Part shown: positions 1 to 64,000 of the stretch, one piece after another
Numbering within the stretch: the first letter of the stretch is position 1
Layout of the letters: the number at the start of each line of letters is the position of its first letter
NCBI GenBank assembly: GCA_036984305.1
Contig: BQWY01000001.1
Coordinates: 1,364,001-1,428,000 of the forward strand
Source of the DNA: Nitrospira sp.
GTDB lineage: Bacteria; Nitrospirota; Nitrospiria; Nitrospirales; Nitrospiraceae
DNA: 64,000 bases
Reading direction: 5' to 3'
Notes under the pieces: model-generated
What the model was told of the DNA's origin: nothing
The model's database searches: none
The model's input: the letters and a program-made list of their open reading frames with translations, nothing else
Made by a program: the position numbers and the translations under genes

Positions 1-636
1 GTCCGGACCGGCGCCCCGGTCCGCGACTGGTCCGCCGACGACCGGGGCGCGCGTATCACGCTCGCCCACGATGGAACCACGATCGAGGCGGATCGCCTGA
101 TCATCGCCGCCGGACCCTGGTCCGGGTCGCTGCTGCGCGGCCTTGGCCTGCCTTTCAGCGTGCTGCGCAAGGTCCAGTTATGGTTCGCCTGCGACGACAC
201 CCGCTATGCGAACTGCCCCGTCTTCGCGTATCAGTCCGAGGGCGCTTTCATGTACGGCTTCCCGATGCTGGAGCCCGGACGGATCAAACTGGCGGAGCAC
301 ACCGGGCGCGAAGTCGTCGACGACCCCGGGTCCCCGGACCGCGCCCTGCGTCCCGACGATATCGAACGCGTCGCCGCTTTCGCGGCCCGGCGCCTGGCCG
401 GCGTCTCGCCGCGCGTTGTGCGGCATTCGGTGTGCATGTACACGATGACGCCGGACGAGCATTTTGTGATCGACCGGCATCCACAGTACGATTCGGTCTC
501 GTTCGCGGCGGGTTTCAGCGGGCATGGCTTCAAGTTCGCGCCGCTGGTCGGGTCGATTCTGGCGGATTTCGCCACAGCCGGCGCCACGGACGAGCCGATT
601 GATTTCCTGAGGTTCTCACGGAGCGCGCTGCGATGA
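1..636 (+). CDS. Sarcosine oxidase-like FAD-dependent oxidoreductase, C-terminal part
   Basis: The reading frame is open from the first base of the window, so the N-terminal FAD-binding half lies outside. What remains (about 211 residues) carries an A-A-G-P-W motif near residue 39, then an S-E-G-A-F-M-Y-G-F-P stretch and a C-terminal A-A-G-F-S-G-H-G-F-K-F-A-P motif. These are typical of monomeric sarcosine oxidase / N-methyltryptophan oxidase enzymes, which oxidise N-methyl amino acids or similar amines with a bound flavin. The substrate cannot be told from this fragment. It overlaps the next gene by four bases (ATGA), suggesting co-translation. Codon use is strongly G/C-ending, as in the rest of the first 9.5 kb. 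Confidence 0.8.
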   Translation, partial: VRTGAPVRDWSADDRGARITLAHDGTTIEADRLIIAAGPWSGSLLRGLGLPFSVLRKVQLWFACDDTRYANCPVFAYQSEGAFMYGFPMLEPGRIKLAEHTGREVVDDPGSPDRALRPDDIERVAAFAARRLAGVSPRVVRHSVCMYTMTPDEHFVIDRHPQYDSVSFAAGFSGHGFKFAPLVGSILADFATAGATDEPIDFLRFSRSALR

Positions 637-962
637 TCGAGGCTCAACCGACATCCACCCATCCCGTCGTGTGCGGGGCCCCGGGCTGCGGCCAGGCCAA
701 CCCGCCGGGGTCGATCGTTTGTCGCAAATGCGGCGCGGATATCGTCGCCGGCCGCGGGCTGCGGGACGCGTTGATGGCGGTGGCGTTTTTCGCGCTGCTG
801 ACGCTGGCGACGTTCCTGACGGTACGGATGGTGATGCGCCACTACGACGCGAAAGTCCGGGCGCAGGCGGAAAAGGCCGGCGTGCTGGAGCAGATTGTCG
901 ACAAGCCGGAAATGCGCTACCCGGATATCCCGGGAACAACGCCCCCGCCGAAGACGCCGTAG
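633..962 (+). CDS. Small zinc-ribbon membrane protein, function unknown
   Basis: 109 residues. The N-terminus has two cysteine pairs (C-G-A-P-G-C and C-R-K-C, residues about 14-33) that look like a zinc ribbon. One hydrophobic segment (about residues 45-65) and a hydrophilic, proline-rich tail follow. The start codon overlaps the stop of the upstream oxidoreductase (ATGA). The layout suggests a cytoplasmic zinc finger anchored in the membrane, but I do not recognise a family and no function is proposed. Confidence 0.6.
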   Translation: MIEAQPTSTHPVVCGAPGCGQANPPGSIVCRKCGADIVAGRGLRDALMAVAFFALLTLATFLTVRMVMRHYDAKVRAQAEKAGVLEQIVDKPEMRYPDIPGTTPPPKTP

Positions 963-1056
963 GCTGGACTCAGCCCCGCAGAATCCGGGCCCAGCGATTC
1001 ATCCATCTCGGGAGCGGGCGGACGCGCGGTGCGCCGGCTCGACACGTCATTCCGAT

Positions 1057-1278
1057 ATGGGGAATATGCAAGCACCCATACGGAAGCGCATCGCCACGAC
1101 AGCCATCGCCGCCCTCACCCTCGGCGGCCTCGGCTGCGCCGTGCGCGACGATCCGCGATACAACCCCTACGCCAACCCGCGCGACGGCCCAATCGGCCCC
1201 CGCGCGCAAAAGCTCGTTGACGACGCCCAGGCCGCGCTCGACAGACTGGACCATCGCGCGGAAAATGCGCTCTACTGA
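1057..1278 (+). CDS. Small putative lipoprotein
   Basis: 73 residues starting at ATG 1057, with an alternative ATG three codons later at 1066. A basic N-terminus (R-K-R) is followed by a short hydrophobic stretch ending L-G-G-L-G-C, a good lipobox, so the mature protein would be lipid-anchored at the Cys. The rest is hydrophilic and ends in a short amphipathic helix. There is no recognisable domain. It lies between the zinc-ribbon protein and a phosphoesterase on the same strand. Confidence 0.5.
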   Translation: MGNMQAPIRKRIATTAIAALTLGGLGCAVRDDPRYNPYANPRDGPIGPRAQKLVDDAQAALDRLDHRAENALY

Positions 1279-1307
1279 CCCGGACGGGAACCAACGGAAC
1301 GCGACGG

Positions 1308-2138
1308 ATGCGCGTCATCTTCACATCAGACCTGCACGGCTCCGCCACGCTGCTCGATCAGCTCGGCGAACTGCTGCGCCGCGAGACGCCGGGGCTGCTG
1401 ATCCTCGGCGGTGACAATCTCGGCGACGGACCGGAAACCGGTCCGGTCGACGCGCAACTCGGCGAACTCGAATCCAAGCTGGCCCCGCGGCTCGCCGCGT
1501 GGCTGCGCCAGAATCCGCGACTGCGGATCGCCTGGATCGCCGGCAATCACGAATGGCTGCCAACGCTCAGCGCCATGGGGCGCCGTAGCGAAGCGCGCCT
1601 GCTGACGCTGGACGACGCGTGGCGCATTGGCGAGACGACGCTGCTCGGCTGCTCGTATTCGCCGCCGACGCCGTTCATGTTGAAGGACCTTGAGCGCCTC
1701 GATCGCCGCGGCGACGAGATTCCGGCGTTTGACGGACGCCGCTGGGACCCGGATCGCGCCGGGGTCGTGGCGATCACCGCCCACGACCACTTCACGACGC
1801 GGCCAAGCTTTGAGGAAGAACTCGCGCGGGCCGCGCCCAGCCCCGCCCCGTTCATCTTCGTCTGCCACGCGCCGCCGTTTGACACATCGCTCGATCGCCT
1901 GCCGAACCTGTCGCACCCCATCGGCTCAACGGCCGTGCGCGACTTCATCGTCGCGCGCCAGCCGCTGCTTTCGTTGCACGGGCATGTGCACGAATCACCG
2001 CAGGCGACCGGCGCCTGGCGCGATCAGATCGGCGCGACCACCTGCGTCAACCCCGGCCAAGGTCACGATACGCTCCACGCCGTCATGTTCGACCTGGAGC
2101 GACCGGCCGACACGCTGCGCCACACGGTGCTGGATTGA
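1308..2138 (+). CDS. Calcineurin-like metallophosphoesterase
   Basis: 276 residues with the metal-binding motifs of the calcineurin-like phosphoesterase fold in order: S-D-L-H (Asp8, His10), G-G-D-N (Asp36), G-N-H-E (Asn80, His81), a C-H-A-P-P motif near residue 187 and L-H-G-H-V-H near residue 226. All ligands for a two-metal centre are present, so it should be active. The substrate is unknown. The stop codon overlaps the TTG start of aroK, so the two are probably translated together. Confidence 0.85.
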   Translation: MRVIFTSDLHGSATLLDQLGELLRRETPGLLILGGDNLGDGPETGPVDAQLGELESKLAPRLAAWLRQNPRLRIAWIAGNHEWLPTLSAMGRRSEARLLTLDDAWRIGETTLLGCSYSPPTPFMLKDLERLDRRGDEIPAFDGRRWDPDRAGVVAITAHDHFTTRPSFEEELARAAPSPAPFIFVCHAPPFDTSLDRLPNLSHPIGSTAVRDFIVARQPLLSLHGHVHESPQATGAWRDQIGATTCVNPGQGHDTLHAVMFDLERPADTLRHTVLD

Positions 2139-2701
2139 GCGCCACGCCGGGCGAGACGGAAACCAAAAACATCCTGTTGATCGGCATGCGCGGCGTCGGC
2201 AAGTCAACCGTCGCCAGCGCGTTGGCGGATTTGCTGCAATGGACGCTCGTCGACTCCGATGCGCTGATCGAGCGGCAAGCCGGCCTGTCTATTCGCGACA
2301 TCTTCACCCAACATGGCGAAGCCGCGTTTCGCGCGATGGAATCGCGGATTGTCGCGGAGATTTGCGCCAACTCGCGCCAGGTCGTCAGCCTCGGCGGCGG
2401 CGCGGTTCTCAGCCCCGCCAATCGCGATACAATCCGCCGCGCCGGGGCCGTCATCTGGCTGACCGCGGCGCCGGACGTGCTGATCGAACGAATGCGGCGA
2501 GATATCGAGCGCGGCCTGGTTCGGCCGTCGCTGACCGATCGCGATTGGTCGGACGAAGTGCGCGAACTGACGAACGCCCGCGCGCCTTTATACGCCGAAA
2601 TCGCGCAGATCCGCATCGACACTGACAACCTCACGCCGGCGCACATCGCGCGCGTCGCGCTGAAACAACTGGGACTGCAAGAGCCGCCGACGCATGAGTG
2701 A
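2135..2701 (+). CDS. aroK: Shikimate kinase
   Basis: 188 residues. Catalyses ATP-dependent 3-phosphorylation of shikimate, the fifth step of the chorismate pathway, in the cytoplasm. The Walker A loop G-M-R-G-V-G-K-S-T lies at residues 17-25, the shikimate-binding D-S-D at 40-42 and the G-G-G-A motif near residue 92. The R-P region of the lid follows at about residue 130. Size and motif order are normal for the family. The start is TTG at 2135, overlapping the preceding stop, and its own stop overlaps the prepilin peptidase gene by eight bases. Confidence 0.92.
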
Positions 2702-4232
2702 CACGCTATCCGCCATCATCGGCGTGTTCATCCTGCTGCTCGGCTTGTGTGTCGGCAGTTTTCTCAATGTCGTGATCTACCGACTGCCGGCCGGGCTGTC
2801 GCTGCTGCGGCCGCGCTGGTCATTCTGCCCGACATGCCGCCACACGCTCGCCTGGTCTGACAATCTGCCGCTGGTCAGTTGGCTGGCGCTGCGGGCGCGC
2901 TGCCGTTACTGCCGCGCGCCGATTTCGGCACAGTATCCGCTGGTCGAAGCCGTCACGGGGCTCGCCTTTGCGCTCGTCTGGCGACTGCTGGCGCATGAAC
3001 ACACGCGGTTCGGCCTCGATGCCTTTTCGCTCAGCCAGGACTGGCCGCTGCTGCTGGCGTGGCTGACGCTCAGCGCAGCGATGATCGTCTGTGCCGCGAC
3101 TGACATTCTGTCGTACTCGATCGACACGCGCGTCACGAACTTCACCCTGATCGCGGGACTGGCGCTGATGGCGATCTGGCCGCGACCGCTGCTCATCGTG
3201 CCGGTGGCGCATCAGCCGCTGGCGGCGGCGGCCCTGATCGGGCTGCTCGTAAGCGCGGTGATGCTCTGGCGCTTCAGCCCGGCGCAGGTGTTCGATGAAG
3301 CCACGCCGGCCCCCGCGGAAGACGGTCATTCTGACGCAAACGCCGCCAACGCCGCGCGATCGGACGCGCGCGCCCCTATGTCAACAAACGGCCCGGCGAC
3401 GCTTGGCCTGGTTGTGACGACACTGATCGCGATCGGCCTGACGGTCGCGCCGATGCTGGCCCCGGCGGGCGAAAGCGGCGCAAAGAGCATGAATGCGGCG
3501 CCAGACATCACCGCGTTCGGCGCGCCGCTCGCGCTTGGCGCGCTATTCATCATCATGGTCGCCGCCGGCGGCGCGCGGCGCGACGCAGACGACGAAATTC
3601 ACGCCGAGATCGAGGCTGAGCGCCCCTTCGCGCGGCGCGTTGCGCTGCGCGAGTGCCTGTGGCTGGGGCCGATCATCATCGCCGGCGCGGCCGGGTATTG
3701 GCTGACCGGTCCCGGCCCGCTCGCGGATCCGTGGGACATGTTCGCCACCTGGCCGATCGCGGGGGCCACGCCGCTCGGTGGGCTCGCATACGCCGCGCAT
3801 GGCGCGATGCTGGCCGCCGCCGCCGGCTGGATCGTGCGGATTTTTTTCACGCTCGTCTTCGGCCGTGAAGCGTTCGGCGTCGGGGACATTTTCATTCTCG
3901 CCGCCGCAGGCGCGGCGATCGGCTGGGATCTGGCGTTGCTGGGGTTCCTGCTCGCGATCCCGCTGGCGCTGGCGGGCTGGATCATCGGCTTGGCGTTGAA
4001 GCAGACGGTGATGATCCCGTTTGGCCCGTGGCTGGCGATCGGCTTCCTCGCGGCGCTGTGGCTCAGCCGGCCGGCCGCGGAAATCGCGATTCGCTATCGC
4101 GATTTGTTCGTTGAGATCGCCCATGACCGCCCGCAGTCGCTATTCGGCCTTGGCGGCGTGCTGATCGTCGGCATGGCGCTCGCGATCGGCCTGTCGCGCC
4201 TGTTGCGGCGATTTGTCGAACCACGCGCATAG
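2694..4232 (+). CDS. Type IV prepilin peptidase (A24 family) with an internal insertion
   Basis: 512 residues, a membrane aspartyl protease that would cleave and N-methylate type IV prepilins or pseudopilins. The N-terminus has the family's [12 protein letters not shown] motif and two C-x-x-C pairs (C-P-T-C and C-R-Y-C) forming the cytoplasmic zinc domain. The first catalytic Asp is in A-A-T-D-I and the second in G-V-G-D-I near residue 398. Usual length is 250-290 residues. Here a ~200-residue stretch with extra hydrophobic segments and a charged loop separates the two active-site aspartates. No pilin gene is adjacent. The domain call is firm; the role of the insertion is unknown. Confidence 0.82.
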
Positions 4233-4459
4233 CGTCCGCGCAGCCGGCGTTCGAGCAGCCCCTTTTTTCTGTTGCGAATCCGGCGCCGCGCCTTATACTC
4301 GTTCGCATCCAAAGCAACCGGCGTATCTCTTTCCGGCCCGACGGCGCTTACTGAAAAACCCGAGTGGATTGCAACACGCGGCTGACGCTGCGCCCGGAGG
4401 TGGTCTGCGGGCGCTGGCGGGAGCGTGGTGGGTTTGTACCGGCTCAAGGAGTGGCGCGA

Positions 4460-5356
4460 ATGAGTCCTTCGCTCGCATGCATCGGCGGCACGGCGGCTTA
4501 CGATCTACTCCGGGAAGGCGCGCTGGTCGCGCGGCGCCTCGGCCCGCAGTCCACGCCCTTCGGCTATTCGCAGCCGATCTACTACTGCGAATCGCGGATG
4601 GGGGATTTCTACTTCCTCTCGCGGCATGGCGAACTCGGCTACGAACTCGCCCCGAGCTTTGTGAATTACCGGGCCAATATCTACGCGCTCAAGTCGCTCG
4701 ATGTCCGCGCGATTGTGTCATGGAGCGAGACACGGGCGCTGTCGCACAATTACCGCATCGGCGAATATGTCGTCGTTCACGACGTGATCGACGAAACGAC
4801 CTCGCGTTCCAACACGTTCTTTGAGAACCAGGGGCTCGGCCTCGTGCGGCAGTGGCCGGTCTTCTGCCCGTCGCTGCGGGCGGCGTTCGAGCGCACCTTG
4901 CGGACGGAGGAATGTGACTTCACGGATGAGGGCGTCTACATCTGCGTAGAGGGTCCGCGGCGAGAGACGCCCGCCGAAGCCCGCAAGTACACGCTGCTCG
5001 GCGCCGATCTGATCGGCCAGACGCTGGCGCCGGAAGTGTTCCTCGCCAAGGAACTGCAGATGTGCTACGCGAGTTTGTGTTATGTCGCGAGCTATGCCGA
5101 GAACGGAAGCGATTTCCGTCCCTTCGAAAACGGCCGCATTCTTGACCCGATCGTGCAACAACGCCGCGCGCGCGCCGCTGTCGAACGCCTGCCGCGATTG
5201 CTGGAGCGCATGTCTGACGTGCTGAACTCGACCCCGGCGATGTGCCGCTGCGAATCATCGATGGGACATCATGTCCAGGCCGGTCAGATCGATCTCGATT
5301 GGCGCAACTGGTTTGACGACGAGTTCCGGTCGATCGTGGATCGCACGCTGCCGTGA
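4460..5356 (+). CDS. S-methyl-5'-thioadenosine phosphorylase / purine nucleoside phosphorylase family protein
   Basis: 298 residues from ATG 4460, chosen because AAGGAG lies just upstream and the protein then opens with the family's I-G-G-T-A motif. The fold is that of MTA phosphorylase, which splits 5'-methylthioadenosine (or a related purine nucleoside) with phosphate. Family features include S-R-H-G near residue 54, V-N-Y-R-A-N-I-Y-A-L, and an F-T-D-E-G-V-Y segment near residue 155. An amidohydrolase follows with a four-base overlap. That pairing suggests purine nucleoside salvage or the futalosine route to menaquinone, but the sequence does not decide between them. Confidence 0.8.
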   Translation: MSPSLACIGGTAAYDLLREGALVARRLGPQSTPFGYSQPIYYCESRMGDFYFLSRHGELGYELAPSFVNYRANIYALKSLDVRAIVSWSETRALSHNYRIGEYVVVHDVIDETTSRSNTFFENQGLGLVRQWPVFCPSLRAAFERTLRTEECDFTDEGVYICVEGPRRETPAEARKYTLLGADLIGQTLAPEVFLAKELQMCYASLCYVASYAENGSDFRPFENGRILDPIVQQRRARAAVERLPRLLERMSDVLNSTPAMCRCESSMGHHVQAGQIDLDWRNWFDDEFRSIVDRTLP

Positions 5357-6585
5357 TCCTGCGGGCGGCGTGGGTGGCGCCGGGGGACGCGCCCCCGATT
5401 CGTGACGGGTTCGTCCGCATTCGCGAAGACCGCATCGCCGAAGTTGGCGTGTTCGGCAAAGAGATCGGCGCGGGCGCCGAGGACTCCGTGCGCGATCTCG
5501 GCGCCGTCGCGCTCACGCCGGGACTGATCAACCCCCATACCCATCTGGAGCTCGGCTGCTATGCCGGGAAGCTGCCGCGTGGTCCGTTGTGGCCCTGGCT
5601 CGCCGAGTTGATTCGCGTGCGGCGACAGGGTCCGCAGATCGAGCGCGAAACCGCCGCCGCGGCCGAGTTCGCCTGGCGGTCATTACGCGCCGGCGTGACC
5701 TGCGTTGGCGATATCTCACGCCGCAATGTCGGCTGGCGGGCGCTCAAAGCCGTTCCGATCCGCAAGGTGTGTTTCGTTGAGTTGCTGACGCTGGCCGATC
5801 AGCCGCCGCGCACGCTCGCCGAGCTGCGCGCCGCCCTCGACGAAGTGCTGGAAGATGCGCTGCTGACGGCCGGCGTCTCGCCCCATGCTCCGTACACGGT
5901 ACCCGCCAGCGACGCGCGGGACGCGATCATGCTCGCCAAGTCGCGCGGGAAGCCCTGGACAATTCACCTGGCAGAAACCAGCGAAGAGATCGCCTTCCTG
6001 CACGGCGACGCGAGCGGGCTGCCGCCCGGACTGACGCAGGCCCAGGGCGCCTCGGGAATGGCGCCCGCGCGAGACGGCGTTACAGCGTACCTGCGCGGTT
6101 TGCGCGCCGAAGAGCGCCTTGGATCGGGTTATCTCGCCCACTGCAACTATCTGACGGATGAAGAAGTCGAACAGATTGCCGTTGCCGGCTGCGCGGTCGT
6201 CTACTGTCCGCGGGCCCACGCATTCTACGGACATGCGGACCATCCCATCCAGCGTCTGCGGGCCGCCGGTGTAACCGTCGCCGTCGGATCAGACAGCCCG
6301 GCATGCGACAATGCCGACCTATCGCCGTGGCGCGAGTTACAGCGCCTCTGCGCGGTTCACCCGACCCTCGCCGCTGAAGACGCGACTTTGCTGCGGCTTG
6401 TCACCGCCGACGCGGCCGTCGCGCTGGGCATGGCGGACAGGATCGGCGCAATCCGACCGGGTATGCTGGCGGACCTGGCGGCGTTTCCGCTTCCCGCGCC
6501 GGCCGACCGCCCGATTCAGGCGCTGATCCGCGCCGCGCCGAGCGCGACCCGCATGTGGGTCGGCGGGCGTGAAGTGGCGCTCTAG
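5353..6585 (+). CDS. Amidohydrolase of the ATZ/TRZ, MTA/SAH deaminase-like group
   Basis: 410 residues with the metal-dependent amidohydrolase motifs: N-P-H-T-H-L-E near residue 57, S-P-H-A-P-Y near 178, H-L-A-E near 207, A-H-C-N-Y near 262 and G-S-D-S-P near 315. These fit enzymes that deaminate adenine-type nucleosides such as 5'-methylthioadenosine, S-adenosylhomocysteine or aminodeoxyfutalosine. The GTG start overlaps the stop of the phosphorylase gene, so the two probably act on the same nucleoside. Substrate assignment is inferred from neighbourhood only. Confidence 0.8.
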   Translation: MILRAAWVAPGDAPPIRDGFVRIREDRIAEVGVFGKEIGAGAEDSVRDLGAVALTPGLINPHTHLELGCYAGKLPRGPLWPWLAELIRVRRQGPQIERETAAAAEFAWRSLRAGVTCVGDISRRNVGWRALKAVPIRKVCFVELLTLADQPPRTLAELRAALDEVLEDALLTAGVSPHAPYTVPASDARDAIMLAKSRGKPWTIHLAETSEEIAFLHGDASGLPPGLTQAQGASGMAPARDGVTAYLRGLRAEERLGSGYLAHCNYLTDEEVEQIAVAGCAVVYCPRAHAFYGHADHPIQRLRAAGVTVAVGSDSPACDNADLSPWRELQRLCAVHPTLAAEDATLLRLVTADAAVALGMADRIGAIRPGMLADLAAFPLPAPADRPIQALIRAAPSATRMWVGGREVAL

Positions 6586-6624
6586 CGACGGCGCCGCCTG
6601 AACGCCGCGACAGGAGACCGGACG

Positions 6625-7782
6625 TTGCTCGAAGCGCCCTCGGCAGTACTGACCCATCATTGGCTCGTGAAGCGCCGCGGCGGAGAGCGTGTACTGGAGG
6701 CGCTGTATCGCGTCGCGCCCGGACCGGTGTATACGACCGTCCATGATCCGCGCGGCTTTCGCAACTCATCGCTGGCCGGCGCCGACACGTATACGACATT
6801 TCTGCAGCACCTGCCCGGCGCGACGCGGCGCTACCCCCTGCTGCTGCCGCTGATGCCGCTCGCGGCGCGGCTGACCCGTTTGCCGGACGCCGACATCGTG
6901 CTGTGTTCCGACGCGTGTCTGGCCAAGGCGTTCACGCCCGCCGGGCGCAGCAGGCTGATCTGCTATTGCCACTCGCCGATGCGCTACGCGTGGGAGCCGG
7001 AAATCGAGGCAGTGTATCGCGCGTCGATGCCCGCCGGCGTACGCGCGCTATGGGGCGCGACGATGCGCTATGTGCGGGCGGCGGACGCGAAAGCGGCGCA
7101 GCGCGTCGACGTGTTTGTGGCGAATTCGCGACACGTGGCCAAGCGCATTGAACGCTGCTACGGGCGCGACGCGGTAGTCGTGCACCCGCCGGTTGATCTG
7201 CCGCCGCGGCCGACCGTTACGCCGCGCGAAGATTTCTATCTATGCGTCGGCCAGCATGTGCCCTACAAGCGACTCGACCTGGCGCTGGAGGTCTGTCGAA
7301 AGCGCGATGCGCCGCTGGTCGTGATCGGAGACGGCCCGGATATTCAACGGCTGGACCCGCGCCGATATCCGCGCGTCACGCTTCTCGGCTGGCAGAACGA
7401 TGATACCGTGCGCGGTTATTATCGCCGCGCAAAGGCCCTGCTGTTTCCGGGAGAAGAGGACTTCGGGATTGTGCCGGTAGAGGCGATCGCCCACGGTTGC
7501 CCGGTCATCGCGTACGGCGTCGGCGGCGCGACGGAGACGGTGACAGAAGGCAAGAGCGGCGCTTTGTTCACCCCTCAGACGGAGGAGGCGTTTGGCGCGG
7601 CGCTCGATCGAGCCGCGCATACGCGTTATGACCCGGTGGAAATGTGGGAACTGGCGCAGCAGTTTTCGCACGCGCGTTTTGATCGCGAGATGCGCGGTGT
7701 TATCCAGGCGGCGCTTAAGACTTCTGCGGCTCGCTCGCTACAATCACGCGCGTCGGCCGCACCACCCGCTCATGCATCTTGA
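6625..7782 (+). CDS. Glycosyltransferase family 4 protein
   Basis: 385 residues, TTG start preceded by AGGAG. The C-terminal half carries the GT-B nucleotide-sugar motifs: V-G-Q-H-V-P-Y-K-R near residue 207, I-G-D-G-P near 234, and P-G-E-E-D-F-G-I-V-P-V-E near 273, the E-x7-E region of GT4 enzymes. It would transfer a sugar from an activated donor to a lipid or polysaccharide acceptor. Acceptor and donor cannot be deduced. The 3' end overlaps the end of grpE on the other strand by 68 bases. Confidence 0.85.
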   Translation: MLEAPSAVLTHHWLVKRRGGERVLEALYRVAPGPVYTTVHDPRGFRNSSLAGADTYTTFLQHLPGATRRYPLLLPLMPLAARLTRLPDADIVLCSDACLAKAFTPAGRSRLICYCHSPMRYAWEPEIEAVYRASMPAGVRALWGATMRYVRAADAKAAQRVDVFVANSRHVAKRIERCYGRDAVVVHPPVDLPPRPTVTPREDFYLCVGQHVPYKRLDLALEVCRKRDAPLVVIGDGPDIQRLDPRRYPRVTLLGWQNDDTVRGYYRRAKALLFPGEEDFGIVPVEAIAHGCPVIAYGVGGATETVTEGKSGALFTPQTEEAFGAALDRAAHTRYDPVEMWELAQQFSHARFDREMRGVIQAALKTSAARSLQSRASAAPPAHAS

Positions 7783-8263
7783 AGCCGCGTGAGACTTCGC
7801 TGATCACCGTGCCTGGCGGAACGTCGGCGCTCGGCTGCTGCAGGAGCGCCTCATGGTGCTCGGGATCGAACGGCTGCCCCACCGCCTCAATCGGGCGAAC
7901 GTGGCGGCTCTGCAGCGCCTTCAGGAAGTTGTCATGCACAATCTCGATCGCCTTGGCCACAGGCGCCACTTCGTTGGCGTCACGCGCCGTATCGCGGGCC
8001 TTGTCGAGATCGTCGATGACCGTCAGCAGCGCGCGCGCAAAGTCCGCTTCCGCGTATCGCAACGCTTCCTGCTTCTCGCGGGCCACACGCTTCTGCATGT
8101 TCTGTGTTTCGGCGACGAGTCGCAGATTCTCGCTGCGCAGGCGCTCAATCTCCGCCCGCAACTCGGTGAGCGGGTCGCCGGCGTCCGTCTCGGTTCCGCC
8201 CGTGACGCCAGTTTCGTCCGGATTGGGCTGAATCGCGTCTTGGTCCGTCATGTTCATGCTCAC
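7715..8263 (-). CDS. grpE: GrpE nucleotide exchange factor
   Basis: 182 residues. GrpE releases ADP from DnaK and so resets the chaperone cycle. The N-terminal third is acidic and followed by a long coiled coil (about residues 32-75), then the conserved G-Q-P-F-D-P-x-x-H-E-A region and the beta-domain G-T-V-I-S-E-V-S-R-G-F near the end. It lies 30 bp downstream of dnaJ on the same strand and is probably its operon partner. dnaK is not in the window. Confidence 0.92.
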   Translation of the reverse strand: MSMNMTDQDAIQPNPDETGVTGGTETDAGDPLTELRAEIERLRSENLRLVAETQNMQKRVAREKQEALRYAEADFARALLTVIDDLDKARDTARDANEVAPVAKAIEIVHDNFLKALQSRHVRPIEAVGQPFDPEHHEALLQQPSADVPPGTVISEVSRGFKMHERVVRPTRVIVASEPQKS

Positions 8264-8293
8264 AAATGCCCCTGAGGGATCCTAGCAGCCGGA

Positions 8294-9448
8294 CTAGTCT
8301 TCGTCGTCTCCATCGTCGGCGCCGGTGAAGTATTCCTTCACGCGCTCGAAGAAACTCTTGGTCTGCGGCAGCACGTCGTGATTTTCGGTCGCGGCGAATT
8401 TCCGCAGCAACTCCTGCTGCTCGCTCGTCATCCGCTTCGGCACCTCGATCAGCACCTGGACGATTTCCTCACCGCGCCGGCCGCTCCGCAGGTTCGGCAA
8501 GCCCTTGTCCTTCAGCCGAAACACGTCACCGTGCTGTGTGCCCGGTGGGACCTGCAGCGGCGTGCGACCATCGAGCGTGGGGATCTCCACATTGCCGCCC
8601 AGCGCCGCCAGCGAAAACCCGATCGGAAACCGGCAAATCAGATGATCGCCATCGCGCTCGAGGAACGCGTGTGGCTTGACGCGCACGACGCAGTAAAGGT
8701 CGCCCCGCACCTTCCCTTGCTGGCTCGGCTCGCCCTCATTCTGATGTCGCAGGCGCTGCCCATCGTGAATTCCCGGCGGGACTTTGACGGTAAGCACGCG
8801 CTCGCGCCGCTGGCGACCACTGCCGCGACATTTTCGACAGGGATCGTCAATCCGCCGGCCGCGCCCGTCGCACGCCGGGCAGTCGACAATCGTCCGCGTG
8901 ACGAAAAATCCGGCCGAGGCCTGGCGCTCGACCTGACCATAACCGCCGCAGGTCTCGCATGTGCGGGGCGTCGAGCCCGATTCGGCGCCGCTGCCGTCGC
9001 ACGCCTCACACAGGTCGTCCCGCTCGAAACGCAGGGTCTTTTCCACGCCGGTGGCGACTTCCTGCAGCGACACTTCGATGACGGTCTGGATATCCACGCC
9101 GCGCTCGACCGCGCGGCCGCCGCGACGGCGCCCGCCGAACCCCTCGCCGAACAGGTCGCCGAAAATGCTGAAGATGTCTTCGACGCCCATGCCGGAAAAA
9201 TCGTGCATGGCGGCGCCGTTCAGACCGGCGTGGCCAAAGCGGTCATAGCGCTGGCGCTTGTCAGGGTCGGACAGCACCTCGTACGCCTCGGCCGCCTCCT
9301 TGAAAATCACGACCGCGTCGGGAGACTGGTTGCGATCCGGGTGGTACTCCATCGCAATGCGACGGTATGACCGGCGAATCTCGCGCTCATCGGCCGTGCG
9401 GGACACGCCGAGGACTTCGTAGTAGTCGCGTTTGGTCGCCACCGACAT
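8294..9448 (-). CDS. dnaJ: DnaJ (Hsp40) co-chaperone
   Basis: 384 residues from the ATG at 9448; an in-frame extension to 9490 exists but the chosen start places the J domain at the N-terminus as usual. The J domain has H-P-D at residues 36-38, followed by a Gly/Phe-rich linker, then four C-x-x-C-x-G-x-G zinc motifs (CEACDGSG, CETCGGYG, CPACDGRG, CRKCRGSG) and the C-terminal substrate-binding domains. It stimulates DnaK ATPase and delivers unfolded clients. The sequence style resembles planctomycete DnaJ more than Nitrospira DnaJ, by impression only. Confidence 0.93.
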   Translation of the reverse strand: MSVATKRDYYEVLGVSRTADEREIRRSYRRIAMEYHPDRNQSPDAVVIFKEAAEAYEVLSDPDKRQRYDRFGHAGLNGAAMHDFSGMGVEDIFSIFGDLFGEGFGGRRRGGRAVERGVDIQTVIEVSLQEVATGVEKTLRFERDDLCEACDGSGAESGSTPRTCETCGGYGQVERQASAGFFVTRTIVDCPACDGRGRRIDDPCRKCRGSGRQRRERVLTVKVPPGIHDGQRLRHQNEGEPSQQGKVRGDLYCVVRVKPHAFLERDGDHLICRFPIGFSLAALGGNVEIPTLDGRTPLQVPPGTQHGDVFRLKDKGLPNLRSGRRGEEIVQVLIEVPKRMTSEQQELLRKFAATENHDVLPQTKSFFERVKEYFTGADDGDDED

Positions 9449-9565
9449 CGCTCCCAATCTCCACCGGCCAACGAACCGTTCGCCGTTCAATCGCGGGAAG
9501 GAAAAGGGGCGCCGTTTGCCGCTCGGCGCCCCTTTCCACTCCGCTCGTCAGCAAAGAACGCCGAT

Positions 9566-11191
<1,626 letters not shown>

Positions 11192-11227
11192 TCAAATAAA
11201 CTCGTCGTAGAGTAGTGGATAGGCAGT

Positions 11228-11548
11228 CTACTTCGTGAACTTCCCGAGAACGTCCTCTTCCTTCAGGATCAGGCAATCCTCGTCGTCGATCTTCAGCTTG
11301 GTGCCGGAATACTTGTCGAACAACACTTGATCTCCCACCTTCAGCTTTTCGACCTTGTCGCCGGTTGCGCGAATGGTCCCTCGCTGGGGCTTTTCCTTCG
11401 CGGTGTCGGGGACGTAGATCCCTCCGGTGGTTTTTTCCATTTCTTCGGTAAAGGTCACGAAGACCCGGTCGCCCAATGGTTGGAAGTTCTTGTACGCGCT
11501 GCCTGATTCCACTTTCTCCTCCTTCTTCTCCTTCGTCGCTGTAGCCAT
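11228..11548 (-). CDS. groES: GroES (Hsp10) co-chaperonin
   Basis: 106 residues. The heptameric lid for GroEL. It has the P-L-G-D-R-V-F-V opening, the mobile-loop region [10 protein letters not shown] and the I-L-K-E-E-D-V-L end typical of GroES. An unusual lysine/glutamate-rich extension of about 20 residues precedes the conserved domain. The start at 11548 has AAGGAGG upstream. First gene of the groES-groEL operon; a sigma32-like promoter lies about 120 bp upstream. Confidence 0.95.
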
Positions 11549-11865
11549 GGACCCAATCCTCCTTACTAATGGTGATCGACGACGACCTTGTGCTGGTTGA
11601 TGGTGTTCAAAACCTCGGGGATTCGATTCTGTCGGTCAGACACAGAACGAACCAGCAGAAAACACGTCTGAGATAGCGCCACGCGTGGGCAAGTCAAGGG
11701 GCTCAATTTAAAAAAAATCGCACTGCGCGACTCGTATTCCCGTCGGCGTATCGTAAGTCATTGATTACGCATATATTTTATACTCTTATGCTGCGGGCGT
11801 CGGTATTCATGAATTGAGGGGAACGCTGCGAGGTGCTGAATGGGTAGCCCTACAGAGGCGTCTCT
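11549..11865. other. Intergenic region between groES and rpoH
   Basis: About 317 bases without a gene. It holds the groES promoter candidate (11670-11697) and an A/T-rich patch around 11706-11795 that looks out of place in this high-GC sequence and may contain further promoter or upstream activating sequence. No RNA gene or clear terminator was recognised. Confidence 0.5.
11670..11697 (-). promoter_or_regulatory. Candidate heat-shock promoter for groES-groEL
   Basis: Read on the minus strand: CTTGAC, 14 bases, CGCTATCT. This resembles the sigma32 consensus (CTTGAA, 13-15 bases, CCCCATNT). The same bases also read as TTGACT-N16-TATCTC for a housekeeping sigma factor. The distance to the groES start is about 120 bases. 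An rpoH gene next door makes sigma32 control plausible. I saw no CIRCE inverted repeat, so HrcA control is not indicated. Confidence 0.5.
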
Positions 11866-12864
11866 CTAGGTTCGCAGACGGTCAAAATCTCGAATGTCCT
11901 TCTTCATAAACTCACGCAGGCGCTTGATAAGACGGGCCTCGAGCTGTCTTGTGCGCTCTTTGGTGATCCTGTACTTGCCGCCGAGATCTTCCAGCGTCAG
12001 GGGGGTGTCGGAGAGCAAGCGATTGCGCAGGATATCCTCCTCCCGTTCGTCGAGCGTCTTGGCGAATTCCGCCAATTTCTTGCGAAAAAGGCTGCGCAGC
12101 TGGTCCGCGGCCAAGCGTTCGTCGATCCCGACCTCATGGGAAGGAAGTACGTCGAGTAAAGTGCCGTCCGATTCCTGGGTGAGCGGCTGGTCCAGCGACA
12201 GCTCCCAGTTGCCCAGCCGCTGATCCATCTCGATGACGTCCCGCTCTCGCACTTGAAGGCGGTCTGCCAGCAGCTTGGCGTCCGGGGTGTACCCTTCGCG
12301 CTCCAGCTTCGCTTTTTCCTTGCGCAGGTTGTAGAAGAGTTTCCGTTGGTCTTGCGTCGTGCCGATCTTGACCAGCCGGAAGTTGTTCAGGAGATAGCGC
12401 AAGATGTAAGCCCGTGCCCACCAGGCCGCGTAGGCGTAGAAGCGAACGTTCTTGGTGACGTCAAACTTTTTGATGGCCTGCATGAGGCCAACGTTGCCTT
12501 CCTGAATGAGGTCGAGCTGATCGAAGCCCGTGTGGAAATATTCCGACGCGACTGCAACCGACACACGGAGATTGGCCAGAATGAGTTTCACGGCCGCCTC
12601 GCGGTTACCCTGGGTCTGATACTCGTGAAAAAGCTGGAGCTCCTCTTCCTTGGACAGGTACGGGTATCGTCGGACCTCCGTCAGGTACTGCTGCAAGGAC
12701 GTCTTGGGGACTAACGCCGTGGTTGTCGCGGATTCAACCTCAGCGCGGACGGGTTGATCCTCCGACAGCTCGGGTTGGGCTTCGGTCAACTCACTCTCGT
12801 TGGGTTCGTCCAGTTCCTGGTCTTGGTCGGACGACTCGATGGGGGTATGTTTGCGATCAGTCAT
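11866..12864 (-). CDS. rpoH: RNA polymerase sigma-32 (heat-shock) factor
   Basis: 332 residues. Region 2 is seen as Y-L-S-K-E-E-E, the N-L-R-V-S-V-A core-binding segment and the W-W-A-R-A-Y-I-L-R-Y-L melting region. It is followed by the RpoH box Q-R-K-L-F-Y-N-L-R that separates sigma32 from housekeeping sigma70. Region 4 has the helix-turn-helix L-T-L-E-D-L-G-G-K-Y-R-I-T-K-E-R-T-R-Q-L near the C-terminus. An acidic, low-complexity N-terminal extension of about 55 residues is unusual. It lies upstream of groES-groEL on the same strand, so it may direct the promoter between them. Confidence 0.88.
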   Translation of the reverse strand: MTDRKHTPIESSDQDQELDEPNESELTEAQPELSEDQPVRAEVESATTTALVPKTSLQQYLTEVRRYPYLSKEEELQLFHEYQTQGNREAAVKLILANLRVSVAVASEYFHTGFDQLDLIQEGNVGLMQAIKKFDVTKNVRFYAYAAWWARAYILRYLLNNFRLVKIGTTQDQRKLFYNLRKEKAKLEREGYTPDAKLLADRLQVRERDVIEMDQRLGNWELSLDQPLTQESDGTLLDVLPSHEVGIDERLAADQLRSLFRKKLAEFAKTLDEREEDILRNRLLSDTPLTLEDLGGKYRITKERTRQLEARLIKRLREFMKKDIRDFDRLRT

Positions 12865-12905
12865 GCAGACGTCGACGACCCTCTCACAAGCTGGGGTCTC
12901 CGCCG

Positions 12906-12911
12906 ATTATA
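12906..12911 (-). promoter_or_regulatory. Possible -10 element for rpoH
   Basis: A perfect TATAAT on the minus strand, about 42 bases upstream of the rpoH start. No good -35 hexamer is visible at 17 +/- 1 bases, so this may be an extended or activator-dependent promoter, or chance. Confidence 0.35.
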
Positions 12912-12981
12912 AACAGAAGCCGAAAGCGGGAGCCAGCGCGTTTCGCATGGGAAATTCGAATGTGCGCCTGGCTCCGTGCAG

Positions 12982-13011
12982 TTGCTGCCAAGCGGACACG
13001 TCCCCTATAGT
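12982..13011 (+). promoter_or_regulatory. Candidate promoter for the NarK-like carrier
   Basis: TTGCTG, 18 bases, TATAGT on the plus strand, ending about 67 bases before the proposed GTG start at 13078. Both hexamers are close to the housekeeping consensus and the site sits in the gap between divergent genes, where a promoter is needed. Confidence 0.45.
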
Positions 13012-13077
13012 GTATCGTTTCACGTGTCTTGGGCAGAAGGATCAACACTAGGACAGACGGAAGAAGTCGAGGGGCGA

Positions 13078-14280
13078 GTGCTCTCATTGACCACCATTTT
13101 GCGGAGCGGTCACTGGCCTAGCTTAGTCGCGGCGTGGCTGCATTTTGAGGTGAGCTTCATGGTCTGGCTCCTGCTAGGGGCCATGGGCGTGATGATTGCC
13201 GACGAATTTCAGCTCTCGGCAACGCAAAAAGGGGTGTTGCTTGCCACCCCGCTCTTGAGCGGTGCCCTCCTGAGAATCCCCGTTGGGCTGAGCAGCGATC
13301 GCTTTGGCGCCAAGCGCACAGGGCTCCTCGTTCTTGCCTGCGAGCTGGTCGGACTTGCTTGGGGTTGGCTGGGTGCCTCCAGTTTTGCAGAGTTACTCCT
13401 GATGGGGTTACTGCTCGGTGTGGCAGGTGCGAGTTTTGCCGTCGCCCTACCGATTGCCGGGCACGCGTATCCCCCGGCTCATCAAGGTTTTGCGCTGGGC
13501 GTCGCCGCGTCCGCCAATAGCGGCGTGGTCTTGTCCATGTGGGTTGCACCTCGCGTCGCATTGATGGGCGGATGGCACGCAGCGATGGCCTGGATGATCC
13601 TCCCGGTCGTGCTGACGGTCGCCACCTTTATGATGGCGGTTCCATCGGACACCTTGCCCAATACCCCTCCTCCTTCACGCCATCAGACGATCTGGAGGGA
13701 ATTTCTGGCGGATGTGCGGCGTGAAGCCGCTCTCCCTTGGCTCTGCGCCATGTATGCCATTACGTTCGGCGGGTTTGTCGGATTCTCGAGCGCGCTGCCC
13801 ATGCTTCTTCACGATCAGTATGCGGTCGATATGGTTATGGCGGGGTCGATCACGGCCATATGCGGGTTGTCGGGTGCCGTTCTCCGTCCGCTCGGAGGAT
13901 ACGTTGCGGATCGACTGGGGGGGCTCATGGTTCTCCCCATCGTATTGGGCGGGTTGGCGATCTTCTTGAGTTTTATTGGAGCTGTCCCGCCGCTTCCGCT
14001 CGCCGTCGGGGTCTCATGCGCGGCGATCGCGTTGATGGGATTCGGCAATGGCGTGGTGTTCAAGGTCGTGGCGGATCACTTCCCGAAGCAAATCGGAATT
14101 GGGTCAGGCGTTGTCGGAGCGGCGGGCGCAGGGGGCGGCATGTTGTTTCCCCTACTTCTGGGAAGCTTCAAGGATCTTTCCGGAACCTATGCCTTCGCCT
14201 TTTGGCTGTTTGCGGTATGCAGTTGCCTGGTCGCTTTGATGGCGATGCGGATGAGGCGGCGCTCAGAAGGCGCGCGCTGA
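13078..14280 (+). CDS. NarK-type nitrate/nitrite transporter (MFS, NNP family)
   Basis: About 400 residues with roughly 12 hydrophobic segments. The second half has G-F-G-N-G-V-V-F-K followed by G-V-V-G-A-A-G-A-G-G-G, which matches the glycine-rich nitrate signature of nitrate/nitrite porters. It would move nitrate or nitrite across the inner membrane by antiport or proton symport. The start is taken at GTG 13078, with GAGGGG just upstream; the frame is open further back but without hydrophobic character. In a nitrite-oxidiser such carriers supply or export the energy substrate; the direction here is unknown. Confidence 0.75.
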   Translation: MLSLTTILRSGHWPSLVAAWLHFEVSFMVWLLLGAMGVMIADEFQLSATQKGVLLATPLLSGALLRIPVGLSSDRFGAKRTGLLVLACELVGLAWGWLGASSFAELLLMGLLLGVAGASFAVALPIAGHAYPPAHQGFALGVAASANSGVVLSMWVAPRVALMGGWHAAMAWMILPVVLTVATFMMAVPSDTLPNTPPPSRHQTIWREFLADVRREAALPWLCAMYAITFGGFVGFSSALPMLLHDQYAVDMVMAGSITAICGLSGAVLRPLGGYVADRLGGLMVLPIVLGGLAIFLSFIGAVPPLPLAVGVSCAAIALMGFGNGVVFKVVADHFPKQIGIGSGVVGAAGAGGGMLFPLLLGSFKDLSGTYAFAFWLFAVCSCLVALMAMRMRRRSEGAR

Positions 14281-14370
14281 TGCAGTCCATTTTCCTCGTT
14301 GACTCCCGGGATGCAACCCTTTAAGAGAGAACCCCGAATCGAGCCCCAGTCCACCTGATCGCGACCGCGC

Positions 14371-15579
14371 ATGGCCTCCAATTTCGACAGCATTGAAGAC
14401 GCGATCCGGGACATCAAGCGAGGCCGCTTCGTCATTTTGGTCGATGACGAAGATCGCGAAAACGAAGGAGATTTGGTGATCGCTGCGGAGAAAGTCACGC
14501 CGGCGGCGATTAACTTCATGGCGACCCATGCTCGAGGATTGATTTGCTTGGCTCTCTCCCCAGACCGTGTCGAGCAGCTTCAGTTGCCCCCACAAGCCGC
14601 CGAGAATACCGCACAGTTCGGTACCGCGTTTACCGTCTCGATTGACGCGCGAAAAGGTATCACGACCGGGATCTCCGCTGCCGACCGAGCGACCACCATT
14701 CACGTTGCGATCGATCCGAAATCCAAACCGAGTGACTTGGCAAGACCGGGCCACGTGTTTCCGCTGAAAGCGGACAAGGGCGGCGTGCTCAAACGAGCCG
14801 GACAAACGGAGGGATCTGTGGACCTGGCGCGCCTCGCCGGGCTGATCTCGGCTGGGGTGATTTGCGAGATTATGAACAAGGACGGCACCATGGCACGTGT
14901 GCCGAAATTGACCAAGTTTGCCCGGCGGCATCGGCTGAAGATGGTCACGATCAAGGATCTCATTCAATATCGAATGCGCTGGGAAACGTTCGTCAGGGAA
15001 GTGGTGCGCGCCCGGATGCCGACGATGTTCGGAGAGTTCGACGCTGTGGTGTTCGAAAACGTGGTGGACGGTGCAACGCACATTGCGTTGGTCAAGGGAC
15101 GCGTGGACGACGGGCAACCGACGTTGACACGGGTGCACTCCGGTTGTTTGACGGCGGACGCGCTCGGATCCCTGCGCTGCGATTGCCGCGACCAATTACA
15201 TCGTGCGCTGGAGACGATTCAGACGGAAGGGCGCGGCGTGCTGCTCTATCTCAACCAAGAAGGGCGCGGGATCGGTCTCCTCAATAAGATGCGCGCGTAC
15301 GCCCTGCAGGATCGGGGCAGTGATACGGTCCAGGCGAATATCAAACTCGGTTTCAAGCCGGACTTGCGCGACTATGGCGTCGGGGCGCAGATTCTCGTGA
15401 AGCTGGGTGTTCGGCAATTGCGATTGCTCACGAACAATCCTCGGAAGATCGTCGGCATCGAGGGGTATGGATTGAAGGTGGTCGAGCGCGTCCCGATCGA
15501 AATCCCGCCGCGGGCCGCCAACGTCAAGTATTTGCGCACGAAGAAATCGAAGCTGGGCCATATGTTACGGAAGGTATAA
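14371..15579 (+). CDS. ribBA: RibBA: DHBP synthase / GTP cyclohydrolase II
   Basis: 402 residues, a fused bifunctional enzyme feeding both branches of riboflavin synthesis. The N-terminal half makes 3,4-dihydroxy-2-butanone 4-phosphate from ribulose 5-phosphate (acidic loop [10 protein letters not shown] near residue 27). The C-terminal half opens GTP (zinc ligands in [14 protein letters not shown] near residue 260; R-G-I-G-L near 300). ribH follows after 11 bases. No FMN riboswitch fits in the 90-base gap upstream. Confidence 0.95.
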
Positions 15580-15590
15580 AGGCTGCGACG

Positions 15591-16133
15591 ATGAAAACGA
15601 TTGAGGGAGCGCTGGACGGCAAGGGATTGCGCTTTGGATTGGTCGTGAGTGAGTTCAACGAATTCGTCACGAGCCGGCTGCAGGCGTCCGCGCTCGATAC
15701 CTTGATGAACGCCGGGGCCGATGAAGAACATATCGTGGTCGTCCGCGTGCCGGGGGCATTCGAGATTCCGTTGGTGGCCCGTCATCTGGCGCTTTCCGGG
15801 CGGTTCGACGCGGTCTTGTGCCTCGGTGCGGTGATTCGGGGCGCCACGCCGCACTTCGATTACATCGCTGCGGAAGCCAGCCGCGGGATTGCACAAGCGA
15901 GTTGGGATTCCGGTGTGCCGGTCGTCTTCGGTGTTCTGACGACGGATACGGTGGAGCAGGCCATCGAGCGGGCCGGAACGGCCGAACGCAATCGCGGGGC
16001 AGAGGCGGCGCGAACCGCCATCGAAATGGTGAATGTCATGCGCGCATTGGAAGGCCGGTCCGAGCATGCCGATGCGCCGAACGGAAGAGCCGGGAGGAGA
16101 CTGAAGCCACGCCGACGCCGGGGCCGAGCATGA
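15591..16133 (+). CDS. ribH: Lumazine synthase
   Basis: 180 residues, including a basic C-terminal tail of about 25 residues beyond the usual length. Condenses DHBP with 5-amino-6-ribitylaminouracil to give lumazine, the direct riboflavin precursor. Family motifs include S-E-F-N near residue 20, the V-P-G-A-F-E-I-P segment near 50 and G-A-V-I-R-G-x-T-P-H-F near 80, whose His is catalytic. The stop overlaps the nusB start (ATGA). Confidence 0.94.
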
Positions 16134-16579
16134 GCCGCACGGCGACGCGTCACCAGGCTCGAGAGCGGGCCCTGCAGTTACTCTTCCAGTGGGATATCCA
16201 CGAGCAGGGCGGGGAGTGGGAGCGTGATTTTTGGGAGCAATATCCGCTTGAAGGCGAAGCGCGGTCGTTTGCCGAGCGGCTCGTCGCAGGGGTGCGTGGC
16301 CGCCGTCTCGAACTCGATGCGCTCATTGGGAAGTACGCGACGAACTGGTCGGTCGCCCGCATGCCGATCGTGGATCGCAACATCCTCCGGGCGGGCCTCT
16401 ACGAGTTGCTCTGGCTGCCGGACGTACCGGCGAAAGTCAGTATCAACGAAGCTCTCGAATTGTCTCGCGCATTTGCCGACGAAGAGACCCGGGGGTTCGT
16501 CAATGGTGTTCTCGACAAGATTTTGAATTCCGAACCGGGCTGCGCGGCGAAACGTGCGGCTGCGGCTCTGGAAAACTGA
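16130..16579 (+). CDS. nusB: Transcription antitermination protein NusB
   Basis: 149 residues from ATG 16130, which overlaps the ribH stop. All-helical RNA-binding protein that works with NusE (S10) on boxA in rRNA transcription. Seen motifs: R[12 protein letters not shown] near the N-terminus and the I-N-E-A-L-E-L-S-R-x-F-A-D-E...F-V-N-G-V-L-D end. The ribH-nusB order is common in bacteria. Confidence 0.93.
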
Positions 16580-16610
16580 TCGGACTCACGGCGGAGGAAT
16601 CGGGGCACTC

Positions 16611-17939
16611 ATGATCGACCGGTACACGCGGCCCGCGATGAAAGCCGTCTGGGATCTCAAGCGAAAGTACGAGATCTGGTTGGATGTCGAGTTGGCGGCA
16701 TGCGAGGCTTCCGAACGGGCGGGGCAGGTGCCGCGCGGCACGGCGGCGCGCATTCGGAAGAAGGCTCACATCGATCCGGATCGCATTGCCGAGATCGAAC
16801 AGGTCACGAAACACGACGTCATTGCCTTTTTGGAATTTCTCGCCGAAACCGTCGGTCCCGACGCCCGCCACCTGCACGTGGGGCTGACGTCGTCCGACGT
16901 CGTAGACACGTCGCTTGCCGTCCAGTTGACGCAGGCGTTGGATCTCATCGTGGCCGACTTGCGGGCACTTCTGAACGTGGTCAAGCACAGAGCCCTCGAA
17001 CATCGGGACGTCGTCATGGTCGGTCGATCGCACGGCATTCACGGCGAGCCGATCTCGTTCGGCTTCAAGTTTGCCATTTGGTACGAGGAACTGACCCGCC
17101 ACGTGATCCGGCTGACGGCCGTACGCAAGGAGATCGCAGTCGGGAAGCTCTCTGGTGCAATGGGGACGTTCGCTCATCAGGGCCCTGCGATGGAAGAATT
17201 TGTCTGCACGAAGCTGGGGCTCATGCCCGACCCCGTTTCGAATCAAGTCGTGCAACGGGATCGACATGCGGCCTATCAGTCGGCCTTGGCTCTGCTCGCG
17301 GCCACCATCGAGAAAATCGCCACGGAGATCCGGCACCTCCAGCGGACGGAAGTGCTGGAGGCCGAGGAATTCTTCTCGGCGGGGCAAAAGGGCTCGTCCG
17401 CGATGCCGCACAAGCGGAACCCCATCATCTCTGAGAATCTTTGCGGGTTGGCGCGGCTCGTGCGGGCGAATAGTCTGGCCGCATTGGAGAATGTCGCGCT
17501 TTGGCACGAGCGGGATATCAGCCATTCTTCAGTGGAACGCGTCATCATGCCGGATAGCACGATTCTGGTCGATTACATGCTGGCCCGGATGACGGAGTTG
17601 CTCAAGAACCTGCTCGTCTACCCTGAGCGGATGATGCGCAATCTCGAACTGACCGGCGGTCTGGTCTATTCGCAGCGGCTGTTATTGGCGTTGCTCGACA
17701 AGGGCGCGCAGCGGAAAGACTCCTACGAAGCCGTTCAACGGAGCGCGATGGCCGCGTGGAAAGGCGGGCCGAGTCTCGATGAGGGGGCGGGGAAGGATCC
17801 CTTCATCTCCAGGCATCTGACTAAATCAGAAATCAAGGCCTGTTTCGATCCCAAGTATTACTTGCGGCATCTGGATCACATCTACGCGCGGGTCTTCGGC
17901 GTGCAGGCGAGAAAGCCCGAAAAAAGGAAGGCGCGGTAA
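16611..17939 (+). CDS. purB: Adenylosuccinate lyase
   Basis: 442 residues from ATG 16611, preceded by GGAGG. Acts twice in purine synthesis, releasing fumarate from SAICAR and from adenylosuccinate. The fumarate-lyase signature G-S-S-A-M-P-H-K-R-N-P is at about residues 262-272, with the S-S-D-V-V-D-T and G-R-S-H motifs upstream. First gene of the compact purB-purC-(membrane protein)-purS-purQ-purL-purF run. Confidence 0.95.
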   Translation: MIDRYTRPAMKAVWDLKRKYEIWLDVELAACEASERAGQVPRGTAARIRKKAHIDPDRIAEIEQVTKHDVIAFLEFLAETVGPDARHLHVGLTSSDVVDTSLAVQLTQALDLIVADLRALLNVVKHRALEHRDVVMVGRSHGIHGEPISFGFKFAIWYEELTRHVIRLTAVRKEIAVGKLSGAMGTFAHQGPAMEEFVCTKLGLMPDPVSNQVVQRDRHAAYQSALALLAATIEKIATEIRHLQRTEVLEAEEFFSAGQKGSSAMPHKRNPIISENLCGLARLVRANSLAALENVALWHERDISHSSVERVIMPDSTILVDYMLARMTELLKNLLVYPERMMRNLELTGGLVYSQRLLLALLDKGAQRKDSYEAVQRSAMAAWKGGPSLDEGAGKDPFISRHLTKSEIKACFDPKYYLRHLDHIYARVFGVQARKPEKRKAR

Positions 17940-17942
17940 TCA

Positions 17943-18659
17943 ATGGGGGTGAGTATCACGCTCGGACCGATGCTGTATGAAGGCAAGGCGAAGAAAATCT
18001 TCGCGACGGACCGACCTGACCGAGTCGTGCACCATTTCAAAGACGACGCGACGGCGTTCAACGCACAGAAACGCGGGACCATCGTCAATAAAGGTGTCAT
18101 CAACAATAAGGTATCGGAGCGGCTCTTTCGTCTGCTCGAAGCCGCCGGTATCCCCACGCATTTCGTGGAACGGTTGAACGATCGGGAGATGATCACGAAG
18201 AAAGTGACCATTGTGCCCGTCGAAGTTGTCGTACGGAACGTGGTCGCCGGCTCTCTCGCCAAGCGGCTCGGATTGAAGGAAGGCGAACCGATCATGCCTC
18301 CCATTGTCGAGTGGTACTACAAGAACGATGCGTTGGGCGATCCGCTGATCGCCGACGAGCACGTGCGGCTGCTCAATCTTGCAAGTCCGAGTGAGCTCGA
18401 TTGCATCAAGGACTTAGCACTGAAAGTGAATGCGATACTTGAACCATTCTTTCGCGAGCGGCGGATGATACTCGTCGACTTCAAGCTGGAGTTCGGACGG
18501 GATCGAGACACAGTGATCCTGGCGGATGAAATTTCGCCGGACACGTGCCGGTTTTGGGATCAAGCCACGAAGGAATCGATGGACAAGGATCGCTTCCGCA
18601 AAGACTTGGGGAAAGTCGAGGAGGCGTATCAGGAAGTGTTGGCGAGAGTGTGCGGGTGA
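17943..18659 (+). CDS. purC: SAICAR synthetase
   Basis: 238 residues. Joins aspartate to CAIR with ATP. The E-G-K-A-K-K-I-F motif near residue 14 and the [10 protein letters not shown] and D-F-K-L-E-F-G segments are typical. It starts three bases after purB and precedes a small membrane protein gene. Confidence 0.95.
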
Positions 18660-18665
18660 GATCGC

Positions 18666-18890
18666 ATGAAGCGAGTCCTCGAATGGTTCCTCAATTACGG
18701 TCTCGTCGCCGCCATCCTGGTCTGGGCAATCACCGTGGCCCTCATGGCCTACCAGCTGACGGATTCGCCATGGCAGTGGGCGTTTGTCGTGCTGTCGCTT
18801 GGAGGCTTGGCGACGATCGCGGGTATTTTTTGGATTCGTAAGTACATCAACAGTCTGGCCAAACCACCCGATCAGGAGACCAAATCGTGA
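18666..18890 (+). CDS. Small two-helix membrane protein in the purine operon
   Basis: 74 residues with two hydrophobic segments (about residues 10-30 and 40-57) and a charged C-terminus. It sits six bases after purC, and its stop overlaps the GTG start of purS, so it is transcribed and translated with the purine genes. Nothing in the sequence suggests a role in purine synthesis. I do not recognise a family. Confidence 0.65.
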   Translation: MKRVLEWFLNYGLVAAILVWAITVALMAYQLTDSPWQWAFVVLSLGGLATIAGIFWIRKYINSLAKPPDQETKS

Positions 18891-19126
18891 AGGCCAAGGT
18901 GCACGTGACATTGAAGCAGGGGATTCTCGACCCTCAGGGGAAGGCGATCGAGCACGCGTTCGATTCCCTCGGGTTCACGAACGCGAGTGATGTGCGTGTG
19001 GGAAAGTACATGGAATTCCAGTTGAACGAAACAGACAAGGCCAAAGCCGAAGCCGAGCTGAAGCAGATGTGCGAGAAGCTCTTGGCCAACACCGTGATCG
19101 AAGAATATCGATACGAGCTGACCTGA
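18887..19126 (+). CDS. purS: PurS subunit of FGAM synthetase
   Basis: 79 residues, GTG start overlapping the previous stop. PurS bridges PurL and PurQ in the three-subunit FGAM synthetase. The K-x-G-I-L-D-P-Q-G-K-A opening and G-K-Y-M-E-F segment are characteristic. The order purS-purQ-purL follows. Confidence 0.93.
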   Translation: MKAKVHVTLKQGILDPQGKAIEHAFDSLGFTNASDVRVGKYMEFQLNETDKAKAEAELKQMCEKLLANTVIEEYRYELT

Positions 19127-19178
19127 CTCGCTGTTGGTCCTTCGTCGAGTACCGAGTGCCTAGCACTTCGACCCTATC

Positions 19179-19880
19179 ATGAACTTCGGCATCGTCGTCT
19201 TCCCCGGCAGTAACTGCGATCACGACTGCGAGCACGTGTTGTCCACCGTGTTGGGTCAGTCGGTTATGATGGTCTGGCACAAGGAGACCAGACTTCCCGG
19301 CCTAGATGCGGTGGTGTTGCCTGGCGGATTTTCATACGGCGATTACCTGCGAACCGGGGCGATCGCGCGCTTTTCCCCAGTGATGCAGGCAGTCAAAGAA
19401 TTTGCCAGGGCCGGCGGCCTGGTCATCGGGATCTGTAACGGCTTTCAGATCCTGCTCGAAGCCGGGCTGCTACCCGGAGCCATGCTGCGGAACAGGAGCC
19501 TGAACTTCATCTGCAAGGACGTGTATGTGCGAGTGGAGAATGCGGCCACGCCGTTCACCAACCGGTGTGAGCCGGGCGACGTGTTGAAAATCCCTGTGGC
19601 TCATGCCGACGGAAATTATTACACGGATCCCGTGACGCTTGCGGGCCTTCAAGCCAACGGGCAAATCATATTTCGATACTGCGATGCCGCGGGCAAGGTG
19701 ACGGCGGGCTCCAACCCGAACGGTTCGCTGGATCACATCGCCGGCATCCGCAATCCGGAAGGCAATGTGCTCGGCATGATGCCTCACCCGGAACGCTGCG
19801 CGGAGGACGTGTTGGGCAGCGAGGACGGACGAATTATCTTTCAGTCGATGTTGGGTTCGCTGAAGAAGGTTGCCGTATGA
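19179..19880 (+). CDS. purQ: PurQ glutaminase subunit of FGAM synthetase
   Basis: 233 residues, class I glutamine amidotransferase. The nucleophile Cys lies in G-I-C-N-G-F-Q near residue 87 and the His/Glu pair in P-H-P-E near residue 204. G-G-F-S-Y-G-D is also present. Supplies ammonia to PurL. Confidence 0.95.
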
Positions 19881-19918
19881 GTGCCTAACTCAAAGCAACC
19901 GTCCGTAGTGGCCACCGG

Positions 19919-22195
<2,277 letters not shown>

Positions 22196-22196
22196 T

Positions 22197-23627
22197 ATGA
22201 AACCCCTTCCGCTCATCACGCCGGACAAGTTTCACGACGAATGCGCCGTGTTCGGCGTCGTCAACCACCCGGAAGCCGCCAACCTCACGTATCTTGGGCT
22301 GTACGCGCTTCAGCATCGGGGTCAAGAGGCCTCCGGCATCGTCTCGTCCGACGGCAGCCATTTCTATGTGCAAAAATCGCAAGGGTTGGTGGCGGATATC
22401 TATTCGAAGGACGTGCTGGCAAAACTCCCCGGCACCATGGCCATCGGTCACAATCGATACTCGACGTCCGGCGGCAGCGATCTCAAGAATATCCAGCCCC
22501 TCACGGTCAATTTTGCGCTGGGGAACCTTGCCGTCTCGCACAACGGTAACCTGATCAACGCGCAAATGCTCCGGAACGAGCTCGAAGCGTACGGTGCCAT
22601 TTTTCAATCGACGTCGGATACCGAAGTCATCATTCACCTGATCGCCCACTCGCGGGCCGATTCGCTTTTGGCACGCGTCGTCGATGCGCTGAGTCAGGTA
22701 CGCGGGGCCTTTTCGGTGGTTCTGATGACTGATGACGGTTTGATCGCCGCGCGAGATCCGCATGGGTTTCGTCCGCTGTGCCTGGGTCAGTTGCGCGACA
22801 GCTGGGTAGTCGCCTCGGAAAGTTGTGCCTTCGATCTCTTAGATGCCGAGTACGTGCGCGAGATTGATCCGGGCGAACTCGTCGTGATCAACGAAAAGAA
22901 GCTGACCAGCTATCGCCCCTTTTCGACCGCGGCGCCCGCCATGTGTGTGTTCGAATATGTCTATTTTGCCAGGCCGGACAGCAATATTTTCGGTGGCGGG
23001 CCGGCAGTCTATCAGGTGCGCAAGGCGCTGGGGCGGCAGTTAGCGCAGGAGTCGTGGGTTTCGGCGGATGTCGTCGTCCCTGTTCCAGATTCCGGTGTGC
23101 CGGCCGCACTCGGGTATTCGGAGGGATCGGGTATTCCCTTCGAAGGCGGCCTGATGCGAAATCATTACGTCGGACGAACGTTCATCGAGCCCGAGCAGTC
23201 CATTCGCCACTTCGGTGTCAAGGTGAAGCTCAACGCGATTCCAGGGGTGCTGGAAGGGAAGCGCGTTGTGGTGGTAGATGATTCGATCGTGCGCGGGACG
23301 ACCAGTCGAAAGATCGTCAAGATGATCCGGGCCGCCGGCGCGCGGGAGGTGCATTTGCGCCTCAGTTCACCGCCGATTCTCGCTCCATGCTTCTATGGAA
23401 TTGACACGCCGACGAAAAGGGAATTGATCGGGTCCAGTCACACGGTCGAAGAAATTCGTAAGTACGTGACGGCCGACTCGCTGGCGTATCTCAGTTTGGA
23501 CGGCATGCTGAAAGCCGCTCCTGGGACAGCGGAACAATATTGTAGCGCGTGCTTCACCGAACGCTATCCCATCCCCTTCACGAAGGCTGAAGAGATGCAA
23601 TTGGGTCTCTTCGAGGGCCATCACTGA
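22197..23627 (+). CDS. purF: Amidophosphoribosyltransferase
   Basis: 476 residues from ATG 22197. First committed step of purine synthesis: PRPP plus glutamine gives phosphoribosylamine. The nucleophile Cys in D-E-C-A-V-F-G-V follows about 15 N-terminal residues, consistent with a cleaved propeptide as in the Bacillus-type enzyme. The PRPP-binding loop D-D-S-I-V-R-G-T-T is near residue 361. Last gene of the purine run; the next genes are on the other strand. Confidence 0.94.
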
Positions 23628-23784
23628 GCGCGCAAATCCGCCACTCGTGCGTTCATCCTTGCTTTAGTCCATCACCAGGCCCAGCTCGTTCCGCGTAAGC
23701 CAATTTCTTACCCGTCCTTCTCGACCAGACTCGCAACCACGTGGAGCCAGCTGACTCGCGTCAGCCTCCATTCTTCCGTCGAGG

Positions 23785-26700
23785 TCAGGCAGTGGACGAA
23801 TCTACGGTCGCGCTCGCGATGGACGAAACCATGGTGCCAATATCGCAGATTGCCGCAATGCCGAGAAGAAATGCGACTGAAAAGCCTTCGGTTGGGCCTT
23901 TCAACGGGAGCAGCCACGCACAGCTCGTGGGAATCGGCGCCATGATGTTCGCTGCCTCGGTCCACCCGTTCTCATAGTCGGGATCTTTCGACTGTTCGAC
24001 CGTGGCCCAGATTCCCGTTCCCAGCACTGCCGTGCCCGCAATGGTGAGCGCGATGGGACCGACGATCGTGGTGTATTTGCACTCGGACTTGTTCGATGAG
24101 TAGATGGTGAAGGCCATATTCAGGATGGCCGGGACGAATCCCACGGCCCAGTACGTCACGGTTGCCGTGTCTGCCTTCGACCAGTCGGACGTGGATTTCC
24201 CCATCACTTGGTACGGAACAGTAAACCCCTGAATCATGATTGACAGCACGATGTCCGACCACGAGAGGAAAGTGGCCAGCGGATCTTCTTCGCCTTCAGA
24301 CGCCGCCGCAAGGGCATCGTTGGCGAGGTCCGCGGCGGTGTACAAGAAATAGGTAAGGCCGCCCAGAAGCCACAGTATCTCCTGGACCGGCGTGAGTTCC
24401 GAGACGGTGGGGCTCGTGGTCGGAAGCTTCTCGAGCCCCGTTCCCAACGATGGCCAGGGTATCGGTGAGGACGTAATGGTGCTGACCGAGGCGTTCGTAA
24501 AGGGCGGACTGGGGTTGGACGGGTCACTCTTGGTACCGAAGATGATTTTGTACAAAATGGTGGCGGGCACCGCAAGGATCAAGCACAGGAGGTCGAGGAT
24601 GGTCAGATCGTCGCCTTGTGGATTATCGCTACTTTTGGTGATTTCTTTGTACAACCAGGAAAGAATGGGAATGTCGAGAGACTTGTTCAGTGTCGTTTGT
24701 AGGGAGGCGATGGCCGCACTGTAGAAATCCAGCAAGGCGATCAGGATGTCCTCGAGCACGTCCAACACAAAATCCACCACAATTTCGGCTGCCTGGAGGA
24801 AGGCCAGCATCGCGACATCAAAAAACTGCTTTGGGTTGCTCGTCTTGATCGACAAAAAGTTCTGAAGTTGCTGCGTCTGGGCTTGCAGTTGCGACACCTG
24901 TGCCTCGATCAAGTTGTAGAGGTTGTCGAACGGGCTCGTGTCGCCCAGAGAAGGCAAGACCGCCGCCAAGCTCGACGTGCTCGAAAAATGCTGCTGGGCC
25001 TTGGACGTGACGTAATTGCATCGCGCAGCATTGGCCTGATACGTGTCATGGTAGGTTTGGCCTTGCAGCGTGGTCGACGAACCTCCCTTTTGCCTGCTTG
25101 CGTACTGATTCCAGGTCAAGCCCTGTTCAAAAACCTGCTCCGCGTTCGTGAAGGCGCCGTTGATCTCGTTTTGTAGCGCGGCGAACTTTTCCTTGACCAC
25201 GCTCACTAAGTCCTGCTCGCTGTTCTGCAGATTCGTCAGCACGGAATTGAGGTAATACTTGATCACCGTGTGGGTATTCAGGATATCGGACCAGTCGAAC
25301 AATTCTCGTATGAATTTAATGATGTCCTCGACGACGTGAATGGCCTTCTTGATCCAATTGGCCAGAACTTCCAAGAAGTCAGCAATATCATCGACGGTCT
25401 TCAGGACAAACGACTTAAACGCGTTGCCGACATAGATGGCGACATTGACGACGTCGTTCTGGATGGTGTGCACGATGTTCGTGATGTCCTGCCACGCATG
25501 CTTGAAGAAGTGTGCGACATCTCCCCAAAAGTCGGAGAACGAGAAATCGCCAGCCAGGTTTGCTCCGGCCCGAATGCGGGCTTGGGCTTCCTCTTGTGTC
25601 AGCCGCCGGATGCGTGGTTGACCCTGCGCCGTGAATTCGAGTTCCCAGTTCGGCATGTCAACGTGGGTCAGGTCGAAACGGGCGGACGGTGCGGTCCGTT
25701 TCTGGAGCATCAATTGCGCGGCGCTTGTGATGGTGGTCGCGACGGTGTTGGCGTTGGGATAGCCGGGTGGCAAGATTCCGGCACTCTCCAGTGAGGCGCC
25801 GGTGACGGGCAGTGTTGGATCCTGGCCAGCCAGCCGGGCGAGAGAGCTTTTGTCGGCCGGACAGGATTGCCACTGGTTTGAGGACATGAAGTCGGGGACC
25901 TGGACACTCAACATGGGAGCGGTCAAGGTCGTGGCCTGTACGGCTATCGTCAACTTCCCCACGCTGTTGGTGACGACCTGGGCGGATTCCTGTGGACTGA
26001 TATGATAGGCCAATTCGTTGGCAATGATCACGGTGGAGCGGTCGGCCTTGACGTTCATCGTCACGGAAGGGACTGGGCTGTCGTACTGATCCATGGCGAC
26101 GATCTCGGTGGTGTAGGTGCTGACCGAGGCAGGCGTTTGATCGGGGGCCGTCGGACCGTCCAATTGTTGGACGAACCACGACCCATACGTCGAACTTGTC
26201 CCATCGGATACGAGTTTCTGGCTCATGTGCTGCACGACCTCGGTGAGGTCGACATCGAACACTTCCGGTCCGAGCGGCATGAGGGGAGGACAGGCGATGA
26301 CTTTCAACGCGCTTCCCAGCGGAACCCAATTCTGATTGAACACCGGATTGTTTGACGAGTCGGTTCCAATTTGCCTCAACAGCCAGAGCTGTCCCGCCGC
26401 GTCGAGCGCGAACAACATGTACCGCTGCTCGCCATCAAGGCCGAGCGCGACGGATTGAACGCCCGTCGGCGCCGTGCCGGTGGCGAGTAAATCCAAGGTA
26501 TTGGGCGACCCGGAGGCAAACCCTCCCACGTAGAACAGTTGGTCGTTGTTGGCGCGGACCAAAAAGGCGCTTTGTCCCTCCGCGGCCGGGAGTCCGTAGA
26601 ACCGGTCGATCGTGAGTGGACCAGATGCGAGCGGGAAACTATTCCATTGTGAATTGGGTGCCCATTGAAACGTTCCGTCCACAATCGAGCCGCATCGGTA

Positions 26701-27360
26701 ATTGATAGTGGTGCCGGACTGGGAGTCGTCCGGCTGGAGAATCGTCAACTGCGTCGAATTCAACCCGATAACGACGAGGTACGCGGGAGTCGTGGACGCG
26801 GATGTCATCGTGAAGTTGAGCTGCCACGAGTTCGTGCTCTCGTCCCGAGAGATGAGAAAAAACGTAGGCTGGCTACCCGATATGGAAATGCCATACAGGT
26901 AGTAATTGCCGTCGGGATCCCGATACATGTCGGTTTGTGTCGTTTGGCTCAGGACAGTGGGCAGCGACTGTAAAGCATTCCAGTATCCTTCCGCCGAACA
27001 TTGCATCCACATGACTGCGTTGTCTGCGCTGCCGTCTGAGGACGGATAGAAGACCAGCACGTTCAGCTCACCGGATTCGTAGAAGGCCTGGAGTTTTGAG
27101 ATGGGGGCCGGCAGGACTATGGGAATCGGGACTACGTTTTGGTTCCAGCCGGAGTGCGAACTCTGATCTCGCACGAAATGCAGGACACTCGTATTGTCAT
27201 TGCCCACAGTGAGAAGCTCATTGATCACATCCCCGTTCACCTCATTGCTGACCACGACAAACTTATCGGTGAGGCCGCTGGCCACCGGTGGGGTCATGAC
27301 TAACAAATAGTCCTCGATCAGGCTCGAACTCGCGGTAATCGCCGAAGCGGTGCGTGTCAT
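23785..27360 (-). CDS. Very large protein with propeller-like, Ig-like, amphipathic and membrane regions; unknown function
   Basis: 1191 residues with no N-terminal signal peptide. Residues about 30-370 are beta-rich with repeated aromatic/glycine patterns (for example Y-Y-L-Y-G-I-S and L-F-Y-V-G-G-F), suggesting a beta-propeller or lectin-like domain. A beta-sandwich-like stretch resembling invasin/Ig domains follows (about 400-500). From about residue 620 a long amphipathic helical part begins (D-F-W-G-D-V-A-H-F-F-K-H-A-W), leading into a C-terminal region with several hydrophobic helices after about residue 860. This could be a pore-forming or membrane-inserting effector, or a surface protein, but I know no matching family. 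It faces the two secreted collar-like genes in the same direction. Confidence 0.7.
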   Translation of the reverse strand: MTRTASAITASSSLIEDYLLVMTPPVASGLTDKFVVVSNEVNGDVINELLTVGNDNTSVLHFVRDQSSHSGWNQNVVPIPIVLPAPISKLQAFYESGELNVLVFYPSSDGSADNAVMWMQCSAEGYWNALQSLPTVLSQTTQTDMYRDPDGNYYLYGISISGSQPTFFLISRDESTNSWQLNFTMTSASTTPAYLVVIGLNSTQLTILQPDDSQSGTTINYRCGSIVDGTFQWAPNSQWNSFPLASGPLTIDRFYGLPAAEGQSAFLVRANNDQLFYVGGFASGSPNTLDLLATGTAPTGVQSVALGLDGEQRYMLFALDAAGQLWLLRQIGTDSSNNPVFNQNWVPLGSALKVIACPPLMPLGPEVFDVDLTEVVQHMSQKLVSDGTSSTYGSWFVQQLDGPTAPDQTPASVSTYTTEIVAMDQYDSPVPSVTMNVKADRSTVIIANELAYHISPQESAQVVTNSVGKLTIAVQATTLTAPMLSVQVPDFMSSNQWQSCPADKSSLARLAGQDPTLPVTGASLESAGILPPGYPNANTVATTITSAAQLMLQKRTAPSARFDLTHVDMPNWELEFTAQGQPRIRRLTQEEAQARIRAGANLAGDFSFSDFWGDVAHFFKHAWQDITNIVHTIQNDVVNVAIYVGNAFKSFVLKTVDDIADFLEVLANWIKKAIHVVEDIIKFIRELFDWSDILNTHTVIKYYLNSVLTNLQNSEQDLVSVVKEKFAALQNEINGAFTNAEQVFEQGLTWNQYASRQKGGSSTTLQGQTYHDTYQANAARCNYVTSKAQQHFSSTSSLAAVLPSLGDTSPFDNLYNLIEAQVSQLQAQTQQLQNFLSIKTSNPKQFFDVAMLAFLQAAEIVVDFVLDVLEDILIALLDFYSAAIASLQTTLNKSLDIPILSWLYKEITKSSDNPQGDDLTILDLLCLILAVPATILYKIIFGTKSDPSNPSPPFTNASVSTITSSPIPWPSLGTGLEKLPTTSPTVSELTPVQEILWLLGGLTYFLYTAADLANDALAAASEGEEDPLATFLSWSDIVLSIMIQGFTVPYQVMGKSTSDWSKADTATVTYWAVGFVPAILNMAFTIYSSNKSECKYTTIVGPIALTIAGTAVLGTGIWATVEQSKDPDYENGWTEAANIMAPIPTSCAWLLPLKGPTEGFSVAFLLGIAAICDIGTMVSSIASATVDSSTA

Positions 27361-27774
27361 TTCCCCCTCCGCGCATCATGTAATGGAATAGGATGAAGGC
27401 TTCTGGATGGTCCTATCAAAGAAGCACTCTCGACTAGAACTATCTCAAAATTGTATTTAGAGCCTGACACCGTGACGGAAGACTCCGAGCGGGGACAAGC
27501 TTTCGAGCGGTGTGTCCCCGCCCCCCCCTTTCCTCTCTTCTACGGGTGGAGGGGATCAGTCCGCCAGCCTTTGCCATGGCGGAGACCGCGGCCTGCAGGC
27601 CAGACCCGCTGCTGGTCGCCGATCCGACGTGCTCCTGGAGGCGACCAGCCAATCCGAGCACTTCGACCTGCGTACCCAACATCAATGCATCAGGGCAAGG
27701 CTGGCGCGGCTCACCACTCGCCAGCCGACCGAGTTTCATGAACACCATCACTGTTAGCAACTTTGAGATTGTTT
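27361..27774. other. Gene-poor gap with an inverted repeat
   Basis: 414 bases between two minus-strand genes. It contains a perfect 9-base inverted repeat, GCGGGGACA (27489-27497) and TGTCCCCGC (27513-27521), with a 15-base loop, followed by a C-rich run. A 116-codon minus-strand frame (27440-27790) crosses the region but overlaps the neighbouring gene and has no ribosome site or recognisable motif. The hairpin could be a degenerate mobile repeat or a transcript-end structure. Confidence 0.4.
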
Positions 27775-28593
27775 CTAGTCTTTTTGACATTGGAGTAGCT
27801 GCATGTAGGGAAGCGTACTTAATGCGGCGCTAGAATTTCCAGAGTAGTCGTACGTGCCCGAATGGCCGTAGCCCCATGAATGTGTCCATGGGGCTTGCAC
27901 GAGCGAGAGAACCGTGGGTGTCACACCGCCTGAAAACGAGTGCGCGTGCGTCCGGTTTTCGTTCGGGGCCAGCGCCCCGCCGCCGAAGGCGGCGGGCGCT
28001 TGACCGGCTGCAGGAAGGCCCACCAGAAACCGTCCCTGTGTTGCCGCCGGCTGGCTCCACCCTGGGTTGGGGCAGTCAAGGCCGGCCGTGAATATGAGGA
28101 TCCCGCTTGGAATACTGCCCGCATTTGGTGCCGGGTTCTCTTCCTTGAGGCAGACCAGCAGTTGCACGTAGGGAACTTGAACGCTGGAAGCCGCCGTCGT
28201 GCCGTCGAATGCAAATGGGCCACGTGAAGTCGGATCGTCATTACAACAGCCGTCAACGCCTTTGATGTAGGCGTTATCAAGAAGGATGCTCGAGCTGAAA
28301 CTATGAGTATGCGTCCGATTCTCACCGCTCTTCAGCGCCGTGTCGACTGTCTCCTGCGTCGTGCCGTTCGGCATCAACGGTACGACAAAACGCCCATTCA
28401 TCGCGTCCGCAAGGTTCCCTGTGGGGGTCCAGCCACCGGGACATTGCGTCGCGTTAAAAAAGGCAATGGTTTGCTGGGGATACGGGTCCTGAGCGCGGAC
28501 CGGTACGGGTGTCCCCATCACCACCGCGAACAGCGCGAGGGTCAGGGCGATCACTGTTCCTTGTGTAACAGAGCGAGACTGCGATGCTCCCAT
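27775..28593 (-). CDS. Secreted phage-tail-collar-like protein, two repeats
   Basis: 272 residues with a clear signal peptide (hydrophobic residues about 13-30 ending V-R-A-Q). Two similar halves follow. Each has a G-R-F motif, a G-E-N-R-T-H-T-H-S-F or N-E-N-R-T-H-A-H-S-F motif and ends in P-Y-V-Q-L-L-V-C-L-K-E or P-Y-M-Q-L-L-Q-C-Q-K-D. The H-x-H-S block is typical of tail-collar domains, here in an exported protein rather than a phage. Function unknown; a carbohydrate-binding or surface role is a guess. The gene follows its single-domain paralogue by 15 bases. Confidence 0.65.
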   Translation of the reverse strand: MGASQSRSVTQGTVIALTLALFAVVMGTPVPVRAQDPYPQQTIAFFNATQCPGGWTPTGNLADAMNGRFVVPLMPNGTTQETVDTALKSGENRTHTHSFSSSILLDNAYIKGVDGCCNDDPTSRGPFAFDGTTAASSVQVPYVQLLVCLKEENPAPNAGSIPSGILIFTAGLDCPNPGWSQPAATQGRFLVGLPAAGQAPAAFGGGALAPNENRTHAHSFSGGVTPTVLSLVQAPWTHSWGYGHSGTYDYSGNSSAALSTLPYMQLLQCQKD

Positions 28594-28608
28594 GTGTCAC
28601 GTCCCTTC

Positions 28609-29055
28609 CTATTCCTTTTGGCACGCAACGAGTTGGTAAAATGGCAGATTGGAGGGTGCCTCATCCACGGTTCCAGAAACAGTAGAGGACCCCGACGCGG
28701 CGTAGGATTTGTCCTTCCCCCCCGTAATTAACGCAGCATGTTTGCTCGAGAGTTGTACCGTCGCCTGGTAACTGTGCTCATGCATAGGCGCCGTCTTGTC
28801 CTGAAGCGGAGGTCCGACTATGACGCCCACATCCGATGAATTCTGAACCGCCACGACAGCACGTCCCTGGACGTTGGTTGCGACATTCCAGCCTGAGCCG
28901 TGGTCACATGTGGTGCTCATAAAGAACGCCATCATCCCCGTGGGGGTGCCATCAGTGTCGGCTGGCTCCGCCGCGATCGCTGACGATCCGGCGCAAAACC
29001 CAAGGAGCCCGGCTATCAGAACACGTCCCGTACAGCATCGTAGTCCCTTTCGCAT
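28609..29055 (-). CDS. Secreted single-repeat tail-collar-like protein
   Basis: 148 residues from ATG 29055, chosen for the GGAGGGG site upstream. A signal peptide (hydrophobic stretch ending S-A-I-A-A) is followed by one collar-like unit with G-R-A-V-V, M-H-E-H-S-Y and the end P-F-Y-Q-L-V-A-C-Q-K-E. That ending matches both repeats of the adjacent 272-residue protein, so the three units are paralogous. First gene of the minus-strand run leading to the 1191-residue protein. Confidence 0.6.
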   Translation of the reverse strand: MRKGLRCCTGRVLIAGLLGFCAGSSAIAAEPADTDGTPTGMMAFFMSTTCDHGSGWNVATNVQGRAVVAVQNSSDVGVIVGPPLQDKTAPMHEHSYQATVQLSSKHAALITGGKDKSYAASGSSTVSGTVDEAPSNLPFYQLVACQKE

Positions 29056-29270
29056 TCGTACAGCCCCTCCGTGACGCTGATGAGTTGGAATCGCTCGACA
29101 GGATCGAGAGATCGATGTCGAATGGCGATGCACTTATAACGAGTGCTACGTGGTAGCGCAAGGCGAAGGTGAGCGCCATCAGGTATTAGCCCAGGCCGAG
29201 CCAGTGATCTGCCTAGGAACGGAGAAAAGAAAAGGAGGTGTCCTGTCGTCAGCAGCGACTGACGAATTGC

Positions 29271-29299
29271 TTGACCGGTTGACACCCCTCGTCTAACAC
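29271..29299 (+). promoter_or_regulatory. Candidate promoter of the RiPP cluster
   Basis: TTGACC, exactly 17 bases, TAACAC, ending 52 bases before the first gene of the cluster. The site lies in the 296-base gap between divergent transcription units. It overlaps an array of TTGAC repeats, so binding of a regulator here could control the cluster directly. Confidence 0.5.
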
Positions 29300-29315
29300 T
29301 AGTTGACGAGTTGAC
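29271..29315 (+). repeat. Four TTGAC direct repeats, spaced 8-24-8
   Basis: TTGAC occurs at 29271, 29279, 29303 and 29311. The two pairs each have an 8-base period and are 32 bases apart, about three helical turns, flanking the -10 of the candidate promoter. Regular spacing like this is typical of operators for dimeric or cooperatively binding regulators. The five-base unit is short and also forms the -35 hexamer, so chance cannot be ruled out. Confidence 0.4.
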
Positions 29316-29351
29316 GCGGTCTCTTCGGGTTCCCTCACAGGGCGGACGGAA

Positions 29352-29816
29352 GTGCGAAAATACTGGGTGATCCTACAGGCTGGTCTCGCGGTCGCCGTGA
29401 TTCGGATCCTGGTGCGCCTGTTGCCGTTGCCCCGAGTGCTGAGTTGCCTACATGCAGATGGCACTTCCAACACGCTCGACCGAGCCGCCCTCGACGATCT
29501 TGCCTATTATACGGATCGATGGTTGATCTTGTTTCCTGCCAACGCAAAGGGAAATTGTTTCCCTCGCTCGCTGACGCTGTATCGATTCGCGCGGCGGTTG
29601 GGTTTTCCCGTGCGGTTTCATTGCGGGATCCAAAAGAACGGACAGACGCTCGACGGGCATGCGTGGCTCTCGCTCGAAGGGGCCGCCTTTCTCGAGCCGA
29701 CTCGGCATTGGGAAGGGTTTACGGTTACGTATTCATACCCGTGCACCGACAATACGGCCCAGGGGCCTACATCGGCTGAGCATGTGGGGGCCTCCAGCGG
29801 ACGGGTCGTTTCCTGA
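29352..29816 (+). CDS. Lasso-peptide B2-type leader protease (transglutaminase-like)
   Basis: 154 residues, GTG start after GGACGGAA. The region around C-F-P-R-S-L-T-L-Y-R (Cys69) and the D-G-H-A-W (His103) motif matches the B2 cysteine protease of lasso-peptide pathways (transglutaminase-like fold), which removes the leader from the precursor. In known systems it acts with a separate PqqD-like B1 protein that holds the leader. Here that partner is about 4.5 kb downstream in the same run. It is the first gene of the cluster. The third member of the catalytic triad was not placed with certainty. Confidence 0.8.
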   Translation: MRKYWVILQAGLAVAVIRILVRLLPLPRVLSCLHADGTSNTLDRAALDDLAYYTDRWLILFPANAKGNCFPRSLTLYRFARRLGFPVRFHCGIQKNGQTLDGHAWLSLEGAAFLEPTRHWEGFTVTYSYPCTDNTAQGPTSAEHVGASSGRVVS

Positions 29817-29823
29817 GTCAACC

Positions 29824-30441
29824 ATGTCGAGCCGCCGATCAACATTGACTCGCCGGCAATTCGGACTTTGGACCGCCGCAGGTGCGGTGATCGTTGGCCT
29901 GAATCGGGGATGTGGGCTGTGGCCGGATGCGGTGCAGGCCGAACATCCTGAGCTTCCTCCCGTCCGATTGTTGCAGGGCCCCTTCCAGGCACTGTCCGCC
30001 TACGAGGCGACGTTACTGGATGAAGTCACGGCTCTCTTGATCCCGACCGATCAGGATCCCGGGGCCCGCGAAGCCGGCGTGGTCGCGGTACTGGATCGGG
30101 CGCTGGCTGCACACGAGCAGCAGCGAACGATCTATCGATCGGGCTTCGCTTGGCTGGATTTCTACGCGAACGCTCTGTACGGGCAGGACAGTTTTCTCCT
30201 GCTCCCGCCAGCCGGTCGGCTCAGAATGTTGGAATTGGCGGAGTCAGGCCGGGTTGGACGACTGCACAAACTCAAAGAGTGGTGGCGGTTTGGAACGCTT
30301 GGGCACGGCGTTCGCTTCTTCGAGTTGGTGAAGGCCGACACGTTTGCGGCGTTCTATACCGCCCGACAGGGGTGGCAGGTGGCGGGTTATCATGGACCGC
30401 CGCAGTACCGCGGATTTCCAGACTATGCACGGTGTGGGTGA
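29824..30441 (+). CDS. Tat-exported gluconate 2-dehydrogenase subunit 3-like protein
   Basis: 205 residues. The N-terminus has a twin-arginine signal (T-R-R-Q-F-G) followed by a hydrophobic stretch, so it should be exported folded through Tat. The rest matches the small subunit of gluconate/fructose-type GMC dehydrogenases (L-L-D-E-V-T-A-L-L-I-P-T-D near residue 70; E-L-V-K-A-D-T-F-A-A-F-Y-T near residue 165). The catalytic partner is the next gene, three bases away. Such small subunits help export and stabilise the flavoprotein. Its position inside a RiPP cluster is unusual. Confidence 0.75.
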   Translation: MSSRRSTLTRRQFGLWTAAGAVIVGLNRGCGLWPDAVQAEHPELPPVRLLQGPFQALSAYEATLLDEVTALLIPTDQDPGAREAGVVAVLDRALAAHEQQRTIYRSGFAWLDFYANALYGQDSFLLLPPAGRLRMLELAESGRVGRLHKLKEWWRFGTLGHGVRFFELVKADTFAAFYTARQGWQVAGYHGPPQYRGFPDYARCG

Positions 30442-30444
30442 CCG

Positions 30445-32127
30445 GTGTCCGGTGACGCGGTAGACGTGTGTATCATCGGATCGGGCGCCGCCGGGGCGGC
30501 CATGGCTTATGCGCTTGGCCAGGCCGGGCTCTCGGTCGTGGTCTTGGAGTCGGGTCCACGGTTCGATCCTACCCGGTATCCGATGAATGATCCCAATTGG
30601 GAGACTCGGCCGGGCGCATTCGACCCGACCCCTGCACAGCGTCACCAGTATCTCTATGGGACAGGTCCGGCCGAACCGCTCGATGGGCGCTTCGATCACC
30701 TCCATTCGTGGTCCGAGGCCGACGGGCGGTACATCACGTCCGGCAAGCGAACACCACCCCGGGTCCATCGGGTGCGTGGCGTCGGCGGCACGACGCTTCA
30801 CTACCAAGGCGAGGCCCATCGCTTTTCGCCCCATGGGTTCCAGTCCCGTTCGCTGTTGGGGTACGCGGAAGATTGGCCGATTCGCTACGACAGCCTGACG
30901 CCCTACTACGATGAGATGGAGCGGCTCCTTGGGGTGGCCGGCGATCATGCGAATCCGTTCAAGGCACCCCGGGGGCCCTTTCCCAATCCTCCGCATGCGA
31001 TGAGTTGTGCGAGCCGACACGTCAAGCGCGGGTTTGACCGGATGGGGTTGCACCTGCATCCAAATTCGCTGGCGATCCTTTCGCGCCCGTATGACGGACG
31101 AATGGCCTGTATCTATTGCAATGGGTGTTCGATGGGGTGCATGACGCGCGCCAAAAGCAGCGCCGATGTGGCCCTGATTCCCAAGGCAGAGGCTTCCGGA
31201 CGCGTTGCGATCCGCACGGGAGTCGTCGTCCATCGCTTGTTGACCGATGCCAACGGTCTGGTTGATGGCGCGCTGTATTTCGATGATCAAAAGATGGAGC
31301 GGCGGCAAGCCGCCCGTGTTTTCGTCGTGGCCTGTGGCGCCCTCGAAACACCGAGGCTGTTGTTGAATTCGAGTTCGCCGAGGTTTCCCGATGGACTCGG
31401 CAACCGCAGCGGATTGGTGGGGCGTTATTTCATGGAGACGCTGTATCATGCGACCACCGGGCTCTTTCGCGAACCATTGCATTCGTACGAGGGACTTCAG
31501 ATCGACAGCCGTGCTTGGGATTGGAATACGACCAGTTCAACGCGAGGGTTTGCCGGAGGCGTCGTCCTGGGCGTATCGGCCTCCGGGCTGCTTGGACCGC
31601 TGACCTATGCCCGGGCTGTCGCGCCGGGATGGGGGAAGCGACACAAGGATTTCATGCGAACTTACTTCGGTCATGCGATCACGGTCTTCGCCAACGGCGA
31701 ACATCTGCCGCACCGGGAGAACCGCATCGATCTCGATCCCGAAAAGCGGGATGGGCACGGAGTGCCCGTCGCCCGGATTACGACCGCACTTCGTCAGAAC
31801 GATCTTGAGATGTTGGCGTTCATGAAGACCCAATGCCGGGCCGTGCTGGAAGCGGCAGGAGCCGAGCGCATCATCGGGGAGGAAAGCGCCTACGACATAA
31901 GTTCGATTACGCATATGGGCGGGACCTGCCGCATGGGCGACGACCCGAGTCGGTCCGTCGTCGATCGGTCTTGTCGTTCTCATGACGTGCGCAATCTCTA
32001 TGTCGTGGACAGTAGCAGCTTCGTGACACAAGGTGGCGGGGACAGCCCCTCGCTGACCATTCAAGCTCTTGCCCTACATGCGGCTGAGCACCTGATCCAA
32101 TTCGTCAACGCCGGCGGGCATTCCTAG
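30445..32127 (+). CDS. GMC-family FAD oxidoreductase (dehydrogenase large subunit)
   Basis: 560 residues, GTG start. The dinucleotide-binding G-S-G-A-A-G is at about residues 12-17, a C-I-Y-C-N-G-C-S-M-G-C cysteine cluster near residue 220 and the C-terminal H-M-G-G-T-C-R-M-G and G-G-G-D-S-P-S-L-T-I-Q segments of GMC alcohol dehydrogenases are present. It would oxidise an alcohol, probably in the periplasm together with the Tat-exported small subunit. The substrate might be a peptide side chain, a sugar or an unrelated alcohol. A 302-base gap separates it from the ATP-grasp genes, so the link to peptide modification rests on position. Confidence 0.8.
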   Translation: MSGDAVDVCIIGSGAAGAAMAYALGQAGLSVVVLESGPRFDPTRYPMNDPNWETRPGAFDPTPAQRHQYLYGTGPAEPLDGRFDHLHSWSEADGRYITSGKRTPPRVHRVRGVGGTTLHYQGEAHRFSPHGFQSRSLLGYAEDWPIRYDSLTPYYDEMERLLGVAGDHANPFKAPRGPFPNPPHAMSCASRHVKRGFDRMGLHLHPNSLAILSRPYDGRMACIYCNGCSMGCMTRAKSSADVALIPKAEASGRVAIRTGVVVHRLLTDANGLVDGALYFDDQKMERRQAARVFVVACGALETPRLLLNSSSPRFPDGLGNRSGLVGRYFMETLYHATTGLFREPLHSYEGLQIDSRAWDWNTTSSTRGFAGGVVLGVSASGLLGPLTYARAVAPGWGKRHKDFMRTYFGHAITVFANGEHLPHRENRIDLDPEKRDGHGVPVARITTALRQNDLEMLAFMKTQCRAVLEAAGAERIIGEESAYDISSITHMGGTCRMGDDPSRSVVDRSCRSHDVRNLYVVDSSSFVTQGGGDSPSLTIQALALHAAEHLIQFVNAGGHS

Positions 32128-32429
32128 CCGGTTTCGCATTCACCACGCCATATTTGTTGCAATCCTTCTCGTCTCCTTCTCATCGCACCTGCGGAAATCC
32201 CCAGGCCTGGCATAAGAAAATCGCTGCCCATCGCGTGATATCGCGGTCTGAATCCGCGATTTACCCCCCGTTAGGGGCGGCTCTCCCCGCATGGGCGGAG
32301 TTTTCGATTCACGCGGCATTCAGTACAACGTGTCCCTATGCTTGTTCACTCCTCGCTGTGGACATCAGGGATTCAACGGAGTTGTGTGTGCCCAACGGCA
32401 ACGTGGTGGTCGCATGGGAGGGACGCTCG
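32128..32429. other. Gap between the GMC and ATP-grasp genes
   Basis: 302 bases. Open in the frame of the next gene but with no codon bias or start. It contains a perfect 7-base inverted repeat, ATCGCGG/CCGCGAT, at 32240-32260 with a 7-base loop. This could end or attenuate the transcript of the upstream three genes, leaving the peptide genes on their own message. No clear promoter was seen. Confidence 0.4.
32240..32260 (+). terminator. Short hairpin, possible weak terminator
   Basis: ATCGCGG (32240-32246), loop TCTGAAT, CCGCGAT (32254-32260). The stem is perfect but short and is followed by only two T residues, so intrinsic termination would be weak. Confidence 0.25.
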
Positions 32430-33449
32430 GTGATCCTTCTCCTCGCCGACGCCACAGATCCATGGTCAACTCACGTCGAGCGGGAACTGATCCGCCGACA
32501 CCAACCGGTGTCACGAGTCGACCCCCGGTCCTTGTGCGGCGGGCTGTCGTTCGACTGGAGGCTCGAAGGTTCGAGCCGTTCCTCTTTCCACTCGATCACC
32601 CCGGATCATGTACCTGTGGAGGCTCGAGCCGAACTACGAGCCGTGCTGGTGCGTATGCAGATAGGAGCCCTGGAGCTGCCGGAGGACACTTTCAACTCCG
32701 AGGATCAGGTGTATGCGCAAATGGAATGGTCGGCCGCGCTCTTCGGGTGGCTCAACGCGTTGTCGTGCCCGGTGATCAACCCTCCTGTCCCCGGAAGGTC
32801 TGGTCGGCTGTTCCCGATGCAGGCCTCGGTACAAGGGGCTTTGTTGCAGCTTGGAGTCGCGGTGCCTCCTCATGCGGTGGCGTCCACTCGCGAGACTGTA
32901 CTCGAACACTATGCACAATGGAACGAGCTGGCGCGTGCGCAGTCGCTCGGCCCTGATGCGAAAGTTCACTACCTGCAGGGTGGTGACGGACATGCCGTCG
33001 TCGATGCCATGCTCGCGCACGGGCCGATACTGCTCCAAGCGGTGCCGGAGGGAAGCCCTGTGCGCGCCGTGGTGGTCGGCGAGGAAGTCATCGGCGGAAC
33101 GCGGCGGACGGCGGCGCAGGACGGATGCCTACGCGAGTCGATTTGGGACGCCGCACCTCTGCCGCCATCGCTGGCGAATGTCTGCCGCCGACTCGCAGGT
33201 GTGCTTGCACTTCCATTCGTTGACATCGAGATGGTCCAGGGCCACGAGGGGCAGCTGAGTTGCCTGGGGATCAGCGAGTCACCGGCGTATGGACAATACA
33301 GCGATAGACTGCGCCACTTGATTGTGGACCGCTTAGTGAATCTCTTGGACAACACCGAGGAGAGGCGTGCGCATGATCCTTATGTTTGGCCGACTCCGCG
33401 ATCCGATCACCGCCAGCCTGGCGGTGCAGCTTGCTGCCCGATCAGCTGA
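32430..33449 (+). CDS. Degenerate ATP-grasp protein, partner of the following ligase
   Basis: 339 residues. The start is set at GTG 32430 because GGGAGG lies eight bases upstream and the protein then begins M-I-L-L-L-A-D like ATP-grasp peptide ligases; upstream in-frame sequence looks non-coding. It aligns at its C-terminal part with the next gene: V-D-I-E (Asp265) corresponds to V-D-L-R there, and C-L-G-I-S-E-S-P-A (residues 278-286) to C-F-E-V-N-P-S-P-A. The Glu and Asn that bind magnesium are Gly280 and Ser282. It is probably a non-catalytic or altered partner that binds peptide or ligase. It overlaps the next gene by 77 bases in another frame. Confidence 0.65.
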   Translation: MILLLADATDPWSTHVERELIRRHQPVSRVDPRSLCGGLSFDWRLEGSSRSSFHSITPDHVPVEARAELRAVLVRMQIGALELPEDTFNSEDQVYAQMEWSAALFGWLNALSCPVINPPVPGRSGRLFPMQASVQGALLQLGVAVPPHAVASTRETVLEHYAQWNELARAQSLGPDAKVHYLQGGDGHAVVDAMLAHGPILLQAVPEGSPVRAVVVGEEVIGGTRRTAAQDGCLRESIWDAAPLPPSLANVCRRLAGVLALPFVDIEMVQGHEGQLSCLGISESPAYGQYSDRLRHLIVDRLVNLLDNTEERRAHDPYVWPTPRSDHRQPGGAACCPIS

Positions 33450-34296
33450 TCTGATCCTCGTCGAACCATGCGACGCGTCGACGGCACAACGGATCCTGTG
33501 GCAGGGCGATCAGGATGGGCTCCAGGGGCGTGTCCACATCGGCGAACGCTCCGTCGAAGCTCATGCCATTCGGTCCATGTACGTGCGGCAGATCGGAAGC
33601 GGCGCGGTCCGCACGCCCGAATCAGGCGCGGATCTCGGGTCGCGCGTCCGTGCCGAAAGTTTGTGGGCACTGACAGACGCGTATCGGGGGCTTGTGGTCA
33701 ATCGCCGAATGGCCAGCTGTACGAATGCCTCAAAACCATATCAACTCGACATGATTCGGCGGGAGGGATTTCGAGTGCCGCACACGATCGTAACGACCCG
33801 GCCGAATGCCGCACGCGCGTTTTGGCACGAGTTCCGAGGTGAGGTCATCTATAAGTCACTCAGCTCAGAGCGTTCGATCGTGAAGGCCATGACCCATGCA
33901 GATCTTCACAGATTGGAATTGATTTGTTCGTGTCCGGTCCAACTCCAGGAACGAATCCCCGGCGTGGACATCAGGGTGCATGTGATCGGCACGCGCATCT
34001 TTGCCACCGAAATTCGCTCTCACGCCGCGGACTACCGATATGCCGAGCTGGAAGGGGCGAGCCGGGAAATGCGCCCGATTCAGCTGCCCGATGAGGTGGC
34101 CAGCCGGTGCATGGAGCTCACGAAAACGCTGGGATTGGCCGTGGCGGGGGTCGATCTCCGGCGCACTCCGGGAGGGGAATATTGTTGCTTCGAGGTGAAT
34201 CCAAGTCCGGCCTTTCTGTGGTTCGAGGACATCACGGGCCAGCGGATTGGAGCGGCCATTGCGGATTTGCTGTGCAAGGGGGCGGTCTGGAACTAA
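33373..34296 (+). CDS. ATP-grasp peptide ligase (graspetide/RimK-like)
   Basis: 307 residues from ATG 33373, with GAGGAGAGG upstream. The ATP-grasp fold is indicated by K-S-L-S-S (Lys161), Q-E-R-I-P-G-V-D-I-R-V-H-V-I-G-T-R-I-F-A (about 192-211), Asp261 in V-D-L-R and the magnesium motif E-V-N-P-S-P (Glu274, Asn276). The end, F-L-W-F-E-D-I-T-G-Q, resembles graspetide ligases such as MvdD, which form lactam or ester links between Glu/Asp and Lys/Ser/Thr side chains of a precursor. In this cluster it is the only intact ATP-dependent bond-forming enzyme seen, so it is the best candidate for making the ring. Confidence 0.78.
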   Translation: MILMFGRLRDPITASLAVQLAARSADLILVEPCDASTAQRILWQGDQDGLQGRVHIGERSVEAHAIRSMYVRQIGSGAVRTPESGADLGSRVRAESLWALTDAYRGLVVNRRMASCTNASKPYQLDMIRREGFRVPHTIVTTRPNAARAFWHEFRGEVIYKSLSSERSIVKAMTHADLHRLELICSCPVQLQERIPGVDIRVHVIGTRIFATEIRSHAADYRYAELEGASREMRPIQLPDEVASRCMELTKTLGLAVAGVDLRRTPGGEYCCFEVNPSPAFLWFEDITGQRIGAAIADLLCKGAVWN

Positions 34297-34320
34297 ACCG
34301 ATTGCAGGAGGAAAACGAGC

Positions 34321-34791
34321 ATGACTGAGACGAAGACAGCGCCGAAAGGTCTCTTTATCCAATCCGACCTTCGCCCGGATGTGCATGCGGAGGTGGAGTC
34401 AACCGCGCTGCCCGGTGGCACCGGCGCCTCCACCGCAGAGATCGCCTCTGTAGCCAGCCATGTACTCACAGGGGCCGGCTATCCATCAGCATGCCAACGT
34501 TGGGATCCCAGTCTCTTCCTTGGCCGCGTGCTCACGCACAGTTGCGACGTGCAATTTACGGTGCTGGACGACGAAGCCGTTCTGCTCAACCTCACTAACG
34601 GTCATTACTACACGCTCAATCGTGTGGGCACGATGATCTGGGGGTCACTGGACGGTCGTCGGCCGCTCAATGACACGCTTGATCAATTATGCAAGCAGTT
34701 CGAAGTCGACCGGGGTCGGGCTCACGATGATTTGGTGGCTCTCGTCGTGCGTATGGAGCACGAAGGGTTACTTCAAGAGGAAAGGAGGTGA
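34321..34791 (+). CDS. PqqD-like leader-binding protein (B1/RRE) with N-terminal extension
   Basis: 156 residues, AGGAGG nine bases before the ATG. Residues about 70-152 form a PqqD-type RiPP recognition element: L-D-D-E-A-V-L-L-N-L-T-N-G-H-Y-Y-T-L-N-R-V-G, then a helical half ending V-R-M-E-H-E-G-L-L. Such proteins bind the leader peptide and present it to the modifying enzymes; in lasso systems this is the B1 role. The first ~65 residues are an unfamiliar extension. The stop is five bases before the first precursor gene, and a perfect ribosome site for that gene spans the stop. Confidence 0.82.
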   Translation: MTETKTAPKGLFIQSDLRPDVHAEVESTALPGGTGASTAEIASVASHVLTGAGYPSACQRWDPSLFLGRVLTHSCDVQFTVLDDEAVLLNLTNGHYYTLNRVGTMIWGSLDGRRPLNDTLDQLCKQFEVDRGRAHDDLVALVVRMEHEGLLQEERR

Positions 34792-34796
34792 TTCGG

Positions 34797-34934
34797 ATGC
34801 AAAAGCAAGGGCAGAAGCAGGCGTACGCTGAGCCCGTTCTCGTGAAGCGCGAGCAGCTGCGGGATGTGACCGCAGGCAATGGCGTGAAGTACAGGGAGAA
34901 GCTGCTCGACAAGTTTAGCGATGTACCTCTGTAA
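34797..34934 (+). CDS. RiPP precursor peptide 1 with lasso-type leader
   Basis: 45 residues, ATG preceded by AAAGGAGGTGAT, a near-perfect ribosome site. The leader (residues 1-26) holds Y-A-E-P-V-L (YxxPxL, Tyr10-Leu15) and ends V-T-A, with Thr at the penultimate position, both hallmarks of lasso leaders. The predicted core is GNGVKYREKLLDKFSDVPL (34875-34931): Gly1 and Glu8 are exactly placed for an eight-residue macrolactam. Lys5, Glu8, Lys9, Asp12, Lys13 and Asp16 also offer side-chain crosslinks for an ATP-grasp ligase. It shares A-Y-x-x-P-V-L-V-K-R-E-Q-L-R-D-V-T-A-G and core K-Y-R-E-K with precursor 2. Confidence 0.85.
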   Translation: MQKQGQKQAYAEPVLVKREQLRDVTAGNGVKYREKLLDKFSDVPL

Positions 34935-34955
34935 CTCGTGAATTCTAGAGGAGAG

Positions 34956-34982
34956 GGGAGCTGATGATCTTGTCGAGCTCCC
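34956..34982 (+). other. Hairpin between the two precursor genes
   Basis: GGGAGCT (34956-34962) pairs with AGCTCCC (34976-34982) across a 13-base loop and is followed by TATTT. It could stabilise or partly terminate the precursor 1 message. An in-frame ATG for precursor 2 (34964) lies in the loop. Confidence 0.4.
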
Positions 34983-35011
34983 TATTTCAGGCCAGAAAGG
35001 AGGTGATTGAG

Positions 35012-35128
35012 ATGCTGAAGAAGCAAGCGTACACGGCGCCGGTGCTCGTCAAGCGCGAGCAGCTGCGCGACGTCACCGCGGGCGTGAGCGGGAAGTATCG
35101 CGAGAAGTATTTTGAATTCCCGCGCTAG
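35012..35128 (+). CDS. RiPP precursor peptide 2 with lasso-type leader
   Basis: 38 residues, ATG preceded by AAAGGAGGTGAT. Leader residues 1-23 contain Y-T-A-P-V-L (Tyr7-Leu12) and end V-T-A. The predicted core is GVSGKYREKYFEFPR (35081-35125), again with Gly1 and Glu8. Nucleotides differ from precursor 1 at many third codon positions (for example cgg/cgc, gat/gac, gtg/gtc, gca/gcg) while the leader protein is the same, which shows selection on the peptide. A longer in-frame start at 34964 would add 16 residues but is less likely. Confidence 0.85.
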   Translation: MLKKQAYTAPVLVKREQLRDVTAGVSGKYREKYFEFPR

Positions 35129-35145
35129 ACACTCGCACGAGTGAA

Positions 35146-35174
35146 GGTGGCCGGCGCGTACGAGCCGGTCCACC
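35146..35174 (+). other. Strong hairpin after precursor 2
   Basis: GGTGGCCGGC (35146-35155) pairs with GCCGG-T-CCACC (35164-35174), a ten-base GC-rich stem with one bulge and an 8-base loop, in the 95-base gap before the kinase gene. There is no T run, so it more likely protects or attenuates the message than ends it. This would allow high precursor expression relative to the downstream enzymes. Confidence 0.45.
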
Positions 35175-35223
35175 GATCCAGCTGTGGTCATCCAGGGTTA
35201 CGCGCACGCGGAGGGACATATAC

Positions 35224-36264
35224 ATGTCATCCACTTTTATGATGACGGATAAAGAACTCAGATACTGCGTCCATGGGGTCGACGTCAGAATCGTGACGGA
35301 TTCGCACTTGTTCATCGAACCTGCCACGACCTTGCTCCGGTACTTCCGATGGGACGCGTCACCCTCGGCACGGGAAGTCTCCCTGCACCTGATGGGACAC
35401 GAGCATCGCAACCAAATTCCGATACGCGTCCCGGTCGACGCGGAACCACTCTGCAACAAGTCCGGCACGGCCGTGGGTGATGCCCTGCGTCAGAATTGGG
35501 CGTGCACGATTTCACGCGCTGGCCGAACGCTCTTCGCCGATTTTCACGAACAGGGGCTAGTGGTCATCGACTCCGAGAAGGGCGAGGCTCACGCGTTTCT
35601 GGTGCGACCGGAAGCCATGCACGCCGATATTCTCGACAGCTATGTCCATTTCATGCTGACCGAACTTCTCCGATATCACGGTCTCTTTACGATGCATGCG
35701 ACCTCGTTGGAGAAGCACGGCCTGGGAGTGCTGATTCCCGGATTCAGCGGACGCGGGAAGACCACGACCTTTCTCTCCCTGCTGCGATCCGGGTATCGAT
35801 ATCTCTCCGACGATCATCCCATGCTGCGCGATGCCGGCGGAGAGATAGAGTTGCTGTCCTTTCCGATGAAGGTGGACGTGACCGAGCACACCATTTCGTT
35901 CTTTCCGGAGTTGCGCGAGGCAGGGGTCGGCGTCCTTCAGCCGGGGCCACGGAAACAATTCTTCTATGTCGAGGATGTGTACGCTCAGGCTGCCATCGGG
36001 AATCGATGCAAGCCGGCACTCATTCTCTTCCCTCATGTCGTCGATGCGGAACGCTCTTCTCTCGAGCGCTTGCCTAAGAGTCAGGTCATGCAGGATTTGC
36101 TGCCTCAGGGGCTCGTGGCGTACGACCGGGACCTCGCGGGGCGACAATTTCAAGTCCTCGCAAAGTTGGCGTCCCAGGTCGACTGCTACCGTCTGAACTT
36201 CGGGCGGGATGTCTTGGGGCTGCCGGCGCTTATCGACCCCTTACTAGAGGCCGCCCACACATGA
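35224..36264 (+). CDS. HPr-kinase-like protein of RiPP clusters
   Basis: 346 residues. The C-terminal half carries a P-loop G-F-S-G-R-G-K-T-T (residues 173-181) and an S-D-D-H motif (195-198) of the HPr kinase/phosphorylase fold. HPr-kinase homologues occur in lasso clusters, where one type phosphorylates a serine of the peptide. The N-terminal ~150 residues lack the usual HprK domain. Possible acceptors here are Ser15 of core 1, Ser3 of core 2 and Tyr6 of both. The stop overlaps the next gene start (ATGA). Confidence 0.75.
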   Translation: MSSTFMMTDKELRYCVHGVDVRIVTDSHLFIEPATTLLRYFRWDASPSAREVSLHLMGHEHRNQIPIRVPVDAEPLCNKSGTAVGDALRQNWACTISRAGRTLFADFHEQGLVVIDSEKGEAHAFLVRPEAMHADILDSYVHFMLTELLRYHGLFTMHATSLEKHGLGVLIPGFSGRGKTTTFLSLLRSGYRYLSDDHPMLRDAGGEIELLSFPMKVDVTEHTISFFPELREAGVGVLQPGPRKQFFYVEDVYAQAAIGNRCKPALILFPHVVDAERSSLERLPKSQVMQDLLPQGLVAYDRDLAGRQFQVLAKLASQVDCYRLNFGRDVLGLPALIDPLLEAAHT

Positions 36265-37481
36265 TTCGTCTGTTGCCACCCGCCATGAGTCGAGAGGCGC
36301 TCCTGGTCTCGCTGTGTGCCCGCACGAGTCTGGATCCCGGATGTGAAGGGCGAATTCGCCAATTGGCTCAGGGGGCGACGGACTGGGCGTGCGTCGCCGA
36401 GATCGCCAAGTGGCACGGCGTGGCACCGCTGGTATATCGGAACCTCACCCGGGTGTGTCGGGATCGGGTCCTGCCGATTGTGCTCGATGACCTGAAGCAA
36501 TATTACCAGGCCTCGGCCATGCTCGGGCATTCGCTGGCCAAGGATCTCGCGCTGCTCTGTCAATCGTTTGCCGTCCGTGGCATACCCGCCGTTCCGTTCA
36601 AGGGCCTGACTTTGGCCCAGACCGCCTATGGAGACATCGCCGCACGCGAGTGTGGGGATATCGATATGATCGTGCACCGTGAAGATCTCCCTCGCGCGCG
36701 CCTCGTGCTCGAGCGCGAAGGCTACGAATGCGCGACAGACGATGCGGCTAAGGCCTCGGATCCGGACGACGCCTTCAATCTCTATATCAAACGAGCCCGC
36801 GGGGTGACGGTTGATTTACAGTGGGTCATGGCCGACGGGTCCTTTTCATTCCGTCTCGACCGCCCGCAATTTTGGCAGCGTCTTCGGACGGTGGCGATCT
36901 CCGGTACCGAGGTCAAGGCGTTGGCGCCCGAGGATTTGCTGTTGGTCCTGTGCGTTCACGGCGCAAAACACGTGTTCGAACAACTCAAATGGATCGGTGA
37001 CCTAGGGGAGCTCCTGCGCCGCCATCCGAATTTTGATTGGGCCTACTTCGAACGGACTGCAAAGGAATGGTCCTGCTGGCGGATGGCTCTCGTGGGTCTG
37101 ACCTTGGCGCGAACGCTCTGGGGAGCATCACTGCCTGGACGAATAGAGCGAGCCATCATGGATGACGGAGAGGTGCCGGCCCTGGCTCGACGCATGCCCA
37201 AAACCCTGCTGAGCGATCCCAGTTACGGGTTAGGCGAGGGGGAGAGGGAAGTGTTTTTCTTCGCCACCAAGGACTCGCGGTGGCATCAATGGCGGCACGG
37301 CCTTGCTCTCAGCCGAGATCGAAGCCCCAGTTTAGCCGTCGATCATCCGTGGCTGCCGGCCTGGAGGCGTCTGCAAGGGGTTCATCGGGCCATAGACCCT
37401 ATGAGGGACATGCTAAAGCGGATGATCCCGTCGGCAACCATTCGACAGCGTATCACTCAATGGCTGCTTCCCGCGTCGTAA
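36261..37481 (+). CDS. Nucleotidyltransferase-fold protein (NTP_transf_5-like)
   Basis: 406 residues. The region F-K-G-L-T-L-A-Q-T-A-Y-G-D-I-A-A-R-E-C-G-D-I-D-M-I-V (about residues 113-138, cited in parts) has the G-D-I-D aspartates of the nucleotidyltransferase fold. This family is a frequent neighbour of lasso B1/B2 and HPr-kinase genes, but its reaction is largely uncharacterised. It may transfer a nucleotide to the peptide or to a phosphate placed by the kinase. It overlaps the kinase gene by four bases and is the last gene of the cluster. Confidence 0.75.
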   Translation: MIRLLPPAMSREALLVSLCARTSLDPGCEGRIRQLAQGATDWACVAEIAKWHGVAPLVYRNLTRVCRDRVLPIVLDDLKQYYQASAMLGHSLAKDLALLCQSFAVRGIPAVPFKGLTLAQTAYGDIAARECGDIDMIVHREDLPRARLVLEREGYECATDDAAKASDPDDAFNLYIKRARGVTVDLQWVMADGSFSFRLDRPQFWQRLRTVAISGTEVKALAPEDLLLVLCVHGAKHVFEQLKWIGDLGELLRRHPNFDWAYFERTAKEWSCWRMALVGLTLARTLWGASLPGRIERAIMDDGEVPALARRMPKTLLSDPSYGLGEGEREVFFFATKDSRWHQWRHGLALSRDRSPSLAVDHPWLPAWRRLQGVHRAIDPMRDMLKRMIPSATIRQRITQWLLPAS

Positions 37482-37813
37482 TCTTTCTTCCATATGTCCC
37501 CATCCGACGACGTGACGCTGAGTGACACATCGAGACGGTCATCCAAAGGCCGGCGAGTCAACCGGCACAGTTGGCCGTCGGCTCCTCCATGCCCGCCACG
37601 ATTCAGTTCGGTAACGGAGCTGGTTTCTCGTGTTGAATCCCCCCTCGCGTGAACTTATTCTCCAGTCGACGGTCGGATCGGTTGCTGCTCAAAAATAGCA
37701 CGTGCTAGGATGCCTCCAGAGCTTATATCGAGTGCGCTCCTCTTTGAACAGGAGATGCTCCAAGCTCCCAGATTGACAGTGGCGCTCGCGACTACATTGA
37801 GGGAGGAGAAGCG
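37482..37813. other. Intergenic region after the RiPP cluster
   Basis: 332 bases without a gene. A TTGCTG-N18-TAGGAT arrangement at about 37681-37710 could be the promoter of the thioredoxin-like gene. An imperfect inverted repeat around 37543-37580 could mark the end of the RiPP transcript. The TTGACA at about 37774 has no matching -10. No RNA gene was recognised. Confidence 0.35.
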
Positions 37814-38350
37814 ATGAAACGACTCACAATAGCCCTATTGGCACTGGCGTTCCCGATGATCGTGACTCACGTGGCTCTGGCGGCGGGATTGTTCAAAATA
37901 GGTGAACAAGCACCGACCTTCTCTCTCCAATCTTTGGAAGGAGAGGCGATGTCATTGGACGACCTGAAGGGAAAGGTCGTGGTGCTTGGGCTCTTTCACA
38001 TCTGCGAGCCGTGTCTCTTGCAGGGTACCAATCTGCAAAAGGTTCACGAAGCGGTACAAGGCAAGAACGTGATGGTTGTGGGCGTCAACTCCTCCGGGGA
38101 CTCCAAAGAGGACGTGACGGAATTCCTCGCTCAGTTCCCCGTGAAGGTGACGTATCCCTACCTTCTCGATCCCAAAAAAGTGACGGATAAGCTGTACGGG
38201 GGCGGGAAATTCATTCCGAACGTGTATGTCATCGATCAGACGGGCACGATCCGTTGGCAGCGGGTGGGAAATATGGATTTGGCCGGGGCCGAAGTGATTC
38301 TCCGGGAGGTTAACCGGCTTCTGTCTTCGTCGCCATCCGGCGGGGTCTGA
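37814..38350 (+). CDS. Exported TlpA/ResA-like thioredoxin-fold protein
   Basis: 178 residues, GGGAGGAG before the ATG. Signal peptide (cleavage near A-L-A/A-G, residue 23), then a redoxin domain with C-E-P-C at residues 64-67. The rest follows the AhpC/TlpA pattern (L-K-G-K-V-V-V-L-G-L-F; cis-proline region F-I-P-N-V-Y-V-I near residue 135). It should reduce periplasmic disulfides or haem-binding cysteines. Usual TlpA proteins have W-C-x-x-C; here His-Ile replaces the usual residues before the first Cys. First of a run of accessory genes. Confidence 0.8.
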   Translation: MKRLTIALLALAFPMIVTHVALAAGLFKIGEQAPTFSLQSLEGEAMSLDDLKGKVVVLGLFHICEPCLLQGTNLQKVHEAVQGKNVMVVGVNSSGDSKEDVTEFLAQFPVKVTYPYLLDPKKVTDKLYGGGKFIPNVYVIDQTGTIRWQRVGNMDLAGAEVILREVNRLLSSSPSGGV

Positions 38351-38388
38351 GCGGGCTTTATTTGCAGAGGGTGCGGAAAGGAATACAT

Positions 38389-38628
38389 ATGGATGAGGCG
38401 GAGGCAGGAAAAGCACAGTTCCTGGAGTTGGTTAAGAATTTGGATCCGGCCGTACAGGTGGTGATTCCCACGGCGGCTTCCAACAGCGTCTATCTGATCT
38501 CTTTGACGAAGGGGCCAAACCGAAGATTTATCTCATTGCCCGAAGACGATATTTTGGACCTCCCCCAGGAAGCGGATATTCAGACCAAAGTCAGGGAGCT
38601 TGTCCGGAATGCCATTTCAGGGTTGTAG
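38389..38628 (+). CDS. Small conserved-looking protein, unknown
   Basis: 79 residues from ATG 38389, with GGAAAGGA upstream. Mixed alpha/beta character, no signal peptide, no membrane segment, no cysteines. It sits 38 bases after the thioredoxin-like gene and 18 bases before the metallo-beta-lactamase-like gene, so it is probably in the same operon. Function not recognised. Confidence 0.55.
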   Translation: MDEAEAGKAQFLELVKNLDPAVQVVIPTAASNSVYLISLTKGPNRRFISLPEDDILDLPQEADIQTKVRELVRNAISGL

Positions 38629-38646
38629 CCTTACCGGCGCGTCGTT

Positions 38647-39246
38647 ATGCTGAAACCCATACTTCCGAATATCTGGGAGTGGTCATGGTTCTCCGAGGAG
38701 AAGCAACTGAATTTCAACGGCCACCTGCTCACCGTCGGCGAGCACCGGATTCTCGTGGATCCGCCGCCGCTTTTACCGGACGAGAAGACACAGGTCAAAC
38801 GTATTGGGACGATTGACTATATCGTCCTGACGAATCGGGATCATGTTCGTGAAGCTGCTGACAACCAACGTGAATTCGGCTGTCACCTCTACGTGCCGGA
38901 ACTGGACGCAGCACAGATGGAGGTGAAGGCCACGCGGACATACAAAGACGGAGAGTTGTTACCGGGCGGATTGTGGTCGATTCAGCTGAGGGACCAAAAA
39001 TCGCCTGGTGAGTCTGCGCTGTTTCTCCAGCAAGGTAAGGGAGTGCTCCTCGTCGGTGACGCGTTGATCGGGAAGCCGGCGGGAGCGGTGTGCATGCTAC
39101 CGGCCGAAAAGTACTCTGACGCGGTCAAAGCGAAGGACGCACTTCGGCGGCTGCTGAAGTACCAATTCGAGGCGTTGCTAGTCGGTGATGGCGAGTCGAT
39201 CGTCTCAGATGCCAAACCGGTTGTGGCGGCGTTTCTCGGGTCGTGA
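38647..39246 (+). CDS. Metallo-beta-lactamase-fold protein lacking metal ligands
   Basis: 199 residues. The secondary-structure order and the segments G-E-H-R-I-L-V-D-P, I-D-Y-I-V-L-T-N-R-D-H and G-V-L-L-V-G-D-A-L-I-G are those of the metallo-beta-lactamase fold. However, the H-x-H-x-D-H signature is replaced by T-N-R-D-H-V-R-E and the late histidines are missing. It is probably a non-hydrolytic binding or sensor protein. It lies in the small accessory run between the thioredoxin-like and TPR genes. Confidence 0.6.
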   Translation: MLKPILPNIWEWSWFSEEKQLNFNGHLLTVGEHRILVDPPPLLPDEKTQVKRIGTIDYIVLTNRDHVREAADNQREFGCHLYVPELDAAQMEVKATRTYKDGELLPGGLWSIQLRDQKSPGESALFLQQGKGVLLVGDALIGKPAGAVCMLPAEKYSDAVKAKDALRRLLKYQFEALLVGDGESIVSDAKPVVAAFLGS

Positions 39247-39252
39247 GGGTTC

Positions 39253-40077
39253 TTGTCCGTGCACTCGATATCGGACGATCTCAACCGACAGGGTAACGCG
39301 TATTTCGCCCAGGGCCGCTACACGGAGGCGTACACCTGTTACGTCAAGGCGCTCGAGCACGACCGCCTGTCTGGCGATCAGCGGGCCATGTCCGCCACGC
39401 TGGGGAATCTCGGGAACATTTGCGCCGTCAGCGGGCGCCGAGATCCGGCCCAGGCCTATTACATCGAGGTCCTCGAATTGCAGAAAATTCTGGGCGATGA
39501 ACGCGGGATCGGAACGACGCTCGCCAATTTGGGAAACCTGCGCGCCGATGCGGGGGAGTGGGATCGTGCCCGCGCGTATTATTTGGAGGCCTTGGACATC
39601 ATGAATCGCATCAATGATGAGGTGGGCAAGGCCGTGCTCTATTCCGACCTCGGTTTGGTCGCCCGTGAGACTGGCCAATTTCAGGAGGCCATGGATCACT
39701 ACGAGACATCGTTGAGCCTGATGCAGCGCCTCGGTAACGCGGGTGGCGTGGCCGATGCCTGGCGAATGAAGGGGCGCACCTATCTGGTTCAGGGGCTCGT
39801 CGATGAGGCACTGGCTTGTTGTCAGACGAGCCTCGCCGTAGCGGAGCGGACGAACGATGAGTTGAGAGCCGGCGGCGCGCGCTACGTCATGGTCCAGTGC
39901 TATGAAGAGCAGGGGAATTTGCGGCACGCCGTGGCTCTTTTGGAGCGAGTGGTCGCCATGGATCAAAAATATCAGTTGCCGAAACTCGCAGAGAATACCC
40001 GACGACTGGATACGCTCCGCACCCGTCTTCGCTCATCGGGAACCATCCCACCCACTTTGGAGGAAACACATCAATGA
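39253..40077 (+). CDS. Tetratricopeptide-repeat protein
   Basis: 274 residues, probable TTG start (GTG 39259 also possible). At least five TPR units of about 40 residues cover residues 4-240, each with the G-x-x-x-x-A-x-x-Y-x-x-A-L pattern (for example L-G-N-L-G-N-I-C-A-V-S-G-R-R-D-P). These form a superhelical scaffold for protein binding. There is no signal peptide. The stop overlaps the next gene by four bases. Confidence 0.7.
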   Translation: MSVHSISDDLNRQGNAYFAQGRYTEAYTCYVKALEHDRLSGDQRAMSATLGNLGNICAVSGRRDPAQAYYIEVLELQKILGDERGIGTTLANLGNLRADAGEWDRARAYYLEALDIMNRINDEVGKAVLYSDLGLVARETGQFQEAMDHYETSLSLMQRLGNAGGVADAWRMKGRTYLVQGLVDEALACCQTSLAVAERTNDELRAGGARYVMVQCYEEQGNLRHAVALLERVVAMDQKYQLPKLAENTRRLDTLRTRLRSSGTIPPTLEETHQ

Positions 40078-40511
40078 CGGGGACCGGCGCATCGTTACCG
40101 GGATGGGAGGCGGTCAGGCAGCGGCTCTGTGCGCAGGAGCCTTCGCTGTATGAGTTAGAACCCGGCGGGGCGCTCGCACTCCATCTCAATGAGGAGGGCT
40201 GGTTGCTGGAATTGACGCCGGATGGTCAATTGATCTGTCAAACCGGGATGGATATCGACGACTTGAAGGTGTTGCTCTCCGAGGGCACGTGTGAAGATCT
40301 GGGCACCGACGAAATCGCCAAGCAGGCCAAGGGGCTCATGAACCGCACGGTATCCCGGCATCGTCCGGCGCTGTTGCGCGAAGGATTCGAAGAGCGGACG
40401 GAGATGAACGAGCAGTATGTGGCTGTGACGTTTTCTCAACCGATCGATTTGCGCGACGTCGACCAACTCACGAATCGTATTCGTTGGTGCCAACGGCAGT
40501 TTGCCGGATGA
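40074..40511 (+). CDS. Unknown protein between TPR and methyltransferase genes
   Basis: 145 residues, translationally coupled on both sides (ATGA overlaps). It is acidic, with no signal peptide or membrane segment. A C-terminal stretch (V-A-V-T-F-S-Q-P-I-D-L-R) looks like a strand of a small alpha/beta domain. No family recognised. Confidence 0.55.
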   Translation: MTGTGASLPGWEAVRQRLCAQEPSLYELEPGGALALHLNEEGWLLELTPDGQLICQTGMDIDDLKVLLSEGTCEDLGTDEIAKQAKGLMNRTVSRHRPALLREGFEERTEMNEQYVAVTFSQPIDLRDVDQLTNRIRWCQRQFAG

Positions 40512-41527
40512 GTGCGTCTCCTTCGATTCGCACTGTCTCCGCCCTTCGCGACGTCATCGGCGAGTATCGATTGCCGCGAGCGATCCTCACGGCACTCGAG
40601 TTGGATCTCTTTACCACTGTCGGAACCAAGTCATGGACCATTTCGGATCTGTCGAGCGCGATGGGCGTCAGTGCGCGAGGGCTGGACATTCTGTGTCGAG
40701 TCTTGGCCAGCGCCGGGTTGCTGGCCAAGACGAAGACGCAGTATCGAAACACTCGGCTCAGCAGGACCGAACTCAACGCCAACAGCCGAACCTTTCGGGG
40801 AGCCTACCTGGAACTCCTGCGGAATGGATGGGGTGATTGGAGCCGATTGACAGACTGTGTTCGTACCGGCACGCAGGTGGAGGACGAGCTGCCGCCGGAC
40901 GACCCTGCGTACCGCCGGCAGTTCACGTGGGCCATGCACCAACGATCCATTGAGGCGGCGGTGGAAGTTGCCAGGCAAGTGCGGATCAGCGGTTCGGGAA
41001 CGCTGCTCGATCTTGGCGGAGGGCCGGGAACCTACGCACTCGCATTTCTCGACCGGCATCCTCGCCTGCATGCGACGATCTGTGACCGGGCTCCTGCTCT
41101 GGACGTGGCTCGTGAAATCGCCGCGACGCGCAATGTGAGGCCGCGCCTCTCATATCTTCCGCTCAATTTCATGGAGGAGGCGGTTCCCGGTTCCTACGAC
41201 ATCATTTGGTACTCGAACGTGCTGCACATCTATTCGCCGGAGCAGAATCAGGCGCTCTTTCGTCGACTGCGATCATCACTTGTCCCCGGTGGCCGCCTCA
41301 TCATTCAAGACGCGTTCCTTCGTGATCGACTCGGACTTCGGCCGATGGAGGCCAATCTCTTTGCCGTGACGATGCTGTTGTGTACTGAGCGGGGTAATAC
41401 CTATTCGGTGGGCGACACATCACGCTGGCTTAAGGACGCGGGATTCCGACGAATCCGCACATTCAGGTTGAAGGCTGGGACCGGGGATTGGGAAGGCGGT
41501 CTGCTGGAAGCGTCGCACCCGAGATAG
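40508..41527 (+). CDS. SAM-dependent O-methyltransferase (plant COMT / bacterial ring-methyltransferase type)
   Basis: 339 residues. The N-terminal ~90 residues form a winged-helix dimerisation domain (I-S-D-L-S-S-A-M-G-V-S-A-R-G-L-D), and motif I, L-L-D-L-G-G-G-P-G, is at about 166-174. The P-G-G-R-L-I-I-Q-D-A-F segment is typical of family 2 O-methyltransferases. Substrates of the family are small aromatic or polyketide hydroxyls. The gene overlaps the end of a small membrane protein gene on the other strand by 65 bases. A link to the RiPP cluster 3 kb upstream is possible but not shown. Confidence 0.8.
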   Translation: MSASPSIRTVSALRDVIGEYRLPRAILTALELDLFTTVGTKSWTISDLSSAMGVSARGLDILCRVLASAGLLAKTKTQYRNTRLSRTELNANSRTFRGAYLELLRNGWGDWSRLTDCVRTGTQVEDELPPDDPAYRRQFTWAMHQRSIEAAVEVARQVRISGSGTLLDLGGGPGTYALAFLDRHPRLHATICDRAPALDVAREIAATRNVRPRLSYLPLNFMEEAVPGSYDIIWYSNVLHIYSPEQNQALFRRLRSSLVPGGRLIIQDAFLRDRLGLRPMEANLFAVTMLLCTERGNTYSVGDTSRWLKDAGFRRIRTFRLKAGTGDWEGGLLEASHPR

Positions 41528-41879
41528 TACCAACCGTGCCGACTCCTGCCACCACAATTGCCAGGAAGTTCAGAAGGCCGCTTGGACCCGTGCTCAGCAG
41601 TAAGCCGGGAAGCGGTGCGTCGTGGGCCAGTCCGTAGACAAAGGTGGCGATATCAAGAGCTAGCCCTACGGTCGCGTACACGACGGCCGCCATATACGGC
41701 CAGCGATGGTTCGCCACCAGCCCACCGACAAGCACGAGTGGGATCACATAGAGGTCCAAGACCCAAAACGTCCCCTGTAACGGCTGGCCGCCAGTAGGCG
41801 GAAGGAGCCACGTGAGCATGCCGTTGTGCAAAGCCAGGGCGGCGAGTAGTGCAATCAGTGCGCTTTGGGGGGATGGCAT
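41463..41879 (-). CDS. Small membrane protein with four hydrophobic segments
   Basis: 138 residues with about four hydrophobic helices (residues 5-25, 40-57, 63-85 and 100-122) and a short polar tail. No recognised family. It faces the methyltransferase tail to tail and overlaps its last 65 bases. Confidence 0.55.
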   Translation of the reverse strand: MPSPQSALIALLAALALHNGMLTWLLPPTGGQPLQGTFWVLDLYVIPLVLVGGLVANHRWPYMAAVVYATVGLALDIATFVYGLAHDAPLPGLLLSTGPSGLLNFLAIVVAGVGTVGTISGATLPADRLPNPRSQPST

Positions 41880-42220
41880 TGTGTGATGTTACCCGTGTCC
41901 CGGGTGGTTGAGCAAGCCGACTGATGCCTAAGTATGGTAGTCGGGACTGATCTCGCCGCGAGGCGTTCGAAACTGCCCAGGTGAGCGTGTGGTAGCGATT
42001 TCCTCGCCTCGCGGTGAGTCCCGCTCGGTGCCCTCCACGCGGGGTTTCCTGTCACCGATCTCGTACTTCCCAACACGGCTACGTCTCGGTCCTCTCCCCC
42101 CCAAATTGGGCACACGAGCTACCTCGGGGGAATTTACGTCTTCCCCGGATATCCGCAAACTTGGCCCTACATTCTCGACCCTCTGCCGTCGCTCTGGACG
42201 CACTCTGAAGGGACGCACAT
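41880..42220. other. Intergenic region with a long inverted repeat
   Basis: 341 bases without a gene. The main structure is a two-part inverted repeat: CGGGACT (41942-41948) and CCGCGAGGCG (41956-41965) pair with CGCCTCGCGG (42005-42014) and AGTCCCG (42017-42023). No promoter or RNA gene was recognised with confidence. Confidence 0.5.
41942..42023. repeat. Long imperfect inverted repeat
   Basis: Arms of 10 and 7 perfectly paired bases, separated by short internal loops, around a 39-base apical loop. The stem would be very stable. Possibilities include a small mobile-repeat remnant, a bidirectional transcript end or an untranslated-leader structure for the exported protein that follows. Confidence 0.45.
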
Positions 42221-43105
42221 ATGGCCTATTGGCTTCTCACATTGACCATCCTGATGACGGCCGAAGGTTTCGCATGGAGCGCGCCGGCTGGGCTCGCCCC
42301 TATTTCCTTACCGCTACCTCCAACCGATTCACGATCCGATCAGCCTTCTTTCGAGCACCTCGCGGATGCAGTCATGGCCGTGGGTTTTGGGTATCAACAC
42401 GGTGCCACGTCTACAATCCGAATCCGAAGCTACGATGTGCACAGCGGCGATCTTCTGTCGGAAGAGGAATTTGACTTGAATGTCATAGGCGGGGAGGGGA
42501 AAGACGGCGAGTTGGTGGGAGATCGTGTTTTTGCAGGCGCCGTCTCGCTGGGAGCCGGTGCATTGGGGGAGTTCCCGATGCGGGTGTATGATGCAAAGAC
42601 CGGGCGCTACCTCTGGCAGGGCCATTTGAATTTCGTGGATATCGGAAGTGACGATCCGCGCCGGCGTATTACTGGGCCACCGAATCGGCACTCGTCGGCC
42701 AGAACCGTAAGCTTAGCGTCTCAAGAGGAGCCGGGGGAGGACATCGAATCGTTGTTTTTGATACGGGCGGTCGATTCGACCTCAGGGAAGGCCATCTGGC
42801 AGCACTCCTTTCAATCCGTTCCTCCCATGCCTGAATCCATCACGGGAAACAAGAATTATGAGGGCGGTTCCAACGCAGATACGGTGATGGATTTCGAAGT
42901 CGTGGTGCGTTCATATGAGCGCGGAAGCGGCAAGTTGGTGTGGTCCGATCGCCTGTCGACGCGGGATCGGATGGAGGAATTGGCCGAAGACGAGACGGGG
43001 GATCGGGCGCAACAACTTCCGTTGTTCCCCGTCAGAGCGCACGATGGCAAAGTCTGGGTCCGTGAGGGATGGGCGGAAGGGAACGAATCGAGGCGGCCCG
43101 TTTAA
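42221..43105 (+). CDS. Exported protein of unknown function
   Basis: 294 residues. A hydrophobic N-terminus (W-L-L-T-L-T-I-L-M-T-A) forms a signal peptide. The remainder is beta-rich with three similar phrases, R-S-Y-D-V-H-S-G-D-L-L, R-V-Y-D-A-K-T-G-R-Y-L-W and R-S-Y-E-R-G-S-G-K-L-V-W. These resemble blade strands of PQQ-like propellers (x-x-x-D-x-x-T-G-x-x-x-W), so a partial propeller is possible. It meets the zincin gene end to end with a four-base overlap. Confidence 0.6.
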   Translation: MAYWLLTLTILMTAEGFAWSAPAGLAPISLPLPPTDSRSDQPSFEHLADAVMAVGFGYQHGATSTIRIRSYDVHSGDLLSEEEFDLNVIGGEGKDGELVGDRVFAGAVSLGAGALGEFPMRVYDAKTGRYLWQGHLNFVDIGSDDPRRRITGPPNRHSSARTVSLASQEEPGEDIESLFLIRAVDSTSGKAIWQHSFQSVPPMPESITGNKNYEGGSNADTVMDFEVVVRSYERGSGKLVWSDRLSTRDRMEELAEDETGDRAQQLPLFPVRAHDGKVWVREGWAEGNESRRPV

Positions 43106-44568
43106 CCTTTGGGTGTCCCCAGCTTGACGTTCAAGGTATCGACCCATTGGCGTTGGAACTGGTCGTAGGGCATGAACAGCTTTTCTTGAATGGCCCCTCC
43201 GATGGTCTTTCGCGCTTTGAGGGCGGAGAGAATCTCCTGAACCGCATGCATGCCGAATCGATCGATGATGTAGTGCGTGGCTGAATTCCCTTCCACATAC
43301 GCAATCGTAGCCAGTCTGCCATTGAAACGTGCCCATCCGCTTTCCAAGTGGTTGAGGGGGATCAACTTGACCTCTCCGAGGTTCGCTCCCTGCAGCATCT
43401 GGTCAATATCCGGCCAGGGATCGCCAGCCAACTGCATCGCCAGTCCTTCATTCAGCCAGGTGGGGAGCGTTCCGGCTTCGCTACCCATACGTTGAGATAA
43501 CAGCGCATGGACGAATTCATGCCGAAGCACGCGGGTCAACCACGTCTTGTCCGTGAGCGCGCCTTGGGTCGGAATCTGAATACGACCGAGCACCGGGTCG
43601 TATAATCCATCCGCCCAGGCCGGGCTCCCCGTGGCGCCTCGAAACGAATCTTTTGTGTGTAGGACGACGTAAATGGGCTTTGTGGGGAAGAAGTCGAGTT
43701 TCTGGCTGATGTCTCGATAGGCGTCCTCGAGAATATCGAGGACGGCCATCCACGTCATTTGATCCTCTTCCCCGTCGTATTTCACAATGAAATGGGTCGT
43801 CGCCTGAGAGGAAAATTTCTGCTCGATTGTCGCCGTGCGTTTGACTTTGGCAGTGACCGAGTCGAGATAGGACTTGAGGTTCGGGTCCTTGCTGGCGCGC
43901 TCGCTTGCCTGCTCTAAGTGCTTGGCAGCCTCCGTCAGGCGGTCGCGCTCTTGCAAGTAATCGGCCATAGCCAAGTGAGGAAACGCCTCGTCCGGCGCCA
44001 TGGCGATCAACTTGGACAAAAAATCCTGAGTAAGCCTAGGATCGCGCTGTTCCCAGTAGGCGTGAGCAAGATTCATGTGGGCCGTGAGGCTGGACGCATC
44101 GAGGCCCGCAGCCGTTTGATAGGCTTTGAGAGCATGTGCGGTACCACTGACTCGTTCCTGTAGAATTCCCAAGTTGTTCCATAGTCCTGCGATATACTGA
44201 CGAGCCTTTGGGTCCGCCATGGCATCAGCCGGGAGCGCCTGCAATCCACTGAGGGCGGATCCGATATTATGTTTCTCCAGTTCCTCCTGTATGGCCTTGA
44301 GCGCCTCGACGTGCCGATTGGGAGGCGGCTCTCCTGCCGGGATGATGCGCTGCAATTGTCGTTGTTCGACGAGCGTATCGGGCAGGATCGGTTGATGCTC
44401 AACATCCGGCGGCGTCGGCATCGAAGCCGCAGCCGTTTTGGCAACCGACGCGGGCTCGCTCGCCGGTTTGGTGAGGTAGGTGGGCTTCAGCCAGGAGTGG
44501 TAGAGGACAAAGAGAATGAGAAAAATCCCCAAGGAGGCGAGATACTCTGAAATATTTTTGCGATACAT
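43102..44568 (-). CDS. Membrane-anchored TPR / peptidase MA-like zincin
   Basis: 488 residues from ATG 44568, which puts a signal anchor at the N-terminus (L-A-S-L-G-I-F-L-I-L-F-V-L-Y). TPR-like helical repeats occupy about residues 80-240. The C-terminal domain has H-E-F-V-H at 350-354 and a third ligand in W-L-N-E-G (Glu374), the pattern of the peptidase MA-like gluzincin family. It would sit on the periplasmic face and could cut proteins there. An in-frame extension back to 44919 lacks coding character. Confidence 0.78.
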   Translation of the reverse strand: MYRKNISEYLASLGIFLILFVLYHSWLKPTYLTKPASEPASVAKTAAASMPTPPDVEHQPILPDTLVEQRQLQRIIPAGEPPPNRHVEALKAIQEELEKHNIGSALSGLQALPADAMADPKARQYIAGLWNNLGILQERVSGTAHALKAYQTAAGLDASSLTAHMNLAHAYWEQRDPRLTQDFLSKLIAMAPDEAFPHLAMADYLQERDRLTEAAKHLEQASERASKDPNLKSYLDSVTAKVKRTATIEQKFSSQATTHFIVKYDGEEDQMTWMAVLDILEDAYRDISQKLDFFPTKPIYVVLHTKDSFRGATGSPAWADGLYDPVLGRIQIPTQGALTDKTWLTRVLRHEFVHALLSQRMGSEAGTLPTWLNEGLAMQLAGDPWPDIDQMLQGANLGEVKLIPLNHLESGWARFNGRLATIAYVEGNSATHYIIDRFGMHAVQEILSALKARKTIGGAIQEKLFMPYDQFQRQWVDTLNVKLGTPKG

Positions 44569-44771
44569 GGATGAATTCCAGTGTGAGCCGATGAGGCGTG
44601 ACGCCCCAAGTCGTATCGCTAGTCTAGCAGCGATTACCCAAGTGTCTAACAAATCGTCGATTTTGCAGATGTCCTCCCCGTGTGGGCGGCGTCCCCTGCG
44701 GGTAGCTCGTTGTCTCGGCGTGCCCCCTATGCTACGATGCGTCCACCACGCCGAGGTGTAACTCTCCTCCC

Positions 44772-47360
44772 TTGCAGTCGCTGCCTTGGGGGTTGGTCGA
44801 ACCCGTGTCAGGCCCTCCACCGACCACAGGTGATCCTGTCTTCCCGCTGCAAGAGGCGCTTCGTCGCCTCTCCAGGCCGATTGAATTTGCCTCCCGTGAT
44901 CGGTATGCGCATGTCTCAAGCGTCAGGGATCTTGGTCCGTATGTGTGCCGGCAAGTCGTCGAGGCGCTGGCCGCTGGACCGCATGCCCTCTCGGTGGAGG
45001 TCAATCTATTGGCGTTGCGGACGCTGTTCGAAGGCTTTGAGCAGACCGTCGACGTAGAGTATCGCCGCGGTTGCTTAGAGCGTGCCCGAAAACTGCTGCG
45101 TCAGTTGCGTGATGCGGCGGGGTTCCACCCGACATCCGACCGGTCCGGGGACCGGACTATCACTCCACCGGCAGACCAGGACGCGTCTCTGTGGGAACAA
45201 CCCATTCAATATGTGAAAGGGGTCGGGCCCAAGCGCGCGGCTATGTTAACGCGCTTGGGGATCGGTTCCCTCGAAGATCTCCTATGGACCTTACCCTGGC
45301 GCTATGAAGATCGGACGCGCGTCACTAGAACGAACCAGCTGACCCCGGGTTCTCGCGCCATGATCAGCGGCATCGTGCGTGGATCGCGGCTCAAGACGAT
45401 TCCGCGGCGCCGAATAAGCATACTGGAGGTGTCGGTGGAAGACGCCGCCGGTGCCGCGCTGGCGATCTTTTTTAACCAGCCGTATCTCGAAGAGCAATTG
45501 ACCATCGGGACGTTGATCTTGCTCAGTGGCCGTGTCGCCACAGGATCCCGTGGTGAGATGCTCCCCTGGAAGGACCCCTCATCGACCACGAGGCCGACGC
45601 CTAAGCTTGAGGTGGAGGAGTACGAAATCCTTCACGATGAGGGCGAACCGCTGGTGCATTTAGGTCGTCTCGTGCCCATCTATCACGAAACGCGCGGATG
45701 GTCTTCGCGCCAGATGCGAGCGCTCATGTCGGCGGTCCTGGCGTCGCAAGGCGGTCGGGTCATGGACGTGCTCCCCGACGGGCTTCGCCGCAGGCAGAAG
45801 TTTCCCATGCTGGCGGATGCCCTTCAGGCGATTCACCGACCCGAGGCGGGCCCTGCGCTCGACGCATTGAATCGCGCTGCGACGCCAGCGCATCGACGGC
45901 TGGCGTTCGAAGAACTGTTCTTGCTTGAACTGGCATTGGCCCACCGCCACGAGACCGTCGTGCGCGGAACCAAGCCCCATCGTATCGAGGCCTCGCCGGG
46001 TATGCGCCATCATCTGCGAGCACTCCTGCCGTTTCAGCTGACCGGAGCCCAGGAGCGGGTGATCGACGAGGTTGTTCGGGATATGACCTCGACACACCCG
46101 ATGAACCGATTAATCCAGGGTGACGTCGGGAGCGGCAAGACGGTGGTTGCCGTGCACGCACTGGCGATCGCGTGCGCGTCCGGATTGCAGGCGGTTTTGA
46201 TGGCGCCCACGGAATTGCTGGCTGAACAGCATTACCAGAACGTCGCCCCGCTCTGTCAGCAACTGGGGCTGACGACGCTCCTTCTAACCGGGAAAGAACG
46301 CGGCGCCCTCAAAGGCGAGCGGGTGTCTCGGATCGCGGACGGGACCGCGCAGGTGATTGTCGGTACCCATGCCGTGCTCCAACACTCGGTGCGGTTTGCA
46401 CACCTTGGGCTCGCTGTGATCGACGAGCAACACAAGTTTGGAGTGTTGCAACGGAAGATGCTGGTCGAGAAAGGGTACCAACCTGACGTACTGATCATGA
46501 CCGCGACGCCCATTCCAAGGACCCTGGCGATGACTGTCTATGGAGACTTGGACGTGTCCGTCATCGACGTGTTGCCACCGGGTCGCAGGCCCGTCCAGAC
46601 GGTGGCCTATCCCATGTCGCAACGCCGCAAGGGCTACCATCTGGTGGTCGACGAGCTGCGCGCGGGGAGGCAAGCCTACATTGTGTACCCCCTGGTCGAA
46701 GAGTCCGAGAAGGTTGATCTAGAGGCAGCGGAAATGGCGTATCGACGGTTGCAGCAGGAGGAATTGGCCCCATTTCGCGTCGGGTTGGTTCACGGAAGGC
46801 TGAAAGCCGAGGAGCGCGCTCGTATCATGACGGAATTCCGGGCGGGGCACCTCGATGTCCTCGTTGCCACCACGGTGATCGAGGTCGGGGTGGATGTACC
46901 CAATGCAACGGTCATGGTCATCGAGCATGCCGAGCGCTTTGGCTTGGCCCAGCTGCATCAATTGCGCGGTCGCGTGGGGCGCGGTGCCCAGCAATCCTAT
47001 TGTGTCCTGATCGACAGCAGCATGAAAGGCCAGGGGGCTTGGTCCAAAGAACCGGGTGTGCCGATACCTTCGCAGCAGCGTCGAGACGTGTTGCTGCGTT
47101 CGACCGACGGGTTTGTCATCGCCGAGGAGGATTTGCGAATTCGTGGACCGGGTGAGATGTTTGGTACCAGGCAGTCCGGGCTGCCGGAATTTCGCGCCGC
47201 CAATCTGATTCGGGACGCCGCCCTCCTGGAGGTGGCGCGGAAAGAAGCGTTCGCACTGTATCGAGAGGATCCAGGTTTGACGCGCGCGGAACACCGAGCG
47301 CTTCGCGAGACCGTGCAGCGTCGGTGGCAGTCCAAGTTAGTGCTCGGTGAAATCAGTTGA
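44772..47360 (+). CDS. recG: ATP-dependent DNA helicase RecG
   Basis: 862 residues. RecG reverses stalled replication forks and branch-migrates Holliday junctions. A helix-rich N-terminus precedes the wedge/OB region (about 135-290, with V-K-G-V-G-P-K-R-A). The helicase core has G-D-V-G-S-G-K-T, the D-E-Q-H box, T-A-T-P-I-P-R-T-L and Q-L-x-Q-L-R-G-R-V-G-R-G. The first ~110 residues exceed the usual length, so the true start may lie downstream of TTG 44772 (for example GTG 44805). Confidence 0.93.
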   Translation: MQSLPWGLVEPVSGPPPTTGDPVFPLQEALRRLSRPIEFASRDRYAHVSSVRDLGPYVCRQVVEALAAGPHALSVEVNLLALRTLFEGFEQTVDVEYRRGCLERARKLLRQLRDAAGFHPTSDRSGDRTITPPADQDASLWEQPIQYVKGVGPKRAAMLTRLGIGSLEDLLWTLPWRYEDRTRVTRTNQLTPGSRAMISGIVRGSRLKTIPRRRISILEVSVEDAAGAALAIFFNQPYLEEQLTIGTLILLSGRVATGSRGEMLPWKDPSSTTRPTPKLEVEEYEILHDEGEPLVHLGRLVPIYHETRGWSSRQMRALMSAVLASQGGRVMDVLPDGLRRRQKFPMLADALQAIHRPEAGPALDALNRAATPAHRRLAFEELFLLELALAHRHETVVRGTKPHRIEASPGMRHHLRALLPFQLTGAQERVIDEVVRDMTSTHPMNRLIQGDVGSGKTVVAVHALAIACASGLQAVLMAPTELLAEQHYQNVAPLCQQLGLTTLLLTGKERGALKGERVSRIADGTAQVIVGTHAVLQHSVRFAHLGLAVIDEQHKFGVLQRKMLVEKGYQPDVLIMTATPIPRTLAMTVYGDLDVSVIDVLPPGRRPVQTVAYPMSQRRKGYHLVVDELRAGRQAYIVYPLVEESEKVDLEAAEMAYRRLQQEELAPFRVGLVHGRLKAEERARIMTEFRAGHLDVLVATTVIEVGVDVPNATVMVIEHAERFGLAQLHQLRGRVGRGAQQSYCVLIDSSMKGQGAWSKEPGVPIPSQQRRDVLLRSTDGFVIAEEDLRIRGPGEMFGTRQSGLPEFRAANLIRDAALLEVARKEAFALYREDPGLTRAEHRALRETVQRRWQSKLVLGEIS

Positions 47361-47391
47361 GTCGGCCTGGGATCGCGCGGAACGACAGAGG

Positions 47392-47715
47392 ATGAGACTG
47401 ATCCAGCGTATCGCACAAGACCTTCGGGCGGGTTGGGTGACCCTTCGGCAGGGCGCGGCGGAAGCAGCGACCCGTGCGCTGGAGGAAACCGAGTTGGTCA
47501 AATTACGGTTGCAGCTACGGAAGCTCGACGAGCAGATCGCGCACGTGTACGAGGACATCGGCGAGCGCGCGCTGGCGCGCCATGAAAAGCGTGAGTCCAT
47601 CGATCAGATCATGGCGGACAGTGAAATGACGACGCTCGTGGCGCAGCTTCAGCGACTGCGCCAGGAACGGGACAAAGTGCAGTCCGACATCGAGGACGTC
47701 CGGAGCGGGCTATGA
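47392..47715 (+). CDS. Small coiled-coil protein
   Basis: 107 residues from ATG 47392; an earlier GTG at 47347 would overlap recG. Residues about 30-105 are a continuous heptad-like helix rich in Leu, Glu, Arg and Lys. No membrane segment. It lies between recG and the Ppx/GppA gene and overlaps the latter by four bases. Function unknown. Confidence 0.6.
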   Translation: MRLIQRIAQDLRAGWVTLRQGAAEAATRALEETELVKLRLQLRKLDEQIAHVYEDIGERALARHEKRESIDQIMADSEMTTLVAQLQRLRQERDKVQSDIEDVRSGL

Positions 47716-48692
47716 GCCCCTCGCGCCGGCTAGCTGGGATCGATATCGGGACCCTCACCTGCCGGCTCCTGATCGCAGATGTCGTGGTTGAACAGCCACT
47801 CAAGGAAATCCATTCCGATCGGCGTATTCTGCGATTGGGCGAAGGAGTCGATCAACGCGGTCGGCTCAGTCCCGCCGCTGTGGACCGTGTGTTGGGTTGC
47901 TTGGAAGAGTGGCGAGGGGTCATTGACGCCCACCAAGTCGATGCCCTGACAGTGGTGGCCACCAGTGCGGTTCGTGACGCCGAGAATCGCGATGAGTTCC
48001 TCGATCGGGTCCAGCGCGAAACTGGGTTCGACGTGGAGGTTCTTGCCGGCCAGGAAGAGGCACGACGAACGTTGTTGGGCATCCGTTCAGGTTTGCTTGC
48101 CGGCGTGGACGATGTGTTGGCACTCGACATTGGTGGAGGAAGCACGGAATTCATCCTCCACCGTCCTGGATCGCAGCCTCTGGTCAGGTCCATCGATCTC
48201 GGGGTGGTGAGACTCTGTGAACGAGTGCTCGAAAACGATCCCCCGAGCCAGGCAGAAATCTGCCGGGCACGGGATTGGGTCTCATCCGAAACGAAGGCAG
48301 CGATGGCCGGAATGGAGGGGTTCGACGATGCGACGTTCGTCGGTACGGCGGGAACCGTGACCTGTCTTGCGGCCATGGCCCAGCGATTGCCCTGCTACGA
48401 GCGGGCCAGAATCCACAATTACGTTCTCCAAGGGGACGTCATTCGAGAGTTGGAGCAGCAGCTCGTGAGTCGCAAGAAGATGGATCGAGTTGGCATGCCG
48501 GGACTTGAGCAAGGCCGGGAAGACGTGATCGCCGCCGGGGCGATCATTCTTCGGACGATTCTGGATGCGCTTGGAAGACACAGCGTCCTGGTTAGCGGCC
48601 TGGGCCTTCGCGAAGGCGTCTTGGTTGACCTTGGGCAACGTCTGATGCGAGAGACAACCAATGACCGTTATCAACCGGGACGGAAGGTCTGA
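47712..48692 (+). CDS. Ppx/GppA-family phosphatase
   Basis: 326 residues. The ASKHA fold is shown by G-I-D-I-G-T-L-T near residue 9, T-S-A-V-R-D-A near 82, D-I-G-G-G-S-T-E-F near 139 and G-T-A-G-T near 215. Family members hydrolyse polyphosphate from the end (Ppx) or remove the 5' phosphate of pppGpp (GppA). The length matches the short forms without the C-terminal HD-like domains. Which activity applies here cannot be told. Confidence 0.88.
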   Translation: MSPSRRLAGIDIGTLTCRLLIADVVVEQPLKEIHSDRRILRLGEGVDQRGRLSPAAVDRVLGCLEEWRGVIDAHQVDALTVVATSAVRDAENRDEFLDRVQRETGFDVEVLAGQEEARRTLLGIRSGLLAGVDDVLALDIGGGSTEFILHRPGSQPLVRSIDLGVVRLCERVLENDPPSQAEICRARDWVSSETKAAMAGMEGFDDATFVGTAGTVTCLAAMAQRLPCYERARIHNYVLQGDVIRELEQQLVSRKKMDRVGMPGLEQGREDVIAAGAIILRTILDALGRHSVLVSGLGLREGVLVDLGQRLMRETTNDRYQPGRKV

Positions 48693-48712
48693 ACGGCTCT
48701 CAACGCAGCGCC

Positions 48713-50203
48713 TCACCCTTGCGAGTACCAGCGATAGCCGTGAGTCTGCTGAACCGATGGGCGGGGTGCTGCGCCGGGCTTCTCGAGCAAGAGCACTTTG
48801 AAATCGAGGAGGCCGAACCACGCAGGATCGGCGACGTCATGGTAGTGGCAGCCTCGCAGTTTAGGGAGAACATCGCCGAGTGTCTGCGATAGTTCGGTTT
48901 CCGTGTATGCACGGACGGAAAATGGTTTGTTGAGCGCCTGGCAGAAGCGCTGGATCGTGTAGGTGGCGCCCGTGCAGAGGACCTTCGTGGCGGGTTTCAT
49001 GGACAAAAACTGTGGCAGGGTCAGGTAGCGCTCTTGGAAGCCCAACCATCGGACCGCCTGACGTAAATGAGCATATTGGACTTCGTATTCAGTGTGACCA
49101 GGAAGTTTCACCGGTGCCGGCCAGCCGTCCTCAATCCCAAATTCTGTCAGAAACGCGCGCCCACCTGGTTTCAGTATGCGCCAGAGTTCCGCGACAAATC
49201 GAATCGGCCCTAAATTGAAAATGACCTCATCCGGAAGGTTGCCACCGATGGGGATCCGCATCCGCCTGATCCAGTCGAGTGCTTCCTGGTGCTGGGGGGT
49301 AGTCCCCTGGCTGGACTGTAGCTCTTGCCTCGTGAGCCTCACTGGCGTCATGTCAGCCATATTCTCGTTATCGATGACGACATCGACGGAATGGTCCTTC
49401 AAAGGAAGCCATTCTCCGTTGGCTTGCGTGCCCTTGCAGGACCAGCCGCTCTGGGTGGCGCGCGAAAGTTGAAAGTCGAGGAACAGGCGAGTGACGTCCA
49501 GGCACAGGTAGGTGATGCCCTGCTTTTCAAACGGCAAGAGTTCCTTGCCCATCTCCCGAGCGACATAACCCAAGCCACCCCCGATTTCCAGGATGACCTT
49601 CGGTTTCGGGCTGAACCAGCCCAGGCGGCGCAGTTGCTTGAGGAGGAGGCGGCCGTAGGTTGTCCCACCGAGCGCCTGGGTGGGCTCACGGAACAAATGG
49701 GACACGGTTGTCTCGATCAGATCGAAATGTGCGTCGTCCCGATGGGCGTCCTTCAGATCGTGAACGTGAAATTCTTCGAGGTCCTGTTCGCCCTCGAATC
49801 CCTCCTGCCCCGACCACCCTTCGCGAATCTGTTGCAAAAGGAGGTCCCATTTAGCCTTGTGACGATGGCCGCCCGGTGGTTCGTTGCCGAAGTAACAGAG
49901 AGAGTAGTTGGGCAACGCCCAGCGCTCCAAATGCCATTGGCCGTCATATCCGTCGGGGCCGCATACCCACTTTCCGTACTTTTCCAACAAGGCTCCGACG
50001 CTGATGTGCCCGTTCATGAGATTCAGCATTTCGAAGCCGACACGGTTCAAGCGGATGAGCGGCAACTGATCGTCGAGTGGGGCGAACCACCACTCATCGG
50101 GACCGTGCTGGTAGGCGACTAAATCGGGGATGCGCCAGGCGCACTTCGATAGCGCGTCCGGCGAAAGTGCAAGCGGGGCATGTTGAACCACGGCTGGCTT
50201 CAT
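48713..50203 (-). CDS. PqqD-like domain fused to a SAM methyltransferase
   Basis: 496 residues. Residues about 18-78 look like a PqqD-type peptide-binding fold: R-I-P-D-L-V-A-Y near residue 24, then L-I-R-L-N-R-V-G-F-E-M-L-N-L-M-N-G-H-I-S-V near residues 49-69. The methyltransferase domain has motif I V-I-L-E-I-G-G-G-L-G-Y at about 203-213 and D-V-V-I-D-N-E-N near 274. A recognition element joined to a modifying enzyme is a typical RiPP design, so the substrate may be a leader-bearing peptide. No precursor was found beside it; the two precursors at 34.8-35.1 kb are candidates. The PqqD-like call is by pattern and unverified. Confidence 0.65.
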   Translation of the reverse strand: MKPAVVQHAPLALSPDALSKCAWRIPDLVAYQHGPDEWWFAPLDDQLPLIRLNRVGFEMLNLMNGHISVGALLEKYGKWVCGPDGYDGQWHLERWALPNYSLCYFGNEPPGGHRHKAKWDLLLQQIREGWSGQEGFEGEQDLEEFHVHDLKDAHRDDAHFDLIETTVSHLFREPTQALGGTTYGRLLLKQLRRLGWFSPKPKVILEIGGGLGYVAREMGKELLPFEKQGITYLCLDVTRLFLDFQLSRATQSGWSCKGTQANGEWLPLKDHSVDVVIDNENMADMTPVRLTRQELQSSQGTTPQHQEALDWIRRMRIPIGGNLPDEVIFNLGPIRFVAELWRILKPGGRAFLTEFGIEDGWPAPVKLPGHTEYEVQYAHLRQAVRWLGFQERYLTLPQFLSMKPATKVLCTGATYTIQRFCQALNKPFSVRAYTETELSQTLGDVLPKLRGCHYHDVADPAWFGLLDFKVLLLEKPGAAPRPSVQQTHGYRWYSQG

Positions 50204-50339
50204 AGTCGATCAGCTTGGCAGTGTGTTAGTTCTACCGTCCGTATCCGCGTCAGTCGGGTAGGTCGGGAGAGAGGCGCAAGCCTACACGATGGTCTTTTAC
50301 AGGTGCAAGATAGTGTCAGCGAGGCGGTCGGCCGAGAAT

Positions 50340-50744
50340 CTACAGTTGGGAGGTTCCGCTTTCCGGTTCGGTCACGATCAAAATGCCACGCATGATGGGA
50401 TGAAGGCGGCAAAAATACGGGTATCGCCCCGGAGGAAGGGAGGGGACGGTAAATTGGCCGTCCGGCAAAATCGTGCCAGACTCGAACCAGCAGCGGCCGG
50501 TCTCGTCCAGGCATTCCGTATGGGTCACCGTATGCGGGGAGCCGGTCGGGTTGGTCCAGCGAATGGGGGTGCCTGATGCCGCCGTCGCGCTGACCGGTAT
50601 GAAATACGGCGAGCCACTCTCGATGGTAATTTGGAGCGGAGGCATACTGGCTTCTAAGGACGACAGTCCAATCCATCCGGGGATCAGGAACAGACTCACC
50701 CATACAGTCACCAGACTCACTATTGGGAGCTTTCGCGATATCAC
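50340..50744 (-). CDS. Exported cupredoxin (plastocyanin-like)
   Basis: 134 residues with an N-terminal signal peptide. The copper site is indicated by His in S-P-H-T-V and by C-R-L-H-P-I-M (Cys, His, Met) near the C-terminus, a type 1 blue-copper pattern. It would carry electrons in the periplasm or bind copper. Small cupredoxins are numerous in nitrite-oxidising Nitrospira. Confidence 0.82.
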   Translation of the reverse strand: MISRKLPIVSLVTVWVSLFLIPGWIGLSSLEASMPPLQITIESGSPYFIPVSATAASGTPIRWTNPTGSPHTVTHTECLDETGRCWFESGTILPDGQFTVPSLPPGRYPYFCRLHPIMRGILIVTEPESGTSQL

Positions 50745-50812
50745 TTGGTCATTTCCCCCACGATGTTATCCTACCACTACTAGAGAACCGATTTCCTCCG
50801 GGGATTCATGCC

Positions 50813-51997
50813 ATGGGACGACTATTCTGGAGCGTTCTTCTGCTTGCTGCCGGAGTGCTGGCGCAGATTTCCCCACCGAATCACTCGCTTTGGTATGTGA
50901 ATCTTGCCGTGACGGAGTGGGGGCATTGGCTCATCATCCCGATTTTGCTGATCTGGTGGCCGGGGTGGCAGGCACATGCCGCCGGACGTGTTGCGGCGTC
51001 TCTGGCCCTGATAGCGGGGGTGCTCGTGCTGATGCCGGCTTGGAAGGCGCGGTCGTATGCACAGGTGATCGAGTCTCGAGCCGCTCAACTCCTGGGCTCG
51101 GCATCCCTTCCCGTGACCGCCGATGCACCGGCACGTCCATCCGCCTTCGTACTGCGCGATTTGATTCAAGGTGTCGGCACGCCTTCGATTGATTGGAGTA
51201 CTCAACCCTATATCAAACGTGGCGAGCGCGAATTACAGATGGATGTGTACTCGCCGCCTCCCGGCACGCCGATGGTCGGCACCGGATCGGGGCATCCCGT
51301 CATCCTCGTTGTGCATGGCGGCCTCATGGGGCCCCCATGGCAAGCCGGCGATCGCCAGGAGGCCTTGAACCTCAATCGGTATCTTGCTGCCCGCGGATAT
51401 TACGTCATTGCCATCGATTATCGTCTGGCCACAGAGGCACCCTATCCGGGACCCCTCGAGGACGTGCTGGCGGTGCTCGATATGTTGCATGGGATGGGGG
51501 GGACAAACCAAGGTGGTATGGATCCCACACGGGTTGTCATCATCGGGCGAGGCGGTGGGGCGCACTTGGCTTTGATGGCCGCGTATGCATCTCGTAACCC
51601 GTCAATCCGAGGGGTGGTCGCTCTCTATCCACCGACGGACCTGCCGGCCTGGTATGGCGCGCCGAGTCAGCCACGCGTGGCGGATTGGCAGGGTTGGATC
51701 CACACGTTTATGGGCAAACCGCTCAACGCGGAGAGTGAGGCTCTCTACCAGGCGGCGTCTCCCCGCATGTATGCGTCATCAGCCCCGCCGACGCTCCTGA
51801 TCCATGGGGCGCGCGATCCGATCGTGCCGCCCACCCAGACCGAACGCCTCACCATGACGCTGCGCCAATCGCGTCGAGATGTGCTTTCTTTCCAGTTGCC
51901 CTGGGCCACCCATTCGTGCGATATGAATTTTCATGGGCCCTGCGGCCAGGCGACGACCTACCTGATCGAACGCTTCCTGGCCCGCTACGCCGCCTAG
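50813..51997 (+). CDS. Membrane-anchored alpha/beta-hydrolase-like protein lacking the nucleophile Ser
   Basis: 394 residues from ATG 50813. Hydrophobic segments at about 4-20, 35-50 and 58-76 precede a hydrolase domain with the oxyanion motif H-G-G (168-170) and an I-D-Y-R-L segment as in bacterial esterases. The nucleophile elbow G-x-S-x-G reads G-R-G-G-G (245-249), so Gly247 replaces the catalytic Ser. The Asp (G-A-R-D-P near 325) and His (A-T-H-S near 363) of the triad remain. It may be inactive as an esterase, or bind rather than hydrolyse. Confidence 0.75.
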   Translation: MGRLFWSVLLLAAGVLAQISPPNHSLWYVNLAVTEWGHWLIIPILLIWWPGWQAHAAGRVAASLALIAGVLVLMPAWKARSYAQVIESRAAQLLGSASLPVTADAPARPSAFVLRDLIQGVGTPSIDWSTQPYIKRGERELQMDVYSPPPGTPMVGTGSGHPVILVVHGGLMGPPWQAGDRQEALNLNRYLAARGYYVIAIDYRLATEAPYPGPLEDVLAVLDMLHGMGGTNQGGMDPTRVVIIGRGGGAHLALMAAYASRNPSIRGVVALYPPTDLPAWYGAPSQPRVADWQGWIHTFMGKPLNAESEALYQAASPRMYASSAPPTLLIHGARDPIVPPTQTERLTMTLRQSRRDVLSFQLPWATHSCDMNFHGPCGQATTYLIERFLARYAA

Positions 51998-52042
51998 CGG
52001 TCCGTCCGCACATCTTCCTTTCCTTGCGACAGGCATATCATT

Positions 52043-53035
52043 GTGGTTCGAATACGACCACATGCGATCGCACTTTCGGTGGCATGGCTTGTTCTAACCG
52101 CTGCTACCGAGAGGACCGTTCCCTTTGCGTTGGTGGAGCCTCGCTCCGACCAAACGGTACCGGCCGGCTCCATGCTGCCCGTCGCGGTGGCCACAGGGGC
52201 AGAGAGTGGAATCATCCGTGTGTCATATTTCTGGTACGCCCAGGACCACGAACCTCTCCCGTATTCGCAAGGGACACCTGCCCTAATCGCGGATGCCCAT
52301 GCAAGGCCGCCATTTGGCGGGCTGGTTCAGGTGCCGCCGGAGGGTCTGGGGCTCATGCGGCTCCTGGCTGTGGCCGAAGTGGCACAAGGGCGGATGGGGA
52401 CTATCCTGGAATTCGACGAGAGGGAACTGACTGTGGCGCCGGCTGCGGACTTGAAGGTGATCGAATTTCCGGTGGAAAAGCCCTGGCAGCTTGGGCCCAT
52501 TGGAGCACTGGTCAGCGTACCCCTCGTTGGAGAATTCTCCGACGGTCTCGTCCGCTCCCTGGAAGGAACTCACACCGGAACATCGATTCACTCAGGCGAT
52601 CCGGACGTGGTGGAAGTTCTGGATGCGGGTCGAGTCCGAGCGGTGGGTGCGGGTCGTGCGACTTTAACGGTCGAGAACCGCGGTCGGCGAGCGCAGCTCG
52701 ACGTTGTGGTGTCCGGTGGCGAAAAGAGCAACGGTGCTCCTCGCGCCGACCCTGGGCCTGCTCAGCGCGTGACGAGCGGGCGTCGCGTGCGACTGAATGG
52801 TGTTGGCAGTGTCGATCCGGACGGCGATCCGCTGCGATACGAATGGACACAAGTGCGTGGTCTCAAGGTCGACATGATCGGACCCAACGAATCCACCGCG
52901 TTGTTCGTGGCGCCCTTCGTCAGTGCGACTCGGCTTCTCCGCTTCAGGCTACGGGTCACGGATATGGCAGGCCCCGACGTGGTCAAGGGCGCCGATAGCC
53001 TCCCGGCATTTGTGGATATCTGGGTCGAACCGTAG
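52043..53035 (+). CDS. Exported protein with bacterial Ig-like (BIG2) and PKD-like domains
   Basis: 330 residues, GTG start, signal peptide at the N-terminus. Residues about 155-225 show the BIG2 pattern (L-V-G-E-F-S-D-G, D-P-D-V-V-E-V-L-D-A-G-R-V-R-A-V-G-A-G-R-A, cited in parts). Residues about 237-320 resemble a PKD domain (R-L-N-G-V-G-S-V-D-P-D-G-D-P-L-R-Y-E-W). Such domains mediate adhesion or assembly at the cell surface. Probably periplasmic or surface-exposed. Confidence 0.72.
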   Translation: MVRIRPHAIALSVAWLVLTAATERTVPFALVEPRSDQTVPAGSMLPVAVATGAESGIIRVSYFWYAQDHEPLPYSQGTPALIADAHARPPFGGLVQVPPEGLGLMRLLAVAEVAQGRMGTILEFDERELTVAPAADLKVIEFPVEKPWQLGPIGALVSVPLVGEFSDGLVRSLEGTHTGTSIHSGDPDVVEVLDAGRVRAVGAGRATLTVENRGRRAQLDVVVSGGEKSNGAPRADPGPAQRVTSGRRVRLNGVGSVDPDGDPLRYEWTQVRGLKVDMIGPNESTALFVAPFVSATRLLRFRLRVTDMAGPDVVKGADSLPAFVDIWVEP

Positions 53036-53169
53036 CGCCGCTCTCGGTTCGACGAGACGAATCAATGGCCTGTGAGACTCGGTTCGGCGTGTGTTGCATC
53101 GTTCTATTCATTCGTGCTAGATGGTGGCCGAGTCGCTGAATTGGAGCCGCGGAAGGAGGACACGAGCCG

Positions 53170-53577
53170 ATGGCGAAGACGAAGAAGAAACCGAAGAAGC
53201 CGGCAACGAGCCGCTCCACCAAGACCAAGAAAAAGCCGGCTGCAAAACATGCCAAGCGGACGACGAAGTCGGCCTCGAAGCCCAAACCGAAGCCGAAAGC
53301 GGCGCCGAAATCAGAGAAGAAATTCGCTCCCTCCTCCAGACCAACCGAGGCGAGTCCTAAGGCCAAGGTGATCGAGAAAGCCTTGCCGGTGGAGGAGCCG
53401 GAACTCGAGGAACTCGACGAGGAGATGACAGAGGAGATCGAGTTGGGCGACGACGAATTGGAGGACGACATGGCGGACGAGGAATTGCCGCTTGATGACG
53501 AGGATGCCGACGTCGACTATCTCGACAAGGATGACGATATTCTGGAAGGCAGCCGCGACGACTATGACGAGCGGTAG
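53170..53577 (+). CDS. Charge-bipolar low-complexity protein
   Basis: 135 residues. The first half is lysine/alanine/proline-rich and strongly basic, like a histone H1 tail (repeats of K-K-P and K-P-K-P). The second half is dominated by Asp and Glu. AAGGAGG precedes the ATG. It may bind nucleic acid through the basic part, with the acidic part regulating binding or self-association. No catalytic motif. Confidence 0.6.
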   Translation: MAKTKKKPKKPATSRSTKTKKKPAAKHAKRTTKSASKPKPKPKAAPKSEKKFAPSSRPTEASPKAKVIEKALPVEEPELEELDEEMTEEIELGDDELEDDMADEELPLDDEDADVDYLDKDDDILEGSRDDYDER

Positions 53578-53677
53578 CGAATAAGCACCCGAACCGCATC
53601 CGGTTTGTCCCTCTAACGACACACCCGACAACCCCTTCCCAATGGCTCCCGCGCGGTGCGGCGCACCGGAGTTCTCA

Positions 53678-54790
53678 ATGCACCACCCCTTTTGTTGGCG
53701 TTTCGCGGCCCTTATCGTCGCGAGCGTGTGCGGTCTATGGAGTAGCCTCTGGGGTGCTCCCTCCGCCACGGCGATGTGCCAGGATCTTTCCCGCCCTTCT
53801 GACGCCAGATTTTTTCATCGCCATCTTTCAGAGGATTGCACGTTGGCGGAACGTGAGGCCCGCGCCGTCACGGCACAGACGCTCTTGCAATCGATTCAGG
53901 CTGGAAAGGGGATCGATCTGACGAACGTCGTCGTGCTTGGGGATGTGCTGCTCGATCAACTGCCAGTCAGTGCCATTGCGAACTTCGGGGGTCTCACGGA
54001 ACGAGCCAAGACGTTCCTGGCAGCGCGCGCGATTACGCAGGGGCGGATCATTCAGGGGCCCATTTCCATCCAGCGGTCTATCGTACGAGGACGGATCGCG
54101 ACGCGCATCCAGCAGGGGCAGGGCATCATCGTCGTGAAAGGCCCGGTGACCGCCCATGCGACCGTGTTCGAGGATTCCCAGGACTGGTCCCGCATGTTGT
54201 TTGCGGATTCCGTGGATTGGTCCGGGGCCACGCTGCAACGAGAGATGCTCTTCGTCCAAAGTCTCTTCATGGGAGAGACCCGCTTTCTGGGGACGAAGTT
54301 TGGTCCACATACCAGGTTTCACCGTGCCGCATTCGATGGTCCGGCCTCGTTCGATCAGGCTGTCTTCGAGGGACTGGCTGAATTCTTGGAGGTCTCGTTT
54401 CATCGCGATGTTTCATTCTCTGCTGCTCGCTTCGCGCAGGGTACCGGCTTCTCCGGCAGCGTGTTCGAAGGTTCCGCGACGTTTTCGGAAGCGGAGTTCG
54501 CGCGTGAGTCGTACTTCCTGTACGCGGAATTTCGTCGGTCTGCGCAATTTGAACGAACTCGATTCGACGGAACCACCAGCTTTGCCGATACACAATTCGG
54601 CGGCCGGGCGGATTTTTCTTCTGCCCGGTTCGCTCGGCCTCCGGATTGGAATCGGTCCCAGTTTCGAGCCGAGCGACTCCTGCCGGCTTCGTCCGGGCCT
54701 CCTCTGGACTGGGGCAGTTGGGCCATTACCGTCGGAGCCGGGCTTGCGGCGGTCGCGCTTTTTTGGAGTATTCTTCGTCGCTCCGGATAG
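53678..54790 (+). CDS. Exported pentapeptide-repeat-like protein with C-terminal anchor
   Basis: 370 residues from ATG 53678 (GGAG upstream; an in-frame start at 53642 also exists). Signal peptide first. Residues about 180-325 are a run of F-x-x-A-x-F units in a five-residue phase (for example A-A-F-D-G-P-A-S-F, A-V-F-E-G-L-A-E-F), as in right-handed pentapeptide beta-helices. A single hydrophobic helix near the C-terminus (A-I-T-V-G-A-G-L-A-A-V-A-L-F) ends in basic residues, suggesting an inner-membrane anchor. Function unknown. Confidence 0.7.
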   Translation: MHHPFCWRFAALIVASVCGLWSSLWGAPSATAMCQDLSRPSDARFFHRHLSEDCTLAEREARAVTAQTLLQSIQAGKGIDLTNVVVLGDVLLDQLPVSAIANFGGLTERAKTFLAARAITQGRIIQGPISIQRSIVRGRIATRIQQGQGIIVVKGPVTAHATVFEDSQDWSRMLFADSVDWSGATLQREMLFVQSLFMGETRFLGTKFGPHTRFHRAAFDGPASFDQAVFEGLAEFLEVSFHRDVSFSAARFAQGTGFSGSVFEGSATFSEAEFARESYFLYAEFRRSAQFERTRFDGTTSFADTQFGGRADFSSARFARPPDWNRSQFRAERLLPASSGPPLDWGSWAITVGAGLAAVALFWSILRRSG

Positions 54791-54904
54791 AAACGCGGCC
54801 CACCATATATAGGATCGATGCTTGCCCTGACCCCCAATAAGCTGCTATAAACACGTGCACGCCTCTCAGGCCGGCAAAGTCGGTCACACTCCGCAAAAGG
54901 TTTC

Positions 54905-55672
54905 GTGGAACAAGTCGAATTGCCATACCAGGTTCGTCTCGAATCGTTCGAGGGGCCTCTCGATTTGCTCCTGCATCTTATCCGGGAAAATCGGGTTAAT
55001 ATCTACGATATTCCCATTGCGCTGATCACCCAGCAGTACATCGAATACCTGGAAACAATGCGCTCCTTGAATCTGTACGTGGCCGGAGAGTTTCTCGTGA
55101 TGGCCGCCACGTTGTTGCATATCAAATCGCGCCAACTCTTACCCGTCGAAGACCGCGAGCCGGATGAGGACGATGGGCCGGATCCTCAGGCGGAACTGGT
55201 CCGTCGGCTGCTGGAGTATAAACAGTTCAAAGAGGCTGCCCGGGAGTTGGACGAGCGGGGGCGAACGTGGCGCAATGTCTTCGCGCGGGAGCCCGAACCG
55301 TACCCGGTCCAGGCGCCTGAGGAGTGGGCGGCGGAGGATCTGTCGCTGTTCGATTTAGTCGATGCGCTCCAGACCATCATGAAGCGCGTGCCCACCAGCC
55401 CCTTGATGGAGATTATTCCCGATCACCTGACCGTCCGCAATCAGATGAACGGGATCCTGGAGACGCTTGAGCGGCGTGAATCCGTCACCTTTGAGGAACT
55501 GTTCGAGGGGCGGTTCCACCGGCTCACGGTGATCGTGACCTTTCTAGCGTTGTTGGAACTGATCCGGCTTCGCACGATACGTGTGTACCAGGCGGAATTG
55601 TTCGGGTCGATTCTGGTTTCCCGTGCGTTTACGACTGTGATCGAAGGCGAACTGCCAGTTGAGGAGTCTTAA
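54905..55672 (+). CDS. scpA: Segregation and condensation protein A
   Basis: 255 residues, GTG start. The kleisin subunit of the Smc-ScpAB chromosome condensin. Typical opening V-R-L-E-S-F-E-G-P-L-D-L-L-L-H-L-I, then Y-I-x-Y-L and a C-terminal winged helix ending T-F-L-A-L-L-E-L-I-R-L. Overlaps scpB by one base. Confidence 0.94.
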   Translation: MEQVELPYQVRLESFEGPLDLLLHLIRENRVNIYDIPIALITQQYIEYLETMRSLNLYVAGEFLVMAATLLHIKSRQLLPVEDREPDEDDGPDPQAELVRRLLEYKQFKEAARELDERGRTWRNVFAREPEPYPVQAPEEWAAEDLSLFDLVDALQTIMKRVPTSPLMEIIPDHLTVRNQMNGILETLERRESVTFEELFEGRFHRLTVIVTFLALLELIRLRTIRVYQAELFGSILVSRAFTTVIEGELPVEES

Positions 55673-56601
55673 TGCGAAAGTCGAGGCGCGGAGGTGAGAA
55701 CGTGGACACAGCCATGGAGACTCTGGCAGAGCAAGCGCTGGCCGCCATGGACTCGGTCAGCAATGGGAGCGGAGCCAGTAATGTGGAAGCCGCGATAGAT
55801 CCCAACAGTCATGAAGCACCGCCGGAATCGAGCGAAATCGCCGTCGAGTCTGGAACTGAAGCGCGAGAGGAAGCGCTTGCACTCGAAGAGGACACGGCGC
55901 TGAAAGCCATTCTCGAGGCCTTGTTATTCGTCTCGCCGGAGCCACTATCGGTGGAGCGATGCGTCTCGGCGGTGGGGCAGGTGTCCAAGGCGGAAGTTCG
56001 TGAAGCGTTTGCACTGCTGGAACATGAGTACCTTCAGCGTGGAGGGGCGCTGCAATTGGTTCAGGTCGCTGGCGGCTATCGCATCGTGACCAAGCCTCAG
56101 TTCGCGTCCTGGATCCGGCGATTGGAGAAGGCCAAAGCGCAGGTCAAACTGTCGCGATCGGCCGTAGAGGCGCTGGCCATCATCGCCTATCGTCAGCCCG
56201 TTGTCCGCGGGGAGCTTGAAAAGATCCGTGGGGTTGAAACCTCCGGAGTCATTCGCACCCTGCTCGAACGAAAGCTCGTGCGTATCGTCGGACGCAAAGA
56301 TGAGCCCGGCCGTCCGATCATGTACGGAACAACCAAACAGTTTCTGGAACACTTCGGCTTGCGCGATTTGTCCGAACTCCCGCCGCTGCGCGAATTCAAG
56401 GAACTCGGCGAGGGCGATCAATCTTCGTTGCTCGACGAATCCGGGGAGGAACATCAGCCAGACGCGGCCGAAACGGCCGAGGAAGCGGATGCATCAGCGC
56501 TGGAGAATGACAATGGGTCCCCATCCATGAACGGTCACCAAGCCGGCGAGGTAGGCGACCAGTATGACGAAACACTGGTTCCCACCTCCGAGATCGCGTG
56601 A
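55672..56601 (+). CDS. scpB: Segregation and condensation protein B
   Basis: 309 residues, ATG overlapping the scpA stop. Two winged-helix domains (L-K-A-I-L-E-A-L-L-F-V-S near residue 81; L-A-I-I-A-Y-R-Q-P-V-V-R-G-E near 167) bind the ScpA kleisin. Acidic, low-complexity extensions flank the core on both sides, making the protein about 100 residues longer than usual. Confidence 0.93.
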   Translation: MRKSRRGGENVDTAMETLAEQALAAMDSVSNGSGASNVEAAIDPNSHEAPPESSEIAVESGTEAREEALALEEDTALKAILEALLFVSPEPLSVERCVSAVGQVSKAEVREAFALLEHEYLQRGGALQLVQVAGGYRIVTKPQFASWIRRLEKAKAQVKLSRSAVEALAIIAYRQPVVRGELEKIRGVETSGVIRTLLERKLVRIVGRKDEPGRPIMYGTTKQFLEHFGLRDLSELPPLREFKELGEGDQSSLLDESGEEHQPDAAETAEEADASALENDNGSPSMNGHQAGEVGDQYDETLVPTSEIA

Positions 56602-56701
56602 ATGCCCCGTTCGGGGAACAGCCAGCTGCCGACCTCTGATTCAATTCTTTTCTCCGAGATCGATCGGATCGTTCGAGCCAAACGGGCCCCCTCTCCTTGC
56701 C

Positions 56702-56731
56702 TTGACGCATTTCTGAAGGCTCTGCTAGACT
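56702..56731 (+). promoter_or_regulatory. Candidate promoter for the NHL-repeat gene
   Basis: TTGACG, 18 bases, TAGACT, ending 79 bases before the ATG at 56811. Both hexamers are close to the housekeeping consensus. Confidence 0.45.
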
Positions 56732-56810
56732 GCCAGACTTACACGTTGGGGCAATCCAAATTCTTTGGCTAACCCACTGAATTTCTGAACAAAAGGACGA
56801 GGCAACACCT

Positions 56811-59774
56811 ATGCGTCTCACCCGGCTCTTCGGCGACAACGATGGCGAAGCAATTGTGCGGCGATTGACAGTGCAGGGAGTGTCCGATGAGTGGGGCGCG
56901 GGAGAGGCGCCGACCGCAGAGGAGCTGCCCCCTGCACCGGCCAACGTCAAGGCACAGCCGGGCAACGGTCGGGTCCTGCTCACGTGGGAGCCGGTCGAAG
57001 GAGCGATGTACTACAACGTTTACTATGGCACCACGAAGGGCGTGCAAGTGAAGTGGTCGGACCTGACGCGTCCAATTGCAGGCGCCAGTGATTTCAAGAC
57101 GAAGATCGGAATCAAAAAGGACAAGGCCACCTGTATCGAAGGACCCTCTTCTCCCTATCTCCACGAGGATCTCGCCAACGGAACCTGCTATCACTACGTC
57201 GTGACGGTCGTCACTGAGCAAGGCGAAAGCCCCGAGTCCGACGAAGTCATGGCGATTCCGTCACCCTACCTCGTCGAACAAATTATCGGCTGTGAAGGCG
57301 TCGACGATGGCGAGTTCAAATCACCGACCGGAATCGCGCTCGACAAAGATGGCCACATTTACGTGGCGGATACCGACAACCATTCCATTCAGAAATTCGA
57401 CAAGAACGGAAAATTCATTGCCCGATGGGGTGGTGAGCCGGGAACCGAGGAAGGCAGTTTTTACTACCCGCGCGGTTTGGCAACCGGCCAAGATGGTGAG
57501 GTCTACGTTGCCGACAGCGGGAATAACCGGATTCAGAAGCTCGATTCCGAAGGCAACTACCTTCACACGTGGGGCAAGTTCGGCTTTGCCTGGAAGGGGG
57601 CCGATATCGGCAAATTCGACGTCCCGTGGGGCGTCGCCACGGATCGTGAAGGAAACGTCTTCATTTCCGATACGAGCAACGCGCGGATACAAAAATTTAC
57701 CCACGATGGGACGCCGCTGTTGAAATGGGGACGCGATGGTAGTTTTGACGGGGCGTTTTTCTACCCGCGCGGCGTGACGGTCAATTTCGTAGGAAATATT
57801 TACGTCGCCGACGAGGGAAACCATCGCATCCAAAAGTTCGATGCCCGCGGCAGTTTTCTCGCGAAGTGGGGGCGGGAAGGCAACGGTCCCGGTCAATTCA
57901 AATCGCCCTGGGGTGTCGCCTGCGACGCGCTCGGGAACGTGTACGTGGTCGATCAGAGCAATCACCGCATTCAGAAATTCGATGGAAACGGTACGTTTCT
58001 GTGTTCGTGGGGCAATCGTGGACTGACCGAGGGGCAACTGAACTTCCCCTCTGGCATGGCGATCGACAAGGAAGGCTATGTGTACGTCGTCGACAGCGGC
58101 AATAATAGGGTCATTAAATACAAAGCGACCGAGGAAGAACTAAACCGATCTCTCAAGGCCGCGAATGCTGTCCAGCGCGATACCACGATTCCCCGCGGCG
58201 TTGCGGCGAAGGCGGGCGATACGGAAGTGACGATCAGCTGGCTCGAGGTGCCGGGTGCCCAGTCCTACAACCTCTATTTTGCCACCCAGGAAGTGATCAC
58301 CAAGGAGACGGCGACGAAGATCGAAGGAGCGTCGAACCCGTTCGTGCATACTGGGTTGACCAACGACGTGCCGTATTTCTATGCCCTGACTGGGGTTTAC
58401 GAGGGAGATGTGGAAAGCGGGTTGTCCGAGGAAGTGACGGCCACCCCCGTGTTGATCGATATGACGGCTCCACAGAACCCCTATGCCGTGTTGAACCACG
58501 GCGCCTTCATGTCCAATACGCCGGAGGTGGTGGCGACCATCTCGGCCAACGACGTGGATTCGGGCGTCGCGGCCTATTACATTTCCGAAAATCCGATGGC
58601 GCCCATGGCCGGGAGTCCCGGCTGGGTCGAAGTCGATCCCTCCCTCAAGTTCGGCGCTACGATTCCGTTCGTGCTCTCTCCGGGCGATGGTCAGAAGACC
58701 GTGTACGTGTGGTTCAAAGACGTTGGAAGCAATGTGTCCGTGCCGGCCAGTGCCAGCATCCTGGTCAATACCTCCGGTTATTTGTGCGTATCCAAGTGGG
58801 GCAAACCGGGGCGTGGCGCGTCGCTCCTGCACGGGGGGGAGTTTCTCGCGCCGCTGTACGGATTGGCGATCGACCAGCAAGGCGCGCTCTTCGTCGTCGA
58901 CAATGGGAACAATCGTGTCCAAAAATTCGACAATGCCGGTAATTTCATCATTCTGTGGGGGGCCTTCGGCTCGGCCAACGGTAATTTCCACAATCCGACG
59001 GGCATTGCCTGCGACGCCAAGGGCGATGTGTGGGTCGCCGATACCAACAATCATCGAGTTCAGAAGTTCGACGGAAAGTTGGGCGGGTACATGATGAAAT
59101 TTGGGTCCCGCGGAAACGGCGAGGGCCAATTCAACGCTCCGTGGGGTATCGCGATCGATCGGGTTCGGGGGTACGTCTATGTGGTGGATAGCGCCAATTT
59201 CCGTGTCCAAAAGTTCGACATGGCGGGCGAGTTCATCATGTCGTGGGGCAGTTTCGGCAACCACGATGGACAGTTTTATTTTCCACGTGGCGTCGCCGTC
59301 GATGAGACCGACGGGACCGTCTACGTAGTGGACATGGGAAACCATCGCATCCAGAAATTCGATACAAGTACCAACGTGCTGCCGCAGCTGCTGACGAAAT
59401 GGGGAGGGAGTGCGGATGCAGGGCATGCGAGCAGCGCGCTGGCACAGGAAGCCGGCCAACTTCGGAATCCCTGGGGCATCGCGATCGACGTCCACGGAGA
59501 TGTGTACGTCTCGGATACTGGCAATCACCGCATTGAGAAGTTCGACAAGGAAGGCAACTTCATTACGCAATGGGGCGGGTTTGGCAACGGGAGCGGTCAA
59601 TTCAATTTCCCGTACGGGCTTGGAGTCGATGCGCGGGGAAGCGTGTTCGTCGTGGATAGCGCGAATACCAGAGTGCAGCAGTTCATGCCGGCCGAAGAGG
59701 GTGAAGAGCGCTTGCGCGAGGAGGCGGAGGCCACCGAGGCCTTGACCGATACGGGCGCCACGCAGTCCTCCTAG
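56811..59774 (+). CDS. Large NHL-repeat protein with fibronectin type III domains
   Basis: 987 residues, no signal peptide. Order: an Fn3-like domain (about 40-155), a block of NHL repeats (about 160-440), a second Fn3-like domain and a further Ig-like stretch (about 455-650), then a second NHL block (about 665-960). NHL blades show the pattern P-x-G-I-A-x-D...V-Y-V-A-D-x-x-N-H-R-I-Q-K-F. Each block could close as a six-bladed propeller. Such proteins usually act as binding scaffolds. The lack of an obvious export signal is odd for an Fn3-containing protein. Confidence 0.82.
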   Translation: MRLTRLFGDNDGEAIVRRLTVQGVSDEWGAGEAPTAEELPPAPANVKAQPGNGRVLLTWEPVEGAMYYNVYYGTTKGVQVKWSDLTRPIAGASDFKTKIGIKKDKATCIEGPSSPYLHEDLANGTCYHYVVTVVTEQGESPESDEVMAIPSPYLVEQIIGCEGVDDGEFKSPTGIALDKDGHIYVADTDNHSIQKFDKNGKFIARWGGEPGTEEGSFYYPRGLATGQDGEVYVADSGNNRIQKLDSEGNYLHTWGKFGFAWKGADIGKFDVPWGVATDREGNVFISDTSNARIQKFTHDGTPLLKWGRDGSFDGAFFYPRGVTVNFVGNIYVADEGNHRIQKFDARGSFLAKWGREGNGPGQFKSPWGVACDALGNVYVVDQSNHRIQKFDGNGTFLCSWGNRGLTEGQLNFPSGMAIDKEGYVYVVDSGNNRVIKYKATEEELNRSLKAANAVQRDTTIPRGVAAKAGDTEVTISWLEVPGAQSYNLYFATQEVITKETATKIEGASNPFVHTGLTNDVPYFYALTGVYEGDVESGLSEEVTATPVLIDMTAPQNPYAVLNHGAFMSNTPEVVATISANDVDSGVAAYYISENPMAPMAGSPGWVEVDPSLKFGATIPFVLSPGDGQKTVYVWFKDVGSNVSVPASASILVNTSGYLCVSKWGKPGRGASLLHGGEFLAPLYGLAIDQQGALFVVDNGNNRVQKFDNAGNFIILWGAFGSANGNFHNPTGIACDAKGDVWVADTNNHRVQKFDGKLGGYMMKFGSRGNGEGQFNAPWGIAIDRVRGYVYVVDSANFRVQKFDMAGEFIMSWGSFGNHDGQFYFPRGVAVDETDGTVYVVDMGNHRIQKFDTSTNVLPQLLTKWGGSADAGHASSALAQEAGQLRNPWGIAIDVHGDVYVSDTGNHRIEKFDKEGNFITQWGGFGNGSGQFNFPYGLGVDARGSVFVVDSANTRVQQFMPAEEGEERLREEAEATEALTDTGATQSS

Positions 59775-59898
59775 CGACGATCCACGGCGGAGTCTTTCCC
59801 GCAGCGGGCCGTTCGTTGCCTCGCCGATACACATCTATTGTCTCGTGGCGGGCCGTTCTGCCGCCGCGGGAGTCTTCACATGCAGAGATAGGTGATTC

Positions 59899-61365
59899 AT
59901 GTTGGATGACGACACCAGGCTGGGGCTGACGTTCGACGATGTAGTCCTGATTCCGGCGAAGTCACAGGTGTTGCCGAACGAGGTCGACACAAAGACGTCG
60001 GTCACGCGGACCGTGACCTTGAACATCCCGGTCCTAAGCGCAGCCATGGACACCGTGACCGAGTCGAGATTGGCGATTGCGATGGCGCGTGAAGGCGGCA
60101 TGGGCATCATCCATCGGGTGCTGCCACCTGCCGATCAGGCTGCGGAAGTCGACCGTGTCAAGAAATCGGAAAGTGGCATGATTCTCGATCCGGTCACGAT
60201 TTCGCCGGACCAAACGATTCGCGATGCGCACCAACTGATGGCCAAATATCGGATCTCGGGCATTCCCGTGACCAAGAATAAGAAGTTGGTGGGGATTCTC
60301 ACGAACCGCGATCTTCGGTTCGAGAACCGGATGGATCTGAAGGTGGCGCAGGTCATGAAACGTGACAAGCTGGTCACGGCTCCGGAGGGGACGAATCTGG
60401 AGAAAGCACGCGAGATTCTTCACGAACATCGTATCGAAAAACTCCCGGTCGTCAACAAGCAGGGCGAGCTCAAGGGACTGATTACGATCAAGGACATCGA
60501 GAAGCGGATCAAGTATCCTGCTGCCTGTAAGGACGAACACGGGCGCCTTCGCGTCGGCGCGGCGCTTGGGGTCGGACCCGAGACGGAGCATCGCGTCGAC
60601 CTGTTGGTGAAGGCCGGCGTCGACGTCGTGGTCGTTGATACCGCGCACGGGCACTCTCAGGCGGTGATCGATACCGTGAAAATGGTCAAGCGGAAGCATG
60701 CCTCGTTGCCCGTGATTGCAGGCAATATCGCTACCGCTGCAGGCGCGAAGGACCTTTTGAAGGCCGGTGCGGACGCGCTCAAGGTGGGCGTGGGTCCGGG
60801 CTCCATCTGCACGACCCGGATCGTGTCGGGTGCCGGCATGCCGCAGCTGACGGCCATCGCGGATTGCGCCAAGGTCGTGGCGGGCTCCGGCGTCTCCATC
60901 ATCGCGGACGGCGGCATCAAATTTTCAGGTGACGTGACGAAGGCGCTGGCCGCCGGGGCCTCGGTCGTCATGGTGGGCAGTTTGCTGGCGGGGACCGAAG
61001 AATCGCCTGGCGAAACTGTGCTCTATCAGGCACGCACATACAAAGTCTATCGTGGGATGGGATCAATCGGCGCCATGGAGCGCGGGGGGAAGGATCGATA
61101 CGGGCAGGTGGGACGACCCGAGTCCAAACTGGTTCCGGAAGGGATCGAAGGGCGTGTTCCTTACAAGGGGCCGGTGGCGAACGTGATTTATCAGCTCGTC
61201 GGGGGACTTCGCTCCGGCATGGGCTATTGCGGGTGCCGGACAATTCACGAACTTCAGCAGAAGGCCACCTTCATTCGCCAAACCGTCGCCGGCCTGCGGG
61301 AGAGCCACGTCCATGACGTCATCATTACGAAGGAAGCACCCAATTACCGGATGGACTGGGAGTGA
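59899..61365 (+). CDS. guaB: IMP dehydrogenase
   Basis: 488 residues. Converts IMP to XMP with NAD+, the first step toward GMP. The TIM barrel is interrupted by two CBS domains (about residues 95-210). The catalytic loop G-P-G-S-I-C-T-T-R is at about 299-307 and the flap R-G-M-G-S near 385. guaA follows after about 100 bases. Confidence 0.96.
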
Positions 61366-61370
61366 ACCCG

Positions 61371-61466
61371 CGTCGATCGTCACCCGTGAACCGTCAATCG
61401 GTCTGATGGCTTGCCCCTCCTTCATATAATTCCCTCGTTTGACGAATGACGATTCACGGTTGACGT
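61371..61466. repeat. Intergenic repeat, copy 1 (guaB-guaA gap)
   Basis: CGTCGATCGTCACCCGTGAA at 61371-61390 matches copy 2 (63037-63056) at 18 of 20 bases, and TTGACGAATGAC near the other end matches CTGACGAATGAC of copy 2. Within this copy CGTCACCCGTGAACCG (61378-61393) and CGATTCACGGTTGACG (61450-61465) are near-complementary, so the element can fold into a hairpin. It fills most of the gap between the two genes. Confidence 0.6.
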
Positions 61467-61469
61467 CCT

Positions 61470-63026
61470 ATGGAACTCTGGCACGATCGTATCCTCGTCC
61501 TTGATTTCGGCTCCCAATATACTCAGCTCATCGCCAGGCGTATCCGAGAAGCGCAGGTCTATTCGCAGATCCTTCCCTGTACCGTACCCTTGGCCACGGT
61601 GTTGGCCTACCGGCCGAGAGGCATTGTCCTTTCCGGCGGCCCGGCGAGTGTGTACGAAAGGAAGGCGCCCACAGCTCCCAAGGGGCTGTTTGAACAAGGC
61701 ATTCCAATCCTTGCGATTTGCTATGGGATGCAGTTGGTCACGCACCTGCAAGGTGGGCAGGTCGCCCGCTCGACGCATCGTGAGTTCGGACGCGCCGATC
61801 TCACCATCGATGACCGGTCGGACATTTTCAAAGACGTCGGCACGGGCGGGCCGACTGTCGTCTGGATGTCGCACGGCGACCGCATCGAACGAATGCCGCC
61901 CGGGTTTCGGTCGATCGCGCATACCGCGAATTCGCCGATCGCGGCGATGAAGCGGGATGACGGCAGGCAACGTGTCTATTGCCTACAGTTTCATCCCGAA
62001 GTGGCGCATACGCGTGAAGGGACGAGTATCGTACGAAACTTTGTGTACGGTGTGTGCGGGTGTCGCCCGACTTGGACTATGCAGTCGTACGTTGAGACCG
62101 CCGTGGAGCAGATCCGGGAGCAGGTCGGGAAAGAAAAGGTGTTGTGTGCCTTGAGCGGAGGCGTTGATTCGTCCGTGGCGGCCACGCTCACGCACCGGGC
62201 GATCGGCGATCAGCTGACGTGTGTCTTCGTGGACAATGGGGTATTGCGGGCCGGGGAGCGCGAACAGGTCGAGAAGACGTTCATCGCGCATGAAAAGCTC
62301 AACCTGCGGGTGGTGAACGGCTCGAAAGCGTTTCTCTCGTCGCTGAAGAACGTGACTGATCCGGAGCGGAAACGGAAAATCATCGGCAAGCACTTCATCG
62401 CGCTGTTCGAAAAAGAATCGAAAAAATTGAAAGGCGTGAAGTATCTCGTTCAGGGCACGTTATACCCGGACGTCATCGAAAGTGTCAGTTTCAAGGGGCC
62501 GTCTGCGACCATCAAGACGCACCACAACGTCGGGGGGCTTCCTGCCAGGATGAAGCTCAAGCTCATTGAGCCCCTCCGCGAGCTGTTCAAGGACGAGGTT
62601 CGTGTACTCGGCAAGGAGCTAGGCCTGCCGGATGAGATGATTTGGCGGCATCCATTTCCTGGGCCCGGCTTGGCGATCCGCGTGCTGGGGGCGGTCACCC
62701 CGGAACGGCTCGCGATCTTGCGCGGGGCAGAATTGGTCGTGGACCAGGAGATTCGTGCCGCCGGCCTGTATCGGGAGATTTGGCAGGCGTTTGCCGTGCT
62801 GTTGCCGATTCGGACGGTCGGCGTGATGGGGGATCAGCGAACGTATGAACACGTGATTGCCATTCGTGCAGTCACAAGCTTGGACGGCATGACGGCCGAC
62901 TGGGCCAAGATTCCCAACGACGTGTTAGGCCGAATCTCGAATCGGATCATCAACGAGGTCAAGGGCGTGAACCGGGTCGTGTACGATATCAGTTCCAAGC
63001 CACCAAGCACGATCGAATGGGAGTGA
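61470..63026 (+). CDS. guaA: GMP synthase (glutamine-hydrolysing)
   Basis: 518 residues. The N-terminal class I amidotransferase has its nucleophile in C-Y-G-M-Q near residue 87, and the ATP-pyrophosphatase domain begins with the P-loop L-S-G-G-V-D-S-S near residue 228. The C-terminal dimerisation domain ends K-P-P-S-T-I-E-W-E, the usual GuaA end. Makes GMP from XMP. Confidence 0.96.
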
Positions 63027-63036
63027 GATGTCACAC

Positions 63037-63112
63037 GTCAATCGTCACACGTGAAGACACTGAGTATGACGGAATTTCCCGACTGACGAATGACAACTGG
63101 CACATGACGGGT
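63037..63112. repeat. Intergenic repeat, copy 2 (after guaA)
   Basis: CGTCAATCGTCACACGTGAA (63037-63056) and CTGACGAATGAC (63083-63094) repeat the two ends of the element in the guaB-guaA gap in the same order and orientation. The pseudouridine synthase start at 63104 lies at its edge. Confidence 0.55.
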
Positions 63113-63928
63113 ATGTTACAGCGGCTCCAGAAAGTGATCGCCGATTCGGGATTGGCGTCGCGTCGGCAGGCGGAAGTGCTGATCGCACAAGGCCGGGTGA
63201 CGGTGAACGGCGCGGTCGTCGTCGAACTTGGCACTAAAATCGATCCGGCCAGGGATCACGTCAAGGTCGACGGGCGTCATATCAAGCGAGTGCCGCCGCA
63301 AACGTACGTCATGTTAAATAAACCAAAAGGCTTCGTCTCCACGATGAGCGATCCGGAAGGACGGGCGACGATCGCCGATCTGTTGCATGGCGTGAAGGTT
63401 CGGGTGTTTCCGGTGGGCCGGCTCGATTTCGATACCGAGGGACTGATACTCCTGACCAACCATGGAGAACTCGCGCAGGCGTTGCTTCATCCACGGCACC
63501 ATGTACCCAAAACGTACCTCATCAAGGTGAAGGGCGTGCTCTCCGAAGACGAAATCGCGCAGCTCGAACGCGGAGTCAAGCTCGACGACGGCATGACGAG
63601 TCCGGCGGTCGTCAAGAAGGTGAGAAAAGCGGAGACCAACTCTTGGATCGAGCTGACGATCCATGAGGGACGAAAACACCAGGTGAAGCGCATGTGCGAG
63701 GCGGTGGGACACCCAGTGTTGCGATTGATGCGCGTCCGCATGGGGCCGTTGACATTGAATCATCTCCCGCTTGGACAGTATCGGTACTTGACCGATCGCG
63801 AGGCGAATGCCTTGCGTGAGCTGTTGCACCAGACGAAGCGCGAGATTGGTCCCGGCGCGGAGGCTACGCGCGGATCCAAAGGACGCTGGCGAAAGGTCAC
63901 GTCGGTTCGAAAGGCTGTCACACGATGA
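63104..63928 (+). CDS. 23S/16S rRNA pseudouridine synthase, RsuA/RluB family
   Basis: 274 residues from ATG 63104, with ATG 63113 as alternative. An S4 RNA-binding domain comes first (L-A-S-R-R-Q-A-E-V-L-I-A-Q-G-R-V), then the catalytic domain with V-G-R-L-D-F-D-T-E-G-L (catalytic Asp near residue 107) and G-R-K-H-Q-V-K-R-M. RluB modifies U2605 of 23S rRNA and RsuA U516 of 16S rRNA. Length and C-terminal basic tail favour RluB, but the site is not proven. The stop overlaps aspS (ATGA). Confidence 0.88.
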   Translation: MTGMLQRLQKVIADSGLASRRQAEVLIAQGRVTVNGAVVVELGTKIDPARDHVKVDGRHIKRVPPQTYVMLNKPKGFVSTMSDPEGRATIADLLHGVKVRVFPVGRLDFDTEGLILLTNHGELAQALLHPRHHVPKTYLIKVKGVLSEDEIAQLERGVKLDDGMTSPAVVKKVRKAETNSWIELTIHEGRKHQVKRMCEAVGHPVLRLMRVRMGPLTLNHLPLGQYRYLTDREANALRELLHQTKREIGPGAEATRGSKGRWRKVTSVRKAVTR

Positions 63929-64000
63929 AGATCCGAACCCATCATTGCGGCGCACTGAACAAGGGGCACGTCGGGCAGCGTGTCGTGCTCAACGGGTGGG
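63925..64000 (+). CDS. aspS: Aspartyl-tRNA synthetase, N-terminal fragment
   Basis: Only 25 codons are inside the window. The peptide M-K-I-R-T-H-H-C-G-A-L-N-K-G-H-V-G-Q followed by L-N-G-W matches the start of bacterial aspartyl-tRNA synthetase (R-T-H-x-C-G-x-L-x-x-x-x-x-G-x-x-V-x-L-x-G-W), the anticodon-binding OB domain. It overlaps the previous stop. Confidence 0.8.
   Translation, partial: MKIRTHHCGALNKGHVGQRVVLNGW

Follow-up and report, generated by a model that had tools for sequence, protein, structure and literature searches.

A conserved degenerate ATP-grasp partner beside a probable graspetide-type ligase in a lasso-like gene cluster of Nitrospira without a lasso cyclase

In the window, by which we mean the whole 64,000-nucleotide stretch of Nitrospira sp. 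DNA under analysis (positions 1,364,001 to 1,428,000 of contig BQWY01000001.1), two ATP-grasp genes lie in tandem and overlap, and the first of the encoded proteins, GR1, lacks magnesium ligands that are present in the second, GR2. The locus raises the question of whether GR1 is a copy damaged in a single strain or a conserved pseudoenzyme standing beside an intact ligase, and of what such a pair may act upon. The coordinates of the features considered are collected in Table 1.

Table 1. Features of the ATP-grasp pair and of the surrounding gene cluster, in window coordinates.
Feature	Coordinates	Strand	Remarks
Lasso B2-type leader protease (Transglut_core3)	29352..29816	+	PF13471 3e-15; NF033537 1e-11, over cut-off
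Gluconate_2-dh3-like protein	29824..30441	+	PF13618 4e-19; likely start within longer ORF 29659-30441; cluster membership uncertain
GMC oxidoreductase	30445..32127	+	PF05199 7e-23; cluster membership uncertain
GR1, degenerate ATP-grasp protein (very likely pseudoenzyme), 339 aa	32430..33449	+	GTG start 32430, stop 33449
GR1 degenerate metal-binding motif C-L-G-I-S-E-S-P, residues 278-285	33261..33284	+	Aligned with F-E-V-N-P-S-P of GR2
GR1/GR2 gene overlap, 77 bp	33373..33449	+	Same length in 15/15 clusters of this type, window included
GR2, intact graspetide-type ATP-grasp ligase (likely), 307 aa	33373..34296	+	ATG 33373, stop 34296; alternative GTG start 33367
PqqD/B1-like RiPP recognition protein with long N-terminal tail, 156 aa	34321..34791	+	PF05402 1e-15, NF033536 4e-13
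FIQSDLRP, proposed docking motif on PqqD tail, residues 12-19	34354..34377	+	Docking inferred
Precursor peptide 1	34797..34934	+	Lasso-type leader YAEPVLVKREQLRDVTA, core GNGVKYREKLLDKFSDVPL; ribosome-binding site AAAGGAGGTG read in sequence
Precursor peptide 2	35012..35128	+	Leader YTAPVLVKREQLRDVTA, core GVSGKYREKYFEFPR
HprK-related kinase	35224..36264	+	PF07475 4e-6, TIGR04352 1e-17, both under cut-off
NTP_transf_5 nucleotidyltransferase-like protein	36261..37481	+	PF14907 4e-64; found in almost every related cluster of this type

The protein GR2 has the attributes expected of an active enzyme. It matches the RimK, TIGR04187, MvdD and MvdC ATP-grasp models, scoring 4e-44 with TIGR04187 and 6e-29 with MvdD (both under the curated cut-offs) and 2e-14 or weaker with the RimK-family models, and its closest solved structure is PsnB (6e-22). 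The FE-V-N-PSP metal motif is present, and the ATP- and magnesium-binding residues and the DxR motif are in place. In the 32 loci compared, GR2 retains KPxQ, the second (YK) lysine, DxR, the Asp of G-x-D before [LF]-[RK] and E-x-N, with Asn replacing the Asp of DxR in a few loci, and this catalytic residue set is missing from all 28 of the GR1 partners (28/28). GR2 is thus likely to be a graspetide-type ATP-grasp ligase, its side-chain crosslinking activity being inferred. A scan of genome contigs with GR2 as query returned one locus only; neither GR1 nor GR2 matched the known defence systems in PADLOC, and no near match to the cluster was found in a plasmid collection.

As for GR1, profile searches gave no match to Pfam models and a weak match to TIGR04187 (3e-10). 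Comparison of the GR1 and GR2 profiles yields an alignment over nearly the whole length with 99.9% probability, and the AlphaFold model of GR1 (pLDDT 75, pTM 0.74) matches PsnB (7dro) over its full length (Z 20.2, rmsd 4.8, 281 aligned residues), so that on the model the protein has an ATP-grasp fold; the ATP- and magnesium-binding residues and the DxR motif are not in place. The original prediction, made from the sequence alone, had described tandem ATP-grasp genes with the motif E-V-N-P-S-P in the second protein and G-I-S-E-S-P in the first, which would remove the magnesium ligands from the latter. Both claims held, the coordinates and the motif alignment being confirmed: Gly280 and Ser282 of GR1 occupy the positions of the Glu and Asn of the GR2 metal motif. 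Beyond these two residues, GR1 has lost DxR and the lysine of KPxQ, and the YK-type lysine is absent from the window protein and kept in full-length orthologues from the same cluster type, as YLKPLGS. When checked in orthologues, the exact G/S substitution itself proved not to be conserved: this pair is found only in the window genome and the orthologues are mostly D-x-S; their metal motif reads D-[IV]-S in most, D-V-N in loci L037 and L043 and D-W-N in L046. The loss is shown to be graded, since GR1 retains the Asn in these three loci, and E-x-N was never found intact in any of the GR1 orthologues.

That absence bears directly on the possibility of accident, as an intact E-x-N among orthologues had been named beforehand as the finding that would refute a conserved pseudoenzyme. 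A strain-specific mutation or a sequencing error in GR1 was accordingly considered and is rejected, since every orthologue shows the loss and the dN/dS is low. Indeed, outside the overlap dN/dS amounts to 0.13-0.21 for GR1 (0.06-0.13 for GR2), which shows that GR1 evolves under purifying selection. The overlap of 77 bases, likewise predicted, was confirmed and further found to be identical in the window and 12 related clusters (13/13) and then in 2 clusters fetched afterwards; it is not a matter of chance, because the length is the same in all 15. The full-length GR1s form a single clade (SH-aLRT 95), with long branches leaving the deeper order of the tree unsure, and within this cluster type GR1 and GR2 are 24-29% and 48-52% identical, respectively, to their counterparts in the window. 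The alignment of GR1 orthologues contains invariant residues.

The degenerate partner is not confined to clusters with this arrangement, being conserved also where the two genes overlap differently, and in a second genome group. In other loci from the same phylum, and in the paralogue L004 of the window's own genome, the partner is shorter (~225-280 residues) and most of the ATP-binding part is missing. These truncated forms still match the MdnC/PsnB fold (Z 19.1 and 17.7) and have in common with the full-length ones the signature D-x2-Y-x3-E-x2-A; since they are without most of the ATP-binding part, nucleotide binding cannot be a role common to all partners. Taken with the orthologues, the dN/dS values, the single clade, the conserved overlap and the full graspetide-synthetase fold of the model, this gives good support to the predicted pseudoenzyme partner, and we consider it very likely that GR1 is one, conserved as such. 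The complex with GR2 and the role therein are inferred: the heterodimer, and the choice between GR1 as a substrate binder and as an activator of GR2, are neither confirmed nor excluded.

The surroundings of the pair, namely a lasso-type context and a putative docking motif, were absent from the original prediction, and both alter the view of what the pair acts on. The cluster contains the two proteins that handle lasso leaders, B1 (PqqD) and B2, with PF05402 and NF033537 over cut-off and the lasso PqqD models under it; the B2-type protease is the sole PF13471 match in the genome, and the precursors bear the Y-x-x-P leader and the penultimate Thr of lasso peptides. Related clusters share most of this set (B2, PqqD/B1-like protein, precursors, kinase and nucleotidyltransferase-like protein), with relatives of the HprK-related kinase that are ~50% identical. 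What is lacking is the lasso C protein, the asparagine-synthetase-like macrolactam cyclase: none is present in the window cluster or in the related clusters examined, and in four of the latter, examined in detail, the interval from B2 to GR1 holds an ABC transporter or nothing, and no cyclase. Across the genome no protein exceeds the NF033535 lasso cyclase cut-off. A cyclase acting from elsewhere in the genome was also considered and is unlikely, as the five Asn-synthase-like genes fit asparagine synthase or XrtA amidotransferase models better.

The composition of the interval preceding GR1 varies. No counterpart of the Gluconate_2-dh3-like protein was found in related clusters, some of which have an ABC transporter where the window has this gene and the GMC oxidoreductase; a fatty-acid-hydroxylase-like gene is also seen further along in related clusters, in place of these same two genes.

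Analysis of the precursor cores shows a distinct spacing of lysine and acidic residues. In the set of 24 related cores K-x-x-[DE] occurs in 21 (shuffled mean 9.1), and K-x-[DE] is depleted (1 observed, 9.8 expected), although these counts are not independent, as the cores are related by descent. The motif is missing from the other three, and one further core, from L106, departs from the pattern. The two cores in the window satisfy the lasso ring rule as well, having Gly1 and Glu8 after the T-x site; of the 24, ~7 combine a small first residue with an acid at positions 7-9. The cores suggest, by inference from the sequence, Lys-Asp/Glu links. Several of the same clusters have a second precursor set (QYVQPVVVKHELLRDITAGQSG..., often with two Cys, some ending in RRWWNND; L035:16421-16691, L036:3540-3850, also L038, L039, L040, L041 and L045), which shows no K-x-x-[DE] pattern, adjoins a second PqqD, kinase and nucleotidyltransferase, and may belong to a different product. 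Separately, in L085 (bacterium CPR1), at about 5-517 of its reverse strand, repeats of MKYPSDAEDGGGG resembling a microviridin core lie beside another ATP-grasp gene.

The second element is a short motif that accompanies the pair: FI/YI-x(4)-RP is encoded by a neighbouring gene in 27 of the 28 paired loci of the window's phylum, the exception being the divergent L059. For a formal count the strict form [FY]I-x2-[DEAGH]-[LEF]-RP was used, and it was found in 25 of 620 ORFs, with 0.1 expected in shuffles. These 25 comprise 11 PqqD proteins and 14 others, and all of the 14 have a mixed Lys/(Glu+Asp) score of at least 0.45, with none of the 595 remaining ORFs above 0.40. Their folded parts are unrelated (M6 peptidase, DUF6519, Kelch, esterase-like). 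Because the motif was picked after some loci had been seen, those fetched afterwards provide a fair test: where the neighbouring gene region is uncut, the motif is present in seven of eight (L095, L098, L099, L100, L106, L107, L108). Three loci cut by contig ends (L083, L096, L097) were left outside this test, the repeat being still visible in two of them. When sought beside the pair, the motif was absent from L094 and from the divergent L059, and it was absent from the expected place in the unpaired relatives L060-L062 and L101. The motif thus tracks the pair and not the unpaired GR2 relatives, from which we infer that GR1 or the GR1-GR2 interface is favoured as its binder.

The position of the motif is variable, being N-terminal in L033, L095 and L098-L100 and near the C-terminus in several other proteins. 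In lasso-type clusters it sits on a ~70-residue tail of PqqD, and the second PqqD found in some of these loci, adjoining the other precursor set, is without such tail or motif. In most non-lasso relatives it lies on a Lys/Glu/Asp-repeat protein beside the pair, which is likely to be the substrate, the chemistry being inferred. It remains possible that the motif binds something other than the ATP-grasp pair, or that it is itself the modified site. One case observed in passing is L108, where a protein judged tyrosinase-like by eye (6304-7569 of the reverse strand), with KELKE repeats and FIRPELRPDL, adjoins a truncated GR1 and GR2.

These elements may be assembled into a two-component model. As in other graspetide synthetases, GR2 would use ATP to phosphorylate the side chain of an Asp or Glu and then join the activated group to the side chain of a Lys, forming an isopeptide crosslink; GR1, presumably a dead copy from an old duplication, would most likely form a complex with GR2 and help to hold the substrate. 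The FI-x(4)-RP motif would mark substrates for the pair. In most relatives outside lasso-like clusters it would do so on the Lys/Glu/Asp-repeat protein, the probable substrate, encoded next to the pair, and in the window it would act from the N-terminal tail of PqqD, the recognition domain of which would bind the lasso-type leader of both precursors and bring cores such as GVSGKYREKYFEFPR to GR1 and GR2, the B2 protease afterwards cutting off the leader. In the paeninodin pathway PadeB1 binds the leader with nanomolar affinity (PMC5067487). Docking in trans is plausible, since a graspetide leader is still functional once moved to the C-terminus (PMC13003496) and ATP-grasp ligases are activated by a leader that is covalently linked to a protein (cited in PMC8498205).

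As a whole, this model, in which GR2 makes Lys-Asp/Glu crosslinks, GR1 is its pseudoenzyme partner and PqqD is the adaptor from lasso-type leader to pair, is our preferred explanation and moderately likely; the sequence features and the gene neighbourhood were observed, and chemistry, complex, docking and order of steps are all inferred. Against it stand the absence of any biochemistry, mass spectrum or complex model behind it, and the fact that the lasso-type cores are short, unlike the long repeat tails of the non-lasso motif proteins. A bolder reading, which in our judgement could as easily prove wrong as right, would have a widespread system of pseudoenzyme and active ATP-grasp ligase crosslinking Lys and Glu/Asp in repeat tails, the target proteins being unrelated to one another (peptidase, esterase-like, tyrosinase-like, Kelch-like and others) and picked out by the FI-x(4)-RP tag. 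In one lineage the tag would have moved onto a PqqD adaptor, which would have rewired the system to short lasso-type peptides and let a single leader-recognition domain serve two enzyme systems.

Other explanations must be weighed against this model. The pair could replace the missing lasso cyclase, activating Glu8 and joining it to the Gly1 freed by B2 to give a lasso-like macrolactam ring. The lasso-type character of leaders, PqqD/B1 and B2, the absence of the cyclase and the presence of Gly1 and Glu8 after the T-x site in both window cores speak in its favour. However, the related cores that meet both ring rules are far fewer than those with K-x-x-[DE] (~7 against 21 of 24), and relatives of the pair adjoin Lys/Glu-repeat proteins that have no lasso leader, so that we regard this as unlikely. 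Also unlikely is that GR2 acts as RimK does, ligating amino acids such as glutamate onto targets without internal crosslinks, with GR1 still assisting. Such a role would agree with the Pfam RimK match, the fold common to RimK and the location of the motif near the C-terminus in several motif proteins, but the peptide-maturase models score far better than those of RimK, PsnB is the closest structure, and the motif is N-terminal in the five loci listed above.

With respect to GR1 itself, two further readings appear very unlikely. One is that it retains nucleotide binding as an ATP-sensing allosteric subunit, and not as a substrate-binding partner, as might be suggested by two features kept in full-length orthologues, the YLKPLGS lysine and a metal motif of the form D-x-S or D-x-N; yet this lysine is lost from the window protein, and the ATP-binding part is largely missing from the truncated partners in non-lasso loci. 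The other is that GR1 is a functionless, decaying copy retained only because the overlap is needed for GR2 translation. Its greater divergence from the window protein, relative to GR2, would fit, but selection is purifying outside the overlap, residues are invariant among orthologues, and the degenerate partner is conserved where the overlap differs and in the second genome group.

We return to the two-component model and its relation to known systems. GR2 has profile similarity, catalytic residues and DxR in common with the graspetide synthetases (PsnB, MdnB/MdnC, PruB, CdnC, CorB; TIGR04187/TIGR04184/TIGR04185), among which CorB, a TIGR04187 enzyme, links Lys to Asp through an isopeptide bond within repeats of a KxxxD motif (PMC13097080). 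Known graspetide systems rely on a single active ligase or, in microviridin pathways, on two that are both active. Here, by comparison, one of two ligases is dead and the recognition motif may sit on a separate PqqD protein. A precedent for the partner is branch 8 of the ATP-grasp loci in PMC8939145, where peptidases accompany an ATP-grasp protein that is truncated and has no catalytic activity; precursors were not predictable for these loci, and the authors supposed that the peptides derive from other proteins. The inactive truncated partner and the peptidase recall the M6-peptidase loci studied here, and the branch 8 features fit L052 among others and, on sequence grounds, L004, L053 and L054. 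The two are likely to be the same group, a judgement made without sequence comparison. The difference is that in the present loci the Lys/Glu repeats and the motif are part of the neighbouring protein, be it a peptidase or another. Dependence on a partner protein is also known from the graspetide rosaritide, in which MirB is inactive without the copurifying MirC (PMC13097080); MirC is SurA-like, with an N-domain weakly resembling an RRE, and is not a degenerate ATP-grasp protein.

On the lasso side, the clusters of paeninodin and pseudomycoidin have in common with the window PqqD/B1, B2, an HprK-like kinase, a nucleotidyltransferase-like protein, the Y-x-x-P leader and the penultimate Thr. They differ in that the window has no lasso cyclase, its cores are without the conserved C-terminal Ser, and its PqqD has the additional motif-bearing tail. 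Graspetide groups 33 and 39 of PMC13097080 include transglutaminase-fold proteins, as does the window cluster, identity with it not being established.

Of these elements, graspetide synthetases and an inactive, truncated partner have been described before. No description of the FI-RP motif, of Lys/Glu-repeat substrates or of a PqqD adaptor for ATP-grasp enzymes was found in the literature searched, subscription papers and supplements being outside reach, and within that limit the motif, the repeat substrates, the full-length pseudoenzyme with fixed overlap and the PqqD adaptor appear to be new. If the model is correct, graspetide biosynthesis gains a conserved pseudoenzyme subunit, candidate substrates become available for ATP-grasp loci whose precursors defied prediction, and RiPP modules would be rewirable by placing a short docking tag on the protein that recognises the leader. 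Such a design of tag and adaptor lends itself to direct testing and might find use in the crosslinking of chosen proteins.

Two minor observations concern other parts of the window. Upstream of the cluster, on the reverse strand, 27775-29133 and 23785-27360 encode two small proteins that look secreted and a protein of 1191 aa without Pfam match. Further along, also on the reverse strand, 48713-50203 encodes a methyltransferase, the N-terminus of which is PqqD-like by eye and which has a weak PADLOC mad2 match (2e-10).

Follow-up and report, generated by a model that had tools for sequence, protein, structure and literature searches.

Graspetides such as microviridin, plesiocin and corallotide depend on ATP-grasp ligases of the MdnC/PsnB family, and graspetide precursors normally bear their own N-terminal ligase motif, PFFARFL or Phhx(1,2)h (PMC8939145). 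Phosphorylated lasso peptides (paeninodin, pseudomycoidin and the bsf cluster) involve a PqqD/B1 protein, a B2 protein, an HPr-kinase homologue and a nucleotidyltransferase, and their precursors have a YxxPxL leader with Thr-2 (PMC8498205, PMC10368454). This spacing is what lasso B1 and B2 proteins read (PMC10368454).

We analyzed a 64,000-nucleotide stretch of Nitrospira sp. DNA (the window), in which two small genes, pepA1 and pepA2, lie in a cluster resembling both systems. As in graspetide loci, there is an MdnC/PsnB-family ligase, and a recognition tag resembles the Phh-type motif PFFARFL (PMC8939145). The Lys/acid units of the cores are like the repeated Lys isopeptide motifs described for corallotide (PMC13097080). 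Unlike graspetides, the window precursors have a lasso-type leader without a ligase motif, which is instead borne by a separate protein with an RRE domain; the ligase has a degenerate ATP-grasp partner as well, and leader removal is of the B2 type. The four proteins and the leader pattern of the phosphorylated lasso peptides recur here, but with an ATP-grasp pair and no lasso cyclase in the cluster, and with Lys/acid repeats in the cores instead of a conserved Gly1 and an acid at positions 7-9.

Two further systems invite comparison. A 2026 survey of >20,000 graspetides (Carter et al.) reports that groups 33 and 39 co-occur with transglutaminase-fold proteins, which are possibly B2-like; its main text mentions neither PqqD nor an HPr kinase nor a lasso leader for these groups (PMC13097080). 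In Bacteroides branch 5 ATP-grasp loci, an LPL auxiliary protein is suspected to bear a Phh-like motif missing from the precursors, and recognition in trans was raised, although not tested, for these proteins. That work does not describe LPL proteins as RRE domains; the loci have a SPASM enzyme and no lasso leader or B2 (PMC8939145). We found no report in the open-access literature of PqqD, ATP-grasp and HPr kinase in one cluster.

We consider it reasonably probable that the window holds a RiPP cluster in which leaders are handled in the lasso manner and the modification is of the graspetide type, and which works like a graspetide system with its recognition element on an adaptor. Such a cluster would amount to a natural hybrid between two RiPP classes, its enzyme-recruiting tag having moved from precursor to adaptor. 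It would illustrate how enzymes can pass between RiPP classes, and would provide a ready means of targeting a stapling ligase to peptides or protein tails of choice. It also yields predictions testable by mass for a bacterial group with little-studied peptide products.

The precursor genes and their cluster

The cluster lies on the plus strand, downstream of purQ-purL-purF (Table 1). The first-pass annotation had proposed two RiPP precursors under purifying selection, with good ribosome sites and leaders nearly identical in protein but differing in silent codon positions, and our analysis bears this out. Both ORFs are present, each with a ribosome site of the type AAAGGAGGTGA a few bases 5' of the start (AAAGGAGGTGATTCGG-ATG for pepA1 and AAAGGAGGTGATTGAG-ATG for pepA2). 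Over the 20-codon leader, 9 of 11 changes between the two genes are synonymous (pS 0.58, pN 0.045; Fisher P = 1.7e-5), compared with pS 0.42 and pN 0.26 in the aligned core start. Judged by these codon changes, purifying selection is strong on the leader and weaker on the core start. The precursors go unrecognized by curated family models; homologous precursors with the leader kept are found in many related genomes, which excludes chance as their origin. Y-17, P-14, L-12 and T-2 stand exactly at the lasso-leader positions. We rejected an attenuator hairpin between pepA1 and pepA2, the fold being no better than that of shuffles (z -0.33).

Table 1. Features of the cluster, in window positions
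Feature	Position	Strand	Remarks
B2-type lasso leader peptidase	29352..29816	+	PF13471, NF033537; Cys69 and His103 conserved
Gluconate 2-dehydrogenase subunit 3-like protein	29659..30441	+	Also in the locus of one other family, L050
GMC oxidoreductase, possible tailoring enzyme	30445..32127	+	
GraspA, ATP-grasp fold, predicted non-catalytic	32388..33449	+	True start uncertain; ORF open from 32154
GraspB, graspetide-type ATP-grasp ligase	33367..34296	+	TIGR04187 4e-44; catalytic residues intact
PqqD/RRE protein	34321..34791	+	Tag at residues 12-19, linker of ~65 residues, RRE domain at 85-151
FIQSDLRP tag inside pqqD	34354..34377	+	
pepA1 precursor	34797..34934	+	45 aa; ATG 34797, stop 34934; leader MQKQGQKQAYAEPVLVKREQLRDVTA, predicted core GNGVKYREKLLDKFSDVPL
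pepA2 precursor	35012..35128	+	38 aa; ATG 35012, stop 35128; leader MLKKQAYTAPVLVKREQLRDVTA, predicted core GVSGKYREKYFEFPR
HPr-kinase-related kinase	35224..36264	+	P-loop and DD motif conserved
NTP_transf_5 nucleotidyltransferase	36261..37481	+	

The closest solved structures to the window PqqD RRE are the lasso B1 proteins TbiB1 and TfuB1. The seven genomes checked have one B2 each, which lies inside the ligase locus in six; in the seventh (G303) the sole B2 is on another contig. The ABC exporter of relatives' loci is missing from the window cluster. Many relatives have a fatty-acid-hydroxylase-like gene instead of the GMC oxidoreductase; in L039, L047, L111 and L126 such genes adjoin the precursors, and they are possibly an alternative means of oxidative tailoring. 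On the minus strand of the window, two adjacent, mutually similar ORFs (27775-29133) stand between purF and the B2 gene and look phage tail-collar-like by eye, and an ORF of 1191 aa (23785-27360) has no Pfam match.

In the phylum, 43 of 396 genomes contain a GraspB relative. The GraspA-GraspB-PqqD set of the window recurs in seventeen fetched loci (L038-L051, L111, L122 and L126); precursors and kinase lie alongside in nearly all of them, and many occupy the same site, beside purF and a redoxin gene. The HPr-kinase homologue is more widespread (76/236 genomes of the order), and ligase and cyclase are both missing from many of its loci, which do have PqqD, precursor, kinase, nucleotidyltransferase and B2. 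These loci thus provide a natural control, in which the same type of leader can be compared with and without the ligase. The lasso-leader RiPP loci L110, L112-L118 and L123-L128 have no lasso cyclase and, L126 excepted, no ATP-grasp; most encode PqqD, the HPr-kinase homologue, nucleotidyltransferase, B2 and an ABC exporter. Their cores have either Ser3 (xxSG) or an LSRV-type start in common and are otherwise very diverse, some being rich in Gly, Trp and His and some having paired Cys.

The ATP-grasp pair and the Lys-acid units

GraspB matches PsnB, MdnC and CdnC (6e-22 to 2e-16), and its K, R, D and E-x-N residues are invariant in all aligned orthologues. In the window GraspA, GIS replaces the ExN metal-binding pair of active enzymes, and GraspA proteins of relatives have also lost the neighboring Asp and Arg. 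The fold predicted for GraspA is nonetheless that of a graspetide synthetase, with PruB, MdnB, MdnC, CdnC and PsnB as its top matches, on a model of modest confidence (pLDDT 61). Because the catalytic residues are lost in GraspA and kept in GraspB, we predict one active enzyme, GraspB, with GraspA as its degenerate partner subunit; two active ATP-grasp enzymes, as in microviridin, are ruled out by the losses in GraspA. It is unlikely that the pair instead adds amino acids to Glu side chains in the manner of RimK or cross-links separate peptides. Both proteins share the RimK fold, and the long Lys/Glu tails of the large proteins described below could link between chains, but the graspetide-synthetase model matches GraspB much more strongly (TIGR04187, 4e-44) than RimK does (2e-14), and each core unit pairs a Lys with an acid at near-fixed spacing.

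The K-Y-R-E-K that the annotation saw in both cores, together with an acid at position 12, is real and forms part of a longer pattern. The pepA1 core is composed of the units KYRE-KLLD-KFSD and the pepA2 core of KYRE-KYFE, and for the window pair alone the P values are 0.0003 (three units, pepA1) and 0.006 (two units, pepA2). At least two contiguous K-x(2-4)-[D/E] units are present in 23 of 30 cores from ligase loci (shuffle mean 1.4, max 6) and in none of the 51 cores from ligase-free sister loci, although the cores within each set are related and the counts are not independent events. Cores of the ligase set usually have two to four units; six further cores have just one contiguous unit, and one exception, GASGVSGGQCQSTSALNCVL, is without any Lys or acid. 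In this set the leader is kept, but the distance from the cleavage site (slash) to the KYxEK motif varies, as in ITG/TKYQEKTSDKPGDNV, VTG/QKYKEKVSDKAG.., VTG/GGKYAEKVTDVFDAN and VTA/GNGVKYREK... The patterned core of acids and Lys/Ser/Thr residues expected of graspetides is thus present in the form of K-x(2-4)-[D/E] units. Side-chain lactams at a spacing of three to four residues, one of two chemistries considered in the first-pass annotation, fit these tandem units and the graspetide-type ligase in the loci. Chemists also staple helices through Lys-acid lactams with i,i+3 or i,i+4 spacing.

Somewhat less probable still is that the main products are linear phospho- or glycophospho-peptides, decorated by the kinase and the nucleotidyltransferase, with the ligase as an accessory. 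The kinase occurs in 76 of the 236 genomes of the order, in many loci without ligase or cyclase, and Ser3, the position phosphorylated by the related kinase BsfK (PMC10368454), is found in 40 of 51 control cores. However, ligase loci conserve the K-x(2-4)-[DE] array and not Ser3, which is found in 11 of their 30 cores and is present in pepA2 but absent from pepA1. The ligase step therefore appears central in the ligase loci.

The recognition tag and the proposed mechanism

The tag [FY]-I-x-x-[DE]-[LE]-R-P stands at the N terminus of PqqD (FIQSDLRP, residues 12-19, in the window). It is present on the window PqqD and on 17 of 17 ligase-adjacent PqqDs of relatives, these 18 tagged proteins sharing ancestry, and on 0 of 29 PqqDs whose loci or sub-loci lack the ligase. 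In the fetched sequence, 31 tags lie <=2.5 kb from a GraspB and a single one lies elsewhere in 613,444 aa, at 2,529 bp from a GraspB. These counts are partly post hoc, as the regular expression was widened after loci with Lys tails had been seen. Because it was settled when several loci were already known, the whole-genome count is the cleaner test: in the 4.35-Mb genome, the codon pattern of the tag occurs exactly twice, at both GraspA/B loci. The motif is absent from the leaders of the pepA precursors themselves; such a motif is usual in graspetides but is not part of their defining chemistry.

Loci that lack PqqD have the tag directly on the Lys/Glu-repeat protein. In 12 loci of Nitrospirota (L052-L063) it is C-terminal, just after the Lys/Glu/Asp repeat tail of large proteins beside GraspA/GraspB. 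These unrelated proteins include an M6 peptidase, DUF6519 proteins, and esterase-like and lectin-like proteins, and their Lys/Glu tails consist mostly of KEx repeats, not KxxE. One large-protein GraspA/GraspB locus lies in the window's own genome; L058 (G000:C1:3404900-3424800) has the pair together with a large protein, a repeat tail and an FIxxELRP-type tag. A scan of genome contigs gave one extra locus, L109 (bacterium CPR1, QWHO01000002.1), where a 350-aa protein lies directly upstream of GraspA/GraspB (region L109:1779-4667). This protein has the tag at its N terminus and 58 contiguous K-x(2-4)-[D/E] units that cover nearly all of its 62 Lys (shuffle mean 6.7).

The tagged PqqDs are all related, so FIxxDLRP could be a mere clade-specific N terminus with no role in ligase recruitment. 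We regard this as improbable, since non-homologous proteins beside GraspA/GraspB carry this tag too, at one or other end of the chain, and the genome contains no further copy. The most economical reading is that the tag serves to recruit GraspA/GraspB.

On this reading of tag recruitment, the pepA peptides are probably stapled by Lys-to-acid bonds, with the ligase brought in through the tag of a separate carrier, as far as can be judged from sequence. The RRE domain of PqqD would bind the leader through Y-17, P-14, L-12 and T-2, and the FIQSDLRP tag would dock on GraspA/GraspB, so that the recognition element is supplied in trans to precursors that do not carry their own. GraspB would then activate Asp and Glu side chains with ATP and join them to Lys within units, one Lys-Asp/Glu lactam per unit, predicting three in pepA1 and two in pepA2. 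Links such as Lys5-Glu8, Lys9-Asp12 and Lys13-Asp16 would be expected, each unit losing 18.01 Da; the calculated neutral masses are 2123.153 for the pepA1 core less three H2O and 1825.926 for the pepA2 core less two H2O, with 79.966 more in case of phosphorylation. B2 would presumably act after this, cutting after the residue that follows Thr-2, and a hydroxyl residue may receive a decoration, perhaps a phosphate, from the HPr-kinase homologue and the nucleotidyltransferase. Repeat-protein substrates would present the tag in cis, at either end, and lasso-leader peptides in trans via the RRE protein. In another graspetide, engineering has demonstrated that a leader can act as a follower (PMC13003496). 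We lean slightly toward the more general view that GraspA/GraspB is a portable stapling machine with an eight-residue tag as its address, acting on whatever Lys-acid repeat it is offered, in cis or in trans. A recognition element split in this way would account for one RiPP class making use of another's enzyme.

The lasso reading

The annotation had also considered an eight-residue lasso ring between Gly1 and Glu8, and this did not hold. The lasso features that are present are the leader residues Y-17, P-14, L-12 and T-2, the RRE (B1) and the B2 protease. We looked for a lasso cyclase and found none in the cluster or in relatives' loci, and no homologue in the genome passes NF033535. Gly1 with an acid at position 8 is found in 3 of 30 ligase-locus cores, and with an acid anywhere at 7-9 in 9 of 30. 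Relatives keep the leader but not Gly1 and Glu8 (ITG/TKYQEK.., VTG/QKYKEK.., VTG/GGKYAEK..); many of them start with a residue other than Gly and have the Glu at position 5. As both defining features examined, the cyclase and a conserved residue 1 with an acid at 7-9, are missing, the pepA products are not lasso peptides.

It is accordingly very improbable that a cyclase encoded elsewhere in the genome joins the Gly1 amine to Glu8, even though leader spacing, RRE and B2 are all of the lasso type, both window cores have Gly1 and Glu8, and the genome has five asparagine-synthase-like genes: all five score best as asparagine synthase or XrtA-type amidotransferase and fall short of the 525-bit lasso-cyclase cut-off (the best reaches 319 bits), and they lie far from the cluster, with no second B2 in their vicinity. 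Asparagine-synthase hits near relatives' loci most likely reflect the glutaminase domain of the neighboring purF.
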